A stretch of DNA of 64,000 nucleotides from a virus, in IMG/VR virus record IMGVR_UViG_3300047393_000086, positions 1 through 64,000 of that record; one strand, given 5' to 3'. The notes beneath the pieces were generated by a model that saw nothing but the letters and a program-made list of their open reading frames with translations, did no database searches and was not told the origin of the DNA. Within the stretch, counting starts at the first letter, position 1; each line of letters opens with the position of its first letter. The position numbers and the translations under genes were made by a program. Positions 1-64,000 of this stretch are shown one piece after another.

Positions 1-58
1 TCGAGCCCACTCCTCTAGATTTTCAGTCTAGCGCAATCACCTGATCTGCCAAAGCTCC
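1..58 (-). tRNA. tRNA-Phe (GAA), cut by the window start
   Basis: The minus strand begins GGAGCTT and has a D-arm and an anticodon stem CTAGA/TCTAG around the loop CTGAAAA, which gives anticodon GAA. The T-loop runs off the window edge, so the 3' end is missing. It is the last visible member of the tRNA island. Confidence 0.85.
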
Positions 59-122
59 TTGCCTTTTTTAGAGTTTTTAATAGAACATTAGAACTCAAGG
101 ACAGTACGACCTAAAAACTAAC

Positions 123-208
123 TGGTGGGATGTGATGGAGTCAAACCACCCGAGTCATAAGACAAACGATTTACAGTCGTTCCCGCTATCCCTACGGTAT
201 AACATCCC
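123..208 (-). tRNA. tRNA-Tyr (GTA)
   Basis: The acceptor stem GGGATGT/ACATCCC is perfect. The anticodon loop reads CTGTAAA (GTA). The long variable arm is the class II form expected of bacterial tRNA-Tyr. A 3' CCA appears to be encoded. The HNH gene ends immediately upstream. Confidence 0.9.
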
Positions 209-709
209 TTATTTTGTAAAATAATAATTCTTCCAAGAATCTCCTAAATAATCCTCTATAGATATAAGATCTTTAGATTTAATTACATTTGAATGAGCTA
301 GCCTGTGACAATTTGGACAAATATACGTTAAATTAGTATTTTCATTACTTCCTCCATCCTTGCGTGGAATAATATGATGTACATCTCCTACAACACCATC
401 ATGAAACCATCCACATGAAAAACATGGTAATTTCATTCTTCTTAATATTTTCATAGTGGTTCTATTACTCATATCAAGTATTGATGTTGCTTCTACCTTT
501 CTAACATATGCAGCATGTTTTGCTATAGATCTAATAGATTTCCTTTCATCTTTACCGGTATTATCAGAACTTAAAGTTCTACTAACCTTTTCATTAATTT
601 CTGTTCTTTTGGCCTTTGTGCTAAAACCCCTTGAACATTTAGTTGAACAAAATCTACCAGAACCGTAAGTTCCTTCATGTTCATTTCCGCAATTTTCGCA
701 TTTTTTCAT
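209..709 (-). CDS. HNH homing endonuclease
   Basis: This 166-residue protein has an N-terminal zinc-ribbon-like cluster (CENCGNEH then CSTKC, residues 4-26), a basic middle and a C-terminal HNH domain. In the HNH domain, CFSCGW is followed by DVHHIIPRKDGG and then CPNCHRLAH, so both the zinc-binding cysteines and the catalytic His-His pair are present. The family makes site-specific DNA cuts and spreads by homing. It sits free-standing between tRNA-Tyr and tRNA-Val, a common place for such genes. A GATATATAG box about 20 bases upstream suggests late expression. No intron is visible around it. Confidence 0.88.
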   Translation of the reverse strand: MKKCENCGNEHEGTYGSGRFCSTKCSRGFSTKAKRTEINEKVSRTLSSDNTGKDERKSIRSIAKHAAYVRKVEATSILDMSNRTTMKILRRMKLPCFSCGWFHDGVVGDVHHIIPRKDGGSNENTNLTYICPNCHRLAHSNVIKSKDLISIEDYLGDSWKNYYFTK

Positions 710-729
710 AATATTAAGTATGTTTATAT

Positions 730-739
730 ACTATATATC
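730..739 (-). promoter_or_regulatory. putative late promoter box
   Basis: The minus strand reads GATATATAGT 21 bases before the HNH start. It is a variant of the GATATATAAT box found before capsid and tail genes here. Confidence 0.45.
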
Positions 740-847
740 TATTCGAATGTGTAAAAAATGTTACAGTAGTTCAAAAATATCCAATTTTGATGGGCTCATC
801 TGATAATATGTTTCAATTACCCAGCACTTGAGATTGGCAACTCCTTG

Positions 848-922
848 TACATCTTGAAGGATTCGAACCTACGACCTCCTCGGTGTAAACGAGGCGCTCT
901 GAACCAACTGAGCTAAAGGTGC
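848..922 (-). tRNA. tRNA-Val (TAC)
   Basis: The anticodon stem CCTCG/CGAGG encloses TTTACAC (anticodon TAC). The D-arm GCTCAGTTGG and T-arm GGTTCGAATCC are standard. The acceptor GCACCTT/AAGATGT has one mismatch. CCA is not encoded. Confidence 0.9.
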
Positions 923-1026
923 ATGGAGCTTCATAATGTTCACAACTAATAACCATATTGGATTATTCATTTACGTCTGCAACAGCTTTTAACTGAGAGA
1001 TTGCAGAATTGTGTATGAAGCATTTG

Positions 1027-1099
1027 TGACCCCGGCGGGCTACGATCCCACTACCCCCAAGTTAAAAGCTTGGTGCTCTACCGATTGAGCTACGAAGTC
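1027..1099 (-). tRNA. tRNA-Lys (TTT)
   Basis: The anticodon loop is CTTTTAA inside CAAG/CTTG, giving TTT. The acceptor GACTTCG/CGGGGTC pairs through G-T wobbles. The T-loop is GGGATCGTAGCCC rather than the usual TTCGAAT, so this arm is slightly unusual. Confidence 0.82.
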
Positions 1100-1288
1100 T
1101 GGTGTAGGCAATTACGTTTTTAAAGAACTAGAGCCAACATTAAAACTTTTAAAGAGTATAAAAGAAACATCTTACCTAAGACCGCGAATCCATGCAAGAC
1201 TTAACTACACCAAACATTTTATTTGCAACTTAAATGTCTGTCACGTTACTACACTTCCGGTTTCTTTTATTGCGTCTAGTATTTTACT
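1100..1288 (-). other. spacer, possible tRNA debris
   Basis: No supported gene was found. Short stretches look tRNA-like, for example CTTGCAT near 1193-1199, which would be a TGC (Ala) anticodon loop. No cloverleaf could be completed around them and no T-arm consensus is present. Confidence 0.3.
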
Positions 1289-1360
1289 ACGACAATATAG
1301 GATTCGAACCTATGATTCCGGCCCCTATGGCCAGCGTGTTCTCCGCTACACTAATCGCCG
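1289..1360 (-). tRNA. tRNA-like gene, anticodon loop CATAGGG (no U33)
   Basis: The cloverleaf closes well. The acceptor is CGGCGAT/ATTGTCG, the D-stem GTGT/ACAC, the anticodon stem CTGGC/GCCGG and the T-arm ATAGG-TTCGAAT-CCTAT. The seven-base loop enclosed by the anticodon stem reads CATAGGG, so the base before the presumptive anticodon is A instead of the nearly universal U33. TAG at positions 34-36 would mean Leu, but the variable loop is short, unlike tRNA-Leu. The identity is therefore open. Confidence 0.6.
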
Positions 1361-1523
1361 CAACTATTATTACCTTCAACTTTTCTCTTTGTGACTGTAA
1401 GGGGATTCGAACCGTGATGATTACTAACTCGCGACACTTTCATCATCTTTCATTAACCTAGTCGTTAGACGTCTGATTTACCGGCAGACCTAGTTTTACC
1501 TTTACTAGTATACAATCATTTAG
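1361..1523 (-). other. tRNA-like fragment with T-loop only
   Basis: A GGTTCGAATCC T-loop lies at 1403-1413 on the minus strand. Just upstream is a 6-bp stem GATGAT/ATCATC with a 20-base loop. No matching acceptor stem was found. It may be a decayed tRNA gene or one with an insertion. Confidence 0.35.
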
Positions 1524-1595
1524 TAGCGGGGGCAGGATTCGAACCTGCGACCTTCGGGTTATGAGCCCGCTGAGCTACCTCTGCTCTACCCCGCA
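1524..1595 (-). tRNA. initiator tRNA-fMet (CAT)
   Basis: The anticodon stem ends in the three G-C pairs typical of initiators (CGGG-CTCATAA-CCCG). The first acceptor pair is mismatched (T1-T72), another initiator hallmark. The T-arm and D-arm are standard. Confidence 0.9.
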
Positions 1596-1743
1596 ATATA
1601 TGCTGATTAGGATGGATTCGAACCATAATCCTGTTTCCTCTTTCAGGTACTCCGACCTTACTCCATTCTACTGTGCGCCTTTACACCATAATCAATCGTC
1701 AGTTTCGAACCTGACAGCCTTAAGGTAATTACTCTTAAGATTT
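1596..1743 (-). other. two tRNA-like elements, identity unclear
   Basis: Minus-strand T-arms lie at 1614-1624 (GGTTCGAATCC) and 1698-1715 (GTCAG-GTTCGAAA-CTGAC). The first has an acceptor TGATTAT/CTAATCA and a hairpin CCTG/CAGG in the variable region, so it may be a class II tRNA. No convincing seven-base anticodon loop can be drawn. The second has a good T-arm but no acceptor partner. Confidence 0.4.
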
Positions 1744-1824
1744 GTTGCGATTAAAGGACTCGAACCTCTGTTGGGTATATCTACCAATACGGCTCATGAG
1801 ACCGTCAATGCACCTGCATCGCAA
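1744..1824 (-). tRNA. tRNA-like gene, anticodon CAT with truncated D-arm
   Basis: The acceptor TTGCGAT/ATCGCAA is a perfect 7-bp stem. The anticodon arm ACGGT-CTCATGA-GCCGT gives CAT with a normal U33. A long variable arm TTGG/CCAA makes it class II, which is odd for a CAT tRNA. Only about 12 bases separate acceptor and anticodon stems, against a usual 19, so the D-arm is shortened. Confidence 0.55.
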
Positions 1825-1894
1825 TAAATACCTGTCTTTCCAGATTGTCAGCGTTCTATTAAAAATGGAAGAAGTTTTGCGCCTATACCTTTTG

Positions 1895-1991
1895 TAATTA
1901 TGATTGGATTCGAACCAATTTCAGCTTTACCATAAAGAGTATATTTCAACTCAACCTTGGGGAGGTGCCGCCAACCAATGGCCTCATAATC
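1895..1991 (-). tRNA. tRNA-like gene, class II, anticodon unclear
   Basis: The acceptor GATTATG/CATAATT, D-stem GCC/GGC and T-arm ATTGG-TTCGAAT-CCAAT are present, with a variable hairpin GAGT/ACTC. The anticodon region ACCTCCCCAAGGT folds either with a 5-base loop or as ACC-TCCCCAA-GGT. Neither has U33. Amino-acid identity cannot be read. Confidence 0.45.
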
Positions 1992-1994
1992 ATT

Positions 1995-2071
1995 TGGAGC
2001 AGAGATAGGATTCGAACCTATAACCTAATCCGGCCTATTACCGGTTGCACGTCCAATTGTGCTTCAACGCT
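1995..2071 (-). tRNA. tRNA-like gene, anticodon loop TAATAGG (no U33)
   Basis: The D-stem GCAC/GTGC, anticodon stem CCGG/CCGG, T-arm ATAGG-TTCGAAT-CCTAT and a 3' TCCA are visible. The acceptor stem has two mismatches. The loop TAATAGG lacks U33 and resembles the loop of the tRNA-like gene at 1289-1360, including the following GCCGGA, so the two may be related copies. Confidence 0.45.
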
Positions 2072-2422
2072 CATATTTGCGAAGTGAATGGATTCGAACC
2101 ATTTGTCTGTACTTGTACGACTTTAACCAGACCACTCCTAGAGCTGCAGCTCTGTTATAATGTATGCATCAACCTCTAAATGCTTTCCCTTTGACTATTA
2201 CGGATGTGGACTCGAACCACATTATTTCAGTTACCTATGCGTTTTACTTTAAGCTGCCTTATTACTAAGGTTTCGAAGCGCATCTTTGATTAGGGAGCGA
2301 CCCTATCTCTAACGTCTTAAAGTAATTTGTTAGTCTTTTCCTTACCTCTTAATAATTATAATTGCCAGTCAGATGTTACCCTCTGATGCTTACCAGAACT
2401 CGCTGGAATAATTATTAAATTG
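2072..2422 (-). other. tRNA-like fragments and hairpins
   Basis: T-arms lie at 2090-2100 and 2205-2222 (the latter TGTGG-TTCGAGT-CCACA). A stem GTCTG/CAGAC with an 18-base loop precedes the first. A perfect hairpin CCTTA-GTAA-TAAGG lies near 2260-2275. At about 2345-2418 a long inverted repeat TAATAATTAT/ATAATTATTA encloses an anticodon-like arm TCAGA-GGGTAACA-TCTGA but no T-arm. No complete standard tRNA can be claimed. Confidence 0.35.
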
Positions 2423-2494
2423 AGCAGATAGGGAGAATCGAACTCCCATCTTCAGATTGGAAGTCTGAAGTAATGACCATTATACGATATCTGC
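2423..2494 (-). tRNA. tRNA-Gly (TCC)
   Basis: The acceptor GCAGATA/TATCTGC is perfect. The anticodon stem TTCAGA/TCTGAA encloses CTTCCAA (TCC). The T-arm GGGAG-TTCGATT-CTCCC is perfect. Confidence 0.95.
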
Positions 2495-2538
2495 ATTATT
2501 TACCAAGATTTCAAATAACGTTTGTTTTAATTTGTTAT

Positions 2539-2547
2539 GTAAATATA
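2539..2547 (-). promoter_or_regulatory. putative promoter, TATATTTAC box
   Basis: The minus strand shows TTTATATTTACATAACAAATT with a conserved TTAACATAAAAAGTTTTC block about 25-35 bases upstream. It resembles the Bacteroidetes TAnnTTTG element. It would drive the tRNA genes from tRNA-Gly downward. Confidence 0.6.
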
Positions 2548-2610
2548 AACAATTTTTTTCAATCCTGAAAACTTTTTATGTTAATTTTTTGTTAAAGTTA
2601 TTAACAATTG

Positions 2611-2684
2611 TGGTCCATCTAGGATTCGAACCTAGGACCCTCTCGTTATGAGCGAGGCGCTCTACCAGACTGAGCTAAAAGACC
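2611..2684 (-). tRNA. tRNA with CAT anticodon (Met elongator or Ile2)
   Basis: The fold is standard with anticodon arm CCTCG-CTCATAA-CGAGA. The acceptor GGTCTTT/ATGGACC has one T-T mismatch. Unlike the gene at 1524-1595 it lacks initiator features. CAT could be Met, or Ile if modified to lysidine; the sequence alone does not decide. Confidence 0.9.
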
Positions 2685-2746
2685 GTTTAGAGTTTTCACG
2701 TTATTAAAGCCAACGTCCGGAATAATCTCTCAACCAAACCACTTTG

Positions 2747-2818
2747 TTACTCCTAATGGAATCGAACCACTGCCGCATGGATCAAAACCATGTGTACTAA
2801 CCGTTATACGAAGGAGTA
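2747..2818 (-). tRNA. tRNA-Gln (TTG)
   Basis: The acceptor is TACTCCT/AGGAGTA. The anticodon arm CATGG-TTTTGAT-CCATG gives TTG. The T-arm is standard. Confidence 0.93.
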
Positions 2819-2826
2819 TTAATATG

Positions 2827-2900
2827 TAGGCAATAATGGACTCGAACCATTGACCTCCTCGGTATCAGCGAGGCGCTCTAACCAACTGAGCTAAATGCCT
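2827..2900 (-). tRNA. tRNA-Ile (GAT)
   Basis: The anticodon arm CCTCG-CTGATAC-CGAGG gives GAT. The D-arm GCTCAGTTGGTTAGAGC and T-arm AATGG-TTCGAGT-CCATT are standard. Confidence 0.93.
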
Positions 2901-3065
2901 GAATTTGGAAGGTCACCAACAGCACCTTCCTTGGTAGTTTTAGGAATAATTGACATTCCAAGGTTTCGAATTGTTTAACGTCTTGTTCTAAAAGACTCAA
3001 CGACTGTTGCATCGTCGCCGCACGAGACTACTTCTACCTTAACGCGAACTGGTTTTAAGCTTATT
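2901..3065 (-). other. spacer with a degenerate tRNA-like arm
   Basis: An anticodon-like hairpin GTCTT-TTAGAAC-AAGAC lies at 2980-2996, with a D-stem-like CGAC/GTCG upstream and a weak T-like TTCGAA. The acceptor cannot be closed. It is probably a decayed tRNA; no gene is claimed. Confidence 0.3.
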
Positions 3066-3701
3066 TTATATGATTTTACGACCTAATCTCCATCCTTCAG
3101 GTATCATATCACCTTTATTGATTTTCTTAGATTCAATTTCGTTTGTTATCCAACACTTTCCATATTGAGAGTTATTAGATCCTTTTTGTTTAAGGGAATT
3201 AGATTCTCCTATTTTTCTTTTAGTTTCTTCTGAATGAGATTTACCAGTGAAATTATCATATTTTACATTTCCACTCTTATGGTTTTTAATAGATCCATTT
3301 CTTAATATTTCTTTCATTCTAATAGAATAGTCAATATTGCTCCATTTGTTATTTAACCATACTCTAGCGCCTTCTCGTAGGTTTAGACTGTGTGTATCGT
3401 CTGATATTCCTCCACCACCTCCTAATTGAAGATTCATACATAACTCTTCGTTAATCAATTCAACATTAACGATTTGTTTTTCTCTTTCTTTTAATGTTTT
3501 TCTATCAGGTAAGAATTCTAATATTTCGCAATCATGATTGTCTTTACCATGTTTATTGATTGAATACCATAATCTTTTGCCTGAACCAATATAACCATCT
3601 TCTAGATTATCTGTTGAATGCATTCCAATATAAAACTTGTTTGTAATAATACATGTAGTTTTATAAATGTAGTGATATTTTCTTCTTTGAGCTCTTTCCA
3701 T
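3066..3701 (-). CDS. GIY-YIG homing endonuclease
   Basis: This 211-residue protein starts with a GIY-YIG nuclease domain: HYIYKTTCIITNKFYIGMHST (residues 9-29) carries the Y..(10).YIG core. A glutamate-containing KEREKQIV helix follows. The C-terminal part has NUMOD3-like DNA-binding repeats (FTGKSHSEETKRKIGESN). The family cuts DNA at defined sites and propagates by homing (compare T4 Seg proteins). It lies in the tRNA island between tRNA-Ile and tRNA-Glu and is related in layout to the gene at 47410-48207. A GATATATAG box lies about 25 bases upstream. Confidence 0.88.
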   Translation of the reverse strand: MERAQRRKYHYIYKTTCIITNKFYIGMHSTDNLEDGYIGSGKRLWYSINKHGKDNHDCEILEFLPDRKTLKEREKQIVNVELINEELCMNLQLGGGGGISDDTHSLNLREGARVWLNNKWSNIDYSIRMKEILRNGSIKNHKSGNVKYDNFTGKSHSEETKRKIGESNSLKQKGSNNSQYGKCWITNEIESKKINKGDMIPEGWRLGRKII

Positions 3702-3725
3702 GGATATTTAGATATTTTTCTATAA

Positions 3726-3735
3726 TCTATATATC
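3726..3735 (-). promoter_or_regulatory. putative late promoter box
   Basis: The minus strand reads GATATATAGA 25 bases upstream of the GIY-YIG start. It is the same variant as before the HNH gene. Confidence 0.4.
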
Positions 3736-3761
3736 TATGGAAATGGCAAAAAGTTTCACAG

Positions 3762-3833
3762 TACTGCCACGGAGAATCGAACTCCGATTTTTAGGATGAA
3801 AACCTAATGTCCTAACCGTTAGACGATGGCAGC
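3762..3833 (-). tRNA. tRNA-Glu (TTC)
   Basis: The anticodon arm TTAGG-TTTTCAT-CCTAA gives TTC. The acceptor GCTGCCA/TGGCAGT and T-arm CGGAG-TTCGATT-CTCCG are good. Confidence 0.93.
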
Positions 3834-3839
3834 ATTTTG

Positions 3840-3911
3840 CGGACTTGGGGAATTTCGAAATCCCGACCCTTCACTTAACAGGCGAACGCTCTTCCTCTGA
3901 GCTACAAGTCC
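3840..3911 (-). tRNA. tRNA-Asn (GTT)
   Basis: The acceptor GGACTTG/CAAGTCC is perfect. The anticodon loop CTGTTAA gives GTT. The T-loop is TTTCGAAA, slightly variant but paired. Confidence 0.9.
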
Positions 3912-4016
3912 AATTTACTCTAGCACCACCTAGAGCCTTTGTCCGGCTTGTCCAAATAACTCACAACCGATTGTTGCGTTAAGGACCGAAGCTTGTAACC
4001 GGCGATCAATGCATTG

Positions 4017-4092
4017 TCTGGTAGGCAGGATTCGAACCTGCGTGCTCTAGCGTCCAAGGCCAGCGAGATAAACCGGGCTCCTCTACTACCAG
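4017..4092 (-). tRNA. tRNA-Pro (TGG)
   Basis: The acceptor CTGGTAG/CTACCAG is perfect. The anticodon arm CTGGC-CTTGGAC-GCTAG gives TGG. The T-arm GCAGG-TTCGAAT-CCTGC is perfect. Confidence 0.93.
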
Positions 4093-4098
4093 TTAATT

Positions 4099-4175
4099 TG
4101 GCGGCTCGTATGGGACTCGAACCCATGACCTTCGCCGTGACAGGGCGACATTGTAACCAACTCTACTAACGAGCC
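4099..4175 (-). tRNA. tRNA-Asp (GTC)
   Basis: The acceptor GGCTCGT/ACGAGCC is perfect and a 3' GCCA is encoded. The anticodon arm TCGCC-CTGTCAC-GGCGA gives GTC. Confidence 0.94.
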
Positions 4176-4184
4176 AAATTTTTG

Positions 4185-4257
4185 AGCCTCCTGTCGGGCT
4201 CGAACCAACGACCTGATCATTACAAATGATCTGCTCTACCAACTGAGCTAAGGAGGC
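4185..4257 (-). tRNA. tRNA-Thr (TGT)
   Basis: The acceptor GCCTCCT/AGGAGGC is perfect. The anticodon arm GATCA-TTTGTAA-TGATC gives TGT. Confidence 0.94.
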
Positions 4258-4345
4258 AAATTTGATAGGTGACCATCCTATCATGAAACTTCCATGGATG
4301 TTTCTTTTCTTTATAGAATCCGTAGATACTGTAGGAACATTTTTG

Positions 4346-4425
4346 TACCCAAGGAGGGAGTCGAACCCTCAAGCTTTCGCCACGGCTTCTAAGACCGCTG
4401 TGTCTACCAGTTCCACCACTCGGGC
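4346..4425 (-). tRNA. tRNA-Leu (TAG)
   Basis: A class II tRNA with anticodon arm GCGGT-CTTAGAA-GCCGT (TAG), a typical D-arm GGTAGACAC and a variable arm. The T-arm is GAGGG-TTCGACT-CCCTC. Confidence 0.94.
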
Positions 4426-4432
4426 AATTTTG

Positions 4433-4517
4433 CGGAGGATGTAGGATTCGAACCTACGGTACCTTGCGGTACAACGGTTTTCAAGACCGCCGCGATCGAC
4501 CACTCTGCCAATCCTCC
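4433..4517 (-). tRNA. tRNA-Ser (TGA)
   Basis: Class II, with acceptor GGAGGAT/ATCCTCC and anticodon arm GCGGT-CTTGAAA-ACCGT (TGA). The variable arm is GTACC-GCAA-GGTAC. Confidence 0.95.
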
Positions 4518-4567
4518 TTAATTTCTATGCCAAGATGTCAATGAACATTTGTTCTAAATTTTGATAT

Positions 4568-4576
4568 GTAAATATA
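4568..4576 (-). promoter_or_regulatory. putative promoter, TATATTTAC box
   Basis: The minus strand reads TTATATTTACATATCAAAA, with TTAACATTTAAAGTTTTC upstream. It would drive the tRNA-Ser to tRNA-Glu run. Confidence 0.6.
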
Positions 4577-4637
4577 ATCAAAACTTTTTAAACCCGAAAA
4601 CTTTAAATGTTAAATTTATGTTAAAGTTTTCTTTTTG

Positions 4638-4708
4638 AGTCCGGTGTTGGAATCGAACCAACTTATCAGAGTTTGCAATCCTGTGCCTAACCAATCGACC
4701 AACCGAAC
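4638..4708 (-). tRNA. tRNA-Cys (GCA)
   Basis: The acceptor is GTTCGGT/ACCGGAC. The anticodon loop is TTGCAAA (GCA), with one weak pair in its stem. The T-arm is GTTGG-TTCGATT-CCAAC. Confidence 0.9.
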
Positions 4709-4720
4709 CTGTAAAATCAA

Positions 4721-4752
4721 AAAAGGACCATTCATTTCTGAAAGGTCCTTTT
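4721..4752 (-). terminator. hairpin terminator, probably bidirectional
   Basis: A 9-bp stem AAAAGGACC/GGTCCTTTT has T-runs on both sides. It lies between the small gene at 4776 and tRNA-Cys. Confidence 0.6.
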
Positions 4753-4775
4753 GAATATTTTGTATGTTAATAGAT

Positions 4776-4913
4776 TTAACTCATATTAACATTTTTGTTT
4801 CCAAAAGAACCGTCTTGCTTCCAATCCGAATTACTAAAATACTGCTCACATATCGGGTTGCCTGTCGTAAGGACTGGTTGTTCCATAATGATATGTTTTT
4901 GAATTGCTTGCAT
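4776..4913 (-). CDS. small protein of unknown function (45 aa)
   Basis: An uninterrupted 46-codon frame starts MQAIQKHIIM and ends GNKNVNMS just before a hairpin terminator. A GATATATAG box lies about 65 bases upstream. The position between promoter-like and terminator sequences supports expression. I recognise no family; there is no signal peptide or membrane segment. Confidence 0.5.
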   Translation of the reverse strand: MQAIQKHIIMEQPVLTTGNPICEQYFSNSDWKQDGSFGNKNVNMS

Positions 4914-4976
4914 TTTAATTGTTTTTGTTTGTTCTAATCTATATATAAGATTTAATTTTCTTATGTATATTATAGA

Positions 4977-4986
4977 TCTATATATC
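4977..4986 (-). promoter_or_regulatory. putative late promoter box
   Basis: The minus strand reads GATATATAGA, about 65 bases upstream of the 45-residue gene. The rest of 4914-5034 is AT-rich and holds no gene that I can see. Confidence 0.35.
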
Positions 4987-5034
4987 TTTTTGTTTCATTA
5001 AATTTCACTTTAATTTGAACTATTTTTAATTATT

Positions 5035-5328
5035 TTAAAAAAGTTCATTTCCGAGTGAATTTGACCACTTTACCAGAATATCTCCGTGACATTTATTTGG
5101 CTTACACCAACATCCAAGAGTCTTTCCCTGTAATTCTATCAAAGAATTAAATAAAGTTTCATTTTCTAGAAGATATTTTTCATATTTTTCTAGGGCTTCT
5201 GCTCTATTCTTGACCCTAAATTCTGCAAGGGTCCCTTCTTTATGTGAATATGGATTTCCCCATTTTGAGGGTCTTCCGATATAAACATCGTAAGGTTCTT
5301 TTTTAAGATGAACTATCTTTGTTTGCAT
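5035..5328 (-). CDS. DUF4326 family protein
   Basis: This 97-residue protein matches the DUF4326 pattern: YDVYIGRPSKWGNPY near the N terminus, a central EALEKYEKYLL helix, and a C-terminal LGCWCKPNKCHGDILVK motif with conserved Cys and His. The family is widespread in phages and bacteria, and its function is not established. The paired cysteines and GxPSKWGNP motif are consistent with a small nucleotide- or metal-binding fold, but that is inference. Confidence 0.85.
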   Translation of the reverse strand: MQTKIVHLKKEPYDVYIGRPSKWGNPYSHKEGTLAEFRVKNRAEALEKYEKYLLENETLFNSLIELQGKTLGCWCKPNKCHGDILVKWSNSLGNELF

Positions 5329-5343
5329 CTTTATTTAATTTGT

Positions 5344-5459
5344 TGTCAGGACAGGATTCGAACCTGTATCTACGTCTAGTCTTGTTTAGCCGACCATACC
5401 CAACAAGAGCGTCTACCATGAAAGGATCTTTAATATTCCTAACTATTCCGCCACCTGAC
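5344..5459 (-). tRNA. tRNA gene (Leu-like) with apparent insertions
   Basis: The acceptor GTCAGGT/TCCTGAC and T-arm ACAGG-TTCGAAT-CCTGT are good. The D-arm matches tRNA-Leu (GGCGGAAT...GGTAGACGC) but is interrupted by about 25 extra bases that can form an AGGA/TCCT hairpin. The next stem TCTTG/CAAGA encloses 19 bases instead of 7. The anticodon cannot be read unless about 12 bases are removed. It may be a decayed gene or one with processed insertions. Confidence 0.5.
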
Positions 5460-5625
5460 TATTTTCGCTGATATTAAAACTTGTTCAATCACTTTAAAAA
5501 AATATCAACTTGCTACTTACTATATTTAGGCTCGCCAATCCTGTATCATATTATAATTTACCTGAACCTTCGTTGGGTTGTTGATTGACCACTCCCAATT
5601 ACTCAAGAAGTTTTTAAAATTTTAA
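5460..5625. other. AT-rich spacer, nothing recognised
   Basis: No supported gene, complete tRNA or clear hairpin was found. It holds the 3' leader between the lipoprotein gene and the interrupted tRNA. Confidence 0.4.
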
Positions 5626-5793
5626 TTACTTTACAGTGTCAACTTTTACAGTATCGACTACTGTTGAATCTACTGCTACTGAATCAACTTGAACTGCTGT
5701 TGAATCTGTTGATGTTTCTGATGTTGCAGTTGTTTTGTTACAACCTACTGCTAATGTAGCTACCAAAGCTAATGCGAAAATTACTTTTTTCAT
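5626..5793 (-). CDS. small lipoprotein (55 aa)
   Basis: The protein has a lipoprotein signal: MKKVIFALALVATLAVGC with the lipobox cysteine at residue 18. The mature part is short, Thr/Ser/Val-rich and built from VDS/VDT repeats (VQVDSVAVDSTVVDTVKVDTVK), so it is probably an extended acidic tail on a lipid anchor. It would be exported and anchored in a host membrane. Phage lipoproteins of this size often block superinfection, but nothing in this sequence shows that role. It is flanked by tRNA genes. Confidence 0.7.
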   Translation of the reverse strand: MKKVIFALALVATLAVGCNKTTATSETSTDSTAVQVDSVAVDSTVVDTVKVDTVK

Positions 5794-5835
5794 TTTAAAA
5801 TTTATTTAGTTAATCATGAAACTTATGTTTCATAG

Positions 5836-5907
5836 TAGCCCCGCCAAGAATCGAACTTGGAAATCCGCTTTAGAAGAGCGGCGGTATATCCGTTTACCTA
5901 CGGGGCT
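5836..5907 (-). tRNA. tRNA-Arg (TCT)
   Basis: The acceptor AGCCCCG/CGGGGCT is perfect. The anticodon arm CCGCT-CTTCTAA-AGCGG gives TCT. The T-arm is CCAAG-TTCGATT-CTTGG. Confidence 0.94.
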
Positions 5908-5926
5908 GTTATTCTTATTACTTTAA

Positions 5927-6280
5927 TTATACTAAAGAATCGACTTTTGTTTCAAGTTCTTTAATATGTTTACAATTGCCTCGTCTAAAAGTTGAAGCTG
6001 GACAATTACAGCTCCAAATGCCTCGTTGTCTTTTAACAACATATTCAGATTTTCCATTTGATGAAGGAACCTTAAACTCCATGTCTTTTTGAGGCTCTGG
6101 CTTCACTTCTGTTGAATCACTTACTGGTTCAATTATTATATCATCACTGAACTCTACATCATCTCTGGTAGTACCATCTTCAACAGGAATCCAACCCGGG
6201 CATATAAAGGTACCGTTTAAGGTTTTAACAATTCCAAAAGTTTGAAATACTCCGTGTCGAGGTATCTTATATTTTGCCAT
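5927..6280 (-). CDS. SWIM-type zinc-finger protein
   Basis: This 117-residue protein ends in a SWIM-like zinc site: WSCNCPASTFRRGNCKHIKEL, that is CxC then CxH (residues about 89-106). The N-terminal half has no recognised domain. The SWIM fold binds DNA or proteins and is common in mobile elements. The start overlaps the stop of the 74-residue gene upstream by one base, so the two are co-translated. Confidence 0.65.
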   Translation of the reverse strand: MAKYKIPRHGVFQTFGIVKTLNGTFICPGWIPVEDGTTRDDVEFSDDIIIEPVSDSTEVKPEPQKDMEFKVPSSNGKSEYVVKRQRGIWSCNCPASTFRRGNCKHIKELETKVDSLV

Positions 6281-6504
6281 TATCTTTCTAGGATTACAAA
6301 TTCACCAAATGCATTATCAAAAACTTGTAAGAGATGTTCGTAATCTCCATTCATCATTTCATTAATTAGGGCAGCACCTCGATCTTTCCATCCTAATTGG
6401 GTTGCAAATCGTTTAGCGTATGCCATAAGAACAAATGCATTACCATCAGGTCCTGTTAGATCTATAATAATTGCTCCAGTTTTTTCTTGTTTATTTCTAA
6501 TCAT
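6280..6504 (-). CDS. conserved small phage protein, unknown function (74 aa)
   Basis: The sequence is soluble, with no signal or membrane segment. It contains IIIDLTGPDGNAFVLMAYAKRFATQLGW followed by a short helical, acidic C terminus. I recall similar short proteins in other phages but know of no function. It is the first gene after the TATATTTAC promoter at 6523 and is co-translated with the SWIM protein. Confidence 0.6.
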   Translation of the reverse strand: MIRNKQEKTGAIIIDLTGPDGNAFVLMAYAKRFATQLGWKDRGAALINEMMNGDYEHLLQVFDNAFGEFVILER

Positions 6505-6522
6505 CTTGTTTAAATTTGATAT

Positions 6523-6531
6523 GTAAATATA
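6523..6531 (-). promoter_or_regulatory. putative promoter, TATATTTAC box
   Basis: The minus strand reads TTTATATTTACATATCAAATT about 20 bases upstream of the 74-residue gene. It directly follows a hairpin terminator, forming a terminator-promoter cassette. Confidence 0.65.
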
Positions 6532-6539
6532 AACAAAAA

Positions 6540-6563
6540 AATCCAGACTAAAAAATCTGGATT
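6540..6563 (-). terminator. hairpin terminator
   Basis: The stem AATCCAGA/TCTGGATT is followed on the minus strand by seven T residues. It ends the run of capsid-targeted genes. Near-identical copies lie at 12062 and 13302. Confidence 0.7.
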
Positions 6564-6583
6564 GTTAAATTTATGTTAAAGTT

Positions 6584-7126
6584 TTATAAATTCATAGTGT
6601 GCTTTGTTCCGTCTGCCATACTATAAACAATATGTAGCGGTTTCAGCGAATGCTCTTGTGAATTTAAAATCTTTAAATATTTACTCCCCTTTCCAGGTTT
6701 TAAGTATGCAACTGTCATGTGTGGATGATAATCCGGATAGTCTGACGAATATGGTAGTTCGCATAGAGATTTATTTGCAGCATGTAAATTATCTCCCTTA
6801 ATGTCAAATTTAAGTACATCAAATTTTTCATTTTCAAATAGGGAAATATTGTGGGCTAAACATTCTCCAAAATCAAAGCCATCCAGCTTTTCCCTTACCT
6901 GCTCTAACGATACATCTGGTTTTAAACCATATAATAGGGTACAGTGAGGTTCTGTTTCTAATCCATGACCTCCATTATTATCATCATGATAAATGTCTTC
7001 TGCACTAATTTCTTTATGAATTGCTTTCATCTGCGGAAAGTCAAAATATAACATTGCACAATTAGAATCGTAAGTTGGTTTTTCAGCTTCGTTCATGAAT
7101 TCTTCAAATAATTTTATTCTTTTCAT
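6584..7126 (-). CDS. 2H phosphoesterase-like internal protein with capsid-targeting leader
   Basis: The N terminus MKRIKLFEEFMNEA matches the T4 capsid-targeting sequence (MKTYQEFIAEA in the T4 internal proteins), with a likely prohead-protease cut after NE at residue 13. The body has two H-x-T motifs, HCT at 61-63 and HMT at 136-138, in hydrophobic contexts (HCTLLYG, HPHMTVAYL) typical of 2H phosphoesterases. Those enzymes act on 2'-5' oligonucleotides, cyclic phosphates or ADP-ribose derivatives. Inference: the mature enzyme is packed in the head and injected, perhaps to destroy a host signalling nucleotide or repair RNA ends. It is last of five adjacent leader-bearing genes. Confidence 0.75.
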   Translation of the reverse strand: MKRIKLFEEFMNEAEKPTYDSNCAMLYFDFPQMKAIHKEISAEDIYHDDNNGGHGLETEPHCTLLYGLKPDVSLEQVREKLDGFDFGECLAHNISLFENEKFDVLKFDIKGDNLHAANKSLCELPYSSDYPDYHPHMTVAYLKPGKGSKYLKILNSQEHSLKPLHIVYSMADGTKHTMNL

Positions 7127-7144
7127 ATCTATTTCTTTTATTAA

Positions 7145-7444
7145 TTATGCTCCAAAATCTAAGTCAAGTGTATCATCCTTTTCATCATCATAATCTCCAG
7201 TTAAATCAACATCTTTTAAATCTATACCTTCAACTTTAATCTTTGGTCTAAAATGACCATCTCCGTCAAAATATGCTTTAAAGCTTCTACCAGAACCTAC
7301 AGCACCACACCATTCCATGAATGCAAACATTTTTAAAAAATCGTCTGCAGTTTCTTGGTCAATATTAGAAATAGTTACATTTAATGTAACTGTTCCGTCT
7401 TCCGCTTCATTTAAGAAGTCTTCGAATACTTTTATATGTTTCAT
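7145..7444 (-). CDS. internal protein with capsid-targeting leader, unknown function (99 aa)
   Basis: The leader is MKHIKVFEDFLNEAE, with a predicted cut after residue 13. The mature part is about 86 residues, beta-rich (VTLNVTISNIDQETADDFLKMF), with a very acidic tail (DYDDEKDDTLDLDFGA). The acidic tail looks like a DNA mimic or a metal-binding tail, but this is only appearance. The gene shares one base with the neighbour at 7444. Confidence 0.6.
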   Translation of the reverse strand: MKHIKVFEDFLNEAEDGTVTLNVTISNIDQETADDFLKMFAFMEWCGAVGSGRSFKAYFDGDGHFRPKIKVEGIDLKDVDLTGDYDDEKDDTLDLDFGA

Positions 7445-8208
7445 TATTTCTTGTTTTCTTTTTTATCGTAATATTCCCAAACCTCATCTAATTGTTTAGG
7501 ATCTGCTAACCAGCTTTCCCACCAGCCTCCACCTTCTTCTTCAACTAAAGAACCATCTTTTAATTTACGATATTCTTTTTCTTTAACTGCAATTTTAAAA
7601 GTTTTTGGTGTAAATGGAAATGATTTAATATAATGCATACAACCAATTTGTTCTTCGCTGCCCTCAGTTATACTAACATGACCTGTAAAACCATAATCTT
7701 TTCCTTCAGGAATCCATACGATTGAATCTAAGTAATATGGTTGACCTTCTTTACCTTCTTTGAAAACCGAACTAAGTCTCATATTTTGAAAAGTTCCAGT
7801 GCCTTCTTCAGCGTCTTCGTATATTGAACAATCTGACCATTCTTCGTCTGTTCCCATGATTCCTTCTCCAAGTGGCTCCTGCGCTAATAATTTCTGTAAC
7901 ACTTGAACAATAACTGCACTCGTAAATGGAGCTGAGCCACCGCTTTGACCAGAATCAGCAAATTTCTTTACTAATGCCATTACTTCAGGCACAAACTCTT
8001 TAATAATTGGAGTCCCACCTTCATCTTTACCTTCAGCATTTTTCATCATAAGATCCAATTCAAATTGAGCCTTATCGACTAATCCTTCATTGATAGAATC
8101 AACAGAGATCATCTTAACACCTTCGTGTAAGAATTTAATTAGCTGAAATTTAACTTTGTTTTCGATTGATTCTGTTAAGAATTCTTCGAATAATTTAATT
8201 CTTTCCAT
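7444..8208 (-). CDS. internal protein with capsid-targeting leader, unknown function (254 aa)
   Basis: It starts MERIKLFEEFLTES, again leader-like with a predicted cut after TE. The N-terminal third is helical (VKMISVDSINEGLVDKAQFELDLMM). The C-terminal half has a beta-rich part (PYYLDSIVWIPEGKDYGFTGHVSITEGSEEQIGCMHYIKSFPF) and an aromatic, acidic tail. I do not recognise a family. The start overlaps the end of the acetyltransferase gene by 14 bases. Confidence 0.6.
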   Translation of the reverse strand: MERIKLFEEFLTESIENKVKFQLIKFLHEGVKMISVDSINEGLVDKAQFELDLMMKNAEGKDEGGTPIIKEFVPEVMALVKKFADSGQSGGSAPFTSAVIVQVLQKLLAQEPLGEGIMGTDEEWSDCSIYEDAEEGTGTFQNMRLSSVFKEGKEGQPYYLDSIVWIPEGKDYGFTGHVSITEGSEEQIGCMHYIKSFPFTPKTFKIAVKEKEYRKLKDGSLVEEEGGGWWESWLADPKQLDEVWEYYDKKENKK

Positions 8209-8554
8209 TTGTTGGGTATTTTACCATTGTATTTCTTGTTAAACTCTTGTCTGTGTTTTTTACAAAACCTAGACCTTTATAAAATTTCTCTAATCGTGAA
8301 ACTGATGTTGCCCCAAAATCTTTTGATGGAGTTAAATATATTGGTTTGTTTTGTGCATTTGCAAATGCAATTACCAAATCCATAACTTCAGTGCCAATTC
8401 CCTCTCCCCTTTTTTCTTTAGGTATTTCAATTCTTGTAAGTTCGACATAATTTGGGGTATTAAATACATCCAACTTAATTCCGAACTTACCCTCTAAATC
8501 TTTAAGGACCATTTCCTCATTTAAGAACTCTTCGAAAAGTTTAACCTTTTTCAT
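8195..8554 (-). CDS. GNAT acetyltransferase-like internal protein with capsid-targeting leader
   Basis: The leader MKKVKLFEEFLNEE (cut predicted after NE) is followed by a compact GNAT fold: the beta strand VELTRIEIPKEKRGEGIG has the acetyl-CoA-binding R-G-x-G-I-G signature at residues 49-54, then a helix TEVMDLVIAFANAQ, then the typical late strand-turn RLEKFYKGLGFV. GNAT enzymes move an acetyl group from acetyl-CoA to an amine. At 119 residues it is near the minimum size. Inference: packed in the virion and delivered to acetylate a host target early, in the way T4 delivers Alt. Confidence 0.75.
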   Translation of the reverse strand: MKKVKLFEEFLNEEMVLKDLEGKFGIKLDVFNTPNYVELTRIEIPKEKRGEGIGTEVMDLVIAFANAQNKPIYLTPSKDFGATSVSRLEKFYKGLGFVKNTDKSLTRNTMVKYPTNGKN

Positions 8555-9338
8555 CGATTTCTTTTATTTTTTTAATCGCCCAATCGACTCCTTCATCTCC
8601 ACCCCAAATTAACCAAGCAACATATCCATTATCTTTCCATGGTGTTGATTTATATTCTGGATTTATTTCTGAATTTTTTCTATGTCGATTAAATTGTGCC
8701 ATTCTACTAATAACATCTCGGGAAAGCTTTTCTCCTTTTGCCAATTGATTCGCTCTCTGCCATCCAACTGGAGTACCTGCAGTTACCTCATCGCGACCAT
8801 ATTCATCTCTCCAATCAAGTGCTTTCTTTGCGTTTGCTTTTGCAGCAGCTGGATAGTCATTATAAGTTTCTTCAGCCTCATTTAGGGACTCTTCAACTTT
8901 ATAAGGTAACTTTTCGTCATGTCCGCCATCTCTGACCTCTTTAGCCAAATCAGCATCTGCTTTTTGCCAAGTACCATCACCTTTTTCAAGGAATGCATTT
9001 ACACGGGCATAACCCCACTGTTCTTGTGTTGCTCCTGGATGGTGGCTAGAATTCCAAGCTCCCATTCCTCTGCGCATTACAGCTCTAATAATTCCGATCG
9101 GAACTCCAGATTCTTTTGCCTTTTTATCCAATGCTTTATTGATTGCAGCATTATCTAGTTCCTCTCTAGATGTTTCTTTTTCTTCTGCTTCTTGAACATG
9201 TTCTGGAGAATTATCGTGTCCACATTCGTGACAAATATAAACATCATCTCCACCCTCTTCGAGCCTCCATTTCCAGCCGCATTCATCGCACTTTATCTGG
9301 TTCGCCGAAAATTCTTCGAATGTTTTTAGTTTTTTCAT
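8541..9338 (-). CDS. zinc-ribbon multi-domain internal protein with capsid-targeting leader
   Basis: The protein starts MKKLKTFEEF, then has a zinc ribbon with cysteines at 17, 20, 36 and 39. A domain follows with VMRRGMGAWNSSHHPGATQEQW (residues 87-108, resembling DUF5824). After a linker containing SLNEAEE (151-157) comes a domain with WRDEYGRDEVTAGTPVGW and DNGYVAWLIWGGDEG. Both domains recur in phage structural and head proteins. The linker carries a second perfect leader-type cleavage motif (LNE|A), and VQE|A at 48-51 is a third. Inference: the protein is cut into two or three pieces in the prohead. It is first in the run of five. Confidence 0.65.
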   Translation of the reverse strand: MKKLKTFEEFSANQIKCDECGWKWRLEEGGDDVYICHECGHDNSPEHVQEAEEKETSREELDNAAINKALDKKAKESGVPIGIIRAVMRRGMGAWNSSHHPGATQEQWGYARVNAFLEKGDGTWQKADADLAKEVRDGGHDEKLPYKVEESLNEAEETYNDYPAAAKANAKKALDWRDEYGRDEVTAGTPVGWQRANQLAKGEKLSRDVISRMAQFNRHRKNSEINPEYKSTPWKDNGYVAWLIWGGDEGVDWAIKKIKEIDEKG

Positions 9339-9340
9339 AG

Positions 9341-9350
9341 ATTATATATC
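9341..9350 (-). promoter_or_regulatory. late-promoter-like box abutting a start codon
   Basis: GATATATAAT on the minus strand lies only two bases before the ATG at 9338. It matches the late box exactly, but the transcript would start at or inside the gene, so it may be non-functional or give a leaderless message. Confidence 0.35.
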
Positions 9351-9806
9351 TTATAAATAAGATGATGAAAGGTCTCTCAGATGATTTAAAAGGGATCTGT
9401 CCTCAATTCTATGAATTATTTTCATTCCTTCTTGTTGTCTTTTAAGACCAATTGTTGTTTGTCCAGAATTAAATGTAATTGTATGTAGCTTTGCAATTTT
9501 AGGGTCCATTTCAAAAATACAGCCGGAAAATTGGTCATCTTTTGTCTGTAAAGGGACTGAAACCCAATAAACTCGATGTGAATTCATAATTTTGTTGTAT
9601 TGACCTTTAGGAATTGAGAATGAATCAAAATAAATTAAGGGTGCATTTGTTTTTACCTCAACATTATTTCCATCAATTATCATATCCTTTTCAGAATCAA
9701 AAACATTTAAGGACTCATCGACTTGATGTCCATTATCTCTAAAATGTTTTGCTACAATCTTTTCGCCTAACATTCCTAATAGGACTTTTTTATAATCTAC
9801 TGACAT
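9351..9806 (-). CDS. PD-(D/E)XK-like nuclease candidate
   Basis: The ATG at 9806 (MSVDYKKVLLG) is preferred. An upstream in-frame start at 9860 would overlap the preceding gene by 71 bases. The sequence has GMLGEKIVAKHF, then FDSEKDMIIDGNNVEVKTNAP: an early Glu, an Asp, and E-V-K, the spacing of a PD-(D/E)XK nuclease core. This fold occurs in restriction enzymes, Holliday-junction resolvases and repair nucleases. No specific family was recognised, and catalysis is inferred from the motif alone. Confidence 0.5.
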   Translation of the reverse strand: MSVDYKKVLLGMLGEKIVAKHFRDNGHQVDESLNVFDSEKDMIIDGNNVEVKTNAPLIYFDSFSIPKGQYNKIMNSHRVYWVSVPLQTKDDQFSGCIFEMDPKIAKLHTITFNSGQTTIGLKRQQEGMKIIHRIEDRSLLNHLRDLSSSYL

Positions 9807-10104
9807 CTTTCCATTCTTTTTTATATACTTTCTCCCAATGTGCTCTGTATTCTCTAACATTAATCATTTTAATGGTGTAAGACCATTCCGTATCGTCTTC
9901 AATAATCGTTATGAATAATGTGATTGTTGATGGAGGAACATATGAATCTTTAGCCCACTTAAATAATTTTTGAATATTTCCTTTCTGTCTTAATTTTTTA
10001 GAAAATGTTCTAATATCGCAATCATGCCATACAAAGGGATGGTAGCTCAAAATACTCGAGCTACCATGTCCTATATAACCTATATTAAATATGATTAGTT
10101 TCAT
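9790..10104 (-). CDS. hypothetical protein (104 aa)
   Basis: It starts MKLIIFNIGYIGHG, a predicted beta strand, and ends in a basic, aromatic stretch (HWEKVYKKEWKDVSRL). No known motif is seen. It overlaps the RNA-ligase stop by one base, so it is translated from the ligase message, and it overlaps the nuclease-like gene by 17 bases when that gene starts at 9806. Confidence 0.55.
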   Translation of the reverse strand: MKLIIFNIGYIGHGSSSILSYHPFVWHDCDIRTFSKKLRQKGNIQKLFKWAKDSYVPPSTITLFITIIEDDTEWSYTIKMINVREYRAHWEKVYKKEWKDVSRL

Positions 10105-11228
10105 TAGTGAGAATCTCCAACGTTATTCTTTTCACCATAAATCAAATAGTCTGGATTAATTACTTTCGCAACTTTTTGTCTTTCACCAGTAACATGTTTG
10201 ATTACAATTCCTTCATGCGGCACTTTAGTTCCTTCAATGAAATTATTAAATACAAAACCGTCTTGTACCTCTTGATTCCATAAACCATCATAAAGTACTT
10301 CAACGTGTGGAAGTTCTAATACATCTTCAATGATATATTGCGCCAAATCAGTATCTGCGTATCTACCATCGATTGTGATATCGAATCCAGCGAATTTGAT
10401 ATCGGTTAAACCATATTCGTAATTCTTTTGAATTCCTGCACCATAGATTTCTCCATATAGAACAAATCCTCCACCGATCTCTTCAGTATCTCTAGTTTTT
10501 ACAGCTTCCCATAATTTTTGTTTGATACCATAATCTTCGGCAATAGTTCTCCAAACATCAGTTGAATAGAATCCCTGAGAATCACTCCCTTTCTCCACGT
10601 TATGAGAACCATACACATATTCGTAACCAATCCATTCGTCAGCAAGTCCAAAGAATTTCTTTAATTTATCAAAGAACGATAATTTATTCTTACGAACAAT
10701 ACCGAAACGTGCATTTGTACCGTGTAATTTACGGGTAATTTGAACCCCATCCTCTTCTGTGAATAATCCAGCAACATTCTTTAAGTTCGGAAACTTATAG
10801 TAAACTGTAAAATTCGGGTTAGATTGGTAACGAATCTTTTTACCATTCGCTAATTGCACTTGTTTTACAGGTGGTTCGAACTTAGTAATACCAAGTTCAT
10901 CCATTAGGTCTCTACCCTCTCTAATACTTGATGCTTTGATATGAATGATTGGAATAATCAAACATTCTGAATAAACTCCACGTAATTTTACAGTACGTAC
11001 TCTTTGACCTTTACGTAAGTATGAAGTTACTCCCATTTTATCTGACAATTCCTGTGGAATTACAGCATCTGTAGTTGCAATTGCTACTAAAGCACCTTGG
11101 TTAAATTCACCTTTTTTAGTGACCGCATTCCACCCACCAACAATTGCTAATTCGATGTTATCAGCACCTTCAATTGGTCTGATTTCTGTGATTTGCCCTA
11201 CATAGCAAACTGAATTTTGATTTTCCAT
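10104..11228 (-). CDS. RNA ligase, DRB0094 (Rnl5-like) family
   Basis: The 374-residue length and two-part layout fit the DRB0094 RNA ligase family. An N-terminal OB-like domain (residues 1-115, with VTSYLRKGQRVRTVKLRGVYSECLI) precedes a nucleotidyltransferase domain. Motif I is K167-LHGTN, where the lysine takes AMP. YVYGSHN, FVLYGEIYGAGI, HEGIVIKH and KVAKVINPDYL fit motifs III to V. Such enzymes join RNA or nicked RNA/DNA ends using ATP. With the kinase at 12666 and phosphatase at 18030 it could repair tRNAs cut by host defence nucleases, as T4 Rnl1 and Pnkp do. Confidence 0.85.
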   Translation of the reverse strand: MENQNSVCYVGQITEIRPIEGADNIELAIVGGWNAVTKKGEFNQGALVAIATTDAVIPQELSDKMGVTSYLRKGQRVRTVKLRGVYSECLIIPIIHIKASSIREGRDLMDELGITKFEPPVKQVQLANGKKIRYQSNPNFTVYYKFPNLKNVAGLFTEEDGVQITRKLHGTNARFGIVRKNKLSFFDKLKKFFGLADEWIGYEYVYGSHNVEKGSDSQGFYSTDVWRTIAEDYGIKQKLWEAVKTRDTEEIGGGFVLYGEIYGAGIQKNYEYGLTDIKFAGFDITIDGRYADTDLAQYIIEDVLELPHVEVLYDGLWNQEVQDGFVFNNFIEGTKVPHEGIVIKHVTGERQKVAKVINPDYLIYGEKNNVGDSH

Positions 11229-11611
11229 TATATTAATTCAAATTTAGTTATTTTATCTCTACTTTCTTCTTTGTTTATTCCTATTAAATAATTCTTAACA
11301 TTTCTAACAATTAATTTGCTATAAAATGTTCCAATATATCCTAAAGTTACTTTTTTCTTTTCGGATGGTCTTTGTGTTAAATCAATTTTAGCATTTTTAA
11401 CATCACTTATTGCGGATAGTATTTGGTTTTTATAGCCTGATTTACCATCAATTAAATTAATGGTTCTTTTAGTTAAAATACCGTCGACAACTATTCTAAT
11501 TTGATGAGGTTTCTTACCCTTAAGATATGTGATTAAATATTCATCGTATCCAGTTTGTTTAAATCCTTCATCGGTCTTTTCGTATTTTGCGACTTTAAAA
11601 CTCGTTTCCAT
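11228..11611 (-). CDS. hypothetical protein (127 aa)
   Basis: A basic, beta-rich soluble protein with no recognisable family (YDEYLITYLKGKKPHQIRIVVDG, then EKKKVTLGYIGTFYSKLIV). Its stop codon overlaps the RNA-ligase start by one base, so the two are likely co-translated; a link with RNA repair is only contextual. Confidence 0.55.
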   Translation of the reverse strand: METSFKVAKYEKTDEGFKQTGYDEYLITYLKGKKPHQIRIVVDGILTKRTINLIDGKSGYKNQILSAISDVKNAKIDLTQRPSEKKKVTLGYIGTFYSKLIVRNVKNYLIGINKEESRDKITKFELI

Positions 11612-11613
11612 AC

Positions 11614-11928
11614 TTATTTAATTAATGATTCTATTTTGTCTGTGAAATCTCCAGCATAAGTTGTACCTCCAACATTAAACTGTGTTAATTCATTTTCAGT
11701 GTAATTTCTTGAGAATGTTTTCCAATCATAAATTGTAAATATCTCATCGTTAAATTCTACGACCCATTCTACTTGAACTTTGTCGTCTCCTGAAGGTTCG
11801 TCATATGTAGGTTCTCCTAAAGTTTCTATCAATTGACTATAAGTCGCATTAATATAACCTTTGTGCGATGAACCATTAGTAACTCCGTCTGCTTCTTGAA
11901 AATTTAGTACTTTTAAATTTGTTTTCAT
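11614..11928 (-). CDS. hypothetical phage protein (104 aa)
   Basis: An acidic soluble protein. It contains SHKGYINATYSQLIETLGEPTYDEP and KVQVEWVVEFNDEIFTIYDWKTF, an alpha-beta pattern I have seen in small phage proteins of unknown role. It is in the operon that begins at the promoter at 12045 and leads into the RNA ligase. Confidence 0.6.
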   Translation of the reverse strand: MKTNLKVLNFQEADGVTNGSSHKGYINATYSQLIETLGEPTYDEPSGDDKVQVEWVVEFNDEIFTIYDWKTFSRNYTENELTQFNVGGTTYAGDFTDKIESLIK

Positions 11929-11930
11929 CT

Positions 11931-12020
11931 TTATATTGTTTTTAATAACATTTCCATTGTTAATACTCCTGATGCATACATTTGATTTAATTCTTCGTCT
12001 GTGTAAGTTCCGTTTGCCAT
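11931..12020 (-). CDS. very small protein (29 aa)
   Basis: The frame starts MANGTYTDEELNQMYASG and ends MLLKTI. It starts 25 bases after a TATATTTAC promoter and stops three bases before the next start region, so it looks like the first gene of the operon. No function is known. Confidence 0.5.
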   Translation of the reverse strand: MANGTYTDEELNQMYASGVLTMEMLLKTI

Positions 12021-12044
12021 AATGGTTTTGTTTAAATTTGATAT

Positions 12045-12053
12045 GTAAATATA
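12045..12053 (-). promoter_or_regulatory. putative promoter, TATATTTAC box
   Basis: The minus strand reads TTTATATTTACATATCAAATT, immediately after a hairpin terminator. It drives the 29-residue gene, two unknown genes and the RNA ligase. Confidence 0.65.
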
Positions 12054-12061
12054 AACAAAAA

Positions 12062-12085
12062 AATCCAGATTAAAAAATCTGGATT
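12062..12085 (-). terminator. hairpin terminator
   Basis: The stem AATCCAGAT/ATCTGGATT with a T-run on the minus strand is nearly identical to the hairpin at 6540. Confidence 0.7.
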
Positions 12086-12115
12086 GTTAAATTTATGTTA
12101 AAGTTATTAACAATT

Positions 12116-12655
12116 TTACTTGAATATCTTTCCCACTTCTTCTTTACCAAATTTTGCCTCTAATGCTTCTATTGCCAGTTTTTTATCACTAGAACTTAAT
12201 GCCTTAAAGTTTGCCTCAATCATACTATTATTTTCAGTCGCACTTTTATATTTTCTACCATCATCAATATATTGAGCGTAGAAATCATATGAAAATGCAT
12301 ACTTTAAGAATTTCTCAAGTTCTGACATGTATTTCCCTTCTAATGTCTTTGTTAAATCAGCAACCTTAGTTTTCTTTTTGTTTAAATAGAATTCCCATGA
12401 ATCTGTTGTCATTCTCCATTTAGCAGTCATGAACATGTGAATAACATCACCTTCCGAAAGGGTCACTTGAAATTTAATACCATCACTTGTTGATTGGTCT
12501 TGAATATCTTTAATCCATTTTTCGTCATTAGTCGGTAGGACTCTAGAAACTACGAATTTAGCGTCTTGTAATAGTTCTTCAGGAGAACCCCACTTGCCTT
12601 TTTCTAATTCTGAATAGGTAGTGTATTTTTCAAAGGTCATTATTGCTTTTTTCAT
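12116..12655 (-). CDS. hypothetical protein (179 aa), possible weak capsid-targeting leader
   Basis: It starts MKKAIMTFEKYTTYSELEKGKWG, a loose match to the MKxxxxFEEF leader, so packaging is only possible. The rest is helical and basic/acidic, with KFQVTLSEGDVIHMFMTAKWRMTTDSWEFYLNKKKTKVADL in the middle. No family was recognised. It lies directly before a hairpin terminator. Confidence 0.55.
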   Translation of the reverse strand: MKKAIMTFEKYTTYSELEKGKWGSPEELLQDAKFVVSRVLPTNDEKWIKDIQDQSTSDGIKFQVTLSEGDVIHMFMTAKWRMTTDSWEFYLNKKKTKVADLTKTLEGKYMSELEKFLKYAFSYDFYAQYIDDGRKYKSATENNSMIEANFKALSSSDKKLAIEALEAKFGKEEVGKIFK

Positions 12656-12665
12656 AATCTATATA

Positions 12666-13067
12666 TTATAGTTTAATTTCAAATCTTTGTTTCATTTTGT
12701 CCAAGGTTTCTTGAGGAACTCCATGAACATTAACTCCTTCATGTCTGTTTTCTACGATTAGGGAAGTTACTCGATAACCATATTGTTCAGCAAGTTTATA
12801 GTAAACTTCCATTTCCCATTCTTGAGTGAATGTATTTGAAACTATGATTGCACTATTATGTCCTAGAAACATTGCGCGTTCTACCGAACTTTGACACCAT
12901 TTATGGGCCTCTTTGATTTGAGTAACGTCGAATTTATATTCTCCATCTCTCATAAAAAACATATCAGCTTCAAAGTGAGCAGTTCCGGAACTACCAGCCC
13001 CTAATAACACTGCAGTTGTTGATTTCCCACTTCCAGGTAATCCTCTAAGTAATATTAAATTTTTCAT
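12666..13067 (-). CDS. P-loop polynucleotide kinase-like protein
   Basis: It starts with a Walker A motif, LLRGLPGSGKSTTA (residues 6-19), very like T4 polynucleotide kinase (IGCPGSGKSTWA). The body fits the N4BP2/AAA_33 kinase family: FEADMFF, IKEAHKWCQSSVERAM, IVSNTFTQEWEMEVYY and NVHGVPQETLDKM. Such kinases phosphorylate 5'-OH ends. T4 Pnkp fuses kinase and phosphatase; here the matching phosphatase would be the separate gene at 18030. It overlaps the small membrane gene by four bases. Confidence 0.75.
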   Translation of the reverse strand: MKNLILLRGLPGSGKSTTAVLLGAGSSGTAHFEADMFFMRDGEYKFDVTQIKEAHKWCQSSVERAMFLGHNSAIIVSNTFTQEWEMEVYYKLAEQYGYRVTSLIVENRHEGVNVHGVPQETLDKMKQRFEIKL

Positions 13068-13261
13068 TTTTTTAATTTATATAAATTAATTCCTAAAATT
13101 AGTACGTTAGTTATAATAACCGGAACTGATTCTAAAATTGAACCATAAGTAATCCATGCAATGCATCCAGCGATATTAACCAATCTTAGCTTTTTAACGT
13201 CCGTCATTAAAAAAGAGGAGGATGTTAGGATCATTGCAGCGTATCCAAGTATTTCAATCAT
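13064..13261 (-). CDS. small membrane protein, YgjV/SemiSWEET-like (65 aa)
   Basis: The sequence has two hydrophobic helices: ILGYAAMILTSSSFLMTDV and LVNIAGCIAWITYGSILESV, then VIITNVLILGINLYKL. The N-x-x-G...YG...P-x-x-x-x-N pattern resembles YgjV-type or PQ-loop small membrane proteins. Transport is not shown. It is the first gene after the promoter at 13285 and is co-translated with the kinase. Confidence 0.6.
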   Translation of the reverse strand: MIEILGYAAMILTSSSFLMTDVKKLRLVNIAGCIAWITYGSILESVPVIITNVLILGINLYKLKK

Positions 13262-13284
13262 TTTTGTTTGTTTTAATTTGATAT

Positions 13285-13293
13285 GTAAATATA
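13285..13293 (-). promoter_or_regulatory. putative promoter, TATATTTAC box
   Basis: The minus strand reads TTTATATTTACATATCAAATT just after the third copy of the hairpin terminator. Confidence 0.65.
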
Positions 13294-13301
13294 AATAAAA
13301 A

Positions 13302-13325
13302 ACTCCAGACTAAAAAATCTGGAGT
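13302..13325 (-). terminator. hairpin terminator
   Basis: The stem ACTCCAGA/TCTGGAGT, with compensating changes relative to the copies at 6540 and 12062, shows the stem is under selection as a structure. Confidence 0.72.
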
Positions 13326-13342
13326 GTTAAATTTATGTTAAA

Positions 13343-13558
13343 TTATTCAACACTTTCGTGTTTCTTAATTTTATGATGTTTTTTATATTCGTTAATAAAG
13401 CTTTCGCCAACTCCAATTTCATCAATGATATACTCATCAGGAATTAGGGGCTTTCGGGCTCGACCATTGATAATTCTATCAGGATTTTGTTCATTTAAAA
13501 ATACTGTCATGTATTTTGTTTTTGAACGTTCTGATTTTCTATAAACTACAACTACCAT
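13343..13558 (-). CDS. hypothetical basic protein (71 aa)
   Basis: A basic soluble protein beginning MVVVVYRKSERSKTKYMTVFL, with a helix at the C terminus (ESFINEYKKHHKIKKHESVE). Its start overlaps the sigma-factor stop by one base, so it is co-translated with the sigma factor and might be a partner of it; that is inference from position only. Confidence 0.55.
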   Translation of the reverse strand: MVVVVYRKSERSKTKYMTVFLNEQNPDRIINGRARKPLIPDEYIIDEIGVGESFINEYKKHHKIKKHESVE

Positions 13559-14154
13559 TATAATACAGATTCTTCGATGATTGCTTTGCCACGACGAATA
13601 CGATTTTTAATTGTTTGAAGAGGCAAGTTATGTTTCTCTGCAATTTCTTCGTATTTCATATCATTAATTAAACGGTCTACGATAATACCTTTGTAAGCTT
13701 CTTTTAATGAATCGATAGCTTTTAAAGTTCTACCATATTTGTCCATCAATTCATTATCTTCATCGATGAAATCTTGTTCAGTTTTTAATTCGTAATCCTC
13801 GAATGCTCCTTGTAATCCAGTTGTGAATTCTCCAGCTTCATTAATTTCTACGCCAAACTCTGATAATTTATCAAGAGATGATTGTTTGTTTCTATTACTA
13901 ATATGTCCTAATGCATCATTGAAAGCAATACGATATAACCAAGTTGTAATTTGGTATTGTGGATCGTATTGATCGATTTTAGTCCACATTTTTGTTAATG
14001 TATTAATAGCAATATCTTCTGCTAATTCTCTATCTTTGACAATTTTGTTAATATAAGACGTAAGTCCTGGTTTAACTTTGTAGAATAATGCTGTAAAATC
14101 AGCGTCTGAACGCGTTTGTAAAAAGTTTTCTGTTAATTCTCTGTAACTTGCCAT
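13558..14154 (-). CDS. ECF-type RNA polymerase sigma factor
   Basis: This 198-residue protein has sigma region 2 at residues 20-95 (YINKIVKDRELAEDIAINTLTKMW, then TTWLYRIAFNDALGHI) and region 4 at 145-195 (IDSLKEAYKGIIVDRLINDMKYEEIAEKHNLPLQTIKNRIRRG, a helix-turn-helix). This is the layout of extracytoplasmic-function sigma factors. Phage-coded members are uncommon. It would redirect host RNA polymerase, perhaps to the TATATTTAC promoters. It has its own such promoter at 14189. It is distinct from the T4-like late sigma at 45280. Confidence 0.85.
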   Translation of the reverse strand: MASYRELTENFLQTRSDADFTALFYKVKPGLTSYINKIVKDRELAEDIAINTLTKMWTKIDQYDPQYQITTWLYRIAFNDALGHISNRNKQSSLDKLSEFGVEINEAGEFTTGLQGAFEDYELKTEQDFIDEDNELMDKYGRTLKAIDSLKEAYKGIIVDRLINDMKYEEIAEKHNLPLQTIKNRIRRGKAIIEESVL

Positions 14155-14188
14155 TTGTGGGGATTTAGTTTGTTTAAATAATTATAAT

Positions 14189-14197
14189 GTAAATATA
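14189..14197 (-). promoter_or_regulatory. putative promoter, TATATTTAC box
   Basis: The minus strand reads TTATATTTACATTATAAT about 35 bases before the sigma-factor start, with TTAACTTTAACAAAAAATTAAC further upstream. Confidence 0.55.
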
Positions 14198-14258
14198 ACT
14201 ATAATTTGTGAATAATAAAAATCTTTTTTGTTAATTTTTTGTTAAAGTTATTAACATT

Positions 14259-14780
14259 TTACTGGTTAACTTCTTCGAACAATTCAATAAGCTTTGTTAC
14301 TTCAACTGGTCTGTATTCCCAATTATCACATGCGCAATTAATTATTCTTGTTTTATGGTCTGTTTTATATTTAGAACTAGGATGTCCTATAATAGAATAA
14401 GATCCTTTTGATTTTCTTGGCCAATCTGTTAATGGCCAATACGACATTACAACGTTCGCTTCAGGATGCTCTTCAATAGAGTTATATAAAAAGTCTATAT
14501 CATCAAATCCTAGGGTCATCGCGACGTCGGCTGTTGCCTTATCATATTCACCACTAATAACTATAATATCTCCGTTAAGGTGCTTGATAAATACTTCTGA
14601 TGTTTCAGGATCCCATGCAAAGTTACCAAGAACATATACAATATCTTCAGGCGAAACTACTGAATTCCAAGCATTAAGAAGTTCTTGGTTCATTTCATTT
14701 AAAGAATCGAATGGTCTTTTATATGCTTTGATCGCCCCTGGTCTACCAAATTGCTGGTTTGATGTTACAAATACTTTCAT
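14259..14780 (-). CDS. metallophosphoesterase-fold protein lacking metal ligands
   Basis: The length (173) and layout match the phage calcineurin-like phosphoesterases, and the C-terminal signature (ACDNWEYRPVEV) is intact. Each catalytic motif is altered: the usual SDxHFGH is SNQQFGR (residues 7-13), GDF is GNF, GNHD is GEYD, the SHYP motif is SYWP, and GHxH is GHPSS. All the residues that normally bind the two metals are changed together while the hydrophobic core is kept. It is therefore probably an inactive binding protein. It follows a PD-(D/E)XK gene with no gap. Confidence 0.8.
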   Translation of the reverse strand: MKVFVTSNQQFGRPGAIKAYKRPFDSLNEMNQELLNAWNSVVSPEDIVYVLGNFAWDPETSEVFIKHLNGDIIVISGEYDKATADVAMTLGFDDIDFLYNSIEEHPEANVVMSYWPLTDWPRKSKGSYSIIGHPSSKYKTDHKTRIINCACDNWEYRPVEVTKLIELFEEVNQ

Positions 14781-15317
14781 TTATACGATTGCAAATTTTA
14801 CATTAAAATTATCCCACAAGTTTTGTAGGAATCTCTGTTCACTAATTGCGGTTGAGCCATTTACTATTTTACCCTCATCTGATGTGTCGATAAACATAAA
14901 AATAACAAAATCATAAGCAGTTGAATAAATTAAAGATTGTCCGAAACCTTCTCTAAGAGAGGCTCCGCGATCACCTTTTTTAAATTCAATAGCAATACTC
15001 ACTCCATCGCTTTCAAGTGTCATATCTGGTCGGTTTGCAGTACCCATGAATTGAATATTTTTCACGGTTGTATTTACATTACCCTCCCATTTAATCATTG
15101 TTCTTGCCTTTTCTTTGGCAAGACCCCTGCTAAAGCCTTTTTTCTCCATAACATACTCTGTTAACTGAGTAAGAAGGTGAGGATAAATAAATTGCTTTAT
15201 TTTATCCTCACTCTGAGACTTATAATCAATTGTTTCGAATATATCACGTGTTGTGATTCCTTCTAGGATAGCTTCTAGCAGATCTAATCTTTTTTTAGAT
15301 TTACTTGCTAGTTTCAT
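14781..15317 (-). CDS. PD-(D/E)XK nuclease-like protein
   Basis: The N-terminal half is helical and basic (KSKKRLDLLEAILEGITTRDIFETI). The C-terminal half has a nuclease-fold core: NRPDMTLESDGVSIAIEFKKGD (residues about 99-120) supplies the Asp and E-F-K of PD-(D/E)XK, followed by a glycine-rich LREGFGQSLIYSTAYDFVIFMFID that is typical of restriction-endonuclease-like folds. The substrate is unknown. The gene directly precedes the dead phosphoesterase, and the two may be translationally coupled. Confidence 0.6.
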   Translation of the reverse strand: MKLASKSKKRLDLLEAILEGITTRDIFETIDYKSQSEDKIKQFIYPHLLTQLTEYVMEKKGFSRGLAKEKARTMIKWEGNVNTTVKNIQFMGTANRPDMTLESDGVSIAIEFKKGDRGASLREGFGQSLIYSTAYDFVIFMFIDTSDEGKIVNGSTAISEQRFLQNLWDNFNVKFAIV

Positions 15318-15321
15318 AGTA

Positions 15322-15834
15322 TTATTTTGTTAGTTCTTCAACTTCAACAGTTGGTTTAGAATCTTTTTCAATTGCAAGATCTAATTCTGCCAATTCAACA
15401 TGTTTTTGTTGAACAACTTTATTATCGTCTGCAGTTTGTTTTAAGGCCTCTGAGATTTGAGCTCCTACGTTTGTTAATAATCTAGTGAATGTTCTAGCTG
15501 ATTCAATACCAGTTCCTGAGATGTTAGTCAATACCGTGTAAAGTGTATTAAGTTGCATAGAATTCAAAAGAATTGCAGAAGTTTTTTCTTCTGCGTTTGC
15601 ATTGATTTTTTTCTGATCAGTAATTGAATCATAAAGATTAATCAAGAAAGCAGCATTTTTAATGTTCCACTCATAACTCTTGTCAATTTGTTTTAAAATT
15701 GCATTAATGTTTTGTGTGTTTTCTAAATTTACAGAATATTCTCTAGTTGCTAATTCTGTTTGTGCCTCGTTAACTTCAATTTCTAATTGAGCACGTAGGT
15801 CTTTTAATTGACTTAATGTTTTTGCTTTCGCCAT
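15322..15834 (-). CDS. hypothetical coiled-coil protein (170 aa)
   Basis: Strongly helical throughout, with heptad-like stretches (LSQLKDLRAQLEIEVNEAQTEL, and EALKQTADDNKVVQQKHVELAELDLAIEKD). No family was recognised. It lies between the guanylate kinase and the nuclease-like gene, with five bases to the next gene. Confidence 0.6.
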   Translation of the reverse strand: MAKAKTLSQLKDLRAQLEIEVNEAQTELATREYSVNLENTQNINAILKQIDKSYEWNIKNAAFLINLYDSITDQKKINANAEEKTSAILLNSMQLNTLYTVLTNISGTGIESARTFTRLLTNVGAQISEALKQTADDNKVVQQKHVELAELDLAIEKDSKPTVEVEELTK

Positions 15835-15862
15835 TGTTATTTGTTTTAGAGTTTATATATTA

Positions 15863-16342
15863 TTAAAAATTTTCATTAGTTATTTTACAATCAAAATCCA
15901 AAAAGTTTCTAAATTGTTCATTGTCTGCATTAATTCTTCGATCTGTTTCATCGTTTTTATCAGCTCGAACACCTAAGCGTTCCCTACGGGTTTCTTCGGC
16001 AATGTCTAAGTATATAACAAACAATCTGTTTCGATAATCTGCATGTAAAAGAGTGACTGCCTCAGCATTCAGAATCATTACATCACATCTTTCAAATTCA
16101 TCTTTGGTTAATCCATACTTCCAACCATTAAAATCCTGCCATTCTACGAATTCTCCTCTTTCAATTTTAGATTCGAATTCTTCTGGCGTTAAATAGTAGT
16201 AATCTTTTCCATGTACTTCGCCTTCTCTAGGAAGTCTGGTTGTGCATGAAACTCCATAGACCATTCCACGGTCCATCATTCTTTTTCTTAGGTAATCTTT
16301 ACCTGTTGCCGCAGCTCCGACAATTGCAATTTTTCCGTTCAT
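15863..16342 (-). CDS. gmk: guanylate kinase-like nucleotide kinase
   Basis: The protein has a P-loop variant GAAATGKDY (residues 9-17) and the guanylate-binding region TTRLPREGEVHGKDYYYLTPEEFESKIERGEFVEW, where the Arg and Tyr contact GMP. The lid RRERLGVRADKNDETDRR follows. It would convert GMP/dGMP to the diphosphate. At 159 residues it is shorter than bacterial Gmk (about 205). It overlaps the epimerase gene by four bases (ATGA coupling) and fits the nucleotide-metabolism role seen in large phages. Confidence 0.82.
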   Translation of the reverse strand: MNGKIAIVGAAATGKDYLRKRMMDRGMVYGVSCTTRLPREGEVHGKDYYYLTPEEFESKIERGEFVEWQDFNGWKYGLTKDEFERCDVMILNAEAVTLLHADYRNRLFVIYLDIAEETRRERLGVRADKNDETDRRINADNEQFRNFLDFDCKITNENF

Positions 16343-17208
16343 TCTGTTATTATATTGTTAATCCAATCGTTTAAGTTATTTATAGGCTTCCATTCTAATA
16401 AAGTTTCAGTATCTGATGGAAATTCTTCACTTGCAAATCTTTCTCCCATTCGTTCAGGTATTAGGGTATATGCACTATTGAACATATTTGCTAATTCTAT
16501 CATTGAAACATTAGTACCAGATCGTAAATGCCATTCATGATTCATTGCTGGATCTTTTTCGGCAGCTTTAATAAGTCCACTTACAATATCATCAACATGT
16601 GTAAAATCTCTTGTTTGAGTTCCTGGTGAAACTACGCTTAATAATTCTCCGGCACGATATTGTCTTTCAAAGATTCCAACAACTGTCGCGTAATCGCCCG
16701 ATGTTATTTGGCCAGGACCATAAACATTAAAGAAATAACATATCTCATAATTTAAACCGTACCAATTGCTATAGTTCTTGATTAGTTCTACCATTTTTGA
16801 TTTCATCCAAGAATATGGGCTCAAATTCTCATCCTTACCGTCATTTCCAAATTTACTTGAACTTGCTGAATAAATAAGTTTTGCATTCCATTTTCTACAA
16901 AGCTCAAGAATTACAGGTGTTCCTGACAGAATACTACGATGAACGAAATCAATATCTTCAAACGATTTAACAATTCTACTATATTCTCCAAAATGGAAAA
17001 CTGTATCGAATTCTCTGTTTCTTAAAATATGGTCGGCTTCCCAAGTATGCCCGTGATAATATTCTACGCCAGAGACATGATTCTCTTCCTTTCCTGTAAA
17101 ATAATTATCTAAGCTAACTATTGTAGAATCCGGATGGGATTCTTTAAGTTTTTTAATTAGAGAAGATCCGACAAAACCAGCACCTCCTGTTACAAGTATG
17201 TTTTTCAT
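16339..17208 (-). CDS. NAD-dependent sugar-nucleotide epimerase/dehydratase
   Basis: An extended-SDR enzyme. GGAGFVGSSL near the N terminus is the NAD-binding glycine motif. Y-x-x-x-K occurs as YSWMK, and YFFNVYGPGQ is the family motif before the substrate loop. The ATG at 17208 (MKNILVTGG) is preferred over one 18 bases upstream because it avoids overlap with the glycosylase. It may modify nucleotide sugars for host surface change or phage glycosylation. The closest subfamily (GalE-like or dTDP-glucose dehydratase-like) cannot be fixed. Confidence 0.85.
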   Translation of the reverse strand: MKNILVTGGAGFVGSSLIKKLKESHPDSTIVSLDNYFTGKEENHVSGVEYYHGHTWEADHILRNREFDTVFHFGEYSRIVKSFEDIDFVHRSILSGTPVILELCRKWNAKLIYSASSSKFGNDGKDENLSPYSWMKSKMVELIKNYSNWYGLNYEICYFFNVYGPGQITSGDYATVVGIFERQYRAGELLSVVSPGTQTRDFTHVDDIVSGLIKAAEKDPAMNHEWHLRSGTNVSMIELANMFNSAYTLIPERMGERFASEEFPSDTETLLEWKPINNLNDWINNIITE

Positions 17209-17213
17209 ATATT

Positions 17214-18020
17214 TTATTTGTTCCATTTAGGGTCGTACCAAAATCTTCGACCACCTTTATCAATTATTGTTGCCATTCCAGTGACTCCATAACATTGCAT
17301 GAATTCTCTCCAGCCCATTTTAACATCTTCAAGAGTTTCAAATTGAAATGGATTTTTCCAATCTTTGAGTTCTCCACCTCCTAATAAATAGGCTTTGCTT
17401 GGAATTTCTCGACATAATGAATATAATTCAGAGTGTTTTGTTAAGGCTTCTCTTGCAGAAATGAATGGATCTACATCAACTCGATATAAAATCTCAGCTC
17501 TAAGATAATTACCAATACCGTTAAACCATCGTTGATTCATTAAAACCTCGTGAATCGGTTTGTCAAAATCTTTTTTGTGTAAGTTATCTTTGATATTTCG
17601 AACAAAGTCCTGAAATTGCACAGTTGGATCTGGTCCACGATCTTTATTCCAATTGCCCCATTTCCAATTCCCAAATCTACGAACATCAACAAAATCAAGA
17701 GTACCATCTTCAGATACAAATTTTAAATGTGAATGTTTTGAAATTGTTCCAGGAGGGACCCAATTAAAATGACCAGCCATTCCCATACCCATCATTAAGT
17801 GATGAACCTTTTTATCTGGAGCATTTGTTGGAACTGATGTTATTTCTAATCTTAATTCCTTTCCACGGCTTTCGGCTGAAAGTACAAATGGGAAATCAAT
17901 CTCTTCAAAAATATCGGCTCCTTTATGAACTGGATTCTTTTTGATCTTTGTGAAAATTCTGCCATTTCCTTCTTGGTTAATATAATCCGCGGTAAGTCTT
18001 AGTTCTGCTAATTCTGGCAT
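17214..18020 (-). CDS. Fpg/Nei-type DNA glycosylase
   Basis: It starts MPELAELRLT, where Pro2 and Glu3 are the catalytic residues of the Fpg/Nei family. The helix-two-turn-helix is clear: NQRWFNGIGNYLRAEILYRVDVDPF. The C-terminal strand pair (MATIIDKGGRRFWYDPKW) lacks the four cysteines of the usual zinc finger, so this is a zincless form. It removes oxidised bases and nicks DNA by a lyase step. At 268 residues it is a normal length. Repair enzymes of this kind are unusual in T4-like phages. Confidence 0.85.
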   Translation of the reverse strand: MPELAELRLTADYINQEGNGRIFTKIKKNPVHKGADIFEEIDFPFVLSAESRGKELRLEITSVPTNAPDKKVHHLMMGMGMAGHFNWVPPGTISKHSHLKFVSEDGTLDFVDVRRFGNWKWGNWNKDRGPDPTVQFQDFVRNIKDNLHKKDFDKPIHEVLMNQRWFNGIGNYLRAEILYRVDVDPFISAREALTKHSELYSLCREIPSKAYLLGGGELKDWKNPFQFETLEDVKMGWREFMQCYGVTGMATIIDKGGRRFWYDPKWNK

Positions 18021-18029
18021 ATTTTGTTT

Positions 18030-18476
18030 TTAAAAATTACCTTCTGCTACTTGAAAACAAGGAACTCCATTATCTCTCCACATTTTAACAACCTTGTCTC
18101 GATCATCAAAAGCGCAAATAACGTTATGTTCTTTTTTTCTTAAATCATCTAGCCATAATTTTTTTAATTTATCATCTGGTACATAACTACCATGACGTCG
18201 CATTTTAATCATGTCTGGATAGATTCCGAAAGAAGCCAACCATTCGATAGTTTCATTAACGCTAATATCGTCTCTTCCACTGAAAATTACAATACAATAT
18301 TGTTCAGTTAAAGCCTTTAAGACTTTAATAACTGGATGATTTGGTTCATCTAATTTAATATTTTCAGGTGCAAAGAAAACATCCCAATCCATTTTTCCAT
18401 CTGGTTTGGTTGCTAAAGCGCGTCTTTTATCGATGTTTGCTAAAGTTCCATCAAGATCAAAAATTACAGTCTCCAT
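18030..18476 (-). CDS. HAD phosphatase, PseT (T4 Pnkp C-terminal)-like
   Basis: The HAD motifs are FDLDGTLANI (residues 5-14), then FSGRDD and, at the end, FDDRDKVV. The order TLANIDKRRAL, DWDVFF, SGRDDISVNETIEWL matches the 3'-phosphatase domain of T4 polynucleotide kinase. It would remove 3'-phosphates from nucleic acids. It is separate from the kinase-like gene at 12666, whereas T4 has both on one chain. It overlaps the membrane gene upstream by one base. Confidence 0.75.
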   Translation of the reverse strand: METVIFDLDGTLANIDKRRALATKPDGKMDWDVFFAPENIKLDEPNHPVIKVLKALTEQYCIVIFSGRDDISVNETIEWLASFGIYPDMIKMRRHGSYVPDDKLKKLWLDDLRKKEHNVICAFDDRDKVVKMWRDNGVPCFQVAEGNF

Positions 18477-18694
18477 TACTTTTTGTTATAAGAAGTTGAT
18501 GCTTTAAATAAAATTGAGAATAAAAAGTTTAATCCCATTGCTTGCCAAAATCCAATTGAGTGGGTTCCGTCAACTGCGGGAACTAAACATCCATTCCATA
18601 ATAATTGTACTGGCCATGCCAATAAGATTGCTGCGAAGATTATCAAGGCGATTCCACCTAAAATCATTCCAATTCCTGTTGCTAATTTTTCCAT
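18476..18694 (-). CDS. small membrane protein (72 aa)
   Basis: It has two hydrophobic segments: GIGMILGGIALIIFAAILLAWPVQLLW and IGFWQAMGLNFLFSILF. No conserved motif was recognised. It is co-translated with the phosphatase downstream. A holin-like role is possible but unproved. Confidence 0.55.
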   Translation of the reverse strand: MEKLATGIGMILGGIALIIFAAILLAWPVQLLWNGCLVPAVDGTHSIGFWQAMGLNFLFSILFKASTSYNKK

Positions 18695-18699
18695 AATGA

Positions 18700-18849
18700 T
18701 TATATTTGTTCTTCTAATTTTGTTTCAATTAATAAATAAGTTCCAACTTCTGATTGTTTTACAATTCCTGTTGAAATAATTGATTTGGCGATTTCGATGT
18801 TTTGAGCTGCTATTAAGTTTAACGTTTGCTCCATGTAGATTACTTTCAT
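18700..18849 (-). CDS. hypothetical protein (49 aa)
   Basis: A continuous 50-codon frame (MKVIYMEQTLNLIAAQNIEIAK, then SEVGTYLLIETKLEEQI) fills the gap between the lipoprotein and the membrane gene, with no spacer on either side. It looks like a real short gene of an unknown family. Confidence 0.5.
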   Translation of the reverse strand: MKVIYMEQTLNLIAAQNIEIAKSIISTGIVKQSEVGTYLLIETKLEEQI

Positions 18850-18850
18850 A

Positions 18851-19087
18851 TTAATTGATGCTTTCTTCGTAGTTAGTTTTACCGGAACTTTGTGATGTCA
18901 TTGTCTCTCCCTTTGACGTAAAATAGTGATAATGACCCTTATCAAAAAATCTATACATTTTTATTCCATCCTTTTTAAATAGGAATTTAACTCCATATTG
19001 TTCGGTTACAGTTCCTTCTGGTTTTACATTTTCTACACATGATGTTAAAAAAATTGAAATCGTAAGTATTAATAATAATTTTTTCAT
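18851..19087 (-). CDS. lipoprotein (78 aa)
   Basis: The signal sequence MKKLLLILTISIFLTSC ends in a lipobox cysteine at residue 17. The mature part (VENVKPEGTVTEQYGVKFLFKKDGIKMYRFFDKGHYHYFTSKGE) is a short beta-rich domain. It would be exported and lipid-anchored on a host membrane. Prophage and phage lipoproteins of this size commonly act in superinfection exclusion; that role here is inference. It is the first gene after the promoter at 19113. Confidence 0.7.
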   Translation of the reverse strand: MKKLLLILTISIFLTSCVENVKPEGTVTEQYGVKFLFKKDGIKMYRFFDKGHYHYFTSKGETMTSQSSGKTNYEESIN

Positions 19088-19112
19088 GATTTATTTGTTT
19101 TAATTTGTATAT

Positions 19113-19121
19113 GTAAATATA
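19113..19121 (-). promoter_or_regulatory. putative promoter, TATATTTAC box
   Basis: The minus strand reads CTTATATTTACATATACAAATT about 30 bases before the lipoprotein start, with TTAACATAAAAATGTTTCCGG upstream. Confidence 0.62.
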
Positions 19122-19174
19122 AGCAAAATATTTCAAACCGGAAACATTTTTATGTTAATTTTTTGTTAAAGTTA

Positions 19175-19312
19175 TTAACAATCCTCTCCCTTACCTTTAT
19201 GCTTGGTTTTCTTGTAATATTTCTTTTTATTTCGGTGAGGAGTTGGTACTTTTAGGGCATCGAACCATTCTTCTAGAGTAAAATTGATCTTTGTAAGTTT
19301 TTTCTTTTCCAT
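19175..19312 (-). CDS. small basic protein (45 aa)
   Basis: The frame starts MEKKKLTKINFTLEEWFDAL and ends in a lysine-rich tail (RNKKKYYKKTKHKGKGEDC). It starts close to the promoter at 19331. It may bind nucleic acid, judging by charge only. No family was recognised. Confidence 0.55.
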   Translation of the reverse strand: MEKKKLTKINFTLEEWFDALKVPTPHRNKKKYYKKTKHKGKGEDC

Positions 19313-19330
19313 TTTGTTTTAATTTGATAT

Positions 19331-19339
19331 GTAAATATA
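19331..19339 (-). promoter_or_regulatory. putative promoter, TATATTTAC box
   Basis: The minus strand reads ATTATATTTACATATCAAATT about 20 bases before the 45-residue gene. Upstream is TTTTACCGCGTCAAAA, which also precedes the promoter at 35696 in the same relative position. Confidence 0.62.
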
Positions 19340-19429
19340 ATATATTTTTTTGACGCGGTAAAATGTTTTTTTGACTTTTTTCACTAGGTCGTTAAATAAA
19401 TATATTAACCTAAAAATATCTATAGAATC

Positions 19430-19567
19430 ATGGCAAAGAATGCAACTGGTGGTGCTTTTACAGAAACACCAAAAAAGAAAAGAAAAGGAGTTCACGCTAA
19501 AACTAAAACTACAAAGAACAAGGGAGCTGACAACTACAAAAAATCAAACAAAGGCCAGGGTAGATAA
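19430..19567 (+). CDS. small lysine-rich protein on the plus strand (45 aa)
   Basis: One of only two clear plus-strand genes. The product is extremely basic: MAKNATGGAFTETPKKKRKG, then KTKTTKNKGADNYKKSNKG and QGR. I recall similar small Lys-rich proteins in Bacteroidetes phages and genomes. Its charge suggests nucleic-acid binding. The gene is followed by a hairpin and T-run. The PKKKRK stretch looks like a eukaryotic nuclear-localisation signal but is most simply a basic nucleic-acid-binding tract. Confidence 0.7.
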   Translation: MAKNATGGAFTETPKKKRKGVHAKTKTTKNKGADNYKKSNKGQGR

Positions 19568-19576
19568 CCTTGGCTT
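19552..19576 (+). terminator. hairpin terminator after the plus-strand gene
   Basis: The stem AGGCCAGG/CCTTGGCTT has a bulge and is followed by TTTTTAATTTTT. Read from the minus strand it may also stop transcription of the convergent nuclease gene. Confidence 0.5.
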
Positions 19577-19577
19577 T

Positions 19578-20180
19578 TTAATTTTTGCTAACTAGATATT
19601 TTTCGTAAGATCCATCCAATTTTTTATTCGGAAAATAATAAGATTTGAATTTATTACCATTCAAATAAATAATCTTGCTAAATCCTACAGGTACCATTGC
19701 TCCAGTTGTTAACCTGGTTGAACCTACGAAATCAACATAAATCTTAATTGTTACCTTATTATTAATTGCAAGTTCCTTCTCGTATGATTCTAGCACCTTC
19801 CATTGACCACGGTTTAGGTCTCGATGCTGTAACGAACAATTAACATACGAAAATGTTAATTTTAAACTAGAATACTCACAGTTAAAATCTGCAGCGGGAG
19901 CCATGTGACCTTTATCCCAAACATTATACGCATAATCTGCATCATCTGATGTATGAATTCCATTTGGTCTATAGAAATTTAAACCAGTGCGTTCATAATG
20001 TTTCTTTGAGTTCATATTACACGCAACATCATAAGTTATTTCTAAAGGTTGTTCAAAATCCTGAGAATAAACTATTGAATAGACAGAATTATTGATTGTA
20101 ACATTTTTTAAGTTTGGAGAAGTTATTCCAAGAGAAAGAAAGGCTACAATCAATAATAAGGGCAATGAAAATATTTTCAC
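19578..20180 (-). CDS. secreted DNA/RNA non-specific endonuclease (NUC1 type)
   Basis: A 200-residue protein with a signal peptide (MKIFSLPLLLIVAFLSLGITS) and the beta-beta-alpha-metal catalytic motif DKGHMAPAADF (residues 89-99, the family DRGH with Lys for Arg). The metal-binding Asn is expected in the following FSYVNCS. Family enzymes cut DNA and RNA without sequence preference. A cleavable signal would send it to the periplasm or outside, so it may digest incoming or released DNA. This is unusual for a phage gene. It overlaps the 109-residue gene by one base. Confidence 0.78.
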   Translation of the reverse strand: MKIFSLPLLLIVAFLSLGITSPNLKNVTINNSVYSIVYSQDFEQPLEITYDVACNMNSKKHYERTGLNFYRPNGIHTSDDADYAYNVWDKGHMAPAADFNCEYSSLKLTFSYVNCSLQHRDLNRGQWKVLESYEKELAINNKVTIKIYVDFVGSTRLTTGAMVPVGFSKIIYLNGNKFKSYYFPNKKLDGSYEKYLVSKN

Positions 20181-20476
20181 TATTTGTATGTGTAATTTTT
20201 GTTTAAATCAGCGGTTGATGTTGATGTAAAAGTTACCGTGTTTGGATTTCCTGTTCCGGTATGCCAATCACAGTATGGTACATTAATCGGCTGATTCGGG
20301 ATAAAAGGTTGATACGGCTGAGCAGGATACGATGGTATTCCTGGGCCAATCCATTGATTTTGGTTTGGACTTGGTAACCATTTAGTAACTTCAGTCTTTA
20401 ATAAGACAACAGCTTCTTCAGCACTTATTAGTTTTTCGTCTAATAATCTTTGTACTATTGATTCTCTAGTTGGCAT
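20180..20476 (-). CDS. hypothetical proline-rich protein (98 aa)
   Basis: The ATG at 20476 (MPTRESIVQRLLDEKLISAEEA) is preferred over one 33 bases upstream because it reduces overlap with thioredoxin. The N terminus is a small helical segment. The middle is Pro/Gln/Tyr-rich (SYPAQPYQPFIPNQPINVPYC), and the C terminus is Thr-rich. No family was recognised. Confidence 0.55.
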   Translation of the reverse strand: MPTRESIVQRLLDEKLISAEEAVVLLKTEVTKWLPSPNQNQWIGPGIPSYPAQPYQPFIPNQPINVPYCDWHTGTGNPNTVTFTSTSTADLNKNYTYK

Positions 20477-20723
20477 GATTCTCAAATTTTTCAAGATAGA
20501 ATCCAACATCGTTAACTCCTACGAATCTTTCGATTTCAGTTCCATTCTCATCGATTAATAATACTGTTGGAATATTTCGGATTCCATACTGTTGTGTGAT
20601 TTCTTGATTTTCATCAACTAAGATTTTTTCAACAGTAATATTTGCCTCAGCAACTAATTCCATTTTTGGCGCTAATTGTTTACAAGGTCCGCACCATGGT
20701 GCGCTAAAATAAAGGTATTTCAT
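20466..20723 (-). CDS. thioredoxin
   Basis: This 85-residue protein has the active-site motif SAPWCGPCKQLAPKM at residues 7-21 and the cis-proline region IRNIPTVLLIDENG. It reduces disulfides. In T4-like phages a thioredoxin or glutaredoxin commonly supplies electrons to ribonucleotide reductase, which is coded at 59723-62349. It has no signal peptide. Confidence 0.9.
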   Translation of the reverse strand: MKYLYFSAPWCGPCKQLAPKMELVAEANITVEKILVDENQEITQQYGIRNIPTVLLIDENGTEIERFVGVNDVGFYLEKFENHAN

Positions 20724-20755
20724 GATATTAAATTTAGATATTATATAAAGATGTT

Positions 20756-30117: not shown

Positions 30118-30765
30118 TTATTCTGTAATTTCTACGTCCTCGATTTCACTTTCGTTATCATCAATACCGGCTCTAATCATTCTCATTAAGTCCTTTGAAC
30201 CTCTTTGAATGTTTCCGGAAGATGAATCTCCACCTGAAGATTCGATTTCTCTAATATCATCTTTTTTACGGTAGATTTCAATATCTTTTGCAATTCTTTT
30301 GGTACTTTCTTCAGTTGCCATTAGATACATTGTTTGAGATTTAATTATATCTAGCATTGATTTTTGAAGAGTTGCAAGAACTTCAAACATTCTTGGTGCA
30401 ACTTCTCCATCTTCAATTGCTTCTAACAGGGTTGTTAGTGCTCTTTCACCGGCTTGTAATTGATAAACTAATGAACTCATTGTCATTTCGTCCATCTTCT
30501 TTTTAGCCTGGATATATTCGTCCTTTTCAATAATGTCAGCATCAAGATAAAATTTCATTAGGGCTGAAATTGTTTTCTTTGCTTTTTTAGTTGAACTTTC
30601 TTTAAGTTCACTAAAAGACATATATGTTTCTGGTCTTTTTGCCGGAAGTTTTGGATCTGTTTCAATAACATCTGAAATCTCAGCGGAACTATCTCCACCG
30701 ATCAATTCATCAAGATCCCTTCTAATATCTTCAGCTTGGTCTTTTATACTTTTATTTTCTGACAT
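30118..30765 (-). CDS. 16: small terminase subunit candidate (gp16-like)
   Basis: The ATG at 30765 (MSENKSIKDQAEDI) is preferred over a TTG 33 bases upstream. The protein is acidic and mostly helical, with a long central coiled-coil region (KMDEMTMSSLVYQLQAGERALTTLLEAIEDGEVAPRMFEVLATLQKSMLD) and a charged C-terminal tail. T4 gp16 is a helical oligomeric DNA-recognition subunit of 164 residues. Position directly before gp17 is the main support; sequence similarity is too weak for certainty. Confidence 0.65.
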   Translation of the reverse strand: MSENKSIKDQAEDIRRDLDELIGGDSSAEISDVIETDPKLPAKRPETYMSFSELKESSTKKAKKTISALMKFYLDADIIEKDEYIQAKKKMDEMTMSSLVYQLQAGERALTTLLEAIEDGEVAPRMFEVLATLQKSMLDIIKSQTMYLMATEESTKRIAKDIEIYRKKDDIREIESSGGDSSSGNIQRGSKDLMRMIRAGIDDNESEIEDVEITE

Positions 30766-30800
30766 AATTTGTGTTTTGTTAGATAGTATATGTATCAATA

Positions 30801-32765
30801 TTATCTGGCATTGGCAAACTTCTGGAATCCTAGAGATGGTATTGCATTATCAATAACTTGAGCCAATTGATTGTCTCTAACAACATATTGATTTAATACA
30901 TTTGAATGTTGTTCATATTCGATTGGTTTATTAAATACTCTAATGTTAGTCATGAACATATCATTTCCTCTTAATCCAAAATTGGTGTTGTTGTTCCATG
31001 TTAACGGAGTTGTCATTGGTCTAGTTTCAACAAATTCTTCAATTAAATTATTTGAAGACATTTGAGGTGTTATAATTTGACCAGGTGTATTTACATTAAA
31101 GTTACTATTAGGATCTAAACTATAAATTGAAACTCCTAATTGAGTAAATGTATTATTAACATTGACAACATAAGCGTACCATTTATTCGAATTGAATGTT
31201 ATTCCATGTGTGAAATTTTCAGCTACTCCATTTACTTTAAATATAAATGATGTATTAGTCAAGGCAAGTTTAAAACCTGTTATTGCAGTACTATCTCCAA
31301 ATAAAAAGTATTCGTTTGTTGATGTTGTACTAAATTGAGGAGAGAACCAACCTGTAAAAGCGGCATCTTTTCCAAGCTCAAGCTTTGATGGCGCTTCATA
31401 AAATAAAGCATTTTCATCTAATGGGAATGTAGACAAATCATAATAATTTTTACTAACAACAGTCCATCTATTTTTAAGATCGTAATCCTTGATTTTAAGT
31501 TTTCTATTAACAAATTCTCTGATACCATCTCGATATGTTGTGATAACTGATTGGAATTGTTCTTGTTTTAAATTTTTAGAATATTCTTCCTGAATCTTTT
31601 CTCCAAATATTTCATCGATTCCAGTTACTAACGCATCAGTTGCTGCATCAAATTGACCTTTAATAACATCAGTTCTATCTTGATATTTAACCAATTTAAC
31701 TCTCCAATAAGAATGGGATCTATTAAATTCATCTGCTAATGAAACTGAACTTATCTCATACATTCTATTAATAATTGGAATAAACATATAGTCCTTATTT
31801 CTAGGATATTTTCCAGCACCAAAATGTGTTTCAAATTCCTCTGCTGTTATATGAACTTCAAAATCTTCAAGTTCAATTCCAAATATATCATAAGTGTTTG
31901 CTTCAGTCGGGAATTCATTATCAGGAACCAATATCTTTATTGTTTGATTATCTACAACATTGTGTAGAGAATATTCCATAAGAATCACATCAGTTGTTCT
32001 CAGATCTGGTTCTGTTTTAAAATAATTAACCTCATGTCCGAATATGTCATTAACAATGTTCGTTAATTGTTTGTATATTTTAATTGATTTTGTTAGGGCG
32101 TATGGATTAAATTGATTTCCTGTTCCGCATGAAACTTGAATATTTGCGCAACCATTCATTGCAAATGGATCTGTGCATTCAACACAAAAGTTTGGACATG
32201 ATTCTATAATACCATCAACAGTTTCGATAGTATAAGTTATTGACAATAATGATATTGAAGTTCCGGGAATAATTCCAGCAACTTCATTTTTTACATCAAT
32301 CCATACTGGCTTGCTTGTGTCAAATGTAAGTGCTAATAAATCTCCAAATGATTCATTATGATTCAATGGACTAAATTCAGAATATAAGTAACCGTCCTGC
32401 GACCATCTATATTCATATTCAAAAAAATTATCTTCGTTTGCTGGACGATAGTATTGAAGGCCATTACCAGTTACTGTTAAAGTTTCTTCGACTACAAGTT
32501 CCAATGGGGAAATAATAGATTCAATTGTATATTCTATGTTTCCGATAATAATAATATCGCCTATTTCGAAAATTTGTGTAAACTGCGTTCCGGAACCTAT
32601 GATTACATTTTCTCCAGCAACCACGCTGATTGTTCCAGTCATAAAAGGGGTTTTAAGTCCTACTAGAATTTCCCAGTCAATAATTTTTAAAGTATTTGTG
32701 TATGGCGCTTGTAGAGATGCTATGAAAAAATCACCATATGCACTTGCAGTATATCCTGTTACCAT
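30801..32765 (-). CDS. virion structural protein, possibly neck or tail fibre-associated (654 aa)
   Basis: A long beta-rich protein. A segment at about 180-220 has several cysteines (CPNFCVECTDPFAMNGCANIQVSCG). The C-terminal part from about 455 (AAFTGWFSPQFSTTSTNEYFLFGD, then FNSNKWYAYVVNV) looks like a LamG/concanavalin-type carbohydrate-binding fold. Position just before small terminase corresponds to the neck and sheath-completion genes of T4. The exact role is unknown; a receptor-facing or neck decoration protein is plausible. Confidence 0.5.
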   Translation of the reverse strand: MVTGYTASAYGDFFIASLQAPYTNTLKIIDWEILVGLKTPFMTGTISVVAGENVIIGSGTQFTQIFEIGDIIIIGNIEYTIESIISPLELVVEETLTVTGNGLQYYRPANEDNFFEYEYRWSQDGYLYSEFSPLNHNESFGDLLALTFDTSKPVWIDVKNEVAGIIPGTSISLLSITYTIETVDGIIESCPNFCVECTDPFAMNGCANIQVSCGTGNQFNPYALTKSIKIYKQLTNIVNDIFGHEVNYFKTEPDLRTTDVILMEYSLHNVVDNQTIKILVPDNEFPTEANTYDIFGIELEDFEVHITAEEFETHFGAGKYPRNKDYMFIPIINRMYEISSVSLADEFNRSHSYWRVKLVKYQDRTDVIKGQFDAATDALVTGIDEIFGEKIQEEYSKNLKQEQFQSVITTYRDGIREFVNRKLKIKDYDLKNRWTVVSKNYYDLSTFPLDENALFYEAPSKLELGKDAAFTGWFSPQFSTTSTNEYFLFGDSTAITGFKLALTNTSFIFKVNGVAENFTHGITFNSNKWYAYVVNVNNTFTQLGVSIYSLDPNSNFNVNTPGQIITPQMSSNNLIEEFVETRPMTTPLTWNNNTNFGLRGNDMFMTNIRVFNKPIEYEQHSNVLNQYVVRDNQLAQVIDNAIPSLGFQKFANAR

Positions 32766-33172
32766 TATTGTTCCATTTTTTTATTAACATCATCTTGTGG
32801 TGTATAAACTTCGCCAGCAATCCATGATGCTACAAATCCTGTTAATGAAACAAAGTATAATGCAAGTTCTCCAATATTTGCCTTAAACCAAATTGCTCCG
32901 GCTCCAGCTATAGCCCAAATTATAACTACAACATAAATCATAACCTCTCTTCTCGAGTTTGGTCCTTTTTTAAAGATTGCAGTTTTTTCGCTTGGACGTT
33001 TTGCTTCAGCCCAAATATATGTTGCAGCGTATGCTGTAAGGGATCCAAAGTAGATTGCAAGATCTGCAAAACTAGCGGTTTTATAGGCTCCTAAAAGTCC
33101 CATAATTACCCATAAAGAAACTATAATGTAGACTAGTCCCTCTCTCTTTCCAAAATTACTAAAAAATTTCAT
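32765..33172 (-). CDS. four-TM membrane protein with internal duplication (holin candidate)
   Basis: Two related halves of about 65 residues each contain two TM helices. The first half has REGLVYIIVSLWVIMGLLGAYK, then FADLAIYFGSLTAYAATYIWAE; the second has REVMIYVVVIIWAIAGAGAIW, then IGELALYFVSLTGFVASWIAGE. The shared pattern shows a tandem duplication. Small four-TM phage proteins are often holins, which would form the lysis pore. It sits among tail genes, so this is inference. The start overlaps the structural protein's stop. Confidence 0.55.
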   Translation of the reverse strand: MKFFSNFGKREGLVYIIVSLWVIMGLLGAYKTASFADLAIYFGSLTAYAATYIWAEAKRPSEKTAIFKKGPNSRREVMIYVVVIIWAIAGAGAIWFKANIGELALYFVSLTGFVASWIAGEVYTPQDDVNKKMEQ

Positions 33173-33211
33173 TGATAACAGTATTTTTATACTGTATATA
33201 TTCTTGAAATT

Positions 33212-33856
33212 CTAGTAGTCTGTGATTAATAGGATTAATGAGTTCTCAACTTCCATTTTCTGTTCTAATATGTCGAGAATATCGAGAACAATTCCAGCAT
33301 TGTGGTCATCTTCTCCATGTGATTCAACGTACATATCAATCTTTTCAGAAAGTTCACTTGCAAAAACTCTATTATAAGGTTTTTCTGGATAGAGAATTCC
33401 TAACTCTTCAAGAATTTTATTAACGTGAGGTAACTCTTCTTCGTCATATAAGTCAAATAATCGTAGGGTTGCTGTGATTACTTTAAAACTAAATTGAAGT
33501 ATTTTCTTACCCTCAATTTCAATCATTCGACTATAAGTTTTATCTTTATTTAAGTTGAATTTAACGTACTGTAGATTTTCCATTTCTAAGCACATTTGAT
33601 ACAAAAAGAAAACTGAATTAATTTCTTTATGAACAACGTCAGAACCTAACGTTTTAATTTTGTTAATTGTTGAAAGATAATTAGTTTCAAGAATTGATTT
33701 TAACTGACTCGAAGATGTCATAATAGAATCTTCAGATACCTGAATAAAATCAGCTTGATTATGAATTTGCGTCCATAATTTATTATCGATGTAGTTATAT
33801 TTGTATAGTGTAACGTCTACTGCGGTTGGCATTAGACTTAAATCGAATTGCTCCAT
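33212..33856 (-). CDS. hypothetical protein (214 aa)
   Basis: An acidic, helical, cytoplasmic-type protein (YLSTINKIKTLGSDVVHKEINSVFFLYQMCLEMENLQYV, then FDLYDEEELPHVNKILEELGILYPE). No family was recognised. It lies between the four-TM protein and the clamp-loader candidate, so it could belong to either the tail or the replication block. Confidence 0.5.
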   Translation of the reverse strand: MEQFDLSLMPTAVDVTLYKYNYIDNKLWTQIHNQADFIQVSEDSIMTSSSQLKSILETNYLSTINKIKTLGSDVVHKEINSVFFLYQMCLEMENLQYVKFNLNKDKTYSRMIEIEGKKILQFSFKVITATLRLFDLYDEEELPHVNKILEELGILYPEKPYNRVFASELSEKIDMYVESHGEDDHNAGIVLDILDILEQKMEVENSLILLITDY

Positions 33857-33867
33857 AAATTTACATA

Positions 33868-34296
33868 TTAGTAAACTTGCATAGAATCTTCTAACTTTTG
33901 TAAAGTTAAATATAAGTCTTCTTTAGCAAATTTTTCAAGTTCTTTAAATTCTCTCTTGCCTATTTCATTTCTTTCCATAAAAAATGAGATAGCCTCTTCT
34001 GATGGTATATATTTGCTTTTTGAAGTTACTTCTTTTTCGGGTTTTTTAGTTTTTGTATAGATCCAACCTGGAACACTTTTAAATCGTGCAGCAACAAGCG
34101 ACCAACTATCAATAACGGCGATTGGATTGATTCCATTCTTATTAAAGAATTGGGCATTTGAAGGATATTGAATCGCAAAGAAGCGATTAATCATAAAATG
34201 ATGTCGCTTCTTATTATGATTCGTGATTTTTTTATAATCGTTCGGCTTAGTGAACATTATTTTAATAAAATCAAACAGTTTTGTTTCGTCTAACAT
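33868..34296 (-). CDS. clamp-loader small subunit candidate (gp62-like)
   Basis: This 142-residue protein contains KKRHHFMINRFFAIQYPSNAQFFNKNGINPIAVIDSW, similar to the hhFMiNR...n.....v region of T4-like gp62 proteins, with a C-terminal helical part. T4 gp62 works with the gp44 ATPase to load the sliding clamp. The gp44 homologue is two genes upstream at 35746-36696, which supports the call, but similarity is limited and it is shorter than T4 gp62 (187). Confidence 0.5.
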   Translation of the reverse strand: MLDETKLFDFIKIMFTKPNDYKKITNHNKKRHHFMINRFFAIQYPSNAQFFNKNGINPIAVIDSWSLVAARFKSVPGWIYTKTKKPEKEVTSKSKYIPSEEAISFFMERNEIGKREFKELEKFAKEDLYLTLQKLEDSMQVY

Positions 34297-34444
34297 GTGA
34301 TATGGCTTTTTCGAATACTTCGAGTCTATTGTTATGAGTTATATGCGTTTCTTCAATTTTGTTTACTTCAGTCATGAGCTCATCAAAAATACCCTCTTCA
34401 TGTGCTTCAATCAATAATTCAATTAAAATATCCTCGTTTGTCAT
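34271..34444 (-). CDS. small acidic protein (57 aa)
   Basis: A continuous frame (MTNEDILIELLIEAHEEGIFDEL, then LEVFEKAISHVRRNKTV) lies between RNase H and the gp62-like gene. It overlaps the latter by 26 bases. It is highly acidic and helical. No family was recognised. Confidence 0.5.
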   Translation of the reverse strand: MTNEDILIELLIEAHEEGIFDELMTEVNKIEETHITHNNRLEVFEKAISHVRRNKTV

Positions 34445-34445
34445 T

Positions 34446-35678
34446 TTAAAATAATGTATTTAATTGTTTGGTTTCTGGTAATTTATTAACATCATCAAGT
34501 TTTAAGGTTGCAAATGGATCGAATCCTTTTGGAGCACCTTTACCGACAGATGTAGTAGAACTCCATTCAGTTCCTTCTAATATCTTTTCCATCTGAGTCA
34601 ATCCAGACAACTGCGGCTCAACACTGAAGTCTCTATCAATTTCATTATAGATACTTTTTAATATTCCCTCAGGTATTGTGTTATAGTGTAGGAGCATTAA
34701 GTCTAAGTTCTGATTGAAACGAACGCGAATTTCTTCGATAGTTGATTTGCCAACAACCTCATGAATTAAAGAAACTATAGTGTCAACTTGATTCGATGAA
34801 AAGAAATGGTCAATATGGAAATTACCTTCAGTTTCTCTGTATTTTTCAAGAATTTGAAGAGCCTGTTTTTCAGTGATTGAGTAGTTTCTAATAGAACCTG
34901 AACTTGTACGTTTAGTCCATGTAACAACTGACTGAATATTATCGCTTTTGTCACCTTGTAAAATCTTTGAGAAGATAAAATCATCACAATTGATTTCTTC
35001 GATTTTGACAGTATTTTTAATAACCCATGATTGGAAATCTTCTTTAAGCTTGTCATTCATAACTTCATTAGAAGACATGTTAAATAACATATCGTCATTA
35101 CTCATTGATGATGTTCCACCATTTTCTAATAATTCTTGGAATCCTTCAAATGCTAATAATTTTCTTTGAGAATTATAGTACCAAAGGGTATATGCATCCG
35201 TTGCTTTATTATAGTCAACTAATTGAATTAAATCACGGTCACCAGTCCAAACAATACAATTTTTACCTTCATTGTTTAATTGAGTCGACCATCCGAACAA
35301 GATATCGTCAGCTTCAGCGCCTGGCACTTTATGGATAATTACTCCACGTTTTGCTAGAATATCTTGGAATTCTGTATAAGTATTAAATACATTTTCCCAG
35401 TTAACTGAATTATCAGATACTCTAGTACCTTTATATTCGGCAGCAGGGAATAGATCCTTACGCCATGATTTTGAATCTACAGCAACTACGATTTGGTCAA
35501 CAAATGGAGTTAACTTTCTAACTTCTGATGCAAAGTCAATACATAACTTTCGCATAAATTGTTCTTGACCATCACGATCTCCTAACAATTGTTCTTTTTT
35601 AGGACGAGGTAACACGAATAATCTACTGTGGACAAAGTAGTTACCATCGATAATCAAGGTATGTTTTCCTAATTTCAT
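34446..35678 (-). CDS. rnh: RNase H / 5'-3' exonuclease (FEN-like)
   Basis: The ATG at 35678 is chosen because it follows the promoter box at 35696; an in-frame start 60 bases further upstream lies inside that promoter. The FEN-like nuclease motifs are HTLIIDGNYFVHSRLF at the N terminus, VDQIVVAVDSKSWRKDLFPAAEYKGTR, and the metal-binding helix GAEADDILFGWSTQL. CIVWTGDRDLIQLVD follows. T4 RNase H removes RNA primers from Okazaki fragments; this protein is longer (410 versus 305), with an extra C-terminal region. Confidence 0.85.
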   Translation of the reverse strand: MKLGKHTLIIDGNYFVHSRLFVLPRPKKEQLLGDRDGQEQFMRKLCIDFASEVRKLTPFVDQIVVAVDSKSWRKDLFPAAEYKGTRVSDNSVNWENVFNTYTEFQDILAKRGVIIHKVPGAEADDILFGWSTQLNNEGKNCIVWTGDRDLIQLVDYNKATDAYTLWYYNSQRKLLAFEGFQELLENGGTSSMSNDDMLFNMSSNEVMNDKLKEDFQSWVIKNTVKIEEINCDDFIFSKILQGDKSDNIQSVVTWTKRTSSGSIRNYSITEKQALQILEKYRETEGNFHIDHFFSSNQVDTIVSLIHEVVGKSTIEEIRVRFNQNLDLMLLHYNTIPEGILKSIYNEIDRDFSVEPQLSGLTQMEKILEGTEWSSTTSVGKGAPKGFDPFATLKLDDVNKLPETKQLNTLF

Positions 35679-35695
35679 AGTTCTATAATTTATTT

Positions 35696-35704
35696 GTAAA
35701 TATA
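35696..35704 (-). promoter_or_regulatory. putative promoter, TATATTTAC box
   Basis: The minus strand reads TTTATATTTACAAATAAATT before the RNase H start, with TTTTACCGCGTCAAAA upstream, shared with the promoter at 19331. Confidence 0.62.
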
Positions 35705-35745
35705 AACAAAAGTTTTGACGCGGTAAAACTTTTATCAATTTATTT

Positions 35746-36696
35746 TTAGTTTCTTACAATTTCTTGTATTTTGTACACACATGATAGAAGTGTAATAACT
35801 GGATCTATCACTAATGTTCTTTGAGCTTGATGCTCGGCAACACAAATAGCAATTTGTGGAATATGTCTAACGCTTTGAGCCCTTTCGGTTTGAATATACT
35901 CAATAAATTCTTCGCCAAGAGTTTGAAGTACATCATCAACTCGATTTCCGTATTCTCCAACAATATGTTTATAGTTTTTGATTGGATCCATTTCGTTAAA
36001 AATTAGATCAAATACATCTTTATAAACAGAGTTAAATTTCTTAACATCCTCTGTCGTGATATTTGTTGTTCCTTGCGTTTTATAACCTTGTAGCTTATTT
36101 AATGTACTACGAAGATCTGGAAAGTTACGACGAACGAATTCAACCAATGCTGGTTTTTCAATTGTCATTTCCTCTTTTCCACAGATTTCATAAACACGTT
36201 TAATGTATTTCTTTGTCAATTCAGATTCTTCTGCTTTATCAAAGTCAAAATTAATCACTTCAAATCTGGAAAGAATTGGATCTGGAATTTTATTCACGTA
36301 ATTACATGTTGCAATAAAACGAGAATTCGATGCAAATTGTTCCATTGTAGCACGAAGTGCTTTAAAAAATTGATCAGAAACTCCATCAACCTCATCTAAG
36401 ATAACTACTTTGAATTTTCCTTGGTCATCTAAAATTGACATAGTTGAACAGAAATCTGTAATTCTTGTTCTAATTACATCAACTGAAGTATCAGTTGAAG
36501 CATTGATATAAATATATGGAAGACCAAACTGTTGAACAATTGCTTTTGCTGTTGAAGTTTTTCCTGTACCAGGACTTCCAGCCAATAACATGTTTTGTGA
36601 TAATCCATCTTTGAATTTTGACATTACTCTTTCTGGTAAAATCAAATCCTCTAAATTTTTTGGACGGTACTTTTCTGTAAATAGCGCGTGAATCAT
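35746..36696 (-). CDS. 44: clamp-loader large subunit (gp44-like AAA+ ATPase)
   Basis: The ATG at 36696 (MIHALFTEKYRPKNLEDL) is favoured; one 21 bases upstream is possible. AAA+ features are EKYRPKNLED, Walker A AGSPGTGKTSTAK and Walker B VVILDEVDG. The arginine-finger region (RFIATCNYVNKIPDPILSRFE) supplies the SRF that senses ATP. It forms the clamp-loader ring with gp62 and loads the gp45 clamp. Confidence 0.92.
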   Translation of the reverse strand: MIHALFTEKYRPKNLEDLILPERVMSKFKDGLSQNMLLAGSPGTGKTSTAKAIVQQFGLPYIYINASTDTSVDVIRTRITDFCSTMSILDDQGKFKVVILDEVDGVSDQFFKALRATMEQFASNSRFIATCNYVNKIPDPILSRFEVINFDFDKAEESELTKKYIKRVYEICGKEEMTIEKPALVEFVRRNFPDLRSTLNKLQGYKTQGTTNITTEDVKKFNSVYKDVFDLIFNEMDPIKNYKHIVGEYGNRVDDVLQTLGEEFIEYIQTERAQSVRHIPQIAICVAEHQAQRTLVIDPVITLLSCVYKIQEIVRN

Positions 36697-36758
36697 ATAT
36701 TGCTTGTTTTTATACATATTATATAGGCAATATTAAATATGTTTCAGATAAATATCTT

Positions 36759-37262
36759 ATGGCATACAACAATAAATATCCTAAGATTCGAAGAACAGGT
36801 GGACCGTATCCACGCAATAGATACGGCGTTTGTTATGAGGGTCTTTCAAGACAACAACGTAGATTATTGTTGGAAAATCCACTAATCAAGGAGAGGGCTC
36901 AAGATGATCAGTTTCTACATATCATTTTTGAAGTTTGTAAGTTTAAACACCAATCACATAAAGACAAATATTTTTATGATTGGTCGACTGGATGTTTTAT
37001 GAAGATTGAGGAACTTGAAGAGAGTTATGATACCATTGATTGGAAATGTGCTTTATCTGGAGAACCTATTCGTTCTAATATAAATAACTTTGATGCTGAA
37101 AACTTCGTGCATCCTGATTATCACGATACTCTTGGTGGTAAAACAGTAGACGGTAGAATTATTAAATCATCAGTTGCCTTCCAAAAACACGTAAAAAAAC
37201 TCCTATTGAATCAACAACAGGAGTTCTTAAAACTTGCCAAAAAGAATTCTAAATTACATTAA
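36759..37262 (+). CDS. hypothetical plus-strand protein (167 aa)
   Basis: The second clear plus-strand gene, diverging from gp44 and converging on the scaffold-like gene, whose end it overlaps by nine bases. The N terminus is basic (KIRRTGGPYPRNRYGV). LSRQQRRLLLENPLIKERAQ and a zinc-less C-terminal helical tail follow (FQKHVKKLLLNQQQEFLKLAKKNSKLH). No family was recognised. Its orientation is unusual in this phage. Confidence 0.6.
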   Translation: MAYNNKYPKIRRTGGPYPRNRYGVCYEGLSRQQRRLLLENPLIKERAQDDQFLHIIFEVCKFKHQSHKDKYFYDWSTGCFMKIEELEESYDTIDWKCALSGEPIRSNINNFDAENFVHPDYHDTLGGKTVDGRIIKSSVAFQKHVKKLLLNQQQEFLKLAKKNSKLH

Positions 37263-38444
37263 TCTAGAGAATCTTTCTTTAACACTTAAGTTTTGATATT
37301 TTGATTCATTCAAAGTATTTAAATATTCTGCCTTTTTAATCAACTCGTTATATTTTGAGTGTAATGCAGTTCCTTCAGAAACTTGCCAATCAAATTTAGA
37401 TTCAATTTCAGTAGCTAATTCATTTAATCTAACTGCTTTAGCTCTAATAACTAAAGATTCTTGTGGGGCTGATTTTTGCTTTAATGTTTCTAATTTTTTC
37501 TTCATTCCAGCAATTGCACCTTTAAGTATATTAATACCTTCTTTATTTTTATCTGGAGATTTTTCAGCATCTGCTAATTCACCTTCTTTAGTTGCGATTT
37601 CGTCTTGCAATTTTTTTATGTTTGGATCAACTTTTGTATCATCAGTAGCTTCGGTATCATCAGTAGCTTCGGTATCGTCAGTTGATTCAGAGTCGTTCTT
37701 TTTAGAAGCTGTTGTATCATCAGTTGATTCCTCGTCTTCGGTTTTTCCAGCTTTTTTATCTTTAGCTGCCTGAGCGTCAGCATCTAATTTAGCTTGAGCT
37801 GCTTTGTCGTCTTCTGCTTTTTTCTTTGCTTCTTTTTTATCATCTTCAGAAGGTTCAAGTTCTTTAATTGCTTCTTGATCTTCTTTATATTTTTGCTGAA
37901 GTTCAGCCATTTTTTCCTTATAAGTAGCTAATTTTTCAGGATCGTCTTCTAATCCTGAGGCTCTTTTAATAGATGCAATTTGTCCAGCAATTTTTTCGTT
38001 ATGAATTGCTTTACCTACAAGGTCTCCTTTTGAACTAAATTTAGCGTCAACCATTTTTTGAAGTTCAGCTGCTTGTTCTTTTGCTTGTTTTGCTTTTGCT
38101 GTAATTTTAGCTTTTTGCTGTGCGTCTGGTGCATCTGTTGCTGCTGCTTCCATATCAGTTACATTTAACTTGATTTTGTTAACTTTAGCTTGTGCCTTTC
38201 TGGCCTTTGGCATCCACCATAACCATTGCATTACAGTGCTTGGTGTAGCTGCATCTGCTTCATTAACTTCGTTAAAATCTTCGCCTTCTAATTCTTCCGT
38301 TAATTCTTTAGCAAGGGTTTCTAAAGAAGTTATAATAGTATCTACGTCATTAGAAATTGTTGGTGTTTCCGTAACAGTTGCTGTTGCTAATTCACCTTCC
38401 ATAATCATAGTATACCACGATTCAAATGTTTTTGTTGTTTTCAT
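37254..38444 (-). CDS. Lys/Glu/Ala-rich internal or scaffold protein with leader-like N terminus
   Basis: It starts MKTTKTFESWYTMIMEGE, similar to the capsid-targeting leader, and has many L/V-N-E sites (EVNE|A, RLNE|L, TLNE|S) that the prohead protease could cut. The middle is low-complexity, with DDTEATDDTEATDD repeats and long Lys/Ala/Glu coiled coil. These features match T4 core proteins that are digested to peptides in the head. It lies just downstream of the capsid gene with a late box at 38473. Confidence 0.6.
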   Translation of the reverse strand: MKTTKTFESWYTMIMEGELATATVTETPTISNDVDTIITSLETLAKELTEELEGEDFNEVNEADAATPSTVMQWLWWMPKARKAQAKVNKIKLNVTDMEAAATDAPDAQQKAKITAKAKQAKEQAAELQKMVDAKFSSKGDLVGKAIHNEKIAGQIASIKRASGLEDDPEKLATYKEKMAELQQKYKEDQEAIKELEPSEDDKKEAKKKAEDDKAAQAKLDADAQAAKDKKAGKTEDEESTDDTTASKKNDSESTDDTEATDDTEATDDTKVDPNIKKLQDEIATKEGELADAEKSPDKNKEGINILKGAIAGMKKKLETLKQKSAPQESLVIRAKAVRLNELATEIESKFDWQVSEGTALHSKYNELIKKAEYLNTLNESKYQNLSVKERFSRLM

Positions 38445-38472
38445 GTTTTTAATATATTTTTATTACTAATAG

Positions 38473-38482
38473 ATTATATATC
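38473..38482 (-). promoter_or_regulatory. putative late promoter (GATATATAAT)
   Basis: GATATATAAT occurs on the minus strand, 29 bases upstream of the internal/scaffold gene and after the capsid gene's terminator. Confidence 0.65.
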
Positions 38483-38488
38483 ACAAAA

Positions 38489-38515
38489 AAAGGGAACCGA
38501 TTTCTCGATTCCCTT
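38489..38515 (-). terminator. hairpin terminator after major capsid gene
   Basis: The stem AAAGGGAATCG/CGGTTCCCTTT is followed on the minus strand by T-run. Confidence 0.75.
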
Positions 38516-38550
38516 TGGGTATTTATAGAATGTTAGTTCTAATCTAAATA

Positions 38551-40005
38551 TTAAGCTAAAGTTAATAAGTTAGTTCCTCCATCAATAGTTATGTTAAATT
38601 TAACATATTGAGTTTCTGGGTGGAATCCAGCATCAACTAATGCGAATCTAGATTTAACAGCAACTTTAGGAGCCATAGTTCCTTCAGCGATTGTTTGTAC
38701 TGATTCAGCCATTAAGTAAGGCATAAATACAATACCAGGTCCGTTTCCGTCTCCTTTTCTACCAACTGCGATTGAATAATCATCCCAAGCCATTGTAGGG
38801 TCAGTGTAAACGTTAACTCCAGCTACAGATCCTAATGGGTAGATAGCTCCAGCAGCTTGTGCGAAAGTGTTTGCCATTGGGTTTGCAACGAAACCAGCGA
38901 TTGATTGTAAAACTGTAGCAGTTTGTGGTCCACATACTGCGAAGTTACCAGCTCCTCTTCTACCTCTGTTAGCAATTAAGTTAGCAGCAGCTAAAATTTG
39001 AGAAAGGATTCTTCTGTGTAATGATGGTAAAGTTTCACCACCAACTAAAGATCCAGCAGCAGGTAATTCTAAGTCAAAACCATTAGCTCCGAATGCTTTA
39101 GTTACGTTAGTAGCACCTAAAGTTCTGATTCTTCCTAAGATGTATTGGTTAATACCTTGAGTTAATTCATTAGTTAAAACAGCTTCAACTTGAGCAACAG
39201 CGTCAACTCCGAATTGTTTTAAATCTTGAACTTGTTCTCTTGTTACAGCAGCAGCAACTTGGAAAGTTTCAGCTGAAACTGATTTAGAGAATAAAGATAA
39301 TCCCATGATTTTGTCTGGAGTTTGTTCACCAGCTTCTCTTGAGAATGGAGAACCATTTTCGTCAGCAGCTACAAATCCTTTAACGTGATCTTCTAAAGCT
39401 TTTACTAATTCTACTTTTGGAGCAGCACCAGTAGTATCTAATACTGCGATTGCAGCAGATACAGAACCAGAGTTAGCACCAACTTCAGTAACTTTATAAA
39501 TATCTAAACCATCGATTCTTGAAGTACCTACAAATGTAAATAAGTAGTTATCTTGAGTTTCACCGTTGATTTCAGCTTTATCACCGTCAGTTTTAATGTA
39601 AGTTGGAGAAGTAGAACCAGCTACTTTACCACCTTCGTAAACGAAGTCTAAGTAAGATAATAATCCCATTGGACCAGCCATAGGAACTACAGGTACTAAA
39701 TCTAAACCGATAGTTTGAGCAGCAACTTGCATTGCTAATGGTAATAATGAAGGAGCTTTATCTCCAGAACCGTTAACAGTAGAAACTCCACCAGCACCGA
39801 TAGTACCTGGTAAAACTGTAGCGCCCATACCAAAGATGTTACCAGCAGCACCTAAAGTCATTGTAGATGCATCTTCGTATAATTTGTGGTTATGACAGTA
39901 TTCTGACATCCAAGCTAATTTGCTTGCGTCGTTGATACCTGTCGCAGATTCGATAATCGGAGACCACGTTGCTCTGATTTCTGATTCATTGATTAAATTT
40001 GCCAT
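38551..40005 (-). CDS. 23: major capsid protein (gp23-like)
   Basis: This 484-residue protein (T4 gp23 is 521) starts MANLINESEIRATWSPIIES, with PLAMQVAAQTIGLDLVPVVPMAGPMGLLSYLDFVYEGG (residues about 90-130), the signature of the T4-like capsid family. A HK97-type core follows. LYE|D near residue 42 is a candidate maturation cut, the analogue of the gp23 cleavage. Gene order (portal, core, protease, capsid) is as in T4. It has an exact late box at 40112 and a strong terminator. Confidence 0.95.
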   Translation of the reverse strand: MANLINESEIRATWSPIIESATGINDASKLAWMSEYCHNHKLYEDASTMTLGAAGNIFGMGATVLPGTIGAGGVSTVNGSGDKAPSLLPLAMQVAAQTIGLDLVPVVPMAGPMGLLSYLDFVYEGGKVAGSTSPTYIKTDGDKAEINGETQDNYLFTFVGTSRIDGLDIYKVTEVGANSGSVSAAIAVLDTTGAAPKVELVKALEDHVKGFVAADENGSPFSREAGEQTPDKIMGLSLFSKSVSAETFQVAAAVTREQVQDLKQFGVDAVAQVEAVLTNELTQGINQYILGRIRTLGATNVTKAFGANGFDLELPAAGSLVGGETLPSLHRRILSQILAAANLIANRGRRGAGNFAVCGPQTATVLQSIAGFVANPMANTFAQAAGAIYPLGSVAGVNVYTDPTMAWDDYSIAVGRKGDGNGPGIVFMPYLMAESVQTIAEGTMAPKVAVKSRFALVDAGFHPETQYVKFNITIDGGTNLLTLA

Positions 40006-40111
40006 TTTGTTTATTTTATTTTTTTAATGGTTTTATTGTTTCGTATTTTACGAGTTTTCGATATAATTTCAGTTTTTTGCTTCTTAACTGAGCATCGAAT
40101 ATGTTTTAATA

Positions 40112-40121
40112 GTATTATATA
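40112..40121 (-). promoter_or_regulatory. putative late promoter (GATATATAAT)
   Basis: GATATATAAT on the minus strand lies 107 bases upstream of the capsid start; the long leader holds no gene. Confidence 0.6.
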
Positions 40122-40176
40122 TCTTTATTATTTAGTTGAAAAATTTGATTTTTTCAAAAAAACACAAAAATAATGA

Positions 40177-42108
40177 TTATTTTCTAAATCTTTTTGCAAT
40201 TTCTGCACCAATTTCAGAAGCGTCATAACCTAAAGTATTAACTTCTTCAACAGCTGCTTCATTTACCATAGCGATTTTTTCCATTACTGGTGCAGTTTCT
40301 CTAAGGTCTCTAGTTTGCCAGAAGTTTGCAACTTGGTAAGAAGTTTCTAATCTGTGCATTTTTGATTGTGCAATGATTTGATTTTTCTTAGCTTCAGACA
40401 ATTTAGTCCAAGTTTCATGATATTCACTTGGCATCATTGAAATAACTGCAAGTGTAGTTTCATTTGCAGGTACAGCTCCCATTAATGAGTTAGCCCATAA
40501 TCCTAAGATTTGTCCTTCAGTTAAGTAACCTTTTCCTTCAACTGCATTGATTACTTTAGATTTTTCTTCAGATGTTAAAGCGTTAAATTCATTTACTTTC
40601 TCTTCAGAGATAAATTTAATAAATGATGGTCCTTCGTTTTTCTTGGCGTTAACTTTTTCAACCAATGCTTCTAATTTAGAAGAGATTGAATTTTTGTAAG
40701 CTTCCATAGCATCAACGTCTTTACCAGCAGCATCGCCTTCTCCAGCAAGTTCTAAATCTTTTGCTTTATCTTCAACTTCTTCAGCATCGTATTTTTTACC
40801 ATCAGCATCAATAACGTCTGGAGAAACGTCTTTAGTTTCATCTTTAATATCTTCAGCTGGTAATCCTGCATCTGTTCCGTCGTTTGCTTCTTTGATTTCT
40901 TCACCAGCAGCATCGCCTTCTCCAGCAAGTTCTAAATCTTTTGCTTTATCTTCAACTTCTTCAGCATCGTATTTTTTACCATCTGCGTCGATTACGTCTG
41001 GAGAAACGTCTTTAGTTTCATCTTTAATATCTTCAGCTGGAATTCCTGCTTCGTCTTCTAATAATAGGTTAGAGTTAACAGTTTCAGCAACGTACTCTGC
41101 ATATTCAGTTACTTTCTCTAAGTTCTCTCTTAAATATTCAGTATATTTAATTAAGTTCTCGTAAGAAGTAGAACCTTCATTATAAGATTCAGCTAAATAG
41201 TTAGTGTAATTTTTGATAGCATCAACGCTTTCTGCGATATGCTCAGAATATTGAATACCTTGATCCAATTTCTCTGCAAGACTTTCTGTGTAAGAAATAC
41301 CTTGGTCCGCTTTTTCAGCGATGTGTTCTGAATATGCGATTGATTCGTCTAATTTCTTAGCTAAATAATCAGTATACTCTTTTAATGTTTCTAATTGAGA
41401 ACTAGTTGACTCTGATTCTGTTAAAGAATTCATACCTTCTTTAATAGATTTGATTTCTTCAGAAAGATATTTAGAGTATTTATTAAAATCCTCAACCGTA
41501 ATAAATTTAGACTCTGCCATTTTTGTTTCGTTTATATTTTCGATTGTTTGTTTTTCATCTGTATTATTTATCTCGTAAATAAATAAGTCGTTTCCTTCAT
41601 TAACAAATCCATAAGATTCATTAACTCTTTTTAATTCAGCGTTCTCAAACCCAGGGTCTGCTACTAAATCATAAGTAAATAATTGTTTGATTTTTACAGT
41701 TCCATTAGATTCAACTGCACCAGCTGCTCTACTTGAAATTTGTAAAGGAACTCCAGCATCAACAAGAGCTTTTGCTTGTCTTCCAGCATCAGTATCTAAT
41801 AATCTGATACGTCCTTTAACTTGTTTGGTTGCTGTGTCGTAAGTAAGTTCTTCAATGATGTGTGAAACATTTTTTAAAGAAACGTCAAAAGTTTGTGGGT
41901 GATCTAATTCACCTAAAAGCTTTGATGATTTGATTTTTGCTTGTAGAGCTTCAATCTGTGGTAAGTACTCAGACTCAGTATAGATTCGGTTATTACGATT
42001 TTTCTTATCGATTTCTCCAAAGATACCTTCTAGAACATAGGTTCCACCTTCTTGTTTAAACTCTAACTCTGTAGATGATCTTTCTAGGATCAGTAAGTTT
42101 TTAGTCAT
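40177..42108 (-). CDS. 21: prohead protease fused to scaffold (gp21-gp22 fusion)
   Basis: The first 170 residues are a T4 gp21-type serine protease. KLLGELDHP (64-71) supplies the catalytic His, and LQISSRAAG (122-130) the Ser; QLFTYDLVADPGFENAEL follows. From about residue 197 the chain changes to a scaffold: MAESKFITVEDFNKYSKYLSEEI, then coiled-coil units around YxxYLAEK/YSEHIAE and a 60-residue acidic repeat present twice. In T4 these are separate genes 21 and 22. The Met at residue 197 (nucleotide 41520) may be an internal start giving scaffold alone. The protease would cut capsid, core and leader peptides. Confidence 0.88.
   Translation of the reverse strand: MTKNLLILERSSTELEFKQEGGTYVLEGIFGEIDKKNRNNRIYTESEYLPQIEALQAKIKSSKLLGELDHPQTFDVSLKNVSHIIEELTYDTATKQVKGRIRLLDTDAGRQAKALVDAGVPLQISSRAAGAVESNGTVKIKQLFTYDLVADPGFENAELKRVNESYGFVNEGNDLFIYEINNTDEKQTIENINETKMAESKFITVEDFNKYSKYLSEEIKSIKEGMNSLTESESTSSQLETLKEYTDYLAKKLDESIAYSEHIAEKADQGISYTESLAEKLDQGIQYSEHIAESVDAIKNYTNYLAESYNEGSTSYENLIKYTEYLRENLEKVTEYAEYVAETVNSNLLLEDEAGIPAEDIKDETKDVSPDVIDADGKKYDAEEVEDKAKDLELAGEGDAAGEEIKEANDGTDAGLPAEDIKDETKDVSPDVIDADGKKYDAEEVEDKAKDLELAGEGDAAGKDVDAMEAYKNSISSKLEALVEKVNAKKNEGPSFIKFISEEKVNEFNALTSEEKSKVINAVEGKGYLTEGQILGLWANSLMGAVPANETTLAVISMMPSEYHETWTKLSEAKKNQIIAQSKMHRLETSYQVANFWQTRDLRETAPVMEKIAMVNEAAVEEVNTLGYDASEIGAEIAKRFRK
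40723..41048 (-). repeat. tandem 180-base repeat in the scaffold region
   Basis: Two copies (about 40723-40868 and 40903-41048) code the same 48-residue acidic block (PAEDIKDETKDVSPDVIDAD and on to ELAGEGDAAG), with a period of 180 bases. The near identity shows a recent duplication. Confidence 0.85.
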
Positions 42109-42131
42109 AATTATTATTTTATTATATTTCT

Positions 42132-42141
42132 ATTATATATC
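42132..42141 (-). promoter_or_regulatory. putative late promoter (GATATATAAT)
   Basis: GATATATAAT occurs on the minus strand, 24 bases upstream of the protease-scaffold start. Confidence 0.65.
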
Positions 42142-42177
42142 CAGTTAATTTTATTGGATTTTTAAAATTTTTAAAGA

Positions 42178-42519
42178 TTATACACCAGCTAATGGATCTT
42201 CCTCTTCTCCACCTTCAGCTTCTTTTTCAGCCTCTTTTTCTTTTTCGGCTTTCTCTTCTCTATAATCGTTAAAAAATTTAACTATAGTAAACATATCCTC
42301 TTCAGTAAAGGCAGTGTTTCCATATACTTCGTAGAAATATTCTTTAAATTCTTTTTCACTCTTACATGACATGATAGCACCTAAAATTTCAGTTGATTTA
42401 ATTTCTTTTCCTGAGTCAAGAGTAACATCATCAACTATTACTTTAGAATCTTCACCTGCTTCGATCGCGTCTTCTTTAAGTGAACCTGTGAATTCCTCAA
42501 ATGTTTTAATTATTCCCAT
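42178..42519 (-). CDS. prohead core protein (gp67/gp68-like by position) with leader
   Basis: It starts MGIIKTFEEFTGSLKEDAIEAGED, a close match to the capsid-targeting leader. The chain is acidic, and the C terminus is almost all Glu, Lys and Ala (EEKAEKEKEAEKEAEGGEEED). T4 gp67 and gp68 are small core proteins coded between portal and protease, the same place. It is probably digested in the prohead. Confidence 0.65.
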   Translation of the reverse strand: MGIIKTFEEFTGSLKEDAIEAGEDSKVIVDDVTLDSGKEIKSTEILGAIMSCKSEKEFKEYFYEVYGNTAFTEEDMFTIVKFFNDYREEKAEKEKEAEKEAEGGEEEDPLAGV

Positions 42520-42542
42520 TTTATTTTTTTATTTTTATTTAA

Positions 42543-44147
42543 TTACATTCCTCCCATCATTGCCATTGGATCTTCAGGCTCTGGTTTTTCAGCTTCTTTT
42601 GCCGCATTTCTTGCTTTATAAGCTTCGTTTGCCGCTTTATCATCTGGAGATAATTTAAGGTATCTATCAACTAAGAATTCCATATCGAAGTATGGTGATT
42701 CTTCCATAGTTAAAGGATCAGTCTTAACCAATGAATCTTTCATAGTTCCAATAAAATCAAGTCTTTTGCTCATAATTTCCATTTGCTTTAATTCAGCAAA
42801 CATATTTTCTTCATTAAATCTTAATGCAATTTGGGTTCTAAAACCTGCATCTTCTTTAAATTCAGGAAATTTAAGACACATTTGTAACCATAAAGGTTTA
42901 ATCAATATCTCTTGAAATGAGCTACGTAAACGATTAATAAACTTAGCAAATTTAATTTCATCTCTAATCATTCCATCAGCTTCCATTGCAAAATCTCCGC
43001 CTCCATCTTCATACATAAATCTAGAGTATGGAATTTTTGAAACTGCTTTAAGTTTATCTGAAAAATATTTTAATGATTCTGTGTCGCTTAATTCTGGACC
43101 ATCTCCACCAAGAGTTTCAATCTCTGGTTGTTCTCCGTCCTTACTAGGTAACCAATATTCTTTATTGAATTGTAACATTGGTTTTCCGTTCGTTGTAAGA
43201 GAAGCACTGTCCCAATCAAAATCAACAACCTCTTTATAGTTACTCATTAATTGAGAAAGCGATTGTTTTGCTCTTGTTTTAGATTTACCTCCAACTGGAA
43301 TAATAAATTTCATTCTATAAGAAGAGTTGGTAACAGCCCAAATAACTCTGGTATGCTCCATAATTCTCATTAAATTAAATGAACGGATTAATCTTTCAAG
43401 GTAAGAAACCCTTGACGCTGTAGTAATTGAACTATATGAAATGTATACAATTTGAGAATCGTATAATTTTCTTTCTTTTAATGGATCATCTTTAAACTGA
43501 ATCCATACTTTTTTACCATCTTCATGGTTATATCCTGGTACTAACGTAATTGGATCAATTTCCTTAAAACCAATAACTTCTGTCATCTCTGGATTATAAA
43601 TAATCTCGAATGATAAATAACCATCAATTAACCATTTTCTAAAGAAATACCATGCAGATTGGTCCATGTTAAAACCAAAATACTGGTAAATATCTCTATA
43701 TGCTTTATTTAGATATTTTTGAACTTCATCAGAAACTTCCATTCCGATAATTTCTGGATTGGCTATAAAGTTTTTATTATCGAATACGATTGATTCATCA
43801 CATAAAATATCTAAGATGTCTTCGATCTCATCATGCTGTGAAAACGCTCTAAGTTCATCTCTTTTACCTTTATAATTTTGGTCAAAGAATGGAATATTTT
43901 TACGCATTGTAGTATCAGCCATTGAAAGAGCTGCAAATGCGCCATACATATCATCATTGTCCAGTCCTAATGGATTCATTTGGCCGTAACCAATTGCATC
44001 TTCTACTGGACCAATTGCTTGAGATTGTCTAAGTACCAAATCATCATAATACATACCAAAAGAAGATAGCTTCTTTAGTGTATCACTTAAGACAAAAGGT
44101 TTTTTTCCAGTACTCAATGGACCATTTCTTTGTACAAATCCTGCCAT
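42543..44147 (-). CDS. 20: portal protein (gp20-like)
   Basis: The 534 residues match T4 gp20 (524). Family features include MAGFVQRNGPLSTGKKP, DEIEDILDILCDESIVFD, DGYLSFEIIYNP, EMTEVIGFKEIDPITLVPGY and SVFKISRFMYEDGGGDF-type segments (here VSKIPYSRFMYEDGGGDF). Twelve copies form the DNA gate and the nucleus of head assembly. A variant late box, GAATATATAAC, is about 20 bases upstream. Confidence 0.95.
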   Translation of the reverse strand: MAGFVQRNGPLSTGKKPFVLSDTLKKLSSFGMYYDDLVLRQSQAIGPVEDAIGYGQMNPLGLDNDDMYGAFAALSMADTTMRKNIPFFDQNYKGKRDELRAFSQHDEIEDILDILCDESIVFDNKNFIANPEIIGMEVSDEVQKYLNKAYRDIYQYFGFNMDQSAWYFFRKWLIDGYLSFEIIYNPEMTEVIGFKEIDPITLVPGYNHEDGKKVWIQFKDDPLKERKLYDSQIVYISYSSITTASRVSYLERLIRSFNLMRIMEHTRVIWAVTNSSYRMKFIIPVGGKSKTRAKQSLSQLMSNYKEVVDFDWDSASLTTNGKPMLQFNKEYWLPSKDGEQPEIETLGGDGPELSDTESLKYFSDKLKAVSKIPYSRFMYEDGGGDFAMEADGMIRDEIKFAKFINRLRSSFQEILIKPLWLQMCLKFPEFKEDAGFRTQIALRFNEENMFAELKQMEIMSKRLDFIGTMKDSLVKTDPLTMEESPYFDMEFLVDRYLKLSPDDKAANEAYKARNAAKEAEKPEPEDPMAMMGGM

Positions 44148-44168
44148 TATATTATTATATTAATTTTA

Positions 44169-44179
44169 GTTATATATTC
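44169..44179 (-). promoter_or_regulatory. possible late promoter (GAATATATAAC)
   Basis: A variant of the GATATATAAT box on the minus strand, 22 bases before the portal start. Confidence 0.45.
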
Positions 44180-44805
44180 TTTTTTAAATAGTCGTTAAAC
44201 ATCAATCGTATTTTCATTACGTTTGTGTTATGAAAGTCCATAAAGTCGCATATTGCAATTTCTGGCCATTTTGAATAACTTACGACTGCTTGTCGTTTTT
44301 TTCTAATAGGTATATATTGCCTTAATGCAAAATCATAACCTTCTTTCTCAAGATATTTTTTCATACCTGAATATGTTAATTTGAGTGGTTTTTCTGTTTT
44401 TGCATTAGTTTTACTAGGTGCAGAAGTACCAAGAAGCTCGTCGATTATGCTTGTTTCTGTTTTATCAACTTTAATATGCATCCTTGTATGTAAATCATCC
44501 AAAAACTTTTCTTTGAATTTAACGGGCAATAGGTTTAAATTAACACCAAAATCATTACCTCCAACCTCTTCAATTGCCAATACAACTGGATTTTTATCAA
44601 ACCACGGAAGTTCTTTAGCATACTTTGGAGTATACTCAAAAACATATATCTTTCCTGGTTGAAATCTACTTCTTGTTGAAATTGCCTCATTTACACTTTT
44701 TGATTTGATTCCTTCTTCGAACCATTCCATACAAGCTTTAGAGGCTTTTGCTTTACCTCCAAATTCTTTAGTCAATTCAGCTATTCTTTCTTTAATGTAA
44801 CCCAT
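44170..44805 (-). CDS. hypothetical phage structural-region protein (211 aa)
   Basis: The middle has RFQPGKIYVFEYTPKYAKELPWFDKNPVVLAIEEVGGNDFGVNLNLLP, a pattern I have seen in other phages' conserved unknown proteins; the C terminus is basic and aromatic. It overlaps the gp4 gene by 14 bases and precedes the portal, so a head-completion or packaging role is plausible. Confidence 0.55.
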   Translation of the reverse strand: MGYIKERIAELTKEFGGKAKASKACMEWFEEGIKSKSVNEAISTRSRFQPGKIYVFEYTPKYAKELPWFDKNPVVLAIEEVGGNDFGVNLNLLPVKFKEKFLDDLHTRMHIKVDKTETSIIDELLGTSAPSKTNAKTEKPLKLTYSGMKKYLEKEGYDFALRQYIPIRKKRQAVVSYSKWPEIAICDFMDFHNTNVMKIRLMFNDYLKKNI

Positions 44806-45280
44806 TTTTAATAGTGTCTTCTGTTAGAACTATAAATTTCCAACATCTACTTGCAGCGTATTCTTTGGCTGCATTATATTTATCCATATTTTTAACATAC
44901 TGCTCGGCAAGAAACTTATAAGATTCTAAAGCTTTTTTAGACATCTTGGTCGGTGGTTGTGGTTTTTGAATTTGCGCTTTTGGTTTTATTTCTGCCAAAA
45001 ACTCTTCAGTTGAACTGTCTTGCTTTAATATTTTAAAATAAAAATCAGGATGGTATGTTCTTTGTTTGTTACCCTGTCTTGACCAATATTTAATCTCTAC
45101 AGGCTCACTAGACCACACTAAAACCTTGTCATTAATATCACACCAAATCATAAACTTGTATTCCCATGAACTCCTATAAATAATAGGTGTTGGCCCTGCA
45201 TACTTTTGAGGGTTTTTCGGATTAAAATAACCTTGATTGAATCCTGAGTTTTTGGTTGGTTTGAGATTTTTTATTGACAT
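44792..45280 (-). CDS. 4: head completion protein (gp4-like, nuclease fold)
   Basis: T4 gp4-like: GYFNPKNPQKYAGPTPIIYRSSWEYKFMIWCDIND, then VLVWSSEPVEIKYWSRQGNKQRTYHPDFYF. The E...D...(Q)xK spacing (E30s, PDF, and AEIKPKAQ) is the TnsA-like nuclease arrangement. The protein is needed to finish filled heads and join tails. It overlaps gp55 by one base. Confidence 0.88.
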   Translation of the reverse strand: MSIKNLKPTKNSGFNQGYFNPKNPQKYAGPTPIIYRSSWEYKFMIWCDINDKVLVWSSEPVEIKYWSRQGNKQRTYHPDFYFKILKQDSSTEEFLAEIKPKAQIQKPQPPTKMSKKALESYKFLAEQYVKNMDKYNAAKEYAASRCWKFIVLTEDTIKNGLH

Positions 45281-45651
45281 TAAATAGAATAGATTCCACC
45301 ATTATCATCTTCACTCGATGCTCTATTCATAGAGATGGTACCTTTGTATTTTTGTGGGTGGATTTTGTTCCAGCCTTTTGCATATCCTCGCTTTGCAATT
45401 TCTGTAAAGTATGCAAATGCATTTGGATATTCTGGTTTAAATCCTCTCCAATATTTTAATAGATCTAATAATGCAAACTGAAGACAATCTTGTCTATCAT
45501 CTGGATTTACATAAGACATTCTATTAATTGCCCTTTCTGCTAATAAGATTAACATCTTTTCGGCTGTTGGTGTTAATTTGTCTAGATCCTTAGATTCGCT
45601 TATTGCGTTGTGTAGATCTTTATTGTTTAAATAGTTTTTAGTTTTAGCCAC
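45280..45651 (-). CDS. 55: late transcription sigma factor (gp55-like)
   Basis: It starts MAKTKNYLNNKDLHNAISE, like the YVNNKELLQAI of T4 gp55. RQDCLQFALLDLLKYWRGFKPEYPNAFAYFTEIAKRGYAKGWNKIH follows, the conserved sigma region 2 equivalent that recognises the late -10 box. It is 123 residues (T4 gp55 is 185), lacking the C-terminal coactivator-binding tail. It would recognise the GATATATAAT boxes. Confidence 0.85.
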   Translation of the reverse strand: MAKTKNYLNNKDLHNAISESKDLDKLTPTAEKMLILLAERAINRMSYVNPDDRQDCLQFALLDLLKYWRGFKPEYPNAFAYFTEIAKRGYAKGWNKIHPQKYKGTISMNRASSEDDNGGIYSI

Positions 45652-45723
45652 TGTATTTTCTTTAAATTTATACTAAATTATATAGACCGTTACCTTTTTG
45701 TTTCACTACTGTGTATAAACAAC

Positions 45724-45748
45724 AAAAGGGACGCATTGCGACCCTTTT
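45724..45748 (-). terminator. hairpin terminator
   Basis: The stem AAAAGGG/CCCTTTT with an inner CGCATTGCG pairing ends the message of the 253-residue gene. Confidence 0.65.
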
Positions 45749-45771
45749 ATTTTAAATATTTATATTAATTG

Positions 45772-46533
45772 TTATGCATTTAATGCAGCAATTTTATCTT
45801 CCCAAGATTTGATTTCACCGTTGATTAATAATTCAGCTTCTTTAATAGCTACATCATTTCTATCAGCACCTGATAAAACTCCTTTTTGATCTTTTAAGAA
45901 AGCGATCATTGATTCATATGTTGCAATTTTCTCTTCTTTGATTGCTAATTCAGCAGATTCTCCTTCAACCATTTCTTTTAAGAAAGAAAGCGCAGATTCT
46001 CCAGTTTCAGATGTAACATATTCTGAAGCTTCATTTGCATTTGCTGCTTTAAAGAATTTTGCAATTTTGTTAGATTTGTTAAAACGAGCAACGTATACTT
46101 CTTCGTTTAATTTGAATAAATTTACAGTTGTATTGTTTCCTTCGAAAGTTGCAGCAAAATCAAGAGTAACATAGTTTGCTAATAATGTTGGAAGAGATTC
46201 GAACAATTCAGCAATTGGTTTCTCATTATATCTTACCATACCTGCAGAAACTACATGATTTGTAAATGTATTTCCTTCAATTAATGAAGTATTGTGTTGG
46301 AATTTACCTTCAGCTAAAGTGTAGATAAATTTACATGGTCCATGGAACCATTTAATAGAATCATTTGAAAATTCAAAAGATTCAAATGCATTAATTGCAT
46401 TAACAAGAGTTGGGTTATTAGTCCCTTCAACTTCTTTAATTTCAGTGTCATTCATTTCGAAAATTCTCCCGTTTACATAAAACTGGAATGATTCTTCTAA
46501 CTTAACGAATGGTGCAAGAATATTAGTTGTCAT
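45772..46533 (-). CDS. hypothetical late protein (253 aa)
   Basis: An acidic alpha-beta protein (VKLEESFQFYVNGRIFEMNDTEIKEVEGTNNPTLVNAINAF, then GNNTTVNLFKLNEEVYVARFNKSNKIAKFFK). The C-terminal 60 residues are a coiled coil. With an exact late box 22 bases upstream and its own terminator, it is likely an abundant virion protein. The family is not recognised. Confidence 0.6.
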   Translation of the reverse strand: MTTNILAPFVKLEESFQFYVNGRIFEMNDTEIKEVEGTNNPTLVNAINAFESFEFSNDSIKWFHGPCKFIYTLAEGKFQHNTSLIEGNTFTNHVVSAGMVRYNEKPIAELFESLPTLLANYVTLDFAATFEGNNTTVNLFKLNEEVYVARFNKSNKIAKFFKAANANEASEYVTSETGESALSFLKEMVEGESAELAIKEEKIATYESMIAFLKDQKGVLSGADRNDVAIKEAELLINGEIKSWEDKIAALNA

Positions 46534-46554
46534 ATTATTTAATTTTTTTCTTTT

Positions 46555-46564
46555 ATTATATATC
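46555..46564 (-). promoter_or_regulatory. putative late promoter (GATATATAAT)
   Basis: GATATATAAT on the minus strand lies 22 bases before the 253-residue gene. Confidence 0.65.
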
Positions 46565-46575
46565 TGTTTAATTTA

Positions 46576-47391
46576 TTATCTATTGTCAATATCTGTATCG
46601 TCGATAATTCTAGCGTCCTCCTGGTTTTTCTGAATTATGTTTGTATTAATTTCAAACATTCTATTTCCAATATGCCTTTCAGTAGTTTCTTTATTAGTTC
46701 CAAAACTTTCATCATTACCCCAATTAAATGCCGGAATAAATGAATTGATTTCGATTGCAAATGTTATTTTATACTGATCTTTGTCTTCAAACGTAAATCC
46801 TAATGGCCTGTCTTGTGTGTAATCTTCTGGAAATGCATAATAAGATGCGATTCTATAAGTTCCTTCGTTTAAGTGGCCAACTTCAACATTAAAATAGTTT
46901 GACTTATAAAGTCTTTTAATAATTGATTCGGTTATTTTAAAAGAATCTAGTGTTGAAGATACTAGAATTTCAATATCAAATCCTAAAGTTATTGGAATCA
47001 TATCGAATTCAGCAGTGTAACCTTCCATTGCTCCTTCAGAATTCATTTTAGTATAACTACCAACTGTTCTTTTATTAACAAGTTTTGATGAATCAATATT
47101 AACTGAAGTAAGATTTGCAACCCCTCTTGGAATTGCATCATAATTACCGTCAGCGAATCCTTTATCTGGTGTACAGTTTGGTCCTGAAGCTGTCGTAAAT
47201 AAAAATTGGTCTCTTAAGAATTGATCGTCGCCTGTAATTGAATAATAAAAAGGAACATCAACTCTGACTCTTTCATTATTTGAAATTTGTCTATGAAAAT
47301 AAACCTTGTTATTAAGATCGGCTAAAAAACCAATTATAAGGTGTCTAATTACACTGTCGTCTCCGTTATACTTCAAGTTATAGGATGCCAT
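46576..47391 (-). CDS. tail sheath stabiliser/completion protein (gp15-like)
   Basis: This 271-residue protein matches T4 gp15 in size (272). It contains VIRHLIIGFLADLNNKVYFHRQ and VRVDVPFYYSITGDDQFLRDQFLFT near the N terminus, a pattern seen in T4-like gp15 and its relatives. GFDIEILVSSTLDSFKITESIIKRLY is the middle. gp15 caps the finished tail and joins it to the head. It is downstream of an intruding GIY-YIG gene. Confidence 0.65.
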   Translation of the reverse strand: MASYNLKYNGDDSVIRHLIIGFLADLNNKVYFHRQISNNERVRVDVPFYYSITGDDQFLRDQFLFTTASGPNCTPDKGFADGNYDAIPRGVANLTSVNIDSSKLVNKRTVGSYTKMNSEGAMEGYTAEFDMIPITLGFDIEILVSSTLDSFKITESIIKRLYKSNYFNVEVGHLNEGTYRIASYYAFPEDYTQDRPLGFTFEDKDQYKITFAIEINSFIPAFNWGNDESFGTNKETTERHIGNRMFEINTNIIQKNQEDARIIDDTDIDNR

Positions 47392-47409
47392 CTTTCAATT
47401 TTATTTTTA

Positions 47410-48207
47410 TTATTTATCTATTTTATTTTTACAATTGTCAAAATGCCATTGTTTCATTGCATATAATCCACCAGTCTTTTCACAATGAGGACATTTAACT
47501 ATAGGAGCTTTTCCTGTATTTTTACCTTTCTTAGAATTTGATATTTTAAGTCTGGTTTCATCAGATCTTTTTTTATCTTTCCAATATTTTGGATTATTAT
47601 CTCCTATCTTAGACATTGACATTTTTTCCTTTGATTCTTTACTATGTGTTTTACCTTTAAAGACACTAACCATTCCTTTTTTACCATTAGAAATGTTTTG
47701 TATTGATTCTTCAGATCTTTTGCCAGAGGCATTATTATTACCTAATAATGAATTTGAAATTTTGTTTTTTTCATCTTCTGTTCTAACTCTATTCCTTGAC
47801 TGCCATAATAGATTTTCTTTGGCGTTTTGACTTATACCTCTATCCTTACTTGCCTTTCCTATTTTTATTTTCGATGATTCTGTATGCGTTTTTCCAGTAA
47901 AATCAATTCCAGATGAAGTTTGCGTTTGTAAATTATAAAACATTGAATTGTTTCCTACATCATACATTTTATGTAACTCTATTTCATGTTCTAAAGCATC
48001 TATTCTATTATCAAATATTTTTAGAACATCATACTCGAATCTTTCTGGATTGACATGTTGTTCTTTAATAAATTCTTGATTTGAACTGCTCGAAAAGTAT
48101 AGAAATCCTATATCATGATGTGGTTCTATCTCTGAAGACCTAACCCCTATATACTTTTTATTAGTTAGCAAATTAGTAATTATGTATGTGTAATGGTATT
48201 TTTTCAT
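47410..48207 (-). CDS. GIY-YIG homing endonuclease
   Basis: The GIY-YIG core is HYTYIITNLLTNKKYIGVRS at residues 4-23. A glutamate-bearing helix follows (RIDALEHEIELHKMYDV). NUMOD3-like motifs repeat through the C terminus (GKTHTESSKIKIGKASKD, GKTHSKESKEKMSMSKIG and RRSDETRLKISNSKKG-type) and a zinc-finger-like end KCPHCEKTGG. It inserts between gp46 and gp15. It is a second member of the same type as the gene at 3066. Confidence 0.87.
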   Translation of the reverse strand: MKKYHYTYIITNLLTNKKYIGVRSSEIEPHHDIGFLYFSSSSNQEFIKEQHVNPERFEYDVLKIFDNRIDALEHEIELHKMYDVGNNSMFYNLQTQTSSGIDFTGKTHTESSKIKIGKASKDRGISQNAKENLLWQSRNRVRTEDEKNKISNSLLGNNNASGKRSEESIQNISNGKKGMVSVFKGKTHSKESKEKMSMSKIGDNNPKYWKDKKRSDETRLKISNSKKGKNTGKAPIVKCPHCEKTGGLYAMKQWHFDNCKNKIDK

Positions 48208-48209
48208 AT

Positions 48210-48219
48210 ACTATATATC
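48210..48219 (-). promoter_or_regulatory. putative late promoter box
   Basis: GATATATAGT occurs on the minus strand just before the GIY-YIG start, the same variant as for the HNH gene at 730. Confidence 0.4.
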
Positions 48220-48255
48220 CATATTATACCTTGTAACTTGCCATTTAGTATATCA

Positions 48256-49929
48256 TTATTCTATAGATTCAATATCAAACTTTGAGAATCCATTTTCTCT
48301 ATAGATTTGCACTTTTTTATCGAATAATTCATGAGGCAATACAGTATGGTTAATGATAAAACAATTTATTTTGCTCTCTTTAATTACTTGACTAAGAATT
48401 TTAAGAATATTATGGATTCCATCGGCATCAACTGAACTTAATAACTCATCTAAGAACAATAAATTTAATTGTGGAAATCTTAATTTAAGAATCTTAATAA
48501 TTGCAATGATTACGATAAAATCTGCCTTCTTACGCTCTCCTGTTGAGAGTGTTAAAGGATTAATCTCTTCTCCTAAATGATTAATAATACAATTGAACTT
48601 TTCATCAAAACGAATATGGAAATGTAGGTGCATTGTTTGCGTCATTAAGGCAATATTCGCATTAAGTCCTGGTAAGATAGTTTTGATTGCTAAATTCTTA
48701 ACACCATCCTCTCCAAGTACTTCCTCAATCATTTCTAAGAAACCAAAATCAACAGCTTTTGTATCTTTTAGTGTTCCTTTCTCAAGTTCCTGTTTTTCAA
48801 AGTCGCTGATGATTTGTTCTAAATGAGAGAAATCAGCAGTACCCTTAATTGCCTCTTTGATTTTAATCAATTCGGATTTTAAGTTTCTAATGTTTGTATT
48901 TAATGTCGAAACTTTGTCTTGAACTGCTCTATCTTTAGTTCTTAAATCAATTATGCTTTCTTTAATGTTTGTAACTTCTCCACTAACTTTTTCTAGACGT
49001 TGAGGAATTGATTCAATTTCCTTTTCAAGTTCGCATTTTCTGTCAATATGAAATTCTCCGCTCAGTTCACTTTCGCAAGTTGGACATGTATTATTTTCAT
49101 ACAATTCCAATTTCTTTTTTAATTCAGCCAATTTGAATTTTAACTCAGATTCAGCTGATTGTTTTGTTTGTAAATCTGAAGTGAAATTTCCTAGACTCTG
49201 CGATATTTTAGTTTGAGCCTCTTCAAGCTTCTTTTTATTATCGTCATATTTAATTAATGAATCTTTAAGCTCTTGAATTTTTTGCTTGTCTTTTTCTTGG
49301 CTTTCCTCCATTAATTGTTCAAGCTTTTCTTTAACCGAAGCTATATTCTCATTAATTTGAGACAATTCTCTGGTAAAAGAATCAATGTCTCCTTTAAGAA
49401 CTCTTCTCTCCTCTTTGATCGCATTTTGCATTTCATTAAGAATAGAGAATCCAAACATTTTATCAATGATCTGTCTTTTATCACTATTACTCATTGTCAA
49501 AAATGATTTAAAATCATTGACTGAAAGAATAATAATGTTTTTGAATACATGGTATGGGATTCCGAAGATTTCCTCTTCTAGATAATCTTGAACTGATTTT
49601 TTACCAGCTTTATCGAATTCGATTCCATTAAGATATACTTTAAAAATACCAGGTGCCAGACCTCTTTCAATAATAACTTGAGTTGCTTTACATTGTAATT
49701 TAATACGTACCCAAAGTTCTTTATTGATTCTATTTGGTAAGTCATTTAACTTAACACCTTCAACTTTACCGTAAAGAGCAAAAACTATCGCGTTAGCAAT
49801 AGTTGTTTTACCTTCTCCGTTTTTTCCTAATGTTAAAAATAACTCTGATTTATCTTCATCGAATTCTATCTTTTGAATCTTATTTCCATAAGAAGCAAAG
49901 TTTTTTAATTCTATGCTCTGTATTTTCAT
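48256..49929 (-). CDS. 46: recombination nuclease subunit (gp46, Rad50-like)
   Basis: A 557-residue SMC-like ATPase: Walker A GKNGEGKTTIANAI near the N terminus, two long coiled-coil arms, a zinc hook CPTCESEL near the centre, the ABC signature LSTGERKKADF and Walker B LLFLDELLSSVDADG. It works with gp47 to process DNA ends for recombination-dependent replication. It starts four bases after gp47 stops. Confidence 0.93.
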   Translation of the reverse strand: MKIQSIELKNFASYGNKIQKIEFDEDKSELFLTLGKNGEGKTTIANAIVFALYGKVEGVKLNDLPNRINKELWVRIKLQCKATQVIIERGLAPGIFKVYLNGIEFDKAGKKSVQDYLEEEIFGIPYHVFKNIIILSVNDFKSFLTMSNSDKRQIIDKMFGFSILNEMQNAIKEERRVLKGDIDSFTRELSQINENIASVKEKLEQLMEESQEKDKQKIQELKDSLIKYDDNKKKLEEAQTKISQSLGNFTSDLQTKQSAESELKFKLAELKKKLELYENNTCPTCESELSGEFHIDRKCELEKEIESIPQRLEKVSGEVTNIKESIIDLRTKDRAVQDKVSTLNTNIRNLKSELIKIKEAIKGTADFSHLEQIISDFEKQELEKGTLKDTKAVDFGFLEMIEEVLGEDGVKNLAIKTILPGLNANIALMTQTMHLHFHIRFDEKFNCIINHLGEEINPLTLSTGERKKADFIVIIAIIKILKLRFPQLNLLFLDELLSSVDADGIHNILKILSQVIKESKINCFIINHTVLPHELFDKKVQIYRENGFSKFDIESIE

Positions 49930-49932
49930 ATG

Positions 49933-51045
49933 TTAATCCGTTTGGTTATTATATGCATGAAAGTCATGGAGTTTCTTTAATCTGTCTTTAATTTGATTTT
50001 TAGTATTTTCATCATGCATTAAACTATCGACATATACATTACATAAATGCAGAATGTTATAGTTTTTGTAAAGGTCTTCAATTTGATCCATGTCATATTC
50101 GTCCTCTCCTAAAAATGTATCTTGCTCATAAATATTTGGATCGATTTTTCGACTAATCTTTTGTACTTTATTAATTAATCTTGAAAGAGCAGATGTTGTT
50201 GCAATATTTGATGGAACATAAAGGTCAACATAATTATTTCTAATTGCATCTTTAAATTCACCAAGAGGTGTATTATATAGCTGGGTTAGATTGAACTTAA
50301 CAAACTTTGGTGATATTGTGTTCTCAAAGAAAGTTTCCTGCATGTCTTCTAAGTTAACCAGGTCAAACCCTTTGGTATTGTCCATGTCGGATCTAGTTAA
50401 TTCGTATGGAGTACCAACCATTCTAAGTTTACCTCTTCTTTGACGATAATGGATATGTCCAGAATAAACTGCATCAAATCTATCGTATGAAGATGCTTCA
50501 ACTCCATGAAAATTATCTACCTTCTTATTTAATTTAATACCTCTAACTTCAGAGTGGCAGAATACAATACTAGATTCTGGATATTCTCCAAGAGTTTCTA
50601 GTTCATGCTCCATGTCTCTTCTCCATGGCATTAGTAGAACTTTTCTACCTCCCCATGTAAATTCCTGAGGATTTTTGTAAATCGCAACATTTGGAATCCA
50701 TTTCAAAGCATCGATTGAACTTACTTCATTACTCTTTTTAGCCCAAATATCATGGTTACCACAAATAACATGTGTTGGTAAAATATTACCTAATCTTTCA
50801 AAAAGATCGATTGAATAATGAAGTACTTTGATGTTGACACTTTGTCTGTTATCGAATGCATCTCCAACTTGAACCAATATATCTCCATCTTCGTAGTTTT
50901 CTAATAAGGTTGGAATGAATTGATTGTCGTAGAAATCTTTTTGCATTTCTAGCCATTCCAAAGAACTTGAACGTACTCCTAAGTGCATATCACCTAAGAT
51001 CCAAATTCTTTTAACTGGTTTGTCTAATATTGCTTGTTCGATCAT
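49933..51045 (-). CDS. 47: recombination nuclease subunit (gp47, Mre11-like)
   Basis: A 370-residue metallophosphoesterase with intact motifs: WILGDMHLGVRS, VGDAFDNRQS, VICGNHDIWA, FCHSEVRG and YSGHIHYRQRR. These bind two manganese ions, in contrast to the degraded motifs of the protein at 14259. It is the partner of gp46. Confidence 0.93.
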   Translation of the reverse strand: MIEQAILDKPVKRIWILGDMHLGVRSSSLEWLEMQKDFYDNQFIPTLLENYEDGDILVQVGDAFDNRQSVNIKVLHYSIDLFERLGNILPTHVICGNHDIWAKKSNEVSSIDALKWIPNVAIYKNPQEFTWGGRKVLLMPWRRDMEHELETLGEYPESSIVFCHSEVRGIKLNKKVDNFHGVEASSYDRFDAVYSGHIHYRQRRGKLRMVGTPYELTRSDMDNTKGFDLVNLEDMQETFFENTISPKFVKFNLTQLYNTPLGEFKDAIRNNYVDLYVPSNIATTSALSRLINKVQKISRKIDPNIYEQDTFLGEDEYDMDQIEDLYKNYNILHLCNVYVDSLMHDENTKNQIKDRLKKLHDFHAYNNQTD

Positions 51046-51049
51046 AGTG

Positions 51050-51493
51050 TTAGAATAATCTATTTATATTCTTTTTCTTTAGTACGTTTGTTTTACGGTC
51101 AAGAGTTTCAATTAACTCTTCTTTGAATTTGTTTCCAAGTGATTGGTAGAATTTTGTTGGATTAATGTTAAAATAATCACATAATTCTGAAAACACTTCG
51201 ATGATTGAATGGTTTGGTCTTAACTCATCTGAAATAAATTCATAGATCTCGTTAATTTCAATCTTTTTTAATTTGGTGGTTTGATTAAACTCACTAATAT
51301 CATTAAAGTGTTTGAATCTTGAAGATTCAATTAGTTCATGAATTTTATCAACAATGATTTTACTTTCAATCTTGTCTTCTTCATCACGATTATCTGTGTA
51401 ACTTGGTGCAATTTCAAATGAAAATGTAGGATCCATTTCAAATTCGCTCTCTTCAAATGTATTGTCGAATATTTTATCTCTTTGTGTTCTCAT
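51050..51493 (-). CDS. hypothetical protein between gp47 and helicase (147 aa)
   Basis: The N terminus is acidic, and the C-terminal half is helical and basic (LRPNHSIIEVFSELCDYFNINPTKFYQSLGNKFKEELIETLDRKTNV). No family was recognised. It overlaps the helicase by one base and gp47 begins four bases after it, so it belongs to the replication operon. Confidence 0.6.
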   Translation of the reverse strand: MRTQRDKIFDNTFEESEFEMDPTFSFEIAPSYTDNRDEEDKIESKIIVDKIHELIESSRFKHFNDISEFNQTTKLKKIEINEIYEFISDELRPNHSIIEVFSELCDYFNINPTKFYQSLGNKFKEELIETLDRKTNVLKKKNINRLF

Positions 51494-52806
51494 TATAAAT
51501 TGTGTATATTTGAATTTGTAACATCGTCGGTTTCAGTAAGTCTCATGTATTGATAGTTAATGTCTAATCGACATTTTACTCCTTTACCTTCTCCATCTCT
51601 AATTTTTAGTACTTTAAGCCAGTATTCGCTACTTGCTCTCATTAAATCATCTTGAATAATTCCAAGCATTAAATCGGCAGTATGTGAAAGTCCTGCAGAT
51701 TCTGCAACGTCTCCCATTCCAATGTCGCTTGAATTATAATTGTTACGATTAATTTGGGTTGCTGTAACAATCAACCAACCATTTCTTACTCCCATCGCTC
51801 TTAAATCTTCGGCAATTTGCTTAATTTTAAGGTACATGTTTTCAGAGTTTGGATTTCTGTAGTTTGCTAAGATGTTAATGTAGTCAATTACAATACATCC
51901 TAACTTTATTTTTCTTTCCTCTTCAATTTGTTTTAAATAGGCTTCAATATCTAATACAGTTGCTTGTGATGTTGGAAATTGTTTTACAAATAACTGTCCT
52001 GGTGGAGTTAATCCATCACCAACATTTTCAAGCTTTCTTTTAATTAAATCTTTGTTCTTTGCTTTATCTTCATATTCGCTCATTGGAATTGTCAATAAAT
52101 TGGCTCCGATTCTTTTAAGAACTTTATGAGCTGCCATTTCCGCGGAAACAAATGCAGTGTTTACACCCATTTTAACAAAGTTTGCAGCATCATTTGCTAA
52201 ATAAATGGACTTACCAATGTTTTGCTCTCCAACATAAACTACTAATGAACCATCTTTGTCATATCCACCAGAAAGTAATCTGTCAAGAAACGAATATCCG
52301 CTCGAGATTTTTTGTCTACCTTCTTGATAGTGGTCATCTGCATTAAAGAAATCAAGACCTAGATCTGAATTAAATACAATTGAGTTTCTATCATTAATTA
52401 AAGTTTTAACTTTAGAGATAATTGACTCAACATTATCGGGATTAACATCAGTTGTTTTAATGTACTCGATAGTATCAATCAGGGTGTTGTCGAATGTTCG
52501 CCATTTAATCCAAGCTTCTGCTGTTGATATTAACCACTCATCGTCATATTGAGTCAGATCAGTGTTGTAAACCATCTCGATGATTGAATCTTCTACCTTG
52601 CCTTTAAATTTAGGACTTTGTACTAAGATTTTCATTTGCTCCGACTTTGGAGTTTCATGAAACTTCTCATGGAACTTAGTCGCTAGGAAATGCATTGTAT
52701 CGATTTCTTCTGATGTGTAGAAGCCTTTATGTATTTTCTCTAAGTACTTTGGTTTTGCCAAAGATAATTTAAAGAATATTTTTTCAAAATCTTGTCCGAA
52801 TTTCAT
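51493..52806 (-). CDS. 41: replicative DNA helicase (gp41, DnaB-like)
   Basis: A 437-residue RecA-fold helicase. Walker A is VYVGEQNIGKSI, followed by FVSAEMAAHKVLKRI, IKLGCIVIDYINILANY with the Walker B Asp, and GWLIVTATQINRNNY. It unwinds the lagging strand at the fork. Confidence 0.93.
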   Translation of the reverse strand: MKFGQDFEKIFFKLSLAKPKYLEKIHKGFYTSEEIDTMHFLATKFHEKFHETPKSEQMKILVQSPKFKGKVEDSIIEMVYNTDLTQYDDEWLISTAEAWIKWRTFDNTLIDTIEYIKTTDVNPDNVESIISKVKTLINDRNSIVFNSDLGLDFFNADDHYQEGRQKISSGYSFLDRLLSGGYDKDGSLVVYVGEQNIGKSIYLANDAANFVKMGVNTAFVSAEMAAHKVLKRIGANLLTIPMSEYEDKAKNKDLIKRKLENVGDGLTPPGQLFVKQFPTSQATVLDIEAYLKQIEEERKIKLGCIVIDYINILANYRNPNSENMYLKIKQIAEDLRAMGVRNGWLIVTATQINRNNYNSSDIGMGDVAESAGLSHTADLMLGIIQDDLMRASSEYWLKVLKIRDGEGKGVKCRLDINYQYMRLTETDDVTNSNIHNL

Positions 52807-52849
52807 TTATTTTTGTTTTTAATTATAGAGAAAAAACCTATTAAGTTTC

Positions 52850-53161
52850 CTATTGAAATGGGTTTATCAATATTTTATAGGCTTCTTTGCCCTCTTCAAA
52901 ATTCGTTTGCTCTAATAATCCTAATTGAATTGCTTTCTCTAGTCCCTTTTCTGCATTTTCTACCTTACCACATGAATGATAATTCAATAACGAATGTTTA
53001 GTAAAATTGTTTCTTGGACGGTCTGGTCTTTTAAGACTTTCAACTACATAAATATGAATAATGTCAAAGGGATCCGGAAAGTTTTCCAACTCTTCTTGGA
53101 TCCCTAAAACATATTTTATTGGTAGTTTATCTTCGTTTAGTATCGTAAGATTTACTTCCAT
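52850..53161 (-). CDS. hypothetical protein (103 aa)
   Basis: An acidic soluble protein (NEDKLPIKYVLGIQEELENFPDPFDIIHIYVVESLKRPDRPRN) between UvsX and the helicase. It does not resemble T4 gp59 or other loader proteins known to me, though its position would suit a helicase accessory role. Confidence 0.55.
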   Translation of the reverse strand: MEVNLTILNEDKLPIKYVLGIQEELENFPDPFDIIHIYVVESLKRPDRPRNNFTKHSLLNYHSCGKVENAEKGLEKAIQLGLLEQTNFEEGKEAYKILINPFQ

Positions 53162-53162
53162 A

Positions 53163-54281
53163 TTATTCCATAGTTAAATCTTGGTCTAATAGTTCTCCAA
53201 TTTCATTGTCAATACTATCAAGTTCAGTGTTATAATTAAATAGTGGTTTAATATAAGCGTTGATTGTCTCTAAAACCTCTTTTGTAAATACTTTCTCTGT
53301 AAAGAATTCAGAGTTTGGTACAACCTCATCTAAATGTTTACAAATCCATCCTCTTGCTGTTGCTTTTGGAGTTTTAACACCTTTCTCAATAGAACCTCTT
53401 GTAATTCCACAAATATCCCATGTAGCATATTGTTCTAATCCAACATAAGGGTTCATACCTTTAGTAAAATCTAAATGGAATTTAATTGGATGTGGTTTTG
53501 CAAAACGATTCTTATCAGGCTTTGCAGTAACGATGATGCCAACCTTTTCAGCACCGTCCTTCAATTGTGCTTTATTTAACATAAGAACTATTGAAGCAGC
53601 GTATTCAGGTCCTGTACCACCACCAGCAACTTGACGTGAGATAAAATCTTGAGTCTGATACGTGTGGTTAGTAAATAAGAATGGAATCTTTAAATCAGCT
53701 AATGGAGTCATAATAATTCTAAAGATTGACTTTAAAATTTTTGAACGAGTCATATCTGCCTTTTCACTTCCAGTTGCAGCATCTTCAATTTCTTTTGCAG
53801 TTGCAAGGTTACCAGCTGAATCCAAGATAATCATAATCTTTGGAATCTCTCCGCCTTTTCTTTTAACTTCCTGCATTTTTTGAGTAATTGAAGTAATTGA
53901 AGTTCTAAATTCTTGTACTGTATTTACTGGTTGATAATTGACTTTAGTTGTGTCAATACCAAACTTTAACATTTGATCTTTATCGACTGCAGCTTCTGAA
54001 TCATAGTAGATTACGTAGTAACCCATATTAATTGCCTCTCGAACTGAATTCAGTGTCAAGAAAGTTTTACCAGTTCCTGAAGGTCCAGCAATAGAACAAG
54101 ATCTATTATTTGGCCATCCACCGAATAGACTTCCAGATAAACATGCGTTTAAATGAAAGTTTCCAGTATGAATCCATTCAGTAACTTCAGAGAAGTCTGA
54201 TTTATCCATAACAGATCCTAGTGGATTTAACCCTGCTAATTCTGAGTTTAGGTCGTCAAATGTAAATTTATTTTTTGCCAT
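53163..54281 (-). CDS. uvsX: UvsX RecA-like recombinase
   Basis: The ATG at 54281 (MAKNKFTFDDLNSEL) is favoured over one 39 bases upstream that lies in the preceding gene. RecA-fold motifs include Walker A AGPSGTGKTFLTL, MIILDSAGNLA and FLFTNHTYQTQDFISRQVAGG. It pairs and exchanges homologous DNA strands. Confidence 0.93.
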   Translation of the reverse strand: MAKNKFTFDDLNSELAGLNPLGSVMDKSDFSEVTEWIHTGNFHLNACLSGSLFGGWPNNRSCSIAGPSGTGKTFLTLNSVREAINMGYYVIYYDSEAAVDKDQMLKFGIDTTKVNYQPVNTVQEFRTSITSITQKMQEVKRKGGEIPKIMIILDSAGNLATAKEIEDAATGSEKADMTRSKILKSIFRIIMTPLADLKIPFLFTNHTYQTQDFISRQVAGGGTGPEYAASIVLMLNKAQLKDGAEKVGIIVTAKPDKNRFAKPHPIKFHLDFTKGMNPYVGLEQYATWDICGITRGSIEKGVKTPKATARGWICKHLDEVVPNSEFFTEKVFTKEVLETINAYIKPLFNYNTELDSIDNEIGELLDQDLTME

Positions 54282-54459
54282 TTTTAAATTTTTTTGTTTC
54301 AAATTGTCTAAGATCCTCAAGTTCCGTTAGTAGTCCTTGAGTTTCATATTGTATTAATGTCATTTGCTTTTGAAGAGTTTCAAGTCTTTCATTGATTCTT
54401 TTATAGCTTTGAATGAATCTGTTTTGTTCTTCGCTGATGTTTTCGATGTCTATACTCAT
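54268..54459 (-). CDS. small coiled-coil protein (63 aa)
   Basis: Nearly all of it is heptad-like: QNRFIQSYKRINERLETLQKQMTLIQYETQGLLTELEDL. The basic C terminus (KKFKNGKK) overlaps the UvsX start by 14 bases. No family was recognised; a UvsX or polymerase partner is possible from position. Confidence 0.55.
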   Translation of the reverse strand: MSIDIENISEEQNRFIQSYKRINERLETLQKQMTLIQYETQGLLTELEDLRQFETKKFKNGKK

Positions 54460-54460
54460 A

Positions 54461-55657
54461 TTAAAATAATGATGTTGAATAAATTAAGTTTCTATTTAAC
54501 GTGTGTAATCCAACTGCCGTAAGAACCCTGTTCAATGGATCAATTACACTTTTTTCAAATTGCATTTCATAATCAACTTGAGGTGCAATTTCATAAGGAT
54601 GTGCTCCTGGTTGGTATGCAAATATTTCGCAAGTTCCATGTTTACAATGGTACAATTTTAATTTTTCACCATTACCAATCATTTTGTATTTGTTCTTAAA
54701 CTTAGGATTCTGATTCATTAAGAAATTATAGAATCCTGCAGCTTTAACATTAGGAGGACATTTTAAACCATACTGAAATTCAATAGTGTCATCAACAATA
54801 TACTTTTCAATATTGTTAGTTCTTTTATTAAAACAAATTTCATCAATACTTGCTAATTGAAATTCTTTCTTACATTGTTTCAAATAATCTACTAATCTTT
54901 TTAATAAAGACGCTGTAGGTTTTTCTGAAAGAATCAATTTAAGAATCTCAGTTAATTGCTTTCTTGCAAGTGCTGGAGTTGAACTTTGAATTGTATCAAA
55001 TCCAATAGTTTTAACCTTCTTTAATGATGGATATCGATCGTCAATTCCGATTTTATCTTCCCATGCAATATTTTGAAGATACTTTTTCTTAGCTAACCAA
55101 ATTCCAGAGTATGCAATAGTTTCTAATTCAAACGTAAGGAAATTCTCGGTATTTGTTGCTTCAGCATATTTTTCCATACACTTAAAGATATATTCTTTAA
55201 GTCTAAAGTTATAAAGTTTCATAATGAATTGGTCAATTGATAGCTTTTCTTCAAGCCATTCAATAGATTCATACATCTCTTGAAACTGTACGTAACATGA
55301 ATCGGTATCAATATAGATAACTGAAGGTTTTACCAGCTTGTTTTTAATTTCTATATTGAAATATTCATGAACTGCTTTGTCTTTAATCCAAAACTCCTGA
55401 AAATATTTGTTAAGAATCTTTTCAGAATATAGAATCGCAGATTGACCCTGTAATGTGATTGATTCTGCGATATCTATATTAAAAAAGTGAAACCATTTGT
55501 TTCCAAATGCGCCGTAAATCGAGTTAAGCATTACTTTTACTGCTTGTTCGTATGCGGTATATTTGGCTGACAACATAGAATAATGCTCAACCAAGATTTT
55601 AATCTCGTCTTTTGTTAGATCGTCTTCTGGTTTTAGTATTAATTCTTCGATTGTCAT
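54461..55657 (-). CDS. 43B: DNA polymerase, C-terminal part (gp43 split)
   Basis: This chain holds the second half of a family B polymerase. Motif B is KVMLNSIYGAFGNKW (residues about 42-56) and motif C YIDTDSCYVQF at about 115-125, with the catalytic Asp pair. The fingers and thumb follow (FNIDIAESITLQGQ, then DTIQSSTPALARKQL). It lacks motif A and the exonuclease domain, which are coded at 62379-63776. The end NRNLIYSTSLF resembles a clamp-interacting tail. Two polypeptides must associate to make the active enzyme. Confidence 0.92.
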   Translation of the reverse strand: MTIEELILKPEDDLTKDEIKILVEHYSMLSAKYTAYEQAVKVMLNSIYGAFGNKWFHFFNIDIAESITLQGQSAILYSEKILNKYFQEFWIKDKAVHEYFNIEIKNKLVKPSVIYIDTDSCYVQFQEMYESIEWLEEKLSIDQFIMKLYNFRLKEYIFKCMEKYAEATNTENFLTFELETIAYSGIWLAKKKYLQNIAWEDKIGIDDRYPSLKKVKTIGFDTIQSSTPALARKQLTEILKLILSEKPTASLLKRLVDYLKQCKKEFQLASIDEICFNKRTNNIEKYIVDDTIEFQYGLKCPPNVKAAGFYNFLMNQNPKFKNKYKMIGNGEKLKLYHCKHGTCEIFAYQPGAHPYEIAPQVDYEMQFEKSVIDPLNRVLTAVGLHTLNRNLIYSTSLF

Positions 55658-55660
55658 AAT

Positions 55661-56416
55661 TTATTCAGCGGTTTGGCAAGTTGCAATTGTTAATAATGTT
55701 TCAGAATCTTTTGAGCGTAATACTACTCTGTTATCCATAACATTTGCTGAATAATCCTCTTTGTCTAAAAGAGCTAAATATTTTTTGAATAAGGTAACAT
55801 CCTTACCGTTTTCTCCTTCGAAACCATCAGTAACTAAGTAGTTGTAAGTTTTACCTTTCATTCTTACACCATCTTTATTAGTAGTGATAGTGAAAGTCTC
55901 TTCTTTGTCTAATCCGAATAGGGAACGAACTTTAGAAGTTGCAGTATAATCCATGTCAAATACATAGTTTGCTGCGTCAATATTAAAGATTGCTTGGATT
56001 TGAGAATCTGTTAAATCTTTGTAACCTAATGAAGGCTCGGAACAAGCTAATTTAATTTCTAACTCATTGTTAAAAATACGGAATTCAGTTGCTACGAAAT
56101 CTTCATCATTTTCTACGAATTCAATTTCTGCCTGAACATTACCAAACTCAAACTGCTTAAATGCATCAGTTAAACGAGAAGCATCAAAGAAAGCGATCTT
56201 TAATTCTTTAGTTGTACTAATTGCTCCTTCTTCTAATTGGAATACTTGTCCAACTGGAACTCTGTGATGTTTTACTGCATCTCTTTGTGGAAGATATGCT
56301 GAAGCTTGAATTACTCCATCCTTAATTTTAAAGTAAATGAATGTGTCAATTACTTTAAGTCGATTCACAAAACCGATGAAATTGTTTTGGTCTACTTTGT
56401 CAATGCTAATTTTCAT
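55661..56416 (-). CDS. 45: sliding clamp (gp45-like)
   Basis: This 251-residue protein (T4 gp45 is 228) has the repeat layout of a clamp: DAKLKLKDGVIQASAYLPQRDA-type strands near the N terminus (KDGVIQASAYLPQRDAVKHHRVP), TTKELKIAFFDASRLTDAFKQFEFGNVQ in the middle, and TITTNKDGVRMKGKTYNYLVTDGFEG at the end. It forms a trimeric ring that holds the polymerase on DNA and, in T4, activates gp55 transcription. Confidence 0.88.
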   Translation of the reverse strand: MKISIDKVDQNNFIGFVNRLKVIDTFIYFKIKDGVIQASAYLPQRDAVKHHRVPVGQVFQLEEGAISTTKELKIAFFDASRLTDAFKQFEFGNVQAEIEFVENDEDFVATEFRIFNNELEIKLACSEPSLGYKDLTDSQIQAIFNIDAANYVFDMDYTATSKVRSLFGLDKEETFTITTNKDGVRMKGKTYNYLVTDGFEGENGKDVTLFKKYLALLDKEDYSANVMDNRVVLRSKDSETLLTIATCQTAE

Positions 56417-56482
56417 GTGCTAATATTTATAAATTTAATTATTTAAGTATTATAAGGGGTATTAGCATTTTGTTTCACATAA

Positions 56483-56512
56483 AAAAACCTGCTACAAAGT
56501 AACAGGTTTTTG
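56483..56512 (-). terminator. hairpin terminator
   Basis: The stem AAAACCTG/CAGGTTTT is followed on the minus strand by seven T. It separates the internal-protein genes from the clamp gene. Confidence 0.75.
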
Positions 56513-56562
56513 TTGAAACTCTTAAGAGTCGGTCCTCCGATTCTATCCTGAGGAGTGGTTCT

Positions 56563-56991
56563 TTATTTACTTCCTACTGATTTATCTTTAAATTTTATAT
56601 ATTTTCTAGCGACCATGAATCTAATAAATTCATAGATGTCTTTTGGAGCTTCTGCGGTACCATTAGAATCCGTAACACTAGCGATCCATTTACCGTCTTT
56701 AAACTGATAAGTCCATGTTGCGCCTCCGAATTTAGTTGTTAATATACCATCTTGTATTGATTTTTCTTTTACTTGAATACCAAGATCTCTTAATGCCGAT
56801 GCAGCATTTGTTAGAATTTCGGTAGAATACTCTGATGCATTTGAAATAACAGTTTGGTTATCTTTCCATTCTGCAGAAGCTCCAGTAGATCCGCTATATC
56901 TTCCAATAGATCTTCCATTTCCTGCTGCGGATTGAAGAGCCATGTCATTGGATTCATCAATAAATTGTTCAAATAGTTTAATGTGTTTCAT
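56563..56991 (-). CDS. internal protein with capsid-targeting leader, unknown function (142 aa)
   Basis: It starts MKHIKLFEQFIDESND, a clear leader with a cut predicted after DE at residue 13. The mature protein contains ALQSAAGNGRSIGRYSGSTGASAEWKDN and a beta-rich C terminus (FGGATWTYQFKDGKWIASVTDSNG). No family was recognised. It follows a second leader protein at 57010 and shares its promoter. Confidence 0.62.
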   Translation of the reverse strand: MKHIKLFEQFIDESNDMALQSAAGNGRSIGRYSGSTGASAEWKDNQTVISNASEYSTEILTNAASALRDLGIQVKEKSIQDGILTTKFGGATWTYQFKDGKWIASVTDSNGTAEAPKDIYEFIRFMVARKYIKFKDKSVGSK

Positions 56992-57009
56992 AATTTTTTT
57001 TGCTTTATA

Positions 57010-57345
57010 TTATTTTTCGTTAGCTCTACACCAGTTAAGTGCATCTTTAACAGTTTCTAATTCTTCGTCATATCCGCTTAAATCATAGATTCCAAGAATA
57101 GTTTCGCCATCATCATTTAAGTAGAATGAAAACTCTTCCATTTCTCCTTCGTGTCTATCTGCTTTTGATTCTAATCCATTTGCAAAATGTACAATATGTG
57201 GAAATTCTTCATCTTTGTCTAATCCCCAAACTACTTTTTCTACGTTTTTAGCTTTAGATAATTCTTTAAATAATTTAACAAGAATTTCTGGTTTTGGACT
57301 AGAAGCTTCTGTTACAAAATCTTCAAATAATTTAATATGTTTCAT
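57010..57345 (-). CDS. internal protein with capsid-targeting leader, unknown function (111 aa)
   Basis: It starts MKHIKLFEDFVTEASS, with a cut predicted after TE at residue 13. The mature part is small and acidic (FKELSKAKNVEKVVWGLDKDEEFPHIVHFANG, then EEFSFYLNDDGETILGIYDLSGY). No family was recognised. It is preceded by both a late box (57368) and a TATATTTAC box (57393). Confidence 0.62.
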   Translation of the reverse strand: MKHIKLFEDFVTEASSPKPEILVKLFKELSKAKNVEKVVWGLDKDEEFPHIVHFANGLESKADRHEGEMEEFSFYLNDDGETILGIYDLSGYDEELETVKDALNWCRANEK

Positions 57346-57367
57346 AATTTTATTTATTTTTATTATA

Positions 57368-57377
57368 GTTATATATC
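57368..57377 (-). promoter_or_regulatory. putative late promoter (GATATATAAC)
   Basis: GATATATAAC on the minus strand lies 23 bases before the leader-protein gene at 57010. Confidence 0.55.
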
Positions 57378-57392
57378 TTTTTAATTTGATAT

Positions 57393-57401
57393 GTAAATAT
57401 A
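57393..57401 (-). promoter_or_regulatory. putative promoter, TATATTTAC box
   Basis: The minus strand reads ATTATATTTACATATCAAATT directly upstream of the late box, so this operon could have both early and late expression. Confidence 0.58.
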
Positions 57402-57441
57402 ATCAATTAAAACGATCTGGTAAAATTTTTTAGATAAATTT

Positions 57442-58491
57442 TTACCTTTTTTGAAATTTGTTTATATTTTGATTAATTATTTCTCCATTTTCTATATCAA
57501 TGGATCTATTAATAACTAAATCTTCTTTCCATTTTTTAGGTTTCATGATAGTATCTAAGTATGGAAGTAATGCACTTGAAATTTCACGAGATGCTGCATT
57601 CCATAAATATGTTGGTGTATGGTCTACTGAATAGTATGAAATTCCTCTTTCTAATTTAATTATCGGTTCTTCAAAAGAGGTCGGAACTGCAAAAAAGAAT
57701 CCCATACCACTATCACAGCTAATATCTATTATTGCTGCATTTTTCTTTAAAGAATCTAATTGTTCTTGAGTTTCAATATAATTTAAGGGTGCATTGACGT
57801 TTTGTAAAATACCGTTAAAAATTATATCGGCATTATTTAGGTCTTTACTAAGATCGTCATTTTTAAAAGATTTATAGTATACATCTGGATTTTTATCAGC
57901 AACTAAATGAGATTCTCTTTGAGTGTATACTATAATATTGTTAAATCCACGACCTTGTAGAGCATATATAGCTCCTCTACTTACTGAACCATATCCTAAG
58001 ATTACTACGTTTTTTCTAGGACCATAATGTCCATCCATTCCTTTCAATTCTAAAAAGTGTAGAACTCCAGCGTATCCTGCTAATTCATTGTTACGATAGA
58101 AAATATGAAGTTTTCCATGCTTATTTTCAATATTCATTTCCTCCCATGCCAACAATGTAAGTTTTTTCCTAATAGCAAGATCCGTAATATCTCGTTGTTG
58201 GACTGCATGAGTCCATCCGCATAATATCCCTCCAAATTTCATTTTTTCAAGATCTGTTGCTATTGGTTTTGGAAGTATAATAATATCGCAATTATAAAGA
58301 GATTCTCTAGACCCTAAGGTACATCCCCAACTTTCTAGGTCAGCGTCAGTGTATCCATAATCCTCTCCATATCCATGTTCGAAGATTAATTCTTTAAGTA
58401 AAGATGGATCTATATTTTTAATATGATCAGGATAGATTGGTAATCTTTTCTCGTTCTCTTTATACGACGTTTTAAATACTCCTGTCTTCAT
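57442..58491 (-). CDS. N5-(carboxyethyl)ornithine synthase-like dehydrogenase
   Basis: The ATG at 58491 (MKTGVFKTSYKENEKRLPIYP) is used; the in-frame start 36 bases upstream would overlap the ATP-grasp gene. The protein matches the alanine-dehydrogenase/transhydrogenase family, subfamily N5-(carboxyethyl)ornithine synthase: KENEKRLPIYPDHI, FEHGYGEDYGYTDADL, GGILCGWTHAVQQ, NAD-binding NVVILGYGSVSRGAIYAL, and ISCDSGMGFFFAVPT, with YYSVDHTPTYLWNAASREIS near the end. It would join pyruvate to the side chain of an amino acid such as ornithine or lysine using NADPH. It is paired with an ATP-grasp ligase. Confidence 0.78.
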   Translation of the reverse strand: MKTGVFKTSYKENEKRLPIYPDHIKNIDPSLLKELIFEHGYGEDYGYTDADLESWGCTLGSRESLYNCDIIILPKPIATDLEKMKFGGILCGWTHAVQQRDITDLAIRKKLTLLAWEEMNIENKHGKLHIFYRNNELAGYAGVLHFLELKGMDGHYGPRKNVVILGYGSVSRGAIYALQGRGFNNIIVYTQRESHLVADKNPDVYYKSFKNDDLSKDLNNADIIFNGILQNVNAPLNYIETQEQLDSLKKNAAIIDISCDSGMGFFFAVPTSFEEPIIKLERGISYYSVDHTPTYLWNAASREISSALLPYLDTIMKPKKWKEDLVINRSIDIENGEIINQNINKFQKR

Positions 58492-58495
58492 ATTG

Positions 58496-59587
58496 TTACT
58501 TAATATTAAAGAAGTATTTATATCCATCTTTTGCCTTAGGATCTGTTAATACAGTATAATCCATTGGCCATTGAGAAGATTCAATTTCTTTTTTGAATTT
58601 TGGATAGTAATTTTGGTGGCCAGGTACTACATATTTTAAATAAATATCCTCTAAGAATTCGTTGTCTAAAGATTCTCCATAAAAATCTTCGTACATTGCT
58701 TTGTAAACCTCACACATTTTAACACTTCCAAGTCCAGTTGCAGATGATGTTTCCATAATCCACATTTTTCCTTTTTTATCTACAACAATATCTAACGCCC
58801 ATAAATCTAGGTCTAAGAACGTTTTAATATCTTTACAGATTGACATTACATTTTCAATAAATTCAGGATCTACTTTGTTTTGGTCTTGATAAACATAAGT
58901 AAAACTGATTTTCTCTTCTGCTGTTTTTGTTTTAATTGAACGATCGTCCTCAATTCTCGGTACTCTTTCATTAATAACAAAAATCTTGTCTCTACACAAC
59001 ATTACTCTGTATTCTCTTGCAAAATCTATAAATTGACAGAATAAATCAAATTCGTCTTTGCTATCTTCTAATTCTTTGGCGCTATCAAACTTTTGAATTC
59101 CTAGTCCGCTATGTCCATCTTTTATTTTTGCAATTACTGGAAAACCAACATCTCCATTAATAGCCTCTTCTTTTGTAAAAACAGTATTTGGAAGCCAGTC
59201 AAATTTTGATGATGCTTTTGCAAATTTTACTTTGTCTCCTGAAAGTTGAAGCAATTCTCTTTTATTATAAAGATTGTCATTTTTAATTCCTTTATTTTTT
59301 AAAAACATCTCTGCTTCAGGGTGATTTGGTCCTCCAAATCCTCCATAATAAAGAATTGGTACATCAGAAGGTACCGAAACTTTATCATCTTCGAAATCTT
59401 CTTTTGTTGCGTAATTTAAGAATAGGTTACCTTTTGCGGCAATATTGTATTTCTTTTCGCGGCCATTAACATCACCTGAAGTTGCATGAATGTCGTTTGA
59501 CATCATAATCCATGCTACTTTTTTTGCGTATTTGTTTTTAAGATTTTCTTTGTATACGAATTCTTCAAAAAGCTTAATTGGAATCAT
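58496..59587 (-). CDS. ATP-grasp ligase with capsid-targeting-type N terminus
   Basis: It starts MIPIKLFEEFVYKEN, matching the leader of the internal proteins. The rest is an ATP-grasp fold: FPVIAKIKDGHSGLGIQKFDS (residues about 153-173, the glycine-rich ATP loop), FDLFCQFIDFAREYRVMLC, and LWALDIVVDKKGKMWIMETSSATGLGSV with the metal-binding Glu. ATP-grasp enzymes link a carboxylate to an amine using ATP, as in RimK and peptide ligases. It stops four bases before the dehydrogenase start, so both enzymes are made together. Confidence 0.78.
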   Translation of the reverse strand: MIPIKLFEEFVYKENLKNKYAKKVAWIMMSNDIHATSGDVNGREKKYNIAAKGNLFLNYATKEDFEDDKVSVPSDVPILYYGGFGGPNHPEAEMFLKNKGIKNDNLYNKRELLQLSGDKVKFAKASSKFDWLPNTVFTKEEAINGDVGFPVIAKIKDGHSGLGIQKFDSAKELEDSKDEFDLFCQFIDFAREYRVMLCRDKIFVINERVPRIEDDRSIKTKTAEEKISFTYVYQDQNKVDPEFIENVMSICKDIKTFLDLDLWALDIVVDKKGKMWIMETSSATGLGSVKMCEVYKAMYEDFYGESLDNEFLEDIYLKYVVPGHQNYYPKFKKEIESSQWPMDYTVLTDPKAKDGYKYFFNIK

Positions 59588-59607
59588 CTATAGTGTATTA
59601 TATTTCT

Positions 59608-59617
59608 ATTATATATC
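59608..59617 (-). promoter_or_regulatory. putative late promoter (GATATATAAT)
   Basis: GATATATAAT on the minus strand lies 21 bases before the ATP-grasp start. Confidence 0.65.
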
Positions 59618-59635
59618 CATCTTTTTAAACATAAA

Positions 59636-59664
59636 AAAGCAGGGAGTAGCGAATTCCCTGCTTT
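59636..59664 (-). terminator. hairpin terminator
   Basis: The stem AAAGCAGGGA/TCCCTGCTTT is followed on the minus strand by T-run. It ends the ribonucleotide reductase message. Confidence 0.75.
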
Positions 59665-59722
59665 ACTTTCCGTGAACTAGTCCCGGTCCTAAAATGCAAT
59701 CGTATTTCAGATTGCCGTATTT

Positions 59723-61348
59723 TTATCCTTCACAGCTTGAACATTCAAGAATGTCTCTTGCAAATGATTGAGCTGAACTTTGACTAAATTGATAGTATAA
59801 AGTTTTAATCCCTTCTTCGTGAGCATATAGATATAGTGTATTAATATCTTTAGCTGAAACTGAAGGATGTATCATTAAATTTAACGACTGAGATTGGTCA
59901 ATAAAATGTTGTCTTTGAGCCGCTTGTAAAACTATTTCTTTTGGACTGATTTCAACAAATGATTTAAAAACTTCTTTTGTTGGAAAATCTAAATGTTGAA
60001 CGCTACCGTCTCTTTTTAAGATTCCTTCCCAAACATCTGGTGTATTTAAACCATATTTTTCAAGTTCTTCAATTAAGAAAGGATTTTTATAGATAGTTTT
60101 CGACTTTGCCAAATCTTTAATAAAATAATTAGACTTGATTGGTTCAATTCCCATACTTACCTGTCCTAAAATAAATGAACTACTTTTCGTTGGAGCAATT
60201 GCAATCAATGTTGTGTTTGCATATCCTGGTCGAATTGATCTATACCCTTTCTCATCATGTAACCATTTTGAAGCTTCTTCGCTCTTTTCTTTTAATGTTG
60301 AAAAGATTTCATGATTTAATTGTTTTGCTTGAAGTGAATCAAACGTAATTAATTTAGATTGAAACAACGAATGATAACCTAAAACTCCAAGTCCTAATGC
60401 TCTATGATCGTTTGCAAATCTCCATGCTCTTTTCATACCAGGCATGTTATATGATTTAAGAATGAATTCATCCATAACCGCGTTTAAGAACAAAGTGTAA
60501 ACTTCAATTGCATCAGTTTCTTTAATTTCATCCCAATGCAATAAGTTAATAGAACCTAAACAACATACAAAAGAATTGAATGAATCTGTTGGTAATTGAA
60601 TTTCACTACATAAATTACTTGCAGTAATATCAAGTCCTAATTCTTTGTATGGTGAATTGTTATTTGAGTTATCTTTAAACATGATGTAAGGAAAACCAAA
60701 CTCGTTACGTCTTTGAATAACTTTAGCCCAAACTTTACGTTTGTCAGCATCTCCAGCTTTCATTTCGTCTAACCAAGCGTCAGTTACTGTAACTCCATAT
60801 TGTAAATTTTGAATTGGATTACCATCAGTTCCAATGTCTAAAAATTCTAAAATATCACTATGTTCGATTGGTAACCATGCAGCGCATGCTCCTCTTCTTG
60901 CTTCTGATTGTTTACATACATCAACGGTGGTATCGTACATTCTGGCATAATGGACTGGTCCGTCTGCTGTTCCTCCTGTTGAGATTTTAGTTCCTCTTGC
61001 TCTAATGTTTCCTAAAAATACTGAAGTACCTCCTCCGTATTTCGACATCATTCCAATTTCTCTAGAACCATTTAAGATACTATCTAAAGTATCATCAACA
61101 TTGCTTCCATAACAACTAACTGGAAGTCCTTTATCTTTTCCATAATTGATCCAAACTGGAGTTGATAAACTATAAAAACCTCTTGTCATATAGTCCTCGA
61201 ACTTTTTTGCAAACCCTTCAATTTTTAATTGTTTTTCTGCAGTGTTTGCTACATCTTTAATTCGCTGTTCTGGAGATTCTTTAATATAACCTCTAGATAA
61301 AAATGTTCTACTGTCTTCATTTAGCCAGTAATTTTTTGTGTATTCCAT
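59723..61348 (-). CDS. nrdA: ribonucleotide reductase large subunit (class I)
   Basis: A 541-residue NrdA lacking the N-terminal ATP cone, so it probably has no dATP activity switch. Active-site cysteines are in LPVSCYGSNV, NLCSEIQLP and CCLGSINL, and the C-terminal redox pair is CSSCEG at the very end. It converts ribonucleoside to deoxyribonucleoside diphosphates with NrdB. It is shorter than cellular NrdA (about 750), as in several phages. Confidence 0.93.
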   Translation of the reverse strand: MEYTKNYWLNEDSRTFLSRGYIKESPEQRIKDVANTAEKQLKIEGFAKKFEDYMTRGFYSLSTPVWINYGKDKGLPVSCYGSNVDDTLDSILNGSREIGMMSKYGGGTSVFLGNIRARGTKISTGGTADGPVHYARMYDTTVDVCKQSEARRGACAAWLPIEHSDILEFLDIGTDGNPIQNLQYGVTVTDAWLDEMKAGDADKRKVWAKVIQRRNEFGFPYIMFKDNSNNNSPYKELGLDITASNLCSEIQLPTDSFNSFVCCLGSINLLHWDEIKETDAIEVYTLFLNAVMDEFILKSYNMPGMKRAWRFANDHRALGLGVLGYHSLFQSKLITFDSLQAKQLNHEIFSTLKEKSEEASKWLHDEKGYRSIRPGYANTTLIAIAPTKSSSFILGQVSMGIEPIKSNYFIKDLAKSKTIYKNPFLIEELEKYGLNTPDVWEGILKRDGSVQHLDFPTKEVFKSFVEISPKEIVLQAAQRQHFIDQSQSLNLMIHPSVSAKDINTLYLYAHEEGIKTLYYQFSQSSAQSFARDILECSSCEG

Positions 61349-61371
61349 TTAAGTTCGCTATGTTTTTTAAT

Positions 61372-62349
61372 TTAAAATAAGTCGTCTTCGGTAATTGCCT
61401 TAGACTTTTTGTTGTAGTCAATTGATTTTTTATAGAAGAAATCACCCTCTTTTGTTGAAAGAATTTCAACGTCAAACCATAAAGATTTCTCTACTTCTGT
61501 AAAATCAACTTCAAATACTGGTTTCATTCCAATTCTTTGTAAAGAATTATTGAAACGATTTTGAATAAATTGTTTGATTGTTTCTTTTGATAGAAAATCA
61601 AGTTCTCCCTTTTCGAAAATCCAATCAAGAATTTTAACCTCTGCTAAATATGCTTTTTTGCAAGCAGAATCTATAAGTTGTTCGAATTCCTCATCAAACC
61701 ATTCTGGATTTTCTCTCTTAATAATATTGATTAATTCAGAACCAAAGTTTCCGTGGATTTCCTCTTCTTTTGAAGTTGCTTCAACTACATTTGAAATACC
61801 TTTAAATAAGTTTTTCTCTTTGTTGAAAGACATCATAATAAAGAATTGGCTAAATAAACTAACATGCTCAATAAACAATGAAAATAATAATACGGATTTC
61901 GTATACATTTTATTGTCCTTACTTCTTGTACCGTCCAAATACTTTGACAAGTATGCAATTCTATCTTTAATTGCTGGAATCTCTACTACATGTTGAAATT
62001 CGTCTTCTAATCCTAGGATTCTTAATAATTGTGCGTAAGCATCTTTGTGTCTTACTTCAGATTCTGCAAATGTCATACCAACATCTCCAATTTCTGTGAT
62101 AGGCATTCTTTTATAAAGATCTGCCCAAAATGTTTTAACGTTAACTTCAATTTGAGCAATAGCTAACATTGCTCTTTTAATTACTTCACGCTCAGAATCA
62201 GATACTTTAGTCATAAAGTCATCAATATCTGTCGTAAAGTTAAATTCTGTGTGGATCCAGTATGAATGTCGGATCGCATCTTTGTATGCTAATAGGGAAG
62301 GGTATTCGTATGGTAAAATGTTTACTCTTTTTTCAAAAATGTTATTCAT
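61372..62349 (-). CDS. nrdB: ribonucleotide reductase small subunit
   Basis: A 325-residue ferritin-like protein with iron-binding residues in FAESEVRHKDAY (ExxRH) and SKEEEIHGNFG (ExxH). It generates the radical for NrdA. It is the first gene inside the gap between the two polymerase halves and lies 29 bases after the N-terminal half. Confidence 0.93.
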   Translation of the reverse strand: MNNIFEKRVNILPYEYPSLLAYKDAIRHSYWIHTEFNFTTDIDDFMTKVSDSEREVIKRAMLAIAQIEVNVKTFWADLYKRMPITEIGDVGMTFAESEVRHKDAYAQLLRILGLEDEFQHVVEIPAIKDRIAYLSKYLDGTRSKDNKMYTKSVLLFSLFIEHVSLFSQFFIMMSFNKEKNLFKGISNVVEATSKEEEIHGNFGSELINIIKRENPEWFDEEFEQLIDSACKKAYLAEVKILDWIFEKGELDFLSKETIKQFIQNRFNNSLQRIGMKPVFEVDFTEVEKSLWFDVEILSTKEGDFFYKKSIDYNKKSKAITEDDLF

Positions 62350-62378
62350 GATTTGGAATTTCTTTTTTTGTTAGTTAT

Positions 62379-63776
62379 TTATCTAAGTCTTTTGGCTAGT
62401 TCGTCAGCTTTTGTAAAGTATTCATAAGAAGTTTTCTTATAATCTTTACGTTGCGCATATAAGTCACTTAATATCTTTCTAAGGATAGAATCTTCGGTCT
62501 TATATACTACTCCATTATCACATACAATTACGTTCTTGTCTTTACGTCTTTCATCAATTTCACTTTTATAAATCTTTTCAATGTAAGCATCGGGTGATAT
62601 ATTAAACTGACGCATAATTGAAGGATATAGTGAAGCAAAGTCAAATGCACTTACTCCTTCATAGAATCCTAAAATTGGTTCTTTTACAAATGCTCCAGCA
62701 TATTGGCCATCTTTTTGGCCATCTGCTTTTTCTTCACTTCCAATTCTCATTCCCTGTTCTGCGAGTTTTCTGGCCATAATAGCTTCAGTAACTGCCACTG
62801 GAGAACTTGCCTTATAAAGTGGCATGTTTGTAATATTTGCAAGTGTTAGTAGTACTTCCATTGATTTTAATTTCTGATCAATATAATAAACTAGCACTGA
62901 ATCGACTACGTTATAATAAATGTATTTAACAAAATTATCTCGATATAAATCTTGAAGAGATCCTGTAAATTTAATCTTGTTAACATTAAGTACTTGACTA
63001 GAAACATAATCAAGAGAATTGGATTCTTTTACCTTAACTGAACGATCGTATTTATCATACAATTGCATATAATCCAGAATTCCAATATGTAATGGACGAC
63101 CATCTGTATTATCAACAGATCCTGTCATTCCAACTTCGCTAATATTGATTTGAAGTCTTTTACAACGATTAACAATATATTGCCAGTCATAGTTAATAAA
63201 ATTCCATCCAGTCATCATTGGAAACTTAGGTAAGAATTTCATTAAGAATGTATTTACCATGTCATACTCTGATTTGAACTTATGGTACTTAAATTCCCAA
63301 TCCATATCAAAATCTTTGAAGTACTCATTAGTATCATCTTGAATCTTTTGAATTTTATCTGAAGCCATATCTTCAAGACCTAAAACGATTGCTTTACGGT
63401 CTGGTGTAATAATTGAGAATGAAAGGATTCTACTTTTAGCCTCTTCAGCTTTTGGAAATCCATCAACAATCTCAGTTTCAATATCGACGAAATAAGTTTT
63501 CGGCATATTGTAAGCTGTTAGGTCAGCTTTATCTTTCTCAGAAAGGCTATCTAAGAAATATAGGATCGAAAACTTGTTGAATTGTCTTCCATATCCTAAT
63601 TTGACCGAACGGCCGTCCCAGTTTTTATACTCTGGACTGGCCGCTCTGTCTTTGTCATCACAAACATACCAGTTTTGGAACTTGTCCACTGGATATTGTT
63701 TGAATGCTACTTCTCCTTTTTCATTGTAGTATGAAATGATTACATCTTTTTCACGCTGTTCGATGTCTAATATCAT
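62379..63776 (-). CDS. 43A: DNA polymerase, N-terminal part (gp43 split)
   Basis: Family B polymerase, first half. Exonuclease motif I is TYFVDIETEIVDG (with catalytic DIE), motif II is TGWNFINYDWQYI and motif III is YYNVVDSVLVYY. The chain goes on through polymerase motif A, AFDFASLYPSIMRQF, and stops at LAKRLR, before motif B. Motifs B and C are in the separate gene at 54461-55657. The two halves total 863 residues, against 898 for T4 gp43, so no domain is missing. The start codon directly follows the dUTPase stop. Confidence 0.93.
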   Translation of the reverse strand: MILDIEQREKDVIISYYNEKGEVAFKQYPVDKFQNWYVCDDKDRAASPEYKNWDGRSVKLGYGRQFNKFSILYFLDSLSEKDKADLTAYNMPKTYFVDIETEIVDGFPKAEEAKSRILSFSIITPDRKAIVLGLEDMASDKIQKIQDDTNEYFKDFDMDWEFKYHKFKSEYDMVNTFLMKFLPKFPMMTGWNFINYDWQYIVNRCKRLQINISEVGMTGSVDNTDGRPLHIGILDYMQLYDKYDRSVKVKESNSLDYVSSQVLNVNKIKFTGSLQDLYRDNFVKYIYYNVVDSVLVYYIDQKLKSMEVLLTLANITNMPLYKASSPVAVTEAIMARKLAEQGMRIGSEEKADGQKDGQYAGAFVKEPILGFYEGVSAFDFASLYPSIMRQFNISPDAYIEKIYKSEIDERRKDKNVIVCDNGVVYKTEDSILRKILSDLYAQRKDYKKTSYEYFTKADELAKRLR

Positions 63777-64000
63777 TTAATATCCTCTTTTTTGACGGTT
63801 AACATTTTCTTCGGCTTTTGCGAAGTAATAATTGTATGCTGTTTTTGCATCTAATCCGATTGAAGATGCATAGTTTATAAAGAAGTGTAAAATATCTACC
63901 CATTCCATATAAAGTTCTTTTTTATCATCTTCAGAAAGGTCAGAGATTTTCATTGTTTCAAACTTTGAAAAGTCTTTTTTCCAATATTTCCATACTGCAT
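63777..64000 (-). CDS. dimeric dUTPase-like protein, 3' part (cut by the window end)
   Basis: The visible 73 residues end MEWVDILHFFINYASSIGLD, then YYFAKAEENVNRQKRGY. The E-W-x-D-I-L-H-F and K-x-x-N-x-x-R-Q-x-x-G-Y motifs are those of the all-alpha (MazG-related) dUTPases. It would hydrolyse dUTP to dUMP and lower uracil in DNA. The N-terminal part is outside the window. Confidence 0.78.
   Translation of the reverse strand, partial: AVWKYWKKDFSKFETMKISDLSEDDKKELYMEWVDILHFFINYASSIGLDAKTAYNYYFAKAEENVNRQKRGY

Follow-up and report, generated by a model that had tools for sequence, protein, structure and literature searches.

An uncultured T4-like phage operon whose shared N-terminal leader is very probably a capsid-loading address

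Why should five adjacent phage genes encode proteins that begin with much the same short peptide when their mature parts show no relation to each other? The question is raised by IMG/VR record IMGVR_UViG_3300047393_000086 (77 kb as a whole), positions 1-64,000 of which, the 64,000-nucleotide window analysed here, carry these genes at 9338..6584 on the minus strand. The locus is very probably an operon of capsid-packaged proteins in an uncultured T4-like phage, the tag being a head-loading address, and we give a probability of about 0.83 to the reading that the leader is, as a whole explanation, a capsid targeting sequence (CTS) of the T4 kind. The genes and their flanking signals are as follows.

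8541..9338, minus strand: cargo gene 1, leader MKKLKTFEEFSANQ, then a zinc ribbon, a DUF5824 domain and a C-terminal domain; leader codons 1-13 at 9300..9338, minus strand
8195..8554, minus strand: cargo gene 2, leader MKKVKLFEEFLNE, protein with a weak GNAT match; leader codons 1-13 at 8516..8554, minus strand
7444..8208, minus strand: cargo gene 3, leader MERIKLFEEFLTE, homologue of Tad3 (type I Thoeris inhibitor); leader codons 1-13 at 8170..8208, minus strand
7145..7444, minus strand: cargo gene 4, leader MKHIKVFEDFLNE, acidic 99-aa protein, phrog_10928 (function unknown); leader codons 1-13 at 7406..7444, minus strand
6584..7126, minus strand: cargo gene 5, leader MKRIKLFEEFMNE, 2H phosphoesterase, Acb1-like; leader codons 1-13 at 7088..7126, minus strand
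9342..9350, minus strand: GATATATAA, late-promoter-like motif common to head and tail genes
6540..6563, minus strand: intrinsic terminator closing the five-gene operon (z = -4.0)

From gene 1 to gene 5 the N-termini read MKKLKTFEEFSANQ, MKKVKLFEEFLNEE, MERIKLFEEFLTES, MKHIKVFEDFLNEA and MKRIKLFEEFMNEA, and exactly these five genes lie between the late-promoter-like motif and the terminator. This motif, which is found before 23 of 81 leader operon heads (28% only) versus 112 of 1273 other ORFs (p = 1e-6), probably acts as a promoter. A coding-strand search upstream of these genes did not find the T4 late promoter TATAAATA, and sigma-70 sites, whose frequency is no higher than chance, were rejected as promoters.

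On a 13-position profile the five leaders score 25-36 bits (12-30 bits upon leave-one-out), while among 3,638 N-termini taken from reversed sequence the top score is 6.5 bits, which rules out chance similarity. The original prediction, that five proteins share MKxIKxFEEFxNE, stands as far as the ORFs, their place, their leaders (far above the null) and their unrelated mature parts are concerned, but the consensus is inexact and the set exceeds five. Hydrophobic-x-E closes four of the five leaders, the remaining one retaining FEEF but having SANQ, and one leader closes with TE rather than NE; the glutamate is also missing in three homologues elsewhere (SVNQ, TANQ and SANQ). Comparison of N-termini across related phages, originally proposed as a check, finds the leader on 147 proteins from ~65 families in 17 records (at most 28 per record). 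Identity between families is 58% in the leader and 7% in the following 12 residues, conservation being at the amino-acid level and ending after the glutamate. Position 7 is F/Y in 146 of the 147 proteins and position 10 in all of them, position 11 is I/L/V in ~82%, and E13 is present in 115 (78%). Hydrophobic-x-E occurs within positions 11-16 in 127/147; most of the 11 families (out of 65) in which E13 is absent have a later such site, and a few have none. In one relative (G009:45245) LYE is kept at the same mature boundary and the usual NE is lost. Third codon positions of the leader vary at most positions as codon usage predicts, and the peptide is therefore the conserved entity. A leader-like start on some enzymes that could plausibly work inside the cell, such as a DNA ligase (G019:174421), speaks against the CTS reading. 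The idea that the leader is common to all T4-like phages of Bacteroidota was rejected, as 150 kb of Flavobacterium phage MaF61 contain none. By capsid protein, the closest isolates have Bacteroidota as hosts.

How does this peptide compare with the T4 leader, which was originally described as near-identical? The likeness is partial only, since in the T4 record IPII and IPIII start with MKTYQEFIAEA and IPI with MKTFKEFTSTTTPVSTITEA. In T4 CTS mutants, residues 4 and 7 set targeting, and residues 8 and 10 set processing (PMC9026906). When the two are aligned on the glutamate, the constant residues of the leader are those same targeting (4, 7) and processing (8, 10) positions.

Leader starts are also found elsewhere, four of them within the window (42519, 56991, 57345 and 59587) and three in the remainder of the record (70144, 73398 and 73726). 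The corresponding proteins of the window, together with the head genes among which one of them lies, are listed below.

56563..56991, minus strand: further leader protein MKHIKLFEQFIDES, detected by the leader profile
57010..57345, minus strand: further leader protein MKHIKLFEDFVTEA, detected by the leader profile, GATATATAA upstream
58496..59587, minus strand: further leader protein MIPIKLFEEFVYKE, ATP-grasp-like, detected by the leader profile, GATATATAA upstream
42178..42519, minus strand: MGIIKTFEEFTGSLKED, leader-bearing acidic protein between portal and head protease (T4 gp67/gp68 position)
40177..42108, minus strand: head maturation protease fused to scaffold (phrog_207, E 2.5e-40), presumed leader-cutting enzyme
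38551..40005, minus strand: T4-type major capsid protein (phrog_138, E 2.8e-41)
37254..38444, minus strand: post-capsid-gene protein with variant leader TKTFESWYTMIME, rich in hydrophobic-N-E, candidate core component

With a leader protein between portal and protease, the locus matches the T4 gene order 20-67-68-21-22-23, and that protein has no sequence match to T4 gp67. VNE/INE sites are conserved at the protease/scaffold junctions of the fused polypeptide. Hydrophobic-N-E sites number five in its 643 aa and four in the 396 of the post-capsid protein, and are sparse in 20 other core proteins (eight in 9,258 aa). All the sequence tests available favour what had been predicted, i.e. targeting to the prohead and a cut after hydrophobic-x-E, because of (i) the residue constraints, (ii) the cut-site logic, (iii) the protein in the gp67 position, (iv) the exchange of leaders between lineages and (v) the promoter motif shared with structural genes. 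Packaging and trimming of the leader proteins are thus judged highly probable, and it is reasonably likely that at least part of the set is injected and acts against host defences.

What the cargo might do is suggested by gene 3, whose product matches Pfam PF25185 (Tad3) with an E of 4.2e-19 (68.9 bits for a curated cut-off of 27) and, over residues 45-249, the Tad3 structure 9b7d with an E of 1.8e-35, covering residues 5-190 of its 194. The solved chain is without the leader and without the 30-residue linker of the phage protein, in which a second cut is predicted after SINE (E41, 8086-8088), where the Tad3 domain begins. This protein would inhibit Thoeris. Six homologues of this Tad3-like cargo all bear the leader; the homologue in Vibrio phage phi50-12, like the solved chain, is leaderless. 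A structure model was discarded (pLDDT 37). The Tad3 homologue of Klebsiella phage Eowyn begins with MSYQSYFLSEA, which resembles the T4 CTS; no second start of this type is present within the first 100 kb of Eowyn, and the likeness may be due to chance.

Gene 1 is a fusion, the modules of which occur as separate leader-bearing proteins in relatives, and comparison with three of these (G006:40579, G008:74935 and G004:3307) predicts cuts after E50 (9189-9191) and E154 (8877-8879). With the predicted internal sites in this zinc-ribbon/DUF5824 fusion and in the Tad3 protein, one gene could yield two or three mature pieces. The acetyltransferase originally proposed for gene 2 does correspond to a GNAT match, but a weak one (E 6e-4, under the Pfam cut-off); leader-bearing homologues of this gene occur in two of the related records (G006 and G029).

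Gene 5, as predicted, encodes a 2H phosphoesterase, above the Pfam cut-offs for both 2_5_RNA_ligase2 and Acb1 (PF23474), the latter being a narrow pass (28.7 bits for a cut-off of 27). Its HxT/HxT tetrad (H61, T63, H136, T138) is invariant in 37 homologues, and its structure model has a pLDDT of 88, with the leader disordered. Acb1 (PF23474; FBB1, T4 gene 57B) shares the 2H fold and the HxT/HxT motifs, with low overall sequence similarity, which for T4 Acb1 is limited to the HxT region; the domain of T4 57B, although the gene adjoins ipI, is not preceded by a leader ending in hydrophobic-x-E. In the 37 homologues of gene 5, ~31 different leaders precede a conserved end, with E at the leader end in 34 and a hydrophobic residue two before it in 35, and the adjoining genes carry the leader of their own locus. 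Leaderless Acb1-like genes exist in T4-type phages too, which means that packaging is no universal need of such cargo. The proposal that leaderless homologues are confined to phages without a T4-type head was dropped, homologues of the MNRHVEKGC type being present in T4-type records. The enzyme would destroy the cyclic-nucleotide signals of CBASS-type systems. That the leaders are packaging tags but this 2H phosphoesterase serves RNA repair instead of being a nuclease of immune signals is a serious alternative, if an unlikely one: Usb1, LigT and CPDases match the 2H fold too, the E-values to Acb1 are modest and a gene of an RNA ligase family is present at 10104-11228. However, the Pfam Acb1 cut-off is passed, the gene shares an operon with a Tad3 homologue, and its product is matched best, in fold and in sequence, by Acb1 proteins and a poxvirus cGAMP nuclease (in the fold search with the model, Acb1 comes first, with an E of 4.4e-6 and a TM of 0.48-0.59, CPDase/Usb1 folds being close behind). 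The suggestion that the cargo acts on host defence is strengthened by these two homologues, neither of which it had named as such, while action on host metabolism finds no supporting evidence in the analysis.

Prohead targeting could also be true with most of the cargo serving as core material of a structural or DNA-organising kind, and with the Tad3 and Acb1-like proteins as exceptions. This is rather improbable, even though T4 IPIII influences head assembly (PMC9026906), ~80% of the leader families have no known domain and the leader is present on the putative core protein in the gp67 position. Indeed, cargo turns over fast, unlike structural proteins (41 of the 65 families are found once only across the 17 records), each of T4 Ip1-3 is an inhibitor of type IV restriction enzymes, blocking GmrSD enzymes (PMC12373910), and the two counter-defence homologues share one operon and are kept together in G006. 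Much less credible is a leader that remains uncut and sends proteins elsewhere (tail, baseplate or intracellular compartment). In its favour, no virion proteomics was found for this lineage and the glutamate is missing in a few leaders, but the constraint on hydrophobic-x-E stops exactly there, fusion proteins lack the targeting half while retaining the cut site, the tripeptide also marks the protease/scaffold junctions, and a protein beside the head protease bears the leader. A by-product of recent 5'-end duplication or gene conversion, or a DNA- or RNA-level expression element, has almost nothing left to commend it beyond the close likeness of leaders within one genome and the enrichment of AAA at their lysines, since synonymous codons at F, E, N and I differ at the codon-usage rate (which rules out a DNA-level element or recent gene conversion), and in distant lineages the leaders are different but obey the same end rule.

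If the leader is a CTS, the five genes, which form one operon, would be expressed along with the head and tail genes through the common late-promoter-like motif. As the prohead assembles, the leader would bind the scaffold core by its aromatic/acidic half (F/Y-E-x-F/Y), and the phage's own head protease would then cut after hydrophobic-x-E, either at residue 13 or at a site of this kind further on, which, to go by the constraint and the site logic, would free the mature protein inside the capsid. Mature proteins would be injected into the host along with the DNA and be active ahead of any phage gene expression, and homology suggests that Thoeris inhibition and CBASS-type signal destruction would be among their effects.

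The wider possibility, to which we give slightly better than even odds, is that large T4-like phages in general direct protein traffic by a code of detachable capsid leaders, specific to each lineage, with 10-30 tagged unrelated proteins per lineage, all injected with the genome as ready-made protection from host defences, and cargo genes swapping leaders between lineages but keeping the hydrophobic-x-E cut site. Were this true, the leader in any genome would list its injected proteins, which matters because little is known of what phages inject apart from their DNA, measuring it is difficult, and the leader would make the set readable from sequence. The ~65 families, mostly of unknown function and several of them adjoining established immune inhibitors, are candidate early-infection counter-defence proteins. 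In-particle delivery of Thoeris and CBASS inhibitors would explain how defences that fire before phage expression are beaten, and the leader-swap pattern points to a natural set of tags with which phage heads could be made to deliver proteins.

A search of open-access papers found no description of this leader. T4 offers the closest parallel, with IPI, IPII and IPIII likewise carrying a short N-terminal tag on unrelated proteins (an aromatic-x-x-F half and a hydrophobic-x-E cut), a protease and core gene order of the same type, and counter-defence cargo. The differences are that the phage leader has 13 residues, with MKxIKL in front, and the T4 CTS 10, and that, unlike T4, this lineage has up to 28 tagged proteins per genome, Tad3 and Acb1-like families among them, fused cargo with internal cut sites, and protease and scaffold in one polypeptide. 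In phiKZ and SPN3US, which belong to another phage lineage, many head proteins are packaged, protease-trimmed and injected, as proposed here, and according to a review (PMC13282480) the CBASS/Thoeris sponge Tad1 is reported to be among the proteins that phiKZ injects.

The five adjacent minus-strand genes from 9338 to 6584, which overlap or are separated by short gaps, do share an N-terminal leader (about MKxIKxFEEFxNE), as originally noted: a profile built from the window's own leaders gives residues 1-13 of the five proteins 25-36 bits, the top score among 3,638 N-termini of reversed sequence being 6.5 bits. As GATATATAA lies at one end and a terminator at the other, the operon consists of exactly the five leader genes.

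9350-9342, minus strand: GATATATAA, 5' limit of the five-gene operon
6563-6540, minus strand: terminator, 3' limit of the operon
42543-44147: portal
42178-42519: small acidic protein between portal and protease, starting with the leader
40177-42108: head protease fused to scaffold, one 643-residue protein
38551-40005: major capsid protein, T4-type
9342-9350, 23492-23500, 25597-25605, 28258-28266, 38474-38482, coding strand: GATATATAA
40115-40123, 42133-42141, 46556-46564, 57369-57377, 59609-59617, coding strand: GATATATAA

Family matches identify a T4-type major capsid protein, portal, large terminase, tail sheath and head maturation protease, and portal, acidic protein, protease and capsid match the T4 gene order 20-67-68-21-22-23, although protease and scaffold are one polypeptide here, unlike in T4. 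An acidic stretch, AGIPAEDIKDETKDVSPDVIDADGKKYDAEEVEDKAKDLELAGEGDAAG, is repeated within this polypeptide. Since the nearest annotated capsid proteins belong to huge uncultured phages, to Prevotella Lak phages and to phages of Tenacibaculum, Sphingomonas and Flavobacterium, the host probably belongs to Bacteroidota. The window also holds an apparent split family B DNA polymerase (ORFs resembling its C-terminal and N-terminal halves at 54461-55657 and 62379-63776, with ribonucleotide reductase and leader genes between them) and ORFs resembling GIY-YIG homing endonucleases (3066-3701 and 47410-48207).

Seven further leader genes occur in the 77 kb record, of which the window covers 64 kb. With a cut-off of 12 bits, 147 proteins bearing the leader are encoded in 17 related records; by comparison of mature parts they fall into about 65 families, and only about one fifth of these families have a Pfam domain match. 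At a threshold of at least 8 bits, related records G006, G004, G005 and G009 carry 9, 15, 16 and 28 leader genes, and a strict DNA pattern of the leader finds at least 119 stretches in IMG/VR. Between families, identity is 58% in the leader vs 7% over the next 12 residues, and synonymous codons in the leader vary as expected at most positions. Less typical starts include a 913-residue, possibly packaged protein of G009 (L108:2122-4860; MNFDQFLNESS, GATATATAA upstream), a weak variant with MTFEKY (MKHLMTFEKYYAYND, on G019 and G024 relatives of MKKAIMTFEKYTTYSELEKGKWGSPEE, window 12116-12655), and MKELKLTQEFVNES on a 430-residue G019 protein (L128:3421-4710), apparently the ATP-dependent DNA ligase of the family scan, a replication-type enzyme that may be packaged or resemble leader proteins by chance.

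The leader is very probably a capsid targeting sequence (CTS) of the T4 kind, in view of its residue constraint, level of selection, gene position, site logic, exchange, fusions and later sites when the final glutamate (E13) is absent. Its constant positions in the 147 proteins (F/Y7, F/Y10, I/L/V11, E13) coincide, when aligned on the last glutamate, with positions 4, 7, 8 and 10 of T4 MKTYQEFIAE, of which amber-suppressor tests assign 4 and 7 to targeting and 8 and 10 to processing (PMC9026906), which supports at sequence level the T4-like reading proposed originally. The acidic protein begins with the same leader as the cargo. The protease-scaffold has five hydrophobic-N-E sites and the 396-residue product of the gene following capsid has four, vs eight in 20 other core proteins with 9,258 residues in all, and NAELKRVNE, FVNE and ENINE sites end the protease domain in many relatives. 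Leaders lacking E13 usually have a later hydrophobic-x-E, as does T4 IPI (MKTFKEFTSTTTPVSTITE/A; slashes mark putative cuts).

The 265-residue protein (zinc ribbon, DUF5824, third domain) has internal sites HVQE/AEEKETSREELDN and ESLNE/AEETYNDYPAAA, and full leaders precede the same mature starts in G006 (MERIKLFEQFLTE/KEEKETSRAALDN) and related record G008 (MKHIKLFEEFLNE/AEETYNDYPAAA); fused proteins retain the predicted cut site and have lost the half of the leader that serves targeting. The pattern recurs in G009:45245 (VETRQLYE/STINNF) and G005:78970 (FINE/STINNF). Since the zinc-ribbon part keeps FEEF and lacks the glutamate in 4/4 homologues, this cargo may be sent to the capsid with its leader uncut, as happens with T4 CTS position-10 aspartate mutants (PMC9026906).

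As foreseen, the 180-residue protein belongs to the 2H phosphoesterases, with HxT/HxT invariant in 37 homologues. Its model (pLDDT 88, residues 1-15 disordered) has Acb1 and a poxvirus cGAMP nuclease as its nearest matches, with CPDase and Usb1 folds not far behind and limited likeness to T4 Acb1, and we regard it as a predicted Acb1-like enzyme, a candidate cutter of CBASS signals. A glutamate ends the leader in 34 of the 37 homologues, with a hydrophobic residue two before in 35, and about 31 different leaders precede that glutamate. In other phages, neighbouring genes carry the local leader: MIKLKxLxxE on five adjacent genes (locus L360; one encodes an 863-residue protein that has an Acb1-like domain at its start), MNLQENIxRIxQMM (locus L341) and MKHLKKFNES (LR745206). 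In the last, a 634 kb huge phage (LR745206.1), MK(H/Y)LKKFNES stands on at least seven neighbouring genes, and a neighbour with an Acb1-like domain starts MKLKKYKQFIKES. Leaderless Acb1-like genes occur in other T4-type phages; in T4 itself (L398:13591-14410), ipI adjoins the Acb1 gene 57B, which has no leader ending in hydrophobic-x-E.

By homology, the 254-residue protein is identified as a Tad3 homologue (Pfam Tad3, E 4e-19; solved chain 9b7d, E 1.8e-35, residues 45-249). SINE/G, conserved at residue 41 where the Tad3 domain starts, is likely a second cut. All six near homologues carry the leader, which is absent from a distant homologue in a Schitoviridae phage. The GNAT acetyltransferase also expected among the cargo has a counterpart in the 119-residue protein, but its match is weak. 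The remaining cargo gene encodes a 99-residue acidic protein.

GATATATAA occurs ten times in the window, always on the coding strand (shuffles: mean 1.7, maximum 7), upstream of sheath, tube, capsid, protease-scaffold and post-capsid genes, of two others (46533, 23449) and, at three sites, of leader genes or the heads of leader operons (9338, 57345, 59587). In the 17 records it precedes 23/81 leader operon heads vs 112/1,273 other ORFs (p = 1e-6) and 0/50 internal leader genes; among the non-leader genes that follow it in G009 are those for the protease, the tail tube and the tail sheath, and fibre-like ones. None of the ten window sites lies directly before a recognised replication gene. We read the motif as a putative late promoter for this group of phages.

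The tag and its constraint, the logic of the sites, the structure of the operon, the shared motif and the homologies are direct observations, beside which a course of infection can be proposed: the operon would be transcribed late, the leader would bind the prohead core and be cleaved by the fused protease, and the cargo would enter the host together with the DNA and, as infection begins, inhibit Thoeris and signalling by cyclic nucleotides. T4-style capsid targeting is itself known, with Ip1, Ip2 and Ip3 each blocking distinct GmrSD enzymes (PMC12373910), and injection of Tad1 has been reported for phiKZ (PMC13282480). The operon appears to be a variation on the T4 theme, differing in its leader, its far more numerous cargo, its predicted trimmed fusion proteins and its counter-defence families, whose packaging by such a tag the literature searched does not report.
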